From IMG/VR virus record IMGVR_UViG_3300031857_001491, positions 1 to 22,684 of that record: a stretch of 22,684 nucleotides of DNA, one strand, 5' to 3'. Numbering within the stretch: the first letter of the stretch is position 1; each line of letters opens with the position of its first letter. This stretch comes from a virus. The notes beneath the pieces were generated by a model that had not been told where the DNA came from, made no database searches, and saw only the letters and a program-made list of their open reading frames with translations. The position numbers and the translations under genes are program-made. This document shows positions 1 to 22,684 of the stretch, piece after piece.

Positions 1-524
1 TCGGCAATCACGGCTGCACGGTAGGTAGCAACAGCGGCAGGCACATCCACATTACGCTCAACCTTGCGGATAATCATCCAGTCAGTCGATGCTAGGAGTG
101 AACCAGCGGCAGTCTTAACTGCGGCAATCTCGGTAGACTTTAAGCCCTTGGTTACTAGACGCTCGGTAGAATCAACCATAACTGGGTTTGCTGGGTCTGA
201 GTTGTCTAAGACTTTTACAAACATAGGGTTGCCGTCTTGGTCTACTTCTTCACGGTCATCCAGCAGTTTAGCCGTGCCAGCATAGGTCGCTTCTACGGTG
301 CTGTTGGTTTCATTCACACGATAGGTAGGACCAGAGACCCAGTAGTACTTATCGTCAGGGCGGGCGCCATGAATGATTTCCCATACGCCAGCTTGTAGCT
401 TCTCGGCAGGGGTTGAAGAACGCAGGAAAGAGCCAGAATAGGTCTTAGTTCCTACGGTGAACATTACGTCTAAGGGGACAATCTGTACTACTTGTCCGTT
501 TTGTACTACTGCAAAGTTACTCAT
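1..524 (-). CDS. Virion/fibre-associated protein, partial at C-terminus
   Basis: An open frame starts at an ATG at 524 and runs to the left edge of the window without a stop, giving at least 174 residues, so the C-terminus is missing. A Shine-Dalgarno sequence (AGGAGC) lies a few bases upstream of the ATG. The protein opens with MSNFAVVQNGQVVQIV, which resembles the opening of the small protein at 4753-5091 (MSHFAKVENGIVTQVI). Its distal visible part is alpha-helical, with LLASTDWMIIRK followed by VDVPAAVATYRAAV, a pattern I recall from small proteins downstream of phage fibre genes. It follows the adhesin gene at 549-3071 by 24 bases and is probably in the same transcript. Function is unknown; a fibre-associated or fibre-assembly protein is an inference. 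Confidence 0.75.
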   Translation of the reverse strand, partial: MSNFAVVQNGQVVQIVPLDVMFTVGTKTYSGSFLRSSTPAEKLQAGVWEIIHGARPDDKYYWVSGPTYRVNETNSTVEATYAGTAKLLDDREEVDQDGNPMFVKVLDNSDPANPVMVDSTERLVTKGLKSTEIAAVKTAAGSLLASTDWMIIRKVERNVDVPAAVATYRAAVIA

Positions 525-548
525 TTTATTTGCTCCTGTAAAAAATTG

Positions 549-3071
549 TTAACGGGCGAGGGAAAATTTAAAAGGAAATTCCGCAAAAGCCATGTATATG
601 TAAGTGAAACTTGATGAATTTGCAATATTGTTGGCGTTTCTTTGCTTAAAACCGTTAGATACAATATCTAATGAACCAGCAGCAGATGATGCTTCTGCAC
701 CGCTAGTATTAGGTTGTAATGCAGAATCAACCACATTATATGTATTGCGTTTAGTATCAAATATTACCCAACCATCTGTGCCTGTTGCTTTTTTGTAAAG
801 AATAAATGCTGGTCTAAACCCTGTGTAAATAAAAGTTCCATCAGCAGAATCATTACCAACATACGAGCCAATTTTGCTATAACCAGCAACCTCGGCAAAA
901 CAGTAGGCTACATAAGTAATTCCGCTTCCATTAACGTTATTTTGTGTTATGCCACCTTGTGCGGTAGTAAATGTTGAACTTGAAACGGGATATATTCCAC
1001 CATTATCATAGGTAGTAATTGTCTGTGATGAACCTGTGGTGTTTAAAAAAACCATATTACCAGCGGTTAAACCTGAATGGTAAACCGCCCAATCGTTAGC
1101 ACTAGTTCTAGATTTAACAATTACCATACCTGGGGTAACACCAAGTCCATGACCAACAGTAGAACCATTAGTGCCATTACCTGTATAGGTCACAATACTA
1201 AATCCAGAAGCAGTGCTAGCGCTTACTGTAGATGTAATAGTTCCTGCTGTGTTGGTTGAACCTGCTCCGTTGGCTTTCCAGTTCCAGCCAACAAAAGTTG
1301 CGGCATTTAGATTAATGTTGTTTGTATTTACTGTTGCACCCAGAGTAAATCCGTTGGAATCAAAAGAAATTAGGTTTTGAAAATTAAAGTAAGTTCCTTC
1401 TGCCACTGTGTCGTTGCTATAAAGTCCTTTTGTTGAACCAGCACCACGAACAGCATCATAAAGTCCATTAAATAACGCATCTGACCTACCTTTTAACCAT
1501 ACAAAATCGGGCTGAAATCCAACGCCTGTAATTGCATTTGTTGTGCCATTACCTGTATAAAGAACAGGATTAAAGTAATCATTAGCCTGTGTAGATGCAG
1601 TAGCACCAATAGTAGGAGTAGGTAAGTTAGTCGTGTTTAGGGTCTTAAATCCAGATGGCGGGGTGTACGAGAAGGGACGTTGACCGAAGTTAATGTCGCC
1701 AACTAAAACACCACCAACGTTTCTGTCAGTAATTTGAGCAAAATAAGTGCCACTTGGCAAGCTTGTGTATGCCACACCTTGACTTGTATTATTTTTATAA
1801 AACGTCAAAGTTCCGTTATCTAAATCTAAGGCTACACCCATTACATCGCCAGTTGTGTATGTAGCCCCATATGAAACTACTCCAGCAAGACTGTCTTTGT
1901 TGCCCGTGTCAGCTTGATATAAATAATAATCCCCAAGCACGGTAGTTCCAGGATACAAAGAAATACCAATTGACGCTATGCCACCGTTGGAACTTGCAAC
2001 CCATTCCCAATACCATTTACCAGATGAAACCCCAATTGTTCCTGCGGTAACATTTGTTGTAGATGTACTTGTTGATAGCGTTAAGTTTCCGTTAGTCAGC
2101 GTTCCGTTGTTTTGCAAAGGATTAAACGTACAGTAATTCCCCCGCCACAACGCTCCTACATCGCCCGCTGTGTTGTAAGGTATCCACTGGGTTGGGACAT
2201 CGTTCATTGAGTCGTAAGTCGTACCGCTGGTCAATGAGATATTGTTGGTAGTCCAGTTGTTGGAGTTACCTGAGAAGTCGTTACCTAGCGTGGAGGTCGA
2301 GGCGGTGTTGGAGAACGGCAAATAAAATCCATTCGTTCCGTATGTGCCTGTGTAAGCTATGGGTTGCCATACGCCTGTCTGGTCGTTAGTAGAGCCGAAG
2401 GATGATGGGGTTAGGGCTTGACCATCAATGTAGTTTAATTCGGTTATATAACCGTCAAAAAAATAAGTTGAACCTTGCTGTGCATTTATAAAATAGCCAG
2501 TATTACCAGACGCATTCCACAATAATGCTTGGTTTTGATTTGGATAGTTTGCTGTTCCAAATGCAGTTACTTGAACTCCATTGACATAGAATTTAATTCT
2601 ATTTGACGCAGTAGATTGAGTTGTATCTACCGCTAAAACGAAATGATACCAAGCTGATGGGTCACGGAATACTTGAGTGGTTGATAACTGACCAGTATAA
2701 GAAGAGCCATCGTAATAAACATAAATGTCTAGCGTATCGTTTGAATTAAAACGCATCTGACCGTTATAGGTTCCCGTAAAGAATGTATAACCAATCGTTT
2801 GGTATGCACCTAAAGTTCCACGTTTACACCAAATAGATTGCGTAAACTTTTGAGTATTCCCGCTTGAAGTAAATGTACGGTTCATATATGCAGAAGCACT
2901 AGACCTAAACCGCAAGGACTTACTAATCGGATCGGGGACGCCAGCGATGGGCCAAGTATTCTCCTTAACCGCCTGAGTGACGGACGCCATATCCCAAATA
3001 CCTTGTGCAGATGTCTGGCTTGGTGTCTGAGGAGTCTTGCGGATAATTCCGCCTGGATATCGTTTACTCAT
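549..3071 (-). CDS. LamG-like + SPRY-like + DUF7483-like adhesin (tail fibre/receptor-binding candidate)
   Basis: This 840-residue protein is the longest in the window and is built from carbohydrate-binding-type beta modules. Residues about 50-250 look like a LamG/concanavalin-A jelly roll, with RDPSAWYHFVLAVDTTQ and FYVNGVQVTAFGTANYP as hallmark strands and DGYITELNYIDGQALTPSSFG closing it. A linker (SGNSNNWTTNNIS) leads to a SPRY-like domain at about 345-470 (SGKWYWEW, then GDVMGVALDLDNGTLTFYKN). Residues about 495-840 match my memory of the DUF7483 type, with GLGVTPGMVIVKSR, YVAYCFAEVAGYSKIGSY and the terminal AFAEFPFKFSLAR. No signal peptide or membrane segment is present, as expected for a virion protein. 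Its ATG overlaps the upstream stop by one base (TAATG). It probably binds a cell-surface glycan; the receptor is unknown. Its N-terminal part is homologous to 5088-6689 and its remainder to 3071-4756. Confidence 0.85.
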   Translation of the reverse strand: MSKRYPGGIIRKTPQTPSQTSAQGIWDMASVTQAVKENTWPIAGVPDPISKSLRFRSSASAYMNRTFTSSGNTQKFTQSIWCKRGTLGAYQTIGYTFFTGTYNGQMRFNSNDTLDIYVYYDGSSYTGQLSTTQVFRDPSAWYHFVLAVDTTQSTASNRIKFYVNGVQVTAFGTANYPNQNQALLWNASGNTGYFINAQQGSTYFFDGYITELNYIDGQALTPSSFGSTNDQTGVWQPIAYTGTYGTNGFYLPFSNTASTSTLGNDFSGNSNNWTTNNISLTSGTTYDSMNDVPTQWIPYNTAGDVGALWRGNYCTFNPLQNNGTLTNGNLTLSTSTSTTNVTAGTIGVSSGKWYWEWVASSNGGIASIGISLYPGTTVLGDYYLYQADTGNKDSLAGVVSYGATYTTGDVMGVALDLDNGTLTFYKNNTSQGVAYTSLPSGTYFAQITDRNVGGVLVGDINFGQRPFSYTPPSGFKTLNTTNLPTPTIGATASTQANDYFNPVLYTGNGTTNAITGVGFQPDFVWLKGRSDALFNGLYDAVRGAGSTKGLYSNDTVAEGTYFNFQNLISFDSNGFTLGATVNTNNINLNAATFVGWNWKANGAGSTNTAGTITSTVSASTASGFSIVTYTGNGTNGSTVGHGLGVTPGMVIVKSRTSANDWAVYHSGLTAGNMVFLNTTGSSQTITTYDNGGIYPVSSSTFTTAQGGITQNNVNGSGITYVAYCFAEVAGYSKIGSYVGNDSADGTFIYTGFRPAFILYKKATGTDGWVIFDTKRNTYNVVDSALQPNTSGAEASSAAGSLDIVSNGFKQRNANNIANSSSFTYIYMAFAEFPFKFSLAR
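2239..2258. repeat. 20-base direct repeat, copy 1 (LamG-SPRY linker)
   Basis: Identical to 4689-4708 in the same orientation. It encodes NWTTNNI in the linker ahead of the SPRY-like domain, exactly where the shorter paralogue at 3071-4756 begins. Confidence 0.8.
2890..2909. repeat. 20-base direct repeat, copy 1 (LamG region of 549-3071)
   Basis: This 20-base stretch is identical to 6511-6530 and in the same orientation; with one mismatch the match extends to 26 bases. It encodes the RSSASAY part at the start of the LamG-like domain. It marks recent common descent or recombination between the two adhesin genes. Confidence 0.8.
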
Positions 3072-4756
3072 TATCTTGCCCTAGAGATCTTGAAGGGATT
3101 TTCTGCAAATGCCATGTATATATAAGTTTCTCCACTTCCAAAAGCACCATTTCTCATTTTAAATCCGTTTGAAAGAATATCCGTTAAATCGGCAGTTCCT
3201 TCTGCGTCAGAAGCATTTGCTAATAAATACGGCCCAACCACATTTCCAGTTGCACGGGCTGTATCAACCATACCCCATGCGTTTACACCATCTGAGCGTT
3301 TCCACATAATAAATCTAGGTCGAAAACCTGTGTAAATAAAAGCATTATCAGAAGAACCGTTACCAGTAAAAGAACCAAAAGCAGAGTAACCAGCGACTTG
3401 TGCAAAGCAGTAGGCTACATAAGTTCCGCCAGAACCATTGATTTGTGGATCCAAACCATATGTTGATGAAGCGTTTGTTAAATTTAAATAAACTGCACCA
3501 GTAAAGCCAGTCAACCCTATTGTTGTGCTTGTTTGCACTGCTTGAGAAATAGACCTATGCCAAGTAAGCCAGTTTGAAGAAGCCGTACTTGCGTTTCTTC
3601 CTTTAAAAATTACCATTGAAGGAGTAACTCCCAAGCCATGACCAACAGTTTCACCGCTTGTTCCATTACCACTATAAGTAACAATACTAAATCCAGCGGT
3701 TGTGTTTGCGGAGACGGTTGAGGTTATTGTGCCTTGGGTGTTGGATACTCCTACGCCATTTGCTTTCCAGTTCCATGCAACATAGGTTCCGCCTGTAATG
3801 TTATCTGCCGCATCACCGCCCGTTCCTAATGTAAAACTTGTATTGCCAAAAACTTGAACATAATAGCTACCATTAGCAACTTCAGCGTTAGTTAAATTAC
3901 TGTATAAAGTTGCGCCAGCACCACGAAGCACATCAAACAAAATATTATTGGTTGAGCTATTTCTGCGTTTAATCCAAACAAAATCAGAGCCACCGCCTGT
4001 TGTAATTACTCGATTGCTGGTACTGTTTCCGTCATAAATTGTTGCCCCCATATATTCAATACCAGCCAATATCGTAGGCGTTGGGAGGTTATATGTGTTT
4101 AGTGGCAAAAAGCCTGTTGGGGGTGTGTAGGAGAATGGTTGTTGACCGAAGTTAATATTATTTGTTACAGTGCCAGCAGAAGCATTAATGCTAACTGATG
4201 GAAAATATGTGCCTGCTAAAATAGAAGAAAAAGCAGTTCCTTGACTTGTATTGTTTTTATAAAAAGTTAAAGTTCTATTGTCTGCGTCAAAAGCTACGCC
4301 AATAATATCTCCGTTGCCGTATGTTGCACCATAAGCTGCACCTGAACCATTATTGTATTTTTGACCATCATTTGCATTGTAAGCATAGCCAGTAGCATTA
4401 TTACCAATATAAGTTGTTAAAGATGCGCTTTGTGTTTCAATGCCTACCATTGCACTATTGTTAGAGCTTGTTTGATATTCCCAATAGAATTTTCCTGAAG
4501 TTATTCCAACAGTTGCTCTTGTTGTGTTCCATGATGCTGTTGAGCTAGATGCTTGTAAATTTCCATTAGACATTGCCAATACAGATGTGTCCAAAGGATT
4601 CAATACACAATAATTAGCCGTATTTGAGTTCGTGTTGGTCGGCACATCAGTCATCACGTCATAGGTTGAACCTGGTGATGCGTAATTAATATTGTTGGTA
4701 GTCCAGTTATTGCCGTTGCCAGAGCCGTCTAAACCTGGGTTAATGATGGTAGTCAT
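3071..4756 (-). CDS. SPRY-like + DUF7483-like virion protein (paralogue lacking the LamG part)
   Basis: This 561-residue protein begins directly at the linker that joins LamG and SPRY in the neighbouring 840-residue protein (SGNGNNWTTNNI at residues 12-23). It then carries a SPRY-like domain at about 85-210 (SGKFYWEYQ, GDIIGVAFDADNRTLTFYKN, NINFGQQPFSYTPPTGF). Residues about 235-561 form the DUF7483-like region (GLGVTPSMVIFKGR, YVAYCFAQVAGYSAFGSF, YIYMAFAENPFKISRAR). It aligns with roughly residues 260-840 of the downstream protein but has no LamG domain. The ATG overlaps the stop of 4753-5091 in an ATGA, and the stop overlaps the next start in TAATG, so translation of the fibre genes is probably coupled. 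A role as a tail-fibre or receptor-binding component is inferred from domain type and neighbours. Confidence 0.85.
   Translation of the reverse strand: MTTIINPGLDGSGNGNNWTTNNINYASPGSTYDVMTDVPTNTNSNTANYCVLNPLDTSVLAMSNGNLQASSSTASWNTTRATVGITSGKFYWEYQTSSNNSAMVGIETQSASLTTYIGNNATGYAYNANDGQKYNNGSGAAYGATYGNGDIIGVAFDADNRTLTFYKNNTSQGTAFSSILAGTYFPSVSINASAGTVTNNINFGQQPFSYTPPTGFLPLNTYNLPTPTILAGIEYMGATIYDGNSTSNRVITTGGGSDFVWIKRRNSSTNNILFDVLRGAGATLYSNLTNAEVANGSYYVQVFGNTSFTLGTGGDAADNITGGTYVAWNWKANGVGVSNTQGTITSTVSANTTAGFSIVTYSGNGTSGETVGHGLGVTPSMVIFKGRNASTASSNWLTWHRSISQAVQTSTTIGLTGFTGAVYLNLTNASSTYGLDPQINGSGGTYVAYCFAQVAGYSAFGSFTGNGSSDNAFIYTGFRPRFIMWKRSDGVNAWGMVDTARATGNVVGPYLLANASDAEGTADLTDILSNGFKMRNGAFGSGETYIYMAFAENPFKISRAR
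4689..4708. repeat. 20-base direct repeat, copy 2 (start of 3071-4756)
   Basis: Identical to 2239-2258. It lies about 15 codons after the ATG of the SPRY/DUF7483-like paralogue, close to the point where homology with the fused adhesin begins. Confidence 0.8.
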
Positions 4757-5091
4757 TCAACTATCTCCCAAGCAACTGTTTCTTCGTTCCATTTATATGT
4801 TTTGCCATCTGTAGGGTATGCTACAGGAGCGCTCCATAAACAAGTATCTTCGCTTAAAGTCCAAGATGCAAATGGTTTTGGTGGGATAAAAGCATCTTTT
4901 TGGCTGTCATAAGTAAAGCCAACACCAGCGTAGTTTTTGCGTAATGGTCTGCCTTCAGGATGTTGACCGCCATGTGTGTTATAGCTAGTCTGAACCCACC
5001 CTGTTCCAAATAGACCAGAATCAATAACGTCCTGCTCGGCAACAATAACCTGAGTGACGATTCCGTTTTCTACTTTTGCAAAATGACTCAT
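4753..5091 (-). CDS. Small conserved phage virion-associated protein
   Basis: This 112-residue protein starts MSHFAKVENGIVTQVIVAEQ and contains SYNTHGGQHPEG, LRKNYAGVGFTYD, a PPKPFASWTL segment and a Trp-rich end (YPTDGKTYKWNEETVAWEIV). I recognise this pattern from a widespread family in cyanophages and other marine or freshwater phages, often found near fibre genes; its biochemical role is not established. It sits between the LamG/polyglycine gene and the SPRY gene, with ATGA overlaps on both sides (5088-5091 and 4753-4756). That placement suggests co-translation with the adhesins and perhaps a structural or assembly role. The first 16 or so residues resemble those of the protein at 1-524. 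Confidence 0.85.
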   Translation of the reverse strand: MSHFAKVENGIVTQVIVAEQDVIDSGLFGTGWVQTSYNTHGGQHPEGRPLRKNYAGVGFTYDSQKDAFIPPKPFASWTLSEDTCLWSAPVAYPTDGKTYKWNEETVAWEIVE

Positions 5092-6689
5092 GCTGTATAA
5101 GTCCCTGATGATGTGTAAGTAAGAATGGTGTTGCTACCAGATGTAGTTACTGTTGGGCTACCTGTGGTTGTTCCTGTGTAATTAGCAGTTGGGATAGATA
5201 GGATAACAACACCAGAGCCACCGTTGCCAGAAGTAACATTTGTAGCACCCTGACCTGAGCCGCCACCGCCACCTCCACCACCGCCAAGGTTTGTTGTTCC
5301 GTTAGCAGCATTATTACTACCAGTACCAGGTGAATCACCTCCGCCTGCTCCACCGCCTCCTGAGCCTCCAGCACCTCCTGGATATCCTACATTTGCACCG
5401 CCACCGCCACCGCCAGCATATGTTACAGAAGAACCAGATATAGAAGATGCTGTACCTGCACCACCAGCACCAGCAATTGATGTACTTCCTGTTCCTCCAA
5501 CTGCTGATGCTCCACCTCCACCGCCTCCACCCCATGCAGATGTAGTTGAAGCTGCTGCTCCAGCACCGCCATTATTACCTTGGCTTGGGGATGTTGATGG
5601 GGTATTGCCAGTACCGCCTGTTCCATTATTTGTTATACCACTACCGCCACCGCCTGAACCACCACTTCTACCATTAGATACATTAGCAGCACCTCCGCCA
5701 CCGCCACCAGCAGAAGTAATTGTGCTGAATATAGAACTAGAACCATCTCCACCAGCTTGATAAGAACCGCTACCACCAGTACCGCCAGCACCTACAGTAA
5801 TTGTGTAAGAAACAGTTTGACCTAAAGATATTGTGCCTGTTCTATAACCACCAGCACCGCCACCACCAGCATAAGCAAGACCACCTGCACCACCACCACC
5901 AACAACTAAATAATCAACGTTATATGTTGAAGCTGGTATATTCATCGGCAAATAGAACCCATTCGTACCATACGCACCTGTGTATGGGATAGGTTGCCAG
6001 ATACCATAAGCATCGGTTGTACCAAAGGAGGATGGGGTTAGCTGAACTCCGTCAACAAAATACATTTCTGCTAAATAGCCATTGTAATAAAGGTCATTAT
6101 ATGTTCCAGCTCGACCAATTCCTGTTGCAGATGTTGTATTTAATGCAGTATCAAAATTTTGACTTGGATATATAGCGGTTGAAAAAGAAGTTACTTGAAT
6201 ACCGTTAACATAAAGTTTTACACGATTAGTGTCTGTGGCTTGAGTTGTATCAACTGCCATAACAAGATGATACCAAGCGGAAGGGTCTCTATAAACAGAT
6301 GTTGTTATTAAATTAATTTGAAGTCCAGCAACATAATTTGCAATCCTTAATTTATTATCGTTATAAAACTCAAATTCAAAAGAATTATCAAGTGATGTAT
6401 CCCCAGTTCCAAATATTATCCTTCTTGTATCTAATCCACCAATTTTTGCCCAGGCTGAAAAAGTAAAAGTTCTACGATTTCCAGCACTTGCTGGAGTGCG
6501 ACTTAAATAAGCAGAAGCACTAGACCTAAATCGCAATGAGTTAGTTAACGGATTATTAACTGCTTGGGGCCAAACTCCCTGTCCTTGATACTGTAGCTGT
6601 TGACTGGACGTGTAAATACCGCCAGCCGATTGTGGCGTGACAGTAGGGGCAGTTGGCGAGAGTATTGCGCCTTTGTAGCGATCAGACAT
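5088..6689 (-). CDS. LamG-like adhesin with a polyglycine-rich C-terminal domain
   Basis: This 533-residue protein has two parts. Residues about 50-250 are a LamG/concanavalin-A-like jelly roll (SLRFRSSASAYLSR, RDPSAWYHLVMAVDTTQ, KLYVNGIQVTSFSTAIYPSQ, DGVQLTPSSFG) clearly homologous to the start of the 840-residue protein at 549-3071. From about residue 259 (VDYLVVGGGGAGG) to about 500 it becomes extremely rich in glycine, with many runs of four to nine glycines separated by short Ser/Thr/Asn/Ala segments. It ends in a short beta-type tail (NTILTYTSSGTYTA). Glycine-rich regions of this kind occur in phage tail-tip adhesins, and the gp38 adhesin of phage S16 packs them as polyglycine-II helices; that fold here is an inference. 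The start is ATG with a weak AGAGG upstream. Confidence 0.85.
   Translation of the reverse strand: MSDRYKGAILSPTAPTVTPQSAGGIYTSSQQLQYQGQGVWPQAVNNPLTNSLRFRSSASAYLSRTPASAGNRRTFTFSAWAKIGGLDTRRIIFGTGDTSLDNSFEFEFYNDNKLRIANYVAGLQINLITTSVYRDPSAWYHLVMAVDTTQATDTNRVKLYVNGIQVTSFSTAIYPSQNFDTALNTTSATGIGRAGTYNDLYYNGYLAEMYFVDGVQLTPSSFGTTDAYGIWQPIPYTGAYGTNGFYLPMNIPASTYNVDYLVVGGGGAGGLAYAGGGGAGGYRTGTISLGQTVSYTITVGAGGTGGSGSYQAGGDGSSSIFSTITSAGGGGGGAANVSNGRSGGSGGGGSGITNNGTGGTGNTPSTSPSQGNNGGAGAAASTTSAWGGGGGGGASAVGGTGSTSIAGAGGAGTASSISGSSVTYAGGGGGGANVGYPGGAGGSGGGGAGGGDSPGTGSNNAANGTTNLGGGGGGGGGSGQGATNVTSGNGGSGVVILSIPTANYTGTTTGSPTVTTSGSNTILTYTSSGTYTA
5190..5915 (-). repeat. Glycine-rich low-complexity coding region
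   Basis: This stretch encodes residues about 259-500 of the LamG-like adhesin. On the plus strand it reads as repeated CCACCG/CCACCT/CCAGCA codon complements, giving the glycine runs. Because of this composition, long spurious open frames appear in the other minus-strand frames. Such repetitive DNA is prone to slippage and recombination, which could change the spacing of the glycine runs. Confidence 0.8.
6511..6530. repeat. 20-base direct repeat, copy 2 (LamG region of 5088-6689)
   Basis: Identical to 2890-2909, same orientation, at the equivalent place in the LamG-like domain of the glycine-rich adhesin. Confidence 0.8.
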
Positions 6690-6698
6690 CTAAGCCTC

Positions 6699-7076
6699 TT
6701 AGCTGCTAATGTTTTCGTAGGAAAGAACGGCTTCTAAATAGTTAGCTGTTCCCGCTGTAATCACTACGGATTGGTTCTCCATTAAATAAAACGAGGTTGA
6801 CTTGTCGGTAACAATCAGGGACGCACCCGCTGGTACGGAGATCTGATACGCTAGATCATAAGGTGTACCACCACCAGCAGCGGCTGAGTTAACCGATACC
6901 GTGACGTTAGCAGCGGTTGTGCCGTTGACATTAGATACCACGATGTTGTTTACCTTATAGACCAAATTGCTAGAAGCAGCGTTTGATAACAAAACGGTTG
7001 CTGAAGTATTGGATAAGGCAACATACGTGGTGTTACCGTAAATTGCTGTTACATTGACTATATTAGGATTTGCCAT
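6699..7076 (-). CDS. Small beta-rich virion protein
   Basis: A 125-residue protein rich in Ala, Val, Thr, Ser and Asn with alternating hydrophobic strands (TTYVALSNTSATVLLSN, YQISVPAGASLIV, NQSVVITAGTANYLEAVLSY). No charged catalytic motifs, membrane segments or signal peptide are visible. The composition is typical of small phage tail or head-surface proteins. It lies between two tail-fibre-type genes, with a GGAGC ribosome-binding site just before its ATG. The exact role is unknown; a minor tail or fibre-base protein is the simplest reading. Confidence 0.8.
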   Translation of the reverse strand: MANPNIVNVTAIYGNTTYVALSNTSATVLLSNAASSNLVYKVNNIVVSNVNGTTAANVTVSVNSAAAGGGTPYDLAYQISVPAGASLIVTDKSTSFYLMENQSVVITAGTANYLEAVLSYENISS

Positions 7077-7088
7077 TTGATTGCTCCA

Positions 7089-7805
7089 TTAGTATCCGAA
7101 AATCATCGCCATAGCGATTGCTTTGCCTGTTGAAATGCCACTTGATGGGGTGGTGAAAGAGAGTGTTCCAGAACCATTAGTCTGAAGAACTTGACCGCTG
7201 GTTCCATCTGCTGCGGGTAACGTAAAAGTGACGTTAGAGGCAATAGTATCTGCTGCTTTTAGCGATACGTAATTTGTACCATTATCTGTGTCTTCGTAGA
7301 GCTTAAGGTTAGCTCCAGCGGCTGATGTTCCAGCTACGTCTAACTGAGTAATACCAGCAATCGTACCGCCAGTAATAGTTGCGGATGGGGTTGCCAATGA
7401 TGTTAGATAAGTGACTGCATCTACTACGTTAGAGCCTGTATTAAACACAAACATTGTCTTACCAGCAGGAACGGCTGTACCTGTACCTGTGGAGTTCTTA
7501 ACGGTGATAGCGTCTGCACATCCGTTGTTTACTAGGTAGAGTTTCTCGATGGCTGGAACAATTAAGTTCTGCGCACCGCCAGAAGTACCTGTTAGGTTAA
7601 GTCGTAGATTACGGGCTGTTTGAGTGGCGTTGGTGTCTGTTAGGGTTAGAGTAACGGTTCCACTGGCAAAGGTTACATCGGCAGAACCAGTAATGGCTTC
7701 TTCTAACGCAGTCCCTAAGTTGGTGTTAGTTGTTGTACCCCAAGTACCAGACTGATCGCCTGTGCCGATAAGCTCGATTTTTAGTGGTGAATAAGTCGAT
7801 GCCAT
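7089..7805 (-). CDS. Tail-fibre-like structural protein
   Basis: A 238-residue protein starting MASTYSPLKIELIGTGDQSGTWG, a start common in phage tail proteins where the GDQSGTWG segment recurs. Residues about 150-222 carry a distal-fibre module with KLYEDTDNGTNYVSLKAAD, VTFTLPAADGTSGQVLQTNG and TLSF, which I know from fibre proteins of cyanophages and other environmental phages. It ends in KAIAMAMIFGY. There are no membrane or enzymatic motifs. An AAAGGA sequence precedes the ATG. It probably forms part of the tail fibre or its attachment, with assignment based on remembered family patterns rather than a search. Confidence 0.82.
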   Translation of the reverse strand: MASTYSPLKIELIGTGDQSGTWGTTTNTNLGTALEEAITGSADVTFASGTVTLTLTDTNATQTARNLRLNLTGTSGGAQNLIVPAIEKLYLVNNGCADAITVKNSTGTGTAVPAGKTMFVFNTGSNVVDAVTYLTSLATPSATITGGTIAGITQLDVAGTSAAGANLKLYEDTDNGTNYVSLKAADTIASNVTFTLPAADGTSGQVLQTNGSGTLSFTTPSSGISTGKAIAMAMIFGY

Positions 7806-7815
7806 AATTTATCCT

Positions 7816-8844
7816 TTATGCCGCTATTTCAACCCAATTGGGCGATTGTGTGTCAATAATATCATTCCAAGTGCCTGTTTGCGAGTCATTTATATCTATC
7901 CAGTTTGGTGTTTGTCCGTCATCAATTACCTGCCAAATTAGTACACTTCCTACTTCTCCGACTGCCTGAACTCCCGTAACGCTTACTACCGCACCTATGA
8001 CTACTGCAATACTTCCAACACTGCCTGTTGCCTGTAACCCTGTGACGTCAATATTCTGTCCAGTAATTACGTTTACTTGAGCCGTAGTTGCAGTTGCCTC
8101 TACGCCCGTTAAATCTACAGAACTACCACCCGTAACCGCTACATCGCCTACAGCGGTAGTACTAGAAACCCCAGTTACGCCAACATCCGTACCTTCTTGT
8201 ACGGTTACACTGCCAACGCTTCCTGTAGCTTGGAGTCCCGTAACTGGAGCATTTGCTGCCGCTTCTACAGAAACTGAACCCTGTACTACGGTTCCTACAA
8301 CACCTGTTACGTTTACTACCGCAGTCCCAGTAACCGTTACGCTACCAACACTGCCTGTTCCTGCCACCCCAACTACATCTACACCCGTGGTCGTGGTTAC
8401 TGTTACCGTACCTAAAAATACTGTTCCTGCTACGCCTGTTAGTGCTACGGTTGCCGTACCTGTTATGGATACTGATCCTACCTGCCCCGTACCATTTACA
8501 CTAGTTACTCCAACATCCGATCCAGCATCGACAGCTACACCTTCTATCTGTCCTGTACCGCTTACCCCAATTACATCGACAACTGCCGATCCTATAATTG
8601 TTGCACTGCCTAACTGCCCTGTACCAGAAACTCCTGTTACATTTACTATCGCATCTTGGGTGGTCTGTACAGTAACTGAGCCTACTTGCCCTGCTGCTAC
8701 TACACCACCGCTATTCTCACTCCAAGGGTTTTCACCCCATCCACCATAGCCCCAACCTCCAAGAGGGACTTCTACATCAGTGTAGTCCTCGCCCCATGGT
8801 CCAGCACTCCAAGCACCACTGCCCCAGCCAGAATAGGTTGCCAC
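7816..8844 (-). CDS. 22-residue repeat protein with Trp/Gly-rich N-terminus and Trp-repeat tail
   Basis: This 342-residue protein has three parts. Residues 1-45 are Trp/Gly-rich (YSGWGSGAWSAGPWGE, GGWGYGGWGENPWSE). Residues 53-296 are eleven repeats, one of 24 and ten of exactly 22 residues, with a partial twelfth; the consensus is roughly VGSVTVxxGxxVxVTGVxGTG. Residues 305-342 hold three shorter repeats around W (DDGQTPNWIDI, NDSQTGTWNDI, DTQSPNWVEI). Alternating Val and regular Gly turns suggest a beta solenoid or stacked hairpins. I recall similar uncharacterised repeat proteins in marine phages. The start codon is GTG with no clear Shine-Dalgarno, and no internal Met exists; the upstream gene stops 7 bases before, so reinitiation is likely. 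A fibrous virion protein is inferred. Confidence 0.85.
   Translation of the reverse strand: MATYSGWGSGAWSAGPWGEDYTDVEVPLGGWGYGGWGENPWSENSGGVVAAGQVGSVTVQTTQDAIVNVTGVSGTGQLGSATIIGSAVVDVIGVSGTGQIEGVAVDAGSDVGVTSVNGTGQVGSVSITGTATVALTGVAGTVFLGTVTVTTTTGVDVVGVAGTGSVGSVTVTGTAVVNVTGVVGTVVQGSVSVEAAANAPVTGLQATGSVGSVTVQEGTDVGVTGVSSTTAVGDVAVTGGSSVDLTGVEATATTAQVNVITGQNIDVTGLQATGSVGSIAVVIGAVVSVTGVQAVGEVGSVLIWQVIDDGQTPNWIDINDSQTGTWNDIIDTQSPNWVEIAA
7957..8688 (-). repeat. Tandem 66-base coding repeats (22-residue units)
   Basis: Codes for residues 53-296 of the repeat protein, read as one 72-base unit followed by ten 66-base units in exact register. The units keep VGS at positions 2-4 and [VLI]TG[VL] near positions 15-18, while their DNA has diverged considerably, so the repeat is old or maintained at protein level. 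Confidence 0.85.
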
Positions 8845-8851
8845 TGATAAA

Positions 8852-9289
8852 TCACGCTATGCGGATAATGGCGTTACTTGCGTCTGCTGTTGGGAAGACG
8901 ATGGTAAACGTACCGCTAGTAGAGGTCTTAGCACCACCAAAGTCCAAAATACATACAGAAGGATTACCTGCTGCGGTATCGTTATAAATCATGGCGCCAT
9001 ATGCAGTAATGGTCGCAGAGGTAAACGATAAATCAGCAAAGTCGGTAAAGGCTGTAGTACCCGAAGAAGTTGGGGTTACATTGGTTAATGTACCGCCACC
9101 AGCCGAATAAGTACCAGAGTTAGCCACTTCGTTGGTATTTGTATAAGCAGTGGTAGCAGCCGTGAAGGATGCGCTATTGTCATACATAGCTAATTTGAAG
9201 GTATTTCCAGTACCAGTCGTAAAGTTATGAACCGCTTGCATAAGCTCCACTTTGAAGCTGGTACACATAAAGTTGCCTGTGAACGCCAT
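8852..9289 (-). CDS. Conserved small phage structural protein
   Basis: A 145-residue beta-rich protein beginning MAFTGNFMCTSFKVELMQA and containing HNFTTGTGNTFKLAMYDN, a glycine-rich middle, then APTSSGTTAFTDFADLSF-like and AYGAMIYND segments and a terminal FPTADASNAIIRIA. This pattern is a very common unnamed family in environmental phage genomes, usually next to fibre or adaptor genes. I see no catalytic motif or membrane segment. A clear AGGAG precedes the ATG. It is probably a minor virion protein, but its role is not known. Confidence 0.85.
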   Translation of the reverse strand: MAFTGNFMCTSFKVELMQAVHNFTTGTGNTFKLAMYDNSASFTAATTAYTNTNEVANSGTYSAGGGTLTNVTPTSSGTTAFTDFADLSFTSATITAYGAMIYNDTAAGNPSVCILDFGGAKTSTSGTFTIVFPTADASNAIIRIA

Positions 9290-9298
9290 TTTTGACTC

Positions 9299-9586
9299 CT
9301 ATTCGTCTAAAAGTTTAATTAATTCAGGATGACCAGCTTCCCGTAGCTTGTGAGCTAGTGTTACACGATCAAATTTTACCGCTTCATTCATATAAAAAAC
9401 CAGAACTTCCCGAATATGATTCCTAAAAGCAATGGCTTGCTCCCGAACCAAAGGATGGGACTGATCCCCTACCTGAATAATCTTATCTAATGCCCGTTCA
9501 GCGACTTCCTCTGGGGTAAAGCCACCGTGGTCTTTTGTAAATACTTGGATACCGCTAGACTCGCCTAGCCCTTGTACGCTAATCAT
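9299..9586 (-). CDS. Conserved hypothetical helical phage protein
   Basis: A 95-residue, mainly helical protein. Recognisable pieces are GGFTPEEVAERALDKII, SHPLVREQAIAFRNHI and a C-terminal helix VTLAHKLREAGHPELIKLLDE. I recall close relatives in environmental phages beside adaptor genes, with no assigned function. It begins inside an ATGA overlap with the upstream adaptor-like gene (9583-9586), suggesting coupled translation and a role in the same part of the virion or its assembly. No membrane segments, cysteines or metal sites are seen. Confidence 0.8.
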   Translation of the reverse strand: MISVQGLGESSGIQVFTKDHGGFTPEEVAERALDKIIQVGDQSHPLVREQAIAFRNHIREVLVFYMNEAVKFDRVTLAHKLREAGHPELIKLLDE

Positions 9587-10242
9587 CTTACTGGATACCT
9601 CACTTGTCCACTTCTATAGGCGTCTTGACGATCCTTAGCATCGCCCAACTGTTTCAGATCTGCCATGGCTGCGTCATAACGACCTTTGTACATCGTCATA
9701 GTGTCAGCGTCTGTTTTCATAAAGTTTGCTGCTTCTAAAAGCGCACCATACAACAACACAGAATCAAAATTATCCCCAAGCCAGGTAGTCCCTGCGGTAA
9801 CAATGGACTGTGGGTAATAGAAATAGTGAAGTTCTACAGCGTAGTTAGAGTTTGGAGTAGGCCCCAAAATAAAGCTATTGTTATCAAAAATAGCGTAATA
9901 CTCAGGCTCTCCATAGAACGCAGCGTCCGTATCTGGGTAGGATTCACGGATAAAGTTAACATCTTTGTTAAGAAGATAGTGGTACTCATTTGCCGCATTA
10001 ATCACCGCAAGGCTAAAGGTAGCCAGCCAATCAACAGGAGTCGCTAGGTACTTATTTCCGCTTGTTACATTTCCCGTAACATTCTTACGGAAAGCTGGCA
10101 TTTGCACCGTGTTATAGATGCGTTGCTCGGCAAGCTGGACAAACCTAGCAATCTGCTCGGCAGACGTAAAAGAGCCTACTGTCGCTGGGAAGTCGTTCTC
10201 AGCAAAACCTTTAATAGCAGAAGTTAACTGCGTATAGTTCAT
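9583..10242 (-). CDS. Head-tail adaptor/nozzle-like protein
   Basis: A 219-residue protein opening MNYTQLTSAIKGFAENDFP, followed by FVQLAEQRIYNTVQMPAFRKN, which is characteristic of the phage adaptor proteins often annotated near DUF6682 and SU10-type tail-adaptor families. The middle is beta-rich (KYLATPVDWLATFSLAV, YYAIFDNNSFILGPTP, YAVELHYFYYPQSI) and the C-terminal third is helical (LLYGALLEAANFMKTDADTMTMYKGRYDAAMADLKQLGD). It likely forms a ring below the portal or connects portal and tail. The start ATG lies in an ATGA overlap with the gene at 10239-10508. It could alternatively be a minor tail protein, but the arrangement after the other adaptor favours a connector. Confidence 0.8.
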   Translation of the reverse strand: MNYTQLTSAIKGFAENDFPATVGSFTSAEQIARFVQLAEQRIYNTVQMPAFRKNVTGNVTSGNKYLATPVDWLATFSLAVINAANEYHYLLNKDVNFIRESYPDTDAAFYGEPEYYAIFDNNSFILGPTPNSNYAVELHYFYYPQSIVTAGTTWLGDNFDSVLLYGALLEAANFMKTDADTMTMYKGRYDAAMADLKQLGDAKDRQDAYRSGQVRYPVR

Positions 10243-10508
10243 CCCATCTTCCCGCTAGACATTCTGCCTTTGGTTGCGGCACCAGCACCACGCATCTCAA
10301 TCTTGCCGTACTTGTTAACGCCCTTACCGTCAGTCTTATTAATACCGTCAACGGAGATATTCATGGTAGCCATATCTTGAGCGCCAGTCATGCCTTTAGA
10401 ACTTAGTCCTTTGGCAGAGATTGTTTTGCCCTTCATTGTATGGGGAGGAGCATAGACTTTAGCGTCTCCTACTTCCTTACCCATTACTTTTTTAGAATAT
10501 TTAGCCAT
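10239..10508 (-). CDS. Small basic protein with a GAATKG C-terminal motif
   Basis: An 89-residue Lys/Gly/Met-rich protein of unknown function. It begins MAKYSKKVMGKEVGDAKVYAPPHTMKGK and ends in IEMRGAGAATKGRMSSGKMG. I recall RG.GAATKG endings in many small basic phage proteins of unknown role. The protein has no membrane segment, no cysteine and low complexity, so it is probably partly disordered. It starts on a TAATG overlap with the stop of 10508-10720 and overlaps the adaptor-like gene by ATGA. A packaged or DNA-contacting head protein is possible but is only an inference from charge and context. Confidence 0.75.
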   Translation of the reverse strand: MAKYSKKVMGKEVGDAKVYAPPHTMKGKTISAKGLSSKGMTGAQDMATMNISVDGINKTDGKGVNKYGKIEMRGAGAATKGRMSSGKMG

Positions 10509-10720
10509 TATCGACCTCTTCCAGCGCTTTTACGCATCATGCCTTGGTTCTTAACCTTAGCTAGGTTACGACCCATTTTCTTCATATCCATCTGGCTCTT
10601 ACCGCCCATCTTGGGTTTAGCTTTCATACCCAAAACTTTAGGACCGCTATCACCTAGATTTTTACCTTCGGTCTTGCCTTTTTTGGCAACTCCATCTGCG
10701 TCTTTCTTAAACATTTTCAA
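10508..10720 (-). CDS. Small very basic protein with N-terminal ADGVAKKGKTEG motif
   Basis: A 70-residue protein dominated by Lys, Met, Gly and Arg. Residues 8-19 (ADGVAKKGKTEG) resemble the ADGCAIKGKTRG tag found at the C-terminus of the proteins at 12314-13361, but here the motif is near the N-terminus. It continues NLGDSGPKVLGMKAK and ends in RKSAGRGR. AAGGAG lies well placed before the ATG. No known domain, membrane segment or cysteine is visible. Its charge suggests contact with DNA or the capsid interior, which is an inference. Confidence 0.75.
   Translation of the reverse strand: MKMFKKDADGVAKKGKTEGKNLGDSGPKVLGMKAKPKMGGKSQMDMKKMGRNLAKVKNQGMMRKSAGRGR
10664..10702 (-). other. N-terminal copy of the ADG..xxGKT motif
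   Basis: Codes for residues 7-19 of the 70-residue basic protein. It shares ADG, a small residue pair, a basic residue and GKT with the C-terminal tags at 12317-13130. Confidence 0.55.
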
Positions 10721-10724
10721 CTCC

Positions 10725-11147
10725 TTATGTTGTTGTTACCGTTACACTTCCTACCAAACAGCTTGGGGCAAGATCATTAGGAGTTAATCCATCATCTCTA
10801 GCACCACCAACAGGGTTCCAACCCCACTGGAAAATTCTACTACCGCCTTCTGGAAACCCAACGCCTTGCTCTGTTGTGTCGTTGCTTCCATTAAGTTGTA
10901 AACCACTTGTTCCAGATACCGTATAGCTTACATCAGGGCGTGGTTCCCGTACAGCCTGTGGATCATCAACTGGATACATACCTAACGACAATTGCGGTTG
11001 ATCTGGATCCCAACAGCTAGGACAAACCTTAATGTCCTTTATCTGTTGCTTTACAACTAACTTTCTAAGCTCCTTTAACTTATACCGCTGACCACATCGG
11101 TCACATTCGGCAATCGCAAATTTGCCACTACTAAATTTATTAGGCAT
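10725..11147 (-). CDS. Zinc-ribbon phage protein
   Basis: A 140-residue protein with four cysteines in two knuckles, C15-x2-C18 and C42-x2-C45 (ECDRCGQ and VCPSCWD), spaced as in a zinc ribbon. Between them is a basic helix (KLKELRKLVVKQQ). It continues with LSLGMYPVDDPQAVREPRPD, a signature I recall from a widespread unnamed phage family. The C-terminal 45 residues (GGSRIFQWGWNPVGG, then CLVGSVTVTTT) look like an extension and share VGSVTV with the repeat protein at 7816-8844. It overlaps the adaptor gene by 8 bases. Zinc binding is inferred; the role, perhaps in head completion, is unknown. Confidence 0.82.
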   Translation of the reverse strand: MPNKFSSGKFAIAECDRCGQRYKLKELRKLVVKQQIKDIKVCPSCWDPDQPQLSLGMYPVDDPQAVREPRPDVSYTVSGTSGLQLNGSNDTTEQGVGFPEGGSRIFQWGWNPVGGARDDGLTPNDLAPSCLVGSVTVTTT

Positions 11148-12066
11148 AGAATGTCGTCCTAGGAACGAACCTAGAAGCGGCTTTCTCTCTGTCCTCCGTA
11201 GAAGCCAGGAGCCACTGCTCCTCGTATTCTTGCTTTAAAAATTGCACTCGTGCCTGTCCGTCTGGTAGCTTTTGAGCCATATAGAAAGCCAATCCAGCCA
11301 CCATACAAGGTAATAGGCGAAAGGGAATATCTGGCTCTACCGTTCCATTAGATCCAGCATCTTGAATCCTACGCAACCTCCAATACACAAAGGTATAAGG
11401 ACCGCCACCCGCATCGGGCGTGGGCCATACATTAATAGAAGGAAGGTTCTGTACTGTAAGGGCTGCACCTGTCGTATGGGCAGCTGCTGTAGTTCCGTTT
11501 TGACCACGGTAGCAATTTGTTAGGACGTTACCAATGACGTTGGCGTAGCTAATTGTCTCATTGTCAATCTTAACAAAGCCACCGATAGGAAGGGCGCTGG
11601 CGTCACTAACTGTGATAGATGTGGTCACAGCATCAATTGTGCCGTTTAAGGTCACAGCGGTCGAATTAGACTGTCCTGATTGGCGATTAAACCAGACTTG
11701 AATAGGACGCCCAGTAGTCAGTTTATTAGGAATAGTAGAGTAGGTAGACTCTGAAATACGGGTAATATTAATGTCTATCTGGTTGCTGGTAACACCGTTA
11801 TTCTGGCGAACTACATGGTCTAAAAGGTCAATTGTATTGACTGGAATAGGATAAATCCCTTGCCCAGTAACCATTGCAACCTGTCCCTGCTCAATAGTCC
11901 ACAGGTTAATACCACGATTTGCCCATTCAACTGTCAATAAGTTCAAGGATCTGCGGGCAGTCCGCATATCGTAACCCGTACGTAATTCTGTACCACAACG
12001 CTCAAAAGCCTCTTCAATGAGGTTATTAAGGTCTAGGTTAAACGATGTGGTTCCAGAGGTGGTCAT
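11140..12066 (-). CDS. Head-tail adaptor protein with an inserted beta module
   Basis: A 308-residue protein. Residues 8-60 (FNLDLNNLIEEAFERCGTELRTGYDMRTARRSLNLL in pieces, then EWANRGINLWTIEQ) match the helical start of gp4/gp11-type phage adaptor or stabilisation proteins that sit under the portal. Residues 61-130 and about 208-235 are beta strands (IYPIPVNTIDLLD, PSINVWPTPD, FVYWRLRRIQDAG), and residues 245-308 are helical again. Residues about 135-205 interrupt this with a separate module (SITVSDASALP, GGFVKIDNETISY, CYRGQNGTTAAAHTTGA) typical of phage surface or tail beta domains. An ATGA overlap joins it to the gene upstream. It probably closes the head and connects to the tail. Confidence 0.82.
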   Translation of the reverse strand: MTTSGTTSFNLDLNNLIEEAFERCGTELRTGYDMRTARRSLNLLTVEWANRGINLWTIEQGQVAMVTGQGIYPIPVNTIDLLDHVVRQNNGVTSNQIDINITRISESTYSTIPNKLTTGRPIQVWFNRQSGQSNSTAVTLNGTIDAVTTSITVSDASALPIGGFVKIDNETISYANVIGNVLTNCYRGQNGTTAAAHTTGAALTVQNLPSINVWPTPDAGGGPYTFVYWRLRRIQDAGSNGTVEPDIPFRLLPCMVAGLAFYMAQKLPDGQARVQFLKQEYEEQWLLASTEDREKAASRFVPRTTFYA

Positions 12067-12317
12067 TTTTTAGCGGCTCTCATATTGTCTACAAGATTAG
12101 GATATGGTCTACCAGCAGCTTTTGCCATGGCTTTTGCGCTGGCTTTTTTAGCAGTAGATAGTTTTTTGGGTTTACCTAAACCTTTTGGTCTTGGCTTATC
12201 CCAGACTTCCCCGCCTTTTTTATATTCGGTAAAGTCAGTATCATCCCTACGAGCTTTACGCTTAGGTTTGCCCATTTTAGTAGGCATAATAGCGCCCATT
12301 CCACGACTTGGTCTCAT
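12063..12317 (-). CDS. Small basic phage protein
   Basis: An 84-residue Lys/Arg/Ala-rich protein starting MRPSRGMGAIMPTKMGKPKRK and ending LVDNMRAAKK, with an alanine/lysine helix (STAKKASAKAMAKAAG). A TTG nine codons upstream (12344) would extend it, but the ATG at 12317 sits in an ATGA overlap with the preceding stop and has AAGGA seven bases away, so I use the ATG. It contains EYKKGGEV, similar to the YKKGGKV lead-in of the neighbouring tagged proteins, but no RADGCA tag follows. Unknown function; probably a basic virion or DNA-contacting protein. Confidence 0.75.
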   Translation of the reverse strand: MRPSRGMGAIMPTKMGKPKRKARRDDTDFTEYKKGGEVWDKPRPKGLGKPKKLSTAKKASAKAMAKAAGRPYPNLVDNMRAAKK

Positions 12318-12682
12318 ATCTTTGTCCTTCCCCGAATAGCGCAACCATCTGCTCTGGATGACGCTGATTTAACTTTGCCACCAGCTTTGTAATTCTTAGT
12401 AATGTCACGGTTTGACTTGGGCATTACACCGCCACCGCCTGTAGTCAACCTTCCCATGTCCTGCAATCTTTCAGCATAAGTGCGTGGGCTTTCAGCTTTA
12501 GCTTTTGCCCTTTGCTCTTCTGCCATTCTATGCGCTTCAGCCTTAGCCCTTTCGTTCTCCTGCTTTACTTTTTCAGCAGCTTTATCGTATTCGCTAGGTC
12601 CAAACTTTTCCTTGGGAGGAGTGTATTTATCACTCTTACCATCACCAACTTTTTTAGAAGGGTCAATAGGCTCTATTGGCAT
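12314..12682 (-). CDS. Coiled-coil protein with C-terminal RADGCA tag (third of three)
   Basis: A 122-residue protein of unknown function. The first 30 residues are Lys/Pro-rich (MPIEPIDPSKKVGDG). Residues 30-77 form a charged helix likely to be a coiled coil (YDKAAEKVKQENERAKAEAHR onward). After a GGGG hinge the C-terminus reads YKAGGKVKSAS, then RADGCAIRGRTKI. The tag matches those of the two preceding genes, although the N-terminal part is unrelated to theirs. Its ATG overlaps the preceding stop by one base (TAATG) and its stop overlaps the next ATG (ATGA). The tag GKT is changed to GRT here. Virion passenger or assembly protein is an inference. Confidence 0.78.
   Translation of the reverse strand: MPIEPIDPSKKVGDGKSDKYTPPKEKFGPSEYDKAAEKVKQENERAKAEAHRMAEEQRAKAKAESPRTYAERLQDMGRLTTGGGGVMPKSNRDITKNYKAGGKVKSASSRADGCAIRGRTKI
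12317..12391 (-). other. RADGCA C-terminal tag, copy 3
   Basis: Codes for residues 98-122 of the coiled-coil protein: lead-in YKAGGKVKSAS, then RADGCAIRGRTKI to the stop. Codons differ from the other copies at many synonymous positions. Confidence 0.75.
12325..12329 (-). promoter_or_regulatory. Ribosome-binding site deciding the 12317 start
   Basis: AAGGA on the minus strand, within GGGGAAGGA, is seven bases before the ATG at 12317. It lies inside the last codons of the upstream tagged gene, supporting ATG rather than the TTG at 12344. Confidence 0.6.
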
Positions 12683-13050
12683 TACGCTCTAGTCTTTCCA
12701 CGGATAGCACAGCCGTCTGCACGAGCTGAGGCAGACTTAACTTTTCCACCCTTTTTATATGATTTGTATCCTTCTAATCCGCCTGTTTCTCTTGCACTAG
12801 AAACATAATTTCTTGCTTGCTCTGCTTTTTGTTGTTTAGCCGCCATAGCAGCCTCTTGTGCTGCAGCTTGTGCGTTTTTTTCGTCTTCTTGAGCTTTATT
12901 AGCAATTGATTGCTGCTTGCTATCATAAGCATCTTTAGCAATCATTTGAGGCAAAAACCCACCAACACCTTGACGGATAAGATTGCCCGTCATGCCTTCA
13001 CCAGTTACCATTCCAACAACAGGACTAATATCTCCGAGTTTGAATCCCAT
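12682..13050 (-). CDS. Gly-rich/helical protein with C-terminal RADGCA tag (second of three)
   Basis: A 122-residue protein. Residues 1-40 are hydrophobic and glycine-rich (MGFKLGDISPVVGMVTGEGM, then GGFLPQMIAKD), reminiscent of an amphipathic membrane-active segment but not a clear transmembrane helix. Residues 45-83 are an Ala/Gln/Lys-rich helix (AQAAAQEAAMAAKQQKAEQA), probably coiled coil. The tail is YKKGGKVKSAS followed by RADGCAIRGKTRA. The start is ATG two bases after the stop of the preceding tagged gene. Function unknown; a packaged or ejected internal virion protein is one possibility, inferred from the Gly-rich amphipathic start and the position after the head genes. Confidence 0.78.
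   Translation of the reverse strand: MGFKLGDISPVVGMVTGEGMTGNLIRQGVGGFLPQMIAKDAYDSKQQSIANKAQEDEKNAQAAAQEAAMAAKQQKAEQARNYVSSARETGGLEGYKSYKKGGKVKSASARADGCAIRGKTRA
12685..12756 (-). other. RADGCA C-terminal tag, copy 2
   Basis: Codes for residues 99-122, YKKGGKVKSAS lead-in region then RADGCAIRGKTRA to the stop, nearly identical in protein to copies 1 and 3 but with different codons. Confidence 0.78.
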
Positions 13051-13052
13051 AG

Positions 13053-13361
13053 TTACACCATCTTTCCTCTAGTTTTGCCTTTAATAGCGCATCCATCAGC
13101 TCGCTTAGAAGCGCTGGAAACTTTTCCACCTTTAGCTTTTTTAACTGGTTCTGGCTTTTTCTTTTCTGGACCAAAGATCTTATCCCGTAACTTAACCATA
13201 GGATTAGCTTCGTTCTCCTCACGGGCGAGGCGATCAACCATCTCTTGTGGCAGCTCGTCTTTAACAACAGTTCCTTTATTAAAGCCTGGAACGCCACGTC
13301 CTTTAAGAACGTCAGCACGAGTTACTTTGCCGTCATCGTTAAGGTCTGGGAAATTAGCCAT
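13053..13361 (-). CDS. EF-hand-loop protein with C-terminal RADGCA tag (first of three)
   Basis: A 102-residue protein starting MANFPDLNDDGKVTRADVL. Residues 6-17 (DLNDDGKVTRAD) fit a canonical EF-hand/dockerin calcium loop: D1, N3, D5, G6, V8 and D12. A helical, charged middle (PQEMVDRLAREENEANP) and a Lys/Pro stretch lead to AKGGKVSSAS then RADGCAIKGKTRGKMV at the end. I chose the ATG at 13361, two bases after the upstream stop; a TTG at 13370 has a better-placed AAGGCGG and would add three residues, so the start is uncertain. Only one EF-hand loop is present, whereas EF-hands usually work in pairs. Function unknown; calcium binding is predicted. Confidence 0.78.
   Translation of the reverse strand: MANFPDLNDDGKVTRADVLKGRGVPGFNKGTVVKDELPQEMVDRLAREENEANPMVKLRDKIFGPEKKKPEPVKKAKGGKVSSASKRADGCAIKGKTRGKMV
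13056..13130 (-). other. RADGCA C-terminal tag, copy 1
   Basis: Codes for residues 78-102 of the EF-hand protein: KGGKVSSAS lead-in, then RADGCAIKGKTRGKMV to the stop. The GKMV extension is shared with the C-terminal motif of 13364-13918. Confidence 0.78.
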
Positions 13362-13363
13362 GA

Positions 13364-13918
13364 TTAGCAATACCCGCCTTTGTTCATCTTGACCATCTTG
13401 CCTTTGGTTTTGCCTTTGATCTCAATGCCACCGCCTTTAGCCATGCTATGCATACGCTTCTCATGTCCTTTAACAGCCTTGGCAGCAACTTTCTTCATCA
13501 TTGGTTTGTCTTTAGAAACGTCTGAATGGGCCATACCGCCTTTTTTCATACCAGCCTCAGCCATCTCATGTTTAATCATGGACTTAGGAGCGCCCTTTTT
13601 CTTCATAAAATCAACTTCTTTCTTAACCATCATCTTAGATTCTTTCATTTCTTTTCCTTTCAAAATTCCACCGTCTTTTTTACCAGCATACTTTTCTAAA
13701 CTAAAATTTGGTAATTGCATCATCCCATGATTAGACCGTGGTTTGTTGAATTTACCTTTAGATGGATTAGTAGATCCACCAGTTCTAAACTTTTTACCTT
13801 TATCAGCTTCCATAAAATCTTCTCCAACAGATTTAGGAATGCCAACCTTTTTAGCAAACTTTGGGTTATTAGCCACAGCTGCCATTAGGTTGTGCTGTTT
13901 TTTGCTGACGCTAGGCAT
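13364..13918 (-). CDS. Basic modular phage protein with C-terminal IKGKTKGKMV motif
   Basis: A 184-residue, strongly Lys/Met/Gly-rich protein. Residues 1-45 (MPSVSKKQHNLMAAVANNP, FAKKVGIPKSVGEDFMEADK) are a pattern I recall from many environmental phages without known function. Residues 93-160 are a second module (KMMVKKEVDFMKKKGAPKSM, IKHEMAEAGM, HEKRMHSMAKGG). Residues 161-176 (KGGGIEIKGKTKGKMV) align with the end of the EF-hand protein (IKGKTRGKMV), followed by KMNKGGYC. Its ATG lies 8 bases inside the preceding gene. The charge suggests a DNA- or capsid-interacting protein, which is inference. Confidence 0.8.
   Translation of the reverse strand: MPSVSKKQHNLMAAVANNPKFAKKVGIPKSVGEDFMEADKGKKFRTGGSTNPSKGKFNKPRSNHGMMQLPNFSLEKYAGKKDGGILKGKEMKESKMMVKKEVDFMKKKGAPKSMIKHEMAEAGMKKGGMAHSDVSKDKPMMKKVAAKAVKGHEKRMHSMAKGGGIEIKGKTKGKMVKMNKGGYC
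13391..13438 (-). other. Tag-like C-terminal motif GGGIEIKGKTKGKMV
   Basis: Codes for residues 161-176 of the 184-residue protein. It shares IKGKT[KR]GKMV with tag copy 1 but has GGGIE in place of RADGCA, so it appears to be a variant of the tag. Confidence 0.6.
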
Positions 13919-14162
13919 TTATTTTCCCTTGAATAAGCTGATCAATTTTGACTTCAAGCTTGTTAAAGCGTTGGTCAATATGAGCCATAATTTTGTCAAT
14001 TTCTGCATTAGTGACGTTATCACGAGCTACCTCCTCACGGGTTTTATTTAATAGGATGTTAAGACGTGCCAGTTCAGAGGACTTTTCTCTTGCCCAAAGA
14101 CCAACAAGAACTCCTGCTAATGTTAAGACAGCGTTCCATAGATATAACATTTCTTGGCTCAT
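13911..14162 (-). CDS. Small membrane-anchored coiled-coil protein (possible holin or spanin-like)
   Basis: An 83-residue protein with one hydrophobic segment near the N-terminus (about residues 5-22, LYLWNAVLTLAGVLVGLW) and a charged helix for the rest (SELARLNILLNKTREEVARD, IDQRFNKLEVKIDQLIQG) likely to be a coiled coil. I chose the ATG at 14162, which follows the preceding stop by two bases and has GGAAG eight bases away, over an ATG at 14177 that would overlap the upstream gene. Topology resembles small phage membrane proteins such as class II holins or inner-membrane spanins, but no partner lysis gene is visible, so the lysis role is only a possibility. Confidence 0.72.
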   Translation of the reverse strand: MSQEMLYLWNAVLTLAGVLVGLWAREKSSELARLNILLNKTREEVARDNVTNAEIDKIMAHIDQRFNKLEVKIDQLIQGKINA

Positions 14163-14164
14163 GT

Positions 14165-14425
14165 TTAGCACTTCCATCTTGCCAAAGAAGCTGCTTTACG
14201 AGTAGGTCTGCCTTTTTCATCTTTCATTGGTCCAGGCATTCCAGACATACGAGCGCAGAAAGACTTCTTGCGAGCGCCACCTTCTGGCTGTGGAGCCTTT
14301 AGATTCGAGCCAGTCGCTTTATTATATTTAGCACGACCCTTGGCGGTAAGCCCAGCACCCTTAGATACAGGCAGCTTTTCACCACGACCAATCGCAAGAG
14401 AGGGTCCTTTCTTTTTAGTAACCAT
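14165..14425 (-). CDS. DUF6321-like small basic protein
   Basis: An 86-residue basic protein. It contains GAGLTAKGRAKYNKATGSNLKAP and KKSFCARMSGMPGP, and ends in RKAASLARWKC. This combination is what I remember for DUF6321 proteins, which are common in phages and have no known activity. Two cysteines, one in SFCAR and one at the very end, could pair or bind a metal, but this is not established. The ATG is joined to the stop of the glycosyltransferase gene by a TAATG overlap. Unlike its neighbours downstream it does not carry the RADGCA tag. Confidence 0.8.
   Translation of the reverse strand: MVTKKKGPSLAIGRGEKLPVSKGAGLTAKGRAKYNKATGSNLKAPQPEGGARKKSFCARMSGMPGPMKDEKGRPTRKAASLARWKC
14171..14175 (-). 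promoter_or_regulatory. Ribosome-binding site deciding the 14162 start
   Basis: GGAAG on the minus strand, eight bases before ATG 14162, within the last codons of the upstream gene. It supports the shorter start of the membrane protein. Confidence 0.5.
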
Positions 14426-15195
14426 TATGCGACATCCTTTTTGGAGTCAATAGGTCTAATAAGAGGATATAAATAGTCCTCACCAAATGATCCTTCAAAC
14501 TCAGTAATGCCCATGTGATTTAACTTAATTGTAGGATCAATCCATACCTCATAGCCATGCTCAGTAGCACGGTCGCAGAACGTATAGTCCTCGCCTACAT
14601 AGCCTTCTGGAGTGGATTTAAAGTCAAAGAATGAATAGCAAAACTTGTCTGGATGTCCGTTTTCTACTCGGTCATCATGGTACTTCCACTCAGGATGATT
14701 GTCTCTGAGGGTCTCAAATACTTCTCTACGAATCAACATAAAGGCGGTGGCGATGCGTTTAGCTTTAACTAAACCATAGGCATTCATATAAATACCGCCA
14801 TCGGCATCTTGCTCTAATGTAGAAATGTAAGTTTTTTGTTTCTTACGGGCTACAGGAACACCGCCTACGATACCCTTCTTAGGATCTATATTCCAAGCCA
14901 TTAAACGGAAAATGTCTTCTGCGTTGAAGTTGATGTCTGAATCAATAAACATTAGATCCGTGCAGTCTGAGGCTAAAAAATCTTTAGCTATTAAGTTTCT
15001 TACACGAGAAACTACGGAACACCCAGAAATGTTGCAGATCTGGATTTGTACTCCATGTTTAGGTGCTTCTACGCAAAACTGGGCTAATGAGATAGCTAGT
15101 TTTACAGAAACTTTAAAGTCGTAAGCGGGAAGACCAAGCATGATCTTCCTGCCTACTAAATTAAATGAACCTTGTGCTTGTACTGGTTCTGACAT
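14425..15195 (-). CDS. GT-A-type glycosyltransferase
   Basis: A 256-residue protein with the layout of a single-domain, cytoplasmic GT-A glycosyltransferase. An N-terminal Rossmann-like strand (KIMLGLPAYDF) is followed by SRVRNLIAKDFL and the metal/nucleotide-sugar-binding DxD motif at residues 85-87 (FIDSD). Residues 147-160 (RIATAFMLIRREVF) resemble the family's conserved strand-helix. Near the end, GEDYTFCDRATEHGYEVWID and PTIKLNHMG give the ED catalytic pair (202-203) and the late His (227). The family transfers a sugar from a nucleotide donor; the acceptor cannot be read here. Its place among capsid genes suggests modification of virion proteins or of host-surface glycan, both inferred. 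No signal peptide is present. Confidence 0.83.
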   Translation of the reverse strand: MSEPVQAQGSFNLVGRKIMLGLPAYDFKVSVKLAISLAQFCVEAPKHGVQIQICNISGCSVVSRVRNLIAKDFLASDCTDLMFIDSDINFNAEDIFRLMAWNIDPKKGIVGGVPVARKKQKTYISTLEQDADGGIYMNAYGLVKAKRIATAFMLIRREVFETLRDNHPEWKYHDDRVENGHPDKFCYSFFDFKSTPEGYVGEDYTFCDRATEHGYEVWIDPTIKLNHMGITEFEGSFGEDYLYPLIRPIDSKKDVA

Positions 15196-15198
15196 TTT

Positions 15199-15513
15199 TT
15201 ATCCGTAAAAGACAACTACAGACGCTGTATTGCTTACAGTGCCGTGTAGATTAGTTTCAACCAAAATACCTTCGCCAGGAATAATGACGCTATATGCACC
15301 AGCATTTGCTACGGCTGGGGTATTTAGGGTCAAAAGAATATCTCCACTTGCTCCGTTATCTCTAAAGACAACAGAACCAGCGGTTGATCCTGGTACTACA
15401 TAAAGGCTTTTAATACGGATACGCCCTAAATTGGCGGGAGTACCAGCATTATTAGTGACTTGTCCAGTCGCAGTTAGCGGTGCTGACGCTTGTACATCTG
15501 ATTGCATTGCCAT
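15199..15513 (-). CDS. Small beta-rich virion protein
   Basis: A 104-residue protein, Ala/Val/Gly/Thr-rich, beginning MAMQSDVQASAPLTATGQV. It carries IRIKSLYVVPGSTAGSVVFRDN, SVIIPGEGILVETNLHG and a terminal VVVFYG, a pattern I have seen in small phage proteins near capsid genes. The regular strands and lack of catalytic residues suggest a small beta-sandwich head-surface or decoration protein. AGGAG lies a few bases before the ATG. Function is not demonstrated. Confidence 0.8.
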   Translation of the reverse strand: MAMQSDVQASAPLTATGQVTNNAGTPANLGRIRIKSLYVVPGSTAGSVVFRDNGASGDILLTLNTPAVANAGAYSVIIPGEGILVETNLHGTVSNTASVVVFYG

Positions 15514-15537
15514 AATTAATCTCCTAAGATGTTAAGT

Positions 15538-15559
15538 GGGCTAGGGAAAACCCTAACCC
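15538..15559 (-). other. 9-base-pair stem with a UUUU loop between two virion genes
   Basis: In the minus-strand RNA this reads GGGUUAGGG, UUUU, CCCUAGCCC, a nine-pair stem with one U-G wobble, placed just after the stop of 15566-16036. No run of U follows, so it is not a textbook terminator. It could be a processing, pausing or mRNA-stabilising hairpin. Confidence 0.45.
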
Positions 15560-15565
15560 GCCAGA

Positions 15566-16036
15566 TTAATTATTAAAGGTCGTTTGGAACTGACCGCCAT
15601 CAGAATTACGAACCACATATGTAGCAACCAAAACTGATGCACCTGAAGTAGATGTACCAGCTAAAGTAGCAGTAATGATAGCGTCTGTAGTTCCTACGTT
15701 AGCCATAAAAGCTGCCCCAGTAGTAGCAATAGTAAAGCTAGACACGCCCGCTGCGGATGGGTTTGTTAATCCAGAGGTAATAGTAGTAGCACCACTAGAC
15801 AGGGTAATTGTTGGGGTTGTACCGCCAGCATAGCCTGTTGTAGTGATTAACTGAAAGCCTGTAATTAAAGCTCCAGCAGGAATTGTGAATACGTTTGTTG
15901 CTCCGTTGGCAAATCCTAAAGTAGCATTTTGAGCAACTACGGTGCAGCCTGTGTTGCGAATAGAACCAGCAGTAGTGCCAGTGGTGTTTTTAACAGTCCC
16001 TAATAACCAAGGACCTAGGTGTGTAGCGAAACCCAT
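15566..16036 (-). CDS. Beta-rich capsid-associated protein
   Basis: A 156-residue protein starting MGFATHLGPWLLGTVKNTTG and rich in Thr, Gly, Ala and Val, with strands such as NVFTIPAGALITGFQLI, PTITLSSGATTI and SVLVATYVVRNSDGG near the end. The ATG at 16036 has AAGGAG six bases upstream; an ATG ten codons earlier (16066) lies on top of that site and is unlikely. It is the first gene after the terminator behind the major capsid gene, so it probably begins a new transcript or depends on read-through. Composition and position suggest a head decoration or surface protein; no enzymatic motif is visible. Confidence 0.8.
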   Translation of the reverse strand: MGFATHLGPWLLGTVKNTTGTTAGSIRNTGCTVVAQNATLGFANGATNVFTIPAGALITGFQLITTTGYAGGTTPTITLSSGATTITSGLTNPSAAGVSSFTIATTGAAFMANVGTTDAIITATLAGTSTSGASVLVATYVVRNSDGGQFQTTFNN

Positions 16037-16042
16037 GAGGTT

Positions 16043-16048
16043 CTCCTT
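16043..16048 (-). promoter_or_regulatory. Ribosome-binding site deciding the 16036 start
   Basis: AAGGAG on the minus strand, six bases ahead of ATG 16036. It excludes the earlier in-frame ATG at 16066 as the main start. Confidence 0.7.
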
Positions 16049-16062
16049 ATATGCACATAAAC

Positions 16063-16103
16063 CCATATCATCGGTGCATCGTCCCCTAGGCGGGCTGATA
16101 TGG
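16063..16103 (-). other. Inverted repeat in the leader after the capsid terminator
   Basis: Perfect 8-base arms CCATATCA (16063-16070) and TGATATGG (16096-16103) are separated by 25 bases. A second short inverted repeat, GGAC-AAATTA-GTCC (16102-16115), abuts it. These lie in the 147-base gap between terminator and the next gene, and could form RNA structure or be an operator. I searched for a sigma-70-like promoter on the minus strand here and found no convincing -35/-10 pair. Confidence 0.4.
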
Positions 16104-16146
16104 ACAAATTAGTCCTAGTCTTGAAACAATCTTACTACAAATAAAA

Positions 16147-16177
16147 GAAAAAGGGGAGTTTTTGGCTCCCCTTTTTT
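16147..16177 (-). terminator. Rho-independent terminator after the major capsid gene
   Basis: On the plus strand AAAAAGGGGAG (16148-16158) and CTCCCCTTTTT (16166-16176) are perfectly complementary around a 7-base loop. On the minus strand this gives a GC-rich stem followed by a T-rich tract 7 bases after the capsid stop, the standard intrinsic terminator form; it is bidirectional. It separates the highly expressed capsid transcript from the downstream genes. Confidence 0.88.
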
Positions 16178-16183
16178 AGCACA

Positions 16184-17098
16184 TTAAGCGCCTTGTGAAC
16201 CCCACATACCGAGGGGATCAGACCAGCCGAAGCTGTAACGCTCACGAGACTTGTAACGAACGTTACCAGTATCGAAGTCACCGTCCATGCTGTTGCTCAA
16301 AGGAGTACGAACAAAATGCTTCATACCATTTGGAACATCAGTACAGAGGAAGTAAGCATTTGGATCGGTCAGGTAGTTATTAACTGAATAACCTTCTGGG
16401 ATCGAACCATTGTTTACTAAAGCGTTGATGTCGTTGTCAGTTGTACCAACACGCAATTGGGTTTCGAGCAAACGGGTTGCAACGAACTGTAGTGCGGGTG
16501 GAACAATTAACTTACGTGGTTTTGCAGCGATTAACAAACTACGCTCGTCTGTCCAAGCAGCGATCTGAATAACGGCAGCTTCCAAGGAAGTTTCGTTCAA
16601 ATCAGCAGCGGTAGACTGAGTGTTGCTGTTAGTGCCACCAGAAACCAGTGGGTGTGATGTCGAGAACAAAGGTACACCGTCACCACCGTAATATTGGGCA
16701 GAGTTGGTGAAACCGTTGTTTAACACAGCAGCGGCTTTAACCTGTTTGGTATAAGCCATAGCACGAGCCAAAGCCTTGGTATAACGAGCGGATAGGCTGT
16801 CATACAAGTTGTCCTCGATTGCCTCTTCCGTTAGGGAGAAGCCGAGAGCAATGGTTTCGTGGTTGTAACGTGCTGTGAATGCCTCTTGTGCATTGTCATA
16901 AGCGATGGCAGAGCCTTCGTTTTTGACTGGTGCAGCTGAGAAGCCAGACAGTTTGGTTTCTTCTTCAAACGAACGCTCAGAGGTCTCAGTTTCGTAGATC
17001 TCTTTGTGTTGTTCACCATATGTTGCATACTCAAGACCGAACAATGCGTTCAAGCCAGGGAGCAACTCTTTAAGTAGTTGGGCACGAGAAATAGCCAT
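16184..17098 (-). CDS. Major capsid protein (Mu gpT-like)
   Basis: A 304-residue HK97-fold capsid candidate resembling the Mu gpT head subunit family. The N-terminus has RAQLLKELLPGLNALFG and EIYETETSERSFEEETKLSG (an E-loop-like stretch). Then come RYNHETIALGFSLTEEAIED, SARYTKALARAMAYTKQ, a loop with PLFSTSHPLVSGG, and the late KLIVPPALQFVATRLLET and YFLCTDVPNGMKHFVRTPL strands. Length, absence of membrane segments and position after a scaffold-type gene agree. AAGGAGC is close to the ATG. It forms the shell of the head and is probably the most abundant product; the strong terminator directly after it fits this. No prohead protease gene is visible. Confidence 0.9.
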   Translation of the reverse strand: MAISRAQLLKELLPGLNALFGLEYATYGEQHKEIYETETSERSFEEETKLSGFSAAPVKNEGSAIAYDNAQEAFTARYNHETIALGFSLTEEAIEDNLYDSLSARYTKALARAMAYTKQVKAAAVLNNGFTNSAQYYGGDGVPLFSTSHPLVSGGTNSNTQSTAADLNETSLEAAVIQIAAWTDERSLLIAAKPRKLIVPPALQFVATRLLETQLRVGTTDNDINALVNNGSIPEGYSVNNYLTDPNAYFLCTDVPNGMKHFVRTPLSNSMDGDFDTGNVRYKSRERYSFGWSDPLGMWGSQGA

Positions 17099-17109
17099 TT
17101 AATTGCTCC

Positions 17110-17724
17110 TTAAGCTGCTGTTGCGACAGGGGTTGCACTGTAATAGGTATGGACGCCAAAGTTAAACTTGACGATTACCTCAGTGAAAGAACCAGCGGCA
17201 TTAACAGTCTCTGGAACACCCGCAATAATACGGAATGGCAGAGTTGTTACTGAATCGCTAGTAGCGTTACGTACACCTTCGTTTGAATCACCAGAAGTTG
17301 TAGAACCAGCGGTGGTAAAGATACCAACGTTGTTACCTACATCAGTCTGAACCAATCCGCCAATAGCGGTTGATGACGAGAGAACTGCTACTTTAAATAA
17401 AGCATCAGGATCGTCAGACACAAATGCAACGATATCCGAAGCAACAGTGCTTGCAGGATAGTATTGCTGTTGAAGGAGCTGCTTGGTAGTTGGGTTTGTG
17501 AACTGACAGCCCATGAAAATACCAACAGCATCGGTCGCAGAATCAGTGGTAGAAACACGACTCAAAGTACCGCCTGTGTTCAGACGCACGACATCACCAA
17601 AAAATATGGATGTGCCAGAGCCTGAGGCGATGGGAATTGAGCGAATTTGACCAGCAAATACCTGACCACCGATCAAATTGATCGGTCTGAACCCATAGGG
17701 TCCGTCTACGGTAGGATAAGCCAT
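17110..17724 (-). CDS. Virion structural protein next to capsid (head decoration candidate)
   Basis: A 204-residue protein with MAYPTVDGPYGFRPINLIGGQV at the start and strands FFGDVVRLNTGGTL, AVGIFMGCQF and FTEVIVKFNFGVH. The YGFRPI.LIGG motif is one I know from phage proteins adjacent to the major capsid gene. Composition is beta-rich with few charges and no membrane or catalytic motif. GGAG precedes the ATG. It lies directly upstream of the capsid gene and is probably co-expressed; a decoration or minor capsid role is inferred. Confidence 0.8.
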   Translation of the reverse strand: MAYPTVDGPYGFRPINLIGGQVFAGQIRSIPIASGSGTSIFFGDVVRLNTGGTLSRVSTTDSATDAVGIFMGCQFTNPTTKQLLQQQYYPASTVASDIVAFVSDDPDALFKVAVLSSSTAIGGLVQTDVGNNVGIFTTAGSTTSGDSNEGVRNATSDSVTTLPFRIIAGVPETVNAAGSFTEVIVKFNFGVHTYYSATPVATAA

Positions 17725-17745
17725 TTATAACTCCTAAATTAAAAA

Positions 17746-18192
17746 TTAACCTTTTCCAAAAGTCACCGTGGATTTCTTCTCATTAAAGAGCGGCATCCTT
17801 GGGTCATTCTGGCGCATAAGATTATTGTCTACAGCGTCCATCTGACTTTCTGCTTGGATTCGGTAATGTTGATTACGTTGTCCAACAAACTCATCTGGAG
17901 TTTTGCATAACAATAAACCGCCAATCTCAATGTTGTCCTTAAAACGACTATTGGGATCAACTAGCAGTTGGAACTTCGGTTGCTCCTCTATCCGTACAGG
18001 TTCCCATCCTTCTCTGAGTTTGGCAGAGAGATTACGAGGGTCCGCAGTACCTAAAGTAGAAGTTCTGATCCAGCGGTAAGCAAATCCTGCCTGCTTGTCT
18101 GGTTCTGGCAACAATTCAGGCGGTTTCCACTGCTGGGGACGCATGTCTTGTTGACGGGTTTCTACTTCACGAGGTTTTCTGTTTTCAGCCAT
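17746..18192 (-). CDS. Unknown head-module protein
   Basis: A 148-residue protein with the start at ATG 18192 (MAENRKPREVETRQQ), which has GGAG seven bases upstream; an earlier ATG at 18219 would lie inside the scaffold gene. The sequence is charged and Pro/Gln-rich at first (QQWKPPELLPEPDKQ), then folded-looking: FAYRWIRTSTLGTADPRNLS, LREGWEPVRI, NIEIGGLLLCKTPDEFVGQR, and a terminal FGKG. The WEPV.I and EIGGLLLCK.P pieces recall small proteins between scaffold and capsid genes in other phages, of unknown role. It may assist assembly or be a minor head component. Confidence 0.78.
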   Translation of the reverse strand: MAENRKPREVETRQQDMRPQQWKPPELLPEPDKQAGFAYRWIRTSTLGTADPRNLSAKLREGWEPVRIEEQPKFQLLVDPNSRFKDNIEIGGLLLCKTPDEFVGQRNQHYRIQAESQMDAVDNNLMRQNDPRMPLFNEKKSTVTFGKG

Positions 18193-19150
18193 TTTGGGAC
18201 TCCAGTTTAGTAAGTTCACGAGCGTATTGCTCTGGTGTTAGATTAAATTTCTTAGCCAGTTGTACTTGCGTTGGCGTAAGTTTGACTCTTTTTGGAGAGG
18301 TAGACCTAGTCGCTGGCGCAACTACCGTGCTCGGTTTACTAGTTTTTACAGAGGTTTTGGCCTCCGTCTCCGAAGAGTATTTGGTCTCTTCTGCGACCCC
18401 AAATTTCTCTGGGAATCTTTGACGCATTTCTGTGTCAATGACCTTGAAATAGTGGTCAGATCCTATCGGAACTCCTTCTCTTTCCAAGCGTCTATGAACA
18501 CCCATCGCTAGGTAGCTCATGTCTTCATCAACCCCATACCAGCTGTTTTTGTCCAGCCAAGATTGGGTTTTTGAGTCCAATCTTTGAGGTTGTTGTTGTA
18601 TTTGTACAGGAGTTTCTTCATTTTGTAAAGTGTCTTCTGCAAATTCTGGTTTGTACTGCTCCACCTGTTGGGATTCAAGCTGTACTTTGGTGAGCTTTTC
18701 TTGAGCTTCTACAAGACGATCTGAATCGCCAGAGTCATATGCGTTCTTGTATTCCGACTTAGCCTTTTCTAATTCATGGGCTATGTTTTCCTTGTACTTG
18801 GTGTGCAAGGTCTGCTCGCCAGCGCTTAATTTAGTTTTGAGTTTTTGATTTTCCGCAAGCAATTGCTGTGCTACACGGGCAGCCTCTTTAGCTTCTTTAG
18901 CTGAGTCTTCCCTTGCTCTGCGTTCATCGTTCCAAACCTTTTTAAGCTGTAAAAGTTTTTCCTTAGCTCTGCCAGTAAAGGCTTCTAGGTCATCGGTGTC
19001 AAGCTCTTCAACGATGTCCTTTGGCATTGGTGTTGCATTAACACGGTCTTCCTCTGGGGTATCGTCTTCGATAACTATTTCAAGCTCTTCCTCTTCGGTT
19101 TCCTTTTTTTCATGGGGAAACTGAAATTCTTCCATTTCTAATTCAGGCAT
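18185..19150 (-). CDS. Scaffolding protein candidate
   Basis: A 321-residue protein with a very acidic start (MPELEMEEFQFPHEKKETEE then EELEIVIEDDTPEED), a long charged helical middle likely to be coiled coil (AREDSAKEAKEAARVAQQLL, ENQKLKTKL), and a domain at about 190-260 with WLDKNSWYGVDEDMSYLA and HRRLEREGVPIGSDHYFKV that I recall from phage scaffold genes. The C-terminus is basic and helical (SPKRVKLTPTQVQLAKKFN), as expected for a capsid-binding tail. It precedes the capsid gene and follows portal and co-chaperonin, the usual order. It should act inside the prohead as an assembly core. It overlaps the next gene by 8 bases. Confidence 0.8.
   Translation of the reverse strand: MPELEMEEFQFPHEKKETEEEELEIVIEDDTPEEDRVNATPMPKDIVEELDTDDLEAFTGRAKEKLLQLKKVWNDERRAREDSAKEAKEAARVAQQLLAENQKLKTKLSAGEQTLHTKYKENIAHELEKAKSEYKNAYDSGDSDRLVEAQEKLTKVQLESQQVEQYKPEFAEDTLQNEETPVQIQQQPQRLDSKTQSWLDKNSWYGVDEDMSYLAMGVHRRLEREGVPIGSDHYFKVIDTEMRQRFPEKFGVAEETKYSSETEAKTSVKTSKPSTVVAPATRSTSPKRVKLTPTQVQLAKKFNLTPEQYARELTKLESQNG
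18200..18203 (-). promoter_or_regulatory. Ribosome-binding site deciding the 18192 start
   Basis: GGAG on the minus strand, seven bases before ATG 18192, embedded in the end of the scaffold gene. It favours the shorter start over ATG 18219. Confidence 0.5.
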
Positions 19151-19160
19151 TATTTTCTCC

Positions 19161-19571
19161 TTAAGGTCTGGTTATGCCACGGGGATCTTCGACTATTCCT
19201 TCTACAGAATCGTCATTGATGATCCTAAATTCACGTCCGTGGATCTTTAATCGTGTGCCAGAGTTTGGTCTGGCTAGGATAAAGTCACCAACTTTGCACC
19301 ATGGCCCAGTAGGGAAACGGCTTTCGTCCTTGTAACAATCAGGACCCATTTTGACAACAAAAAACACCGTTGAAAGTACTTCTTCGTGACGCAGTGTGGT
19401 ATCCGATTTGAGGATTCCGCTTTCGTAACTCTCTTCAATGTCTGGAATAGCGCACAAAATGCGGTATCCAGAGGGTTCGGGTAGTTGTTTTGCTTTTTCT
19501 TCTGCTGTTTGAGGCAGAGTTGTTACTGCGGATACGTCATCGGGATTTGAGCCGATTAGTATTTCAGTCAT
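19161..19571 (-). CDS. GroES-like co-chaperonin
   Basis: A 136-residue protein with a GroES-type core. Strand one is GYRILCAIPDIEE (35-47), followed by a mobile-loop candidate SYESGILKSDTT (48-59); GIL at 52-54 corresponds to the GroEL-contacting hydrophobic triad. Then come VFFVVKMGPDCYKD, CKVGDFILARPNSGTRLKI and the ending DSVEGIVEDP, which parallel VGPG, the KVGD core and the ILAIVE end of GroES. About 34 residues precede the core. It may cap host GroEL while folding a phage protein, as T4 gp31 does for gp23; the capsid protein is the obvious candidate client, by inference. The 8-base overlap with the upstream gene and placement between portal and scaffold support an assembly role. Confidence 0.83.
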   Translation of the reverse strand: MTEILIGSNPDDVSAVTTLPQTAEEKAKQLPEPSGYRILCAIPDIEESYESGILKSDTTLRHEEVLSTVFFVVKMGPDCYKDESRFPTGPWCKVGDFILARPNSGTRLKIHGREFRIINDDSVEGIVEDPRGITRP

Positions 19572-19755
19572 TAGATTTCTCCATTCGTTGTTTGAGGTCT
19601 GTTATTGCTAAACATGCGGACTCAAGACCCCGTATTTGTCCACAAGCGTACTTATATTCCTCGTAATTGGCACAATTTCCCGCAGAAATAGCGTTTTGGA
19701 GCATATTTATACGGTCACGGTACTCATTTAAGAGGTAATCCAAGTTTTTATCCAC
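19564..19755 (-). CDS. Small helical protein between portal and co-chaperonin
   Basis: A 63-residue, mainly helical protein (MDKNLDYLLNEYRDRINML, YEEYKYACGQIRGLESACLA, DLKQRMEKSND). Three cysteines occur. It starts at GTG 19755, with AGGAAAAA upstream, in a TAGTG overlap with the portal stop, and ends overlapping the co-chaperonin start by 8 bases. Small helical proteins at this position are usual in phages with this gene order but have no defined function. The tight coupling suggests a role in prohead or portal assembly. Confidence 0.75.
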   Translation of the reverse strand: MDKNLDYLLNEYRDRINMLQNAISAGNCANYEEYKYACGQIRGLESACLAITDLKQRMEKSND

Positions 19756-22190
19756 TATCTTTTTCCTGTTTGAGGTTTAGTTAGTTGTTGCATCTTGGAA
19801 AGTTCTTGCATTCTCTTGATTTCTACTTCCATAGCGTCTTTTTCTGTTTTTGCCAGAAGCTGAGCGCCAGCAATACGTTCTTGAGAGGCAATTCTTTCTC
19901 TTTCTACTTCCAAACGAGCAGCTGCTTCTGCTGCATCGGCTTGGTCTTTCATTGCTTTGCGTTGTTCCTCGGCCTGTTTGAGTTCAAGTTCCTTCGCTTG
20001 CATTTGAATTACTGGGTCTTGGGCTGCTTGTTGCGCTTGTTGGGCAGCGATTTCGGTCTGATTTCGCTGTAACAAGGCATCGGAAGCCTTGACCGCCATT
20101 TGTGAGATCTGAACTTCCAAATCTCGTGGGATTGCTTCGTCCTCTTCGCCTGTTGGCAGAGGCATTCCCATCATTTCTTGCATTTGTTTCTTATATTCAA
20201 AGGCTAAATGTTGTTGAATATGAGCCATGGCAGCTGAGGCAATTGCTTGTGCCTGTGGGTTTTGACCCATTAATGCTGCAATTTTGGGATCCTTCATGGC
20301 ATTCATGTGGATTGTGATGTGTGCCTGATGATCCTGATACATAAACGCCTTCACAGGCTTCATGTTTAGGATGTTCATATTCTCCGTAATAGGGTCTTCT
20401 GGCATCTGGTCGTCTTCAATCTTGACCAGCTTCTTAGCGTTCTTAATCCCTAAGACCTCTAACATCTGGCGGTGCAGCTGCCCTAAGTCGTATAACTGTG
20501 GAGCCTGTTGAGCTAACTGGAGAACCGCTTGGTACTGAACAACCTTCTGGCTCATAGTCGCTGCATTAGGATCGGATACTGGGATTACATCGCAGTTATC
20601 GTAGTCTGACTGCTTAGCAAAACGGTTGCCTACATCTGGCTGGTAGCTGTATTCGTCAGGAGTGTAGTCACGGATAATATCTTTTAAGAGTTTTAGCTCC
20701 TGTTTCATTGAGTAATGAACACGGGCTTGGACTGCGGACATAACCTTGAGGGTTCTCTCCAGAATAGCCAGAGTTGTACCGACTGGGGTATTGGCTGACA
20801 TATCGGCAATCTTCATATCGGAAGCCGAGGCAAAGCGTCTTCCCTCTTCTACGATAGTACCCAGCAAGGTATATAAAACTTGGCTGGGTTCTTTGTATGG
20901 AAGCGGGAGTATGTTGTCTTTTAACGCACCAGAAGGAACGTCAACGTCCCTAAACTCTCCTGGGGAGATCGGGGTGTCGTCTCCTTTGACTCGCATGCCA
21001 CGGGTCTTAAAGCCACCTGGCAAGTTCGAGAGTGTTCCAGCATCCACGAGCTGCCGAATAAGACTAGTACCAGACTTAGCAAAAGCACCGACAAGGTGAA
21101 TAAGCCCAAAACAATAAAAGCCAAAGCCTGGAACATAGCCATAATGGACGAAATGTTGACGTTTTTGCTTAGTTTCATCTTCGGGTCTCCAATTTCTACG
21201 GATCGCTAATACCTGTTGTGTTCCCTTTTCAACGGTCACAATATAAGGTAATGCGATTCCTGTAGGTTCTCCGTCTTTATCTTTATCTTCAAAACCTTCA
21301 ATATCTAGGTTAACTTGAATTTCTAGTATTTTATAGCGGTCATCTGAGGTAGCCTGAAAGCCCATTTTCTGGGCAATCTTCTTCTCTACCTCATCAAATG
21401 CAGTGCTAGGCGTTCCTAGGTCGATATCCCGATAAAAGCCTGCGACTTGCAGTTTGCGTAATTCGTTCTCGGTCTTACGCATGACATGGGTAACACGCTC
21501 TGCGGTCTGTAGATCGGAGGCGCCATAAGGAACAATCAGGTCTTCTGCGGGCACAAACAACGAAACTTGACGATCTAAGGCAGGATCAAAATAGACTTTC
21601 TTAAAGGCGTTACCTGAAAGTCCAAGTCCCCAGCACATTCTCTCGTGCTCTGGGCGGTACTCTGGCATCTCTTCGGTAATCTGGTAGTTCATGTCTTTTT
21701 GAACCCGATCCGCAGCTGCCATCTTTTCTGGGGTTTCTTTGCCAACAATCACGGTCTTTACTGGACCAGCGGGAGGTAGGGTCTCCATGACAGTCTCAGC
21801 TTGGAACTTAACTAAGGCTTCAGAGAGGAGGGGATGGTAGACGCCACAAGCGCCTTCCCATGGCTCGGTTCTCTCTTCAATCTTCATTCCAAGAAGTTCG
21901 ATGCCGTCTGTATAGGTCTGCATCCATTCTTTGCGGGCGCCAATATCTGAGTCAACATCGCCTAATAAATCGCCAGCGATTTCATTTAATTCACCGTCAT
22001 CTAAGTATTCGGCAAGGTTGGCGTCAAAGTCGTCTGCGCTTTCCTCTTTAGGTTCAATCTGAATCTCTAAGCCATCAATACCAATCTTGACGGATTCTGG
22101 ATCCTCGATCTCAATCTCAATTGGTTCTTGCATCGCAGAGGCTGCTTCAAGACCTTGTGGTAATGCATAGAGTGCTTTTTCGATAGCCAT
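19755..22190 (-). CDS. Portal protein
   Basis: An 811-residue protein, long for a portal and closer to P22-type podovirus portals than to lambda-like ones. After an acidic N-terminus, the wing region carries ADRVQKDMNYQITEEMPEYR, WGLGLSGNAFKKVYFDPALD and VPAEDLIVPYGASDLQTAER. Next are VHYGYVPGFGFYCFGLIHL, an unusually hydrophobic stretch, and NLPGGFKTRGMRVKGDDTPI. The stem/crown part includes ANTPVGTTLAILERTLKVMS. About the last 125 residues are Ala/Gln/Glu-rich and coiled coil. The protein forms the dodecameric DNA gate at one head vertex and docks the terminase. AAGGA overlapping the terminase stop is its ribosome-binding site. The ATG at 22190 is clear. Confidence 0.9.
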   Translation of the reverse strand: MAIEKALYALPQGLEAASAMQEPIEIEIEDPESVKIGIDGLEIQIEPKEESADDFDANLAEYLDDGELNEIAGDLLGDVDSDIGARKEWMQTYTDGIELLGMKIEERTEPWEGACGVYHPLLSEALVKFQAETVMETLPPAGPVKTVIVGKETPEKMAAADRVQKDMNYQITEEMPEYRPEHERMCWGLGLSGNAFKKVYFDPALDRQVSLFVPAEDLIVPYGASDLQTAERVTHVMRKTENELRKLQVAGFYRDIDLGTPSTAFDEVEKKIAQKMGFQATSDDRYKILEIQVNLDIEGFEDKDKDGEPTGIALPYIVTVEKGTQQVLAIRRNWRPEDETKQKRQHFVHYGYVPGFGFYCFGLIHLVGAFAKSGTSLIRQLVDAGTLSNLPGGFKTRGMRVKGDDTPISPGEFRDVDVPSGALKDNILPLPYKEPSQVLYTLLGTIVEEGRRFASASDMKIADMSANTPVGTTLAILERTLKVMSAVQARVHYSMKQELKLLKDIIRDYTPDEYSYQPDVGNRFAKQSDYDNCDVIPVSDPNAATMSQKVVQYQAVLQLAQQAPQLYDLGQLHRQMLEVLGIKNAKKLVKIEDDQMPEDPITENMNILNMKPVKAFMYQDHQAHITIHMNAMKDPKIAALMGQNPQAQAIASAAMAHIQQHLAFEYKKQMQEMMGMPLPTGEEDEAIPRDLEVQISQMAVKASDALLQRNQTEIAAQQAQQAAQDPVIQMQAKELELKQAEEQRKAMKDQADAAEAAARLEVERERIASQERIAGAQLLAKTEKDAMEVEIKRMQELSKMQQLTKPQTGKR

Positions 22191-22199
22191 AATAGTTCC

Positions 22200-22684
22200 T
22201 TAGTAATAACTTGCTGCTCGCCTAGACTTGAAGTACTTGATCTCGTCTTCCTCGTCTGTTTGTAATCGGATAAAACCGCCTTTTCTAAATCGTATTAACG
22301 CCTGTGTTGCGGAGTCTACCAAGTCATCATGGTCTGAATTGGGAAACGCTGCCATTTCCTCAATCACTTCCTCAGCCCAGCGCTTTCTTGGCGCCCATAC
22401 TTTTCCTGATGCAAAGATGTCTGCTACAGAGTTTACACGGGAGATCTTGTCATTACCACGGGTTGGCGTAAATTCTTGTACAGGAATACCCATTCTTCGT
22501 AGCTCAAAGACTAGCGGAGCTCCCGAAGCCTTAGCCTCTACTATAAACGCATCGGGTTCCCATTCGCTGTACATCTGTTGCGCTCTGATCTTTAATTCAG
22601 GGAACTCTAGCCGTTCTTTTAAGGCGTCTAAGAGAATAATATGCACATCCGTAGGATCCTCGTCTTTACGAAATACCCCCCAAG
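22200..22684 (-). CDS. terL: Terminase large subunit, partial (C-terminal nuclease domain)
   Basis: The frame is open to the right edge of the window, so the N-terminal ATPase part is missing; about 161 residues remain (WGVFRKDEDPTD, then HIILLDALKERLEFPELKIR). A GTG at 22646 could be mistaken for the start, but the upstream codons continue the terminase pattern. RNase-H-type nuclease features are visible: the FIVEAKASGAPLVFELRR strand-helix, TRGNDKISRVNSVADIFASG, and the DD pair in FPNSDHDDLVDSATQALIRF near the end. These match the Terminase_6 C-terminal type. The enzyme cuts concatemeric DNA and drives packaging through the portal, its direct downstream neighbour with the gene pair separated by 9 bases. 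Confidence 0.92.
   Translation of the reverse strand, partial: WGVFRKDEDPTDVHIILLDALKERLEFPELKIRAQQMYSEWEPDAFIVEAKASGAPLVFELRRMGIPVQEFTPTRGNDKISRVNSVADIFASGKVWAPRKRWAEEVIEEMAAFPNSDHDDLVDSATQALIRFRKGGFIRLQTDEEDEIKYFKSRRAASYY

Follow-up and report, generated by a model that had tools for sequence, protein, structure and literature searches.

A LamG-SPRY-DUF7483 adhesin gene of a phage tandem pair, probably split by a glycine-rich tip and a candidate chaperone gene

Receptor-binding proteins decide which bacteria a phage infects, and the shuffling of whole domains among them is already known; their domain mosaicism has been well described (Nat Commun 2023, PMC10684548). Glycine-rich tips accompanied by chaperones are also known: in the myocyanophage Pam3 (gp24-gp25, PDB 7YPX), gp25 serves as chaperone to a fibre that ends in a Gly-rich tip; the N-terminal part of gp25 binds both this Gly-rich domain and the TNF-like domain, and gp25 has been proposed to leave before maturity (PMC9608196). 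The Gly-rich tip adhesins of the gp38 type found in T-even-like phages, e.g., S16, are relatives of Pam3 gp24 (PMC9608196). A different arrangement is found in the Pelagibacter phage HTVC011P (gp36/gp37) and its kin, in which a LamG-SPRY gene is followed by a DUF7483 gene.

The locus described here can be compared with each of these systems. As in Pam3, a protein of the window has a Gly-rich terminal domain and the next gene encodes a small protein, whose predicted N-terminal β-sandwich bears a modest resemblance to the fibre-binding domain of gp25. On the other hand, Pam3 gp24 has a helical N-terminus and a TNF-like domain where the window protein has LamG; gp25 consists of 162 aa and includes a helical trimerisation domain, which the 112-aa protein of the window does not have; and the adhesin is split in the window but not in Pam3. 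The S16-type gp38 resembles the window in that the Gly-rich receptor tip behaves as an exchangeable unit, but gp38 sits on gp37 as a tip protein in its own right, whereas the Gly-rich domain of the window is the C-terminus of a LamG protein. HTVC011P has the same three modules in the same order in two adjoining genes; however, it is cut at the SPRY/DUF7483 joint, with neither an inserted domain nor a helper, while the window is cut at the LamG/SPRY joint and has an inserted domain and a probable helper gene. As for domain mosaicism, the word 'fission' is absent from the main text of PMC10684548, and the window would add to it exchanged DNA that carries a gene boundary; a limited literature search returned no description of an exchange in which the incoming DNA brings a gene boundary along and splits its recipient.

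The window, by which we mean the whole stretch of DNA analysed, corresponds to a complete virus record (22,684 bases), which probably represents a fragment of a genome. Its portal protein (19755-22190) is 41-47% identical to the portals of the pelagiphages HTVC023P and HTVC027P, Phage DSL-LC04 and Planktothrix phage Pag-Yong1, and this identity places the phage in the same podovirus-like group. Four open reading frames on the minus strand, at 5088-6689, 4753-5091, 3071-4756 and 549-3071, constitute the adhesin locus. A first-pass annotation of this DNA had proposed that the same modules occur fused in one gene and split elsewhere, and we confirmed this layout: 549-3071 encodes LamG-SPRY-DUF7483, 5088-6689 LamG plus a Gly-rich domain, and 3071-4756 SPRY-DUF7483, with the 112-residue gene (4753-5091) between the split parts. 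The genes overlap at 5088-5091 and at 4753-4756, in both cases through a stop/start ATGA.

The unsplit adhesin, hereafter copy 2 (549-3071, minus strand, 840 aa), is composed of an anchor-like N-terminal region (residues 1-48), LamG (49-262), SPRY (324-490) and DUF7483 (496-840). Pfam recognised SPRY (E 1e-9, 39 bits against a cut-off of 26.3) and DUF7483 (PF24299, E 1.7e-119, 399 bits against 27), and no match to Laminin_G_3 (PF13385) in the LamG part up to E 0.1. Despite this missing match, the LamG of copy 2 is, judging from the alignment, homologous to that of 5088-6689 (48% identity of residues 1-259 over 263 aa, E 6.5e-62). After copy 2 comes the start of a further gene (1-524, minus strand; MSNFAVVQNG...), which runs off the contig and encodes 203 aa in the related contig L004. 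It has a weak match to PHROG 4912, 'tail fiber assembly' (E 2.4e-5), and is a probable fibre-assembly helper of copy 2.

The front half of the split adhesin (copy 1) lies at 5088-6689 on the minus strand and encodes 533 aa, with an anchor-like N-terminus (1-48), LamG (48-255; PF13385, E 5.9e-15, 56.2 bits against a cut-off of 27.6) and a Gly-rich domain (258-531; Gly_rich_2, PF21722, E 5.6e-22, 79.3 bits against 24.3) that extends up to the stop codon. The Gly-rich domain gave no sequence match in the PDB up to E 0.1; by analogy with Pam3 gp24 and S16 gp38, whose polyglycine-II tips expose hypervariable loops on stacked glycine-rich helices, it may bind the receptor. The back half (3071-4756, minus strand, 561 aa) starts with MTTIINPGLD and is composed of a disordered linker of about 45 aa, SPRY (PF00622, E 7.6e-19, 68 bits against 26.3) and DUF7483 (PF24299, E 1.5e-100, 337 bits against 27). 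Its alignment with the fused gene covers residues 263-840 of the latter (48%, E 1e-147), and it begins in the LamG-SPRY linker, as had been noted in the first-pass annotation. In the predicted model of the 561-aa protein the first ~40 residues are disordered and are followed by a complete SPRY fold (Z 29 to the SPRY domain of Ash2L); thus, the cut spares this fold. When the same model was used in a fold search for DUF7483, SPRY filled the list of matches and no DUF7483 match emerged, and a literature search for DUF7483 returned nothing. A GGGAG stretch lies upstream of the start of the 561-aa gene, which overlaps the preceding gene, and this stretch and the ATGA overlaps suggest that the split genes are translationally coupled.

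Since the 561-aa protein has neither the N-terminal region nor LamG, it has no evident route into the virion, and its first 40 residues are predicted to be disordered; it could be argued that the new Gly-rich tip took over and that SPRY-DUF7483 is a decaying leftover. We consider this unlikely: the gene retains 561 open codons, an overlapping start with GGGAG upstream, the complete SPRY fold and a conserved C-terminus; the back halves are also intact in two other cut genes (L231 and L308), and pelagiphages such as HTVC011P have DUF7483 as a separate gene. We infer, instead, that the virion still incorporates the back half; the cut genes have kept their order and remain closely linked, which suggests that their products assemble together.

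The comparison with related genomes indicates which state came first. About ten related contigs carry an intact tandem pair of LamG-SPRY-DUF7483 genes in the same place (L007/L095/L139, L084, L085/L144, L086, L087, L088, L092, L048, L140-L143 and L145), followed by the same gene that comes after the fused gene of the window. The closest of them, L145, shows 86% DNA identity to the window on the upstream side (6503-10499). The N-terminal DNA of the front half is 87-88% identical to copy 1 of the intact tandem relatives (88% to L145), and the junction between the end of the 561-aa gene and the start of the next gene is 93% identical to the copy 1 junction of L145; since both ends match copy 1 of L145, the LamG-Gly gene represents the beginning of copy 1 and the 561-aa gene its end. 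Moreover, window blocks 5946-6095 and 4593-4736 match L145 5225-5376 and 5421-5561, respectively, and are separated by 1,209 nt in the window vs 44 nt in L145. Thus, the split trio corresponds to the upstream copy, interrupted in the linker between LamG and SPRY, and the proposed gain of a Gly-rich domain and a small gene at the break is supported.

The intact tandem pairs in relatives and the L145 gap also set the direction of the change as fission, so that the synteny check proposed in the first-pass annotation spoke against the reverse event that it had offered as an alternative. The existence of split forms in other genomic backgrounds (L308 and L309) would fit a history in which the split genes are older and the fused LamG-SPRY-DUF7483 gene formed by joining them; however, a profile survey of 137 related loci, some of which are views of one contig, counted 95 complete LamG-SPRY-DUF7483 genes vs 3 split ones, the fused form fills both positions in all intact tandem relatives, and the material between the split halves matches a unit of another phage. 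Fusion is, in our opinion, highly improbable.

The split arrangement is repeated in contig L004, with 100% DNA identity to window 4700-6570, including both edges of the insert, and no mismatches inside the split genes; for this reason, a simple assembly join is unlikely. In the otherwise near-identical L004, ~101 nt of the N-terminal part of the LamG-Gly gene (window 6570-6670) are absent, and its reading frame starts later (482 aa). This gap could reflect either genuine variability of the anchor-like region or an error in the assembly.

The inserted cassette, defined by the gap in the comparison with L145, spans ~1.2 kb (4737-5945, minus strand) and comprises the Gly-rich 3' end of the LamG gene and the 112-aa gene. 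A donor-like unit was found in an unrelated phage, L226, which matches window 4806-5906 with 79.6% DNA identity: this contig has a gene for a 298-aa Gly-rich protein and one for a 119-aa homologue of the 112-aa protein, its surrounding tail genes are unlike those of the window, and it has no LamG gene. The homologues of the 112-aa gene lie directly after a C-terminal Gly-rich domain in 73 of the 109 scorable cases and after a DUF7483-ended gene in 21, although these relatives were drawn partly by similarity to the window gene and the proportion is not a census. In addition, among the sequences fetched, and with the caution that their sampling imposes, the Gly-rich domains of the split genes are nearest to C-terminal rather than internal Gly-rich domains. 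On the basis of the L226 match, the pairing counts and the placement of the Gly-rich domains, the insert appears to comprise a fibre gene's 3' end, stop codon included, and the gene partnered with it. We read it as a cassette of receptor tip and chaperone, whose own stop codon split the gene and left both halves intact. A separate observation concerns the syntenic relative L232 (5393-8516), in which the place of copy 1 is held by a 908-aa gene with three Gly-rich domains; the gene after it is homologous to the 112-aa gene.

The 112-aa gene (4753-5091, minus strand) belongs to PHROG 7759 (function unknown), and is a candidate chaperone of the Gly-rich tip. PDB sequence searches with the protein and its family profile gave nothing credible. 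Its predicted model (pLDDT 90), which contains one short helix at 20-25, had a single credible match in the PDB, chain a of 7YPX, i.e., the N-terminal domain of Pam3 gp25 (Foldseek probability 0.98, E 0.038). Superposition on residues 3-56 of this chain gave a VIA Z of 5.8 (2.3 Å, 52 residues, 23% identity), a modest similarity confined to the N-terminal domain. The model has no C-terminal helices and no counterpart of the C-terminal helical trimerisation domain of gp25, and, because this domain is missing, we did not assign the gene to the gp25/Tfa family. The structural score is weak alone but, taken together with the genomic pairing, it makes it likely that the 112-aa protein acts as a chaperone of the Gly-rich tip, and a widespread gene family without known function gains a functional lead. 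The 112-aa gene and the gene at 1-524, each of which comes after an adhesin gene, share the N-terminus MSxFAxVxNGxVxQ (56% over 16 residues) and are otherwise unlike; their products are perhaps related helpers with different bodies.

The history of the two copies proved more complex than that of the cut. Duplication followed by fission had been suggested from the window; the synteny supports fission of one of two copies, but not duplication as a recent step, the tandem pair being common to many relatives. A recent duplication within this phage lineage, with subsequent fission of one copy, would fit the adjacency of the copies and their 47-48% identity over all shared domains. It is, nevertheless, very unlikely: besides the tandem pair shared by ~10 relatives, the two N-terminal regions are unlike each other, and the two DUF7483 domains of the window were rejected as sisters by an AU test (p-AU 5e-5) on 41 rows chosen in part after a larger DUF7483 tree. 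For DUF7483, the outcome is thus the one that the first-pass annotation had named as a refutation. The LamG of copy 2 is nearest to that of L044 and L062 (84-85% DNA), two phages whose genes are built differently. The block exchanged with these phages corresponds to 2306-2922 on the minus strand (83.9-84.7% DNA identity, in the block only), and its flanks match the tandem relatives, not L044/L062.

A division of all sequences into a copy 1 and a copy 2 clade was also considered and rejected, as sequences labelled copy 1 and copy 2 are intermingled in the trees of LamG, SPRY and DUF7483 alike; for this reason, orthology was assigned by gene ends and synteny. The two copies form an old pair in which domains have been replaced one at a time. 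As the domains were exchanged singly, the trees refute a simple duplication history and not the fission, which is based on synteny and on copy-1-specific gene ends.

Cuts at the same joint were found in other phages. The pattern INPGLDxSGNxNxW, used to search for the restarted gene start, was present in L307 (the contig of L231), L004, L308 and L309. In L231, which has the window's own gene neighbourhood, LamG plus a further domain precedes SPRY-DUF7483, and an intact copy 2 comes last; the C-terminal domain of its cut gene has no Pfam match. In L308 and L309 a LamG-Gly gene is followed by the restarted SPRY gene through a TAATG overlap, with no small gene between them, so that some of these proteins either do without the helper or obtain it from another locus. 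The two contigs have different neighbouring genes, yet they share 95.3% DNA identity over 1,020 bp; this stretch comprises the LamG end, the Gly-rich domain, the stop/start and ~50 codons, while the similarity does not extend into the interiors of LamG and SPRY. A search for the LamG-to-Gly junction retrieved 16 contigs: most of the complete ones continue in frame into SPRY, whereas L004, L308 and L309 are cut.

A single fission, inherited by all the phages with the INPGLD start, was considered and rejected, because the DUF7483 domains behind three cuts do not form a single clade; consequently, either there were several independent cuts or recombination has moved the boundary. The shared start favours, without proving it, a boundary that moved between phages. 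In HTVC011P and many IMG/VR contigs the cut lies, instead, between SPRY and DUF7483. Both joints fall in highly conserved stretches (LamG end/linker, 208-290; SPRY end/linker, 462-490), a conservation compatible with recombination at the linkers, although the DUF7483 domain also holds equally conserved stretches.

Other variations of these genes were observed. Several consecutive DUF7483 copies are present in genes of L073 (4032-8423) and L096 (6037-7968), and in L073 the serial copies lie at the LamG/SPRY joint, where the window has the Gly cassette; in L022 (1893-4862) and L146 (9923-12976) a second LamG-type domain is in frame at that joint. Elsewhere in the window, four consecutive small genes (12314-13918) share a near-C-terminal motif, [A/R]DGCAI[R/K]GKT[R/K] or IEIKGKTKGKMV, and L309 and L234 have comparable motifs at the corresponding position. 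Finally, a 342-aa protein (7816-8844) consists of short repeats of the V-x-G-x-x-G-x-V-G-S-V-T-V type, partly visible as DNA repeats with a spacing of 330 nt, and has no Pfam or PHROG match.

The explanation that we favour, with a probability of about three in four, is that copy 1 of an old tandem pair was split by a tip and chaperone cassette that replaced ~44 nt of linker. The phage would carry an old pair of LamG-SPRY-DUF7483 receptor-binding proteins; recombination, presumably at the conserved linkers, would have replaced ~44 nt of the LamG/SPRY linker of copy 1 with DNA from a fibre gene of another phage, namely the Gly-rich tip at the C-terminus and the stop codon, and with the chaperone gene next to it. 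In place of a single gene, copy 1 would now be expressed as three overlapping ones, encoding a LamG protein that is anchored and bears the new Gly-rich tip, a small chaperone that may help this tip to fold, and a SPRY-DUF7483 protein that would start anew inside the old linker. A broader, more tentative proposal, which we regard as possible but doubtful, is that in aquatic phages a recurrent kind of mobile segment, made of a tip, in some cases also its chaperone, a stop codon and a fresh start codon, enters the conserved LamG/SPRY linker, and that the two resulting proteins assemble in trans, so that tips would be exchangeable without loss of the remaining adhesin.

Since the exchanged piece brings a gene end, a probable helper gene and a new start, a single recombination event would be able to rewire the gene structure of an adhesin. 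Moreover, the cuts at either conserved linker in different phages, with the gene order kept, suggest that a covalent link between the modules is dispensable.

Follow-up and report, generated by a model that had tools for sequence, protein, structure and literature searches.

The repeat protein encoded in the window (the whole 22,684-base virus record analysed here) is a member of an unnamed, widespread phage family; its kind, a beta-rich virion appendage, is known, and its modular build is new. In the leading reading, which we consider about as likely as not, the protein belongs to the structure of the virion's tail region, where it would form a beta-solenoid rod with an exposed, variable face. 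If so, it becomes a candidate for contacting the host in abundant aquatic phages, most of whose receptors are unknown. The family is frequent in aquatic phages, yet it has no name in three general family libraries (Pfam, PHROGs, and NCBIfam).

Architecture of the repeat protein

The gene and the parts of its product are as follows.

7816–8844, minus strand: repeat-protein gene, whole (342 a.a; GTG start; stop at 7816–7818, from the open reading frame list)
8695–8844, minus strand: Trp/Gly-rich head, residues 1–50, with two GWGxGxWxxxPWG-type motifs (from the sequence)
7966–8697, minus strand: array of eleven repeats (one of 24 and ten of 22 residues), residues 50–293 (from sequence and model)
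7933–7965, minus strand: partial twelfth repeat, residues 294–304, ending in the first of four Trp at 11-residue steps
7819–7932, minus strand: tail of three 11-residue Trp repeats, residues 305–342, sharing its 11-residue phase with the array (from the sequence)

The 22-residue repeat is confirmed. A 13-residue core motif occurs twelve times, at a spacing of 24 and then ten times of 22, which is exactly the composition (one repeat of 24, ten of 22, and a partial one) given in the first-pass annotation. Its coordinates were also correct; it did not specify the strand, which is minus, the plus strand of the same interval containing many stops. The build that it described, with a Trp/Gly start, repeats, and three Trp repeats at the end, is present as well, the end repeats being 11 residues each. 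The start codon (GTG or ATG) is found at the same place in the homologues, and the two Trp/Gly motifs of the head read GWGSGAWSAGPWG and GGWGYGGWGENPW. Autocorrelation over residues 51–300 reached 0.404 at lag 22 and 0.422 at lag 44, compared to a maximum of 0.256 in the shuffle control (2000 shuffles, lags 5–59). Tandem Repeats Finder found no tandem array at the DNA level in positions 7700–8950 of the window, the periodicity being at the protein level only, which indicates that the 22-residue register has outlived the duplications that made the array.

The terminal Trp repeats of the window protein (DDGQTPNW, NDSQTGTW, and DTQSPNW) recur every 11 residues exactly, half the period of the array, with Trp 304, 315, 326, and 337 at 11-residue steps. 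In the relatives, 324 of 347 spacings between tail motifs are likewise 11, and 163 of 197 proteins have their first tail motif in the 11-residue phase set by the array. Among the 69 proteins without the commonest distance, the phase is kept in 35, where chance would give roughly 1 in 11; relatedness among the rows keeps this from being a formal test.

Gene neighbourhood

Virion-type genes are read along the minus strand of the window, in which the genes closest to the repeat gene are the following.

9583–10242, minus strand: SU10-type adaptor (head-tail connector) gene (Pfam SU10_adaptor, E 4.2e-25)
9299–9586, minus strand: conserved 95-a.a neighbour gene (adjacent in relatives; no Pfam match)
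8852–9289, minus strand: PHROG-644 family gene, 145 a.a, directly upstream of the repeat gene (PHROGs, E 2.6e-14)
7089–7805, minus strand: fibre-like gene, 238 a.a, directly downstream of the repeat gene (PHROG 31104)

The full minus-strand order is the end of a terminase-like open reading frame (ORF), portal, capsid, SU10_adaptor proteins, the 95-a.a gene, the PHROG-644 gene, the repeat gene, the 238-a.a fibre-like gene, and lectin-like fibres. The portal gene belongs to PHROG 1216 and a capsid protein is also present, while the partial ORF ahead of the portal gene was recognised as terminase-like from its position, with no search behind the call. Two proteins in the window match SU10_adaptor in Pfam, one strongly and one weakly, and the lectin-like fibre proteins carry Laminin_G_3, SPRY, and DUF7483 domains. 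By eye, the N-terminal motif of the 238-a.a protein is the same as that of the annotated tail-fibre protein of the Roseobacter phage CRP-902. The repeat gene, separated from its two neighbours by gaps of 7 and 10 bases, was thus found to lie in the virion-morphogenesis module, adjoining connector and fibre genes.

Across relatives, the repeat gene nearly always has the adaptor and PHROG-644 genes before it and fibre genes after it. We compared 143 loci with a repeat gene, 135 of them with 450 nt or more of sequence upstream. A PHROG-644 homologue precedes the repeat gene on the same strand in 131, at a distance of at most 150 nt in 118; the 95-a.a gene is upstream in 127 and the adaptor in 124. 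To avoid picking loci by the repeat, we also sampled by PHROG-644, which gave 160 loci (repeated contigs kept), 22 of them too short. In the 138 usable loci, the repeat gene came next in 108, later in 11, and was not seen in the stretch covered in 19, with "next" scored leniently on at least two units and at least 3 of the 108 (L207, L213, L218) resembling ordinary fibres by eye. In PHROG-644 phages without a repeat gene next, a tail-fibre gene commonly fills the slot (HTVC023P gp58, CRP-603 gp58, CRP-902 gp50, MJing1, ct7L0027).

Neither Pfam nor PHROG showed a tail domain in the window repeat protein, and a profile search of the PDB with the PHROG-644 neighbour gave no match. An N-terminal motif search of the scanned repeat ORFs for a canonical fibre anchor domain returned 0 candidates, and no fusion of the array to such an anchor was found among them.

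Distribution and relatives

Searches of Pfam, PHROGs, and NCBIfam with the window repeat protein gave nothing below E 0.1. Among 61 family members, the Pfam matches were scattered and unrelated in name (E 0.00078 or weaker); in PHROGs, five members matched phrog_31224 and three phrog_36982 (best E 0.0021). Against 50,697 phage records, the window protein found a single match, in the metagenome-assembled lake phage DSL-LC04. Relatives are numerous in IMG/VR: 33 loci were found with the window protein as the query, 31 with the relative L021, and, with a 14-row alignment as the query, at least 451 relatives were confirmed among the first 600 candidates listed. In GTDB genome contigs, relatives were present in 8 of 232 candidate stretches, all within metagenome-assembled genomes. 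The best BFVD match to the model of the repeat protein was A0A6J5P871, an uncharacterised protein of an uncultured phage (E 6.9e-11, 29% identity), and the cyanophage matches of one relative (L147) cover only its N-terminal ~120–160 residues, not the repeat units.

DSL-LC04 (proposed 'Dishuiviridae', PMC10611076) has the same three parts and gene order as the window; it differs by additional Trp/Gly modules that interrupt the array (spacings of 41). A distant member, gp68, is carried by the cultured pelagiphage HTVC027P, which leaves the role of the family open to experiment. Queries from more distant members found gp68 (E 3e-5 and 3e-9, the latter with L288 at 28.9% identity), while the window protein itself did not recover it from the 50,697 phage records. 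As in the family, gp68 has Trp/Gly motifs, VTG-type units, an LIW...W end, and the slot directly after the PHROG-644 homologue (gp67), with genes annotated as tail proteins following it.

Judged from listings, the literature on phage repeats, pelagiphages, solenoid fibres, and Trp/Gly tail proteins held no description of the family that we could find, and gp68 is unmentioned in main-text passages of the HTVC027P transcriptome paper (PMC12753301). We also noted a branch of relatives (L265, L266, L272, L288, and similar) with Trp/Gly modules scattered through the array and units often of 20 residues, in which the array ends in TGSNTSYTDVA-type 11-residue repeats.

Unit length and unit number

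In 243 distinct relatives, neighbouring units are spaced by 22 residues in 1834 of 2105 cases (spacings of 15–29 residues counted), the remainder including 103 spacings of 20, 94 of 24, 44 of 21, and 18 of 23; one branch, of 15 proteins, is mostly at 20. The number of core motifs per complete relative ranges from 3 to 28, and three more relatives score 0. The strong length constraint proposed in the first-pass annotation therefore holds for the unit and not for the whole protein: the comparison of repeat number that it suggested revealed wide variation around a largely constant unit length. The exact spacing of 22 fails in the relatives, and the irregular spacing in homologues that it had named beforehand as counting against its reading occurs in part, as the minority at 20, 21, 23, and 24.

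The unit number changes quickly. On a PHROG-644 tree of 195 tips, we counted at least 103 changes, compared to a mean of 135 and a minimum of 127 in 100 shuffles, and the unit count is shared by 83% of 12 pairs with identical PHROG-644 proteins and by 44% of 179 pairs at 95–100% identity. Two relatives retain 66-bp arrays in their DNA (L019 and L085, the latter with 21 copies, 80% matches, and 0% indels), indicating that units are gained in whole steps. This rapid gain and loss of whole units offers a natural length series for testing the effect of rod length.

An even-step rule, as strand alternation would give, was considered and rejected. The raw off-22 counts are biased toward even spacings (103 and 94 versus 44 and 18), and the bias is lost once similar segments are grouped: one anchor gave 14 even versus 22 odd groups and the other 31 even (20/24) versus 19 odd (21/23), with 25-residue spacings adding a further 1 and 9 odd groups, respectively.

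Four distinct contigs (L038, L051, L127, which is the same as L161, and L130) carry the architecture twice in full, as a long and a short copy that overlap stop to start. The short second copies comprise a head, 3–4 units, and a tail (L038, 2434–2875; L051, 3270–3711; L127, 3929–4295; L130, 6597–6972). Separately, the very long array of L019 (1384–3993) is broken by an in-frame stop, either genuine or an assembly error.

Substitution pattern within the unit

Constraint alternates residue by residue within the unit. For unit positions 8 to 20, a set of 13 close relatives of the same length gave pN values of.053,.253,.118,.216,.119,.181,.107,.118,.048,.172,.008,.139, and.000, such that each odd position exceeds both of its neighbours. 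This set leaves out L002, which does not differ from the window, L013, which is one residue longer, and L012, whose tail is frame-shifted and which was also left out of the fold alignment and the tree and included in its entropy clade. The corresponding entropy test (odd > even) was significant in three of five clades (p = 1.5e-5, 0.0017, and 0.0007) and non-significant in two (p = 0.11 and 0.83, the latter nearly invariant).

Residue classes follow the same alternation. Even positions are Val, Ala, or Gly and odd positions are rich in Ser, Thr, Asn, and Asp, with charged residues at no more than 4% at positions 8, 10, 14, 16, 18, and 20 and at 15–33% at positions 11, 13, and 15. Together, the alternating constraint and residue classes are the pattern expected of beta-strands with one buried and one exposed face. 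The array evolves about three times faster than the head, the tail, and PHROG-644 (pN/pS of.31,.13,.12, and.10, respectively, with the 13 close relatives used for the repeat protein); overall pN/pS is below 1, so positive selection is not shown. A Thr ladder of the ice- or lattice-binding kind was considered given that Ser and Thr are common at outer positions 7, 9, and 19, and was dropped as positions 9 and 19 are fast-changing.

Predicted fold and alternative readings

The array likely folds as a beta-solenoid, a prediction of low model confidence. From the single sequence of the window protein the model was poor (pLDDT 50), and a fold search with this no-alignment model returned beta-helices and other repeat folds. 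With 61 sequences (the window protein and 60 of 72 relatives picked by length and spacing), AlphaFold2 predicted two beta-strands per 22-residue unit in a flat solenoid, at a mean pLDDT of 57.7, with 65–74 in the core, below 50 in the head and tail, and no residue reaching 90. The monomer prediction called for in the first-pass annotation yields, at low confidence, a solenoid, one of the two forms that it had envisaged. Gene neighbourhood, strand pattern, and model taken together are best read as those of a virion part resembling a fibre or solenoid.

In the structure that we propose, each 22-residue unit would form one coil, consisting of two beta-strands of 7–9 residues and two short arcs, and twelve coils would stack into a flat rod of ~6 nm at the usual rise per coil of 4.8 Å. 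Positions 8, 10, 12, 14, 16, 18, and 20 (Val, Val, Ala/Gly, Ala, Val, Val, and Gly) would pack the core, and the odd positions between them, mostly Ser, Thr, Asn, and Asp, would form the outward face. The 11-residue Trp repeats may extend the half-coil rhythm and cap the rod, while the Trp/Gly head would dock it, presumably on the connector or on the adjacent PHROG-644 product. The rod would lengthen or shorten by a whole unit of 66 bp at a time, and its exposed face would change by point mutation; variable length and face would suit contact with a variable partner, such as a polymer on the host surface or fibres of the phage itself, a suggestion drawn from the variability of the outer face alone. 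The virion location, the oligomeric state, the docking by the head, and the binding of a receptor or partner are what we infer.

A more far-reaching version, which we consider rather unlikely, would make the protein a 'ruler' in podovirus-like phages of marine and fresh waters: a single-chain beta-solenoid built of 11-residue half-coils throughout, from the array to the Trp cap and the exchangeable Trp/Gly modules. The length of this ruler would be tuned by 66-bp units, its outer face would diversify over a fixed core, and in some phages back-to-back long and short copies would stack end to end, the whole being an independent phage counterpart of the curlin design.

Possible, and on the doubtful side, is a trimeric fibre shaft in which three chains intertwine as a triple beta-spiral or triple-stranded beta-helix, with 22 residues equal to two 11-residue shaft repeats and the Trp/Gly head serving as the virion anchor. 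The strict register, the variable unit number, and the place beside fibre genes fit such a shaft equally well, the 11-residue Trp motif marks 11 as a step of the structure, and a trimer would be invisible to single-chain prediction. However, the core positions span two strands and an arc in one unbroken in/out phase, as in a single-chain coil, and the single-chain model does form a solenoid, though weakly; the scanned repeat ORFs also lack the canonical fibre anchor domain.

We consider improbable that the protein is a decoration or an appendage of the neck, at the head-tail junction, instead of a tail or fibre part. Its nearest constant neighbours are the connector-type and PHROG-644 genes, whose products could sit at the neck, but the downstream gene is fibre-like and the slot after PHROG-644 holds tail-fibre genes in other phages.

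Very improbable is a largely disordered, low-complexity chain whose solenoid is a predictor artefact. AlphaFold2 is described as drawing beta-solenoids for repeat sequences without ground (PMC11795689), a bias that together with the low pLDDT would favour disorder. Stacked core charges, included among the published artefacts (PMC11795689), are absent from this sequence. Moreover, a disordered chain would not predict a 22-residue register held after decay of the DNA repeat, a per-residue alternation of constraint, or a phase shared with the Trp tail.

Comparison with curlin and other repeat folds

The proposed beta-solenoid rod has counterparts in shape. With the 61-sequence model, Foldseek found nothing in the PDB under E 0.35, so the structural ranking that follows is a second look at weak matches. 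The curlin CsgA (8c50_A) came first (Z 24.9, rmsd 8.4, 283 aligned), followed by HMW1 (2odl; Z 19.8, rmsd 3.1, 257 aligned) and then other beta-helices, the best-aligned PDB chains being parallel beta-solenoids and beta-helices. CsgA of Pontibacter korlensis (PMC10192328) has two strands per ~22–23-residue unit in a flat stack, as the low-confidence model predicts for the repeat protein, and resembles it in a widely varying unit number and half-unit endings; the coil geometry of the two may be much alike.

Likewise very improbable is that the protein is itself an amyloid subunit of the curli kind, encoded by the phage for secretion from its infected host cell. The unit length class is the same and the best fold match is CsgA; in addition, pelagiphages related to HTVC023P are reported with curli operons (PMC9599517), and one record (L144) holds CsgG (E 2.3e-50) and a weak curlin match alongside a family member. 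Against this, Curlin_rpt (PF07012) had no match in the window protein or among the 61 members in a Pfam scan and was above cut-off in 0 of 40 records searched, and CsgG is absent from 39 of the 40, including those of the window, DSL-LC04, and HTVC027P; many of these records are fragments, with DSL-LC04 and HTVC027P deposited as complete genomes. Curlin also has Asn and Gln at the core-facing ends of both strands (N-x-psi-x-psi-x-Q; PMC10192328), a ladder absent from the repeat family, in which Asn and Gln together make up 0.00–0.07 at even positions 8–20 (1213 distinct units). Finally, the gene belongs to a virion module instead of a curli operon. Gene content and motif led us to reject a curli identity, which is largely refuted by both sequence and gene context. 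The CsgG and weak curlin matches of L144 lie at 11829–12609 of its record (G019).

Known phage appendages resemble the proposed rod in shape and setting. The phi29 gp12 (3gq7; Z 17.9, rmsd 7.2, 292 aligned) and the Sf6 tailspike (2vbe; Z 16.4, rmsd 4.1, 276 aligned) share its parallel beta-helix shape and a place among tail genes, but their coils are long and irregular and bear catalytic or binding loops, in contrast to the short uniform units of the family. No sequence match of the family to phage tailspike or appendage beta-helices was found. The leucine-rich repeats of internalins also have a period of 22 residues, and phmmer gave weak matches to Internalin H and C2 (E 0.029 and 0.5); however, the leucine pattern is absent from the repeat protein. 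This identity was rejected, with no leucine-rich repeat match in Pfam and no PDB chain found at E <= 1 by the 61-relative profile.

Other observations in the window

Several further features of the window, all on the minus strand, were noted. The 238-a.a fibre-like ORF ends in the peptide GKAIAMAMIFGY (7089–7105), and similar ends occur in short fibre-like ORFs of the relatives L228 (...ALNFVFGV) and L231 (...AAAMSMIFG), perhaps as an assembly tail. Adjacent paralogous fibre proteins, each with SPRY and DUF7483 domains, are encoded at 549–3071 and 3071–4756. A glycosyltransferase-like protein (Glyco_transf_21, E 3.8e-5) lies within the virion module at 14425–15195. Finally, three small consecutive proteins (12314–12682, 12682–13050, and 13053–13370) have a common C-terminal motif, KGGKVxSASxRADGCAI(R/K)GKT, present more weakly in that at 13364–13918; the two of these proteins tested had no Pfam match, and the motif resembles a common tag or targeting tail.
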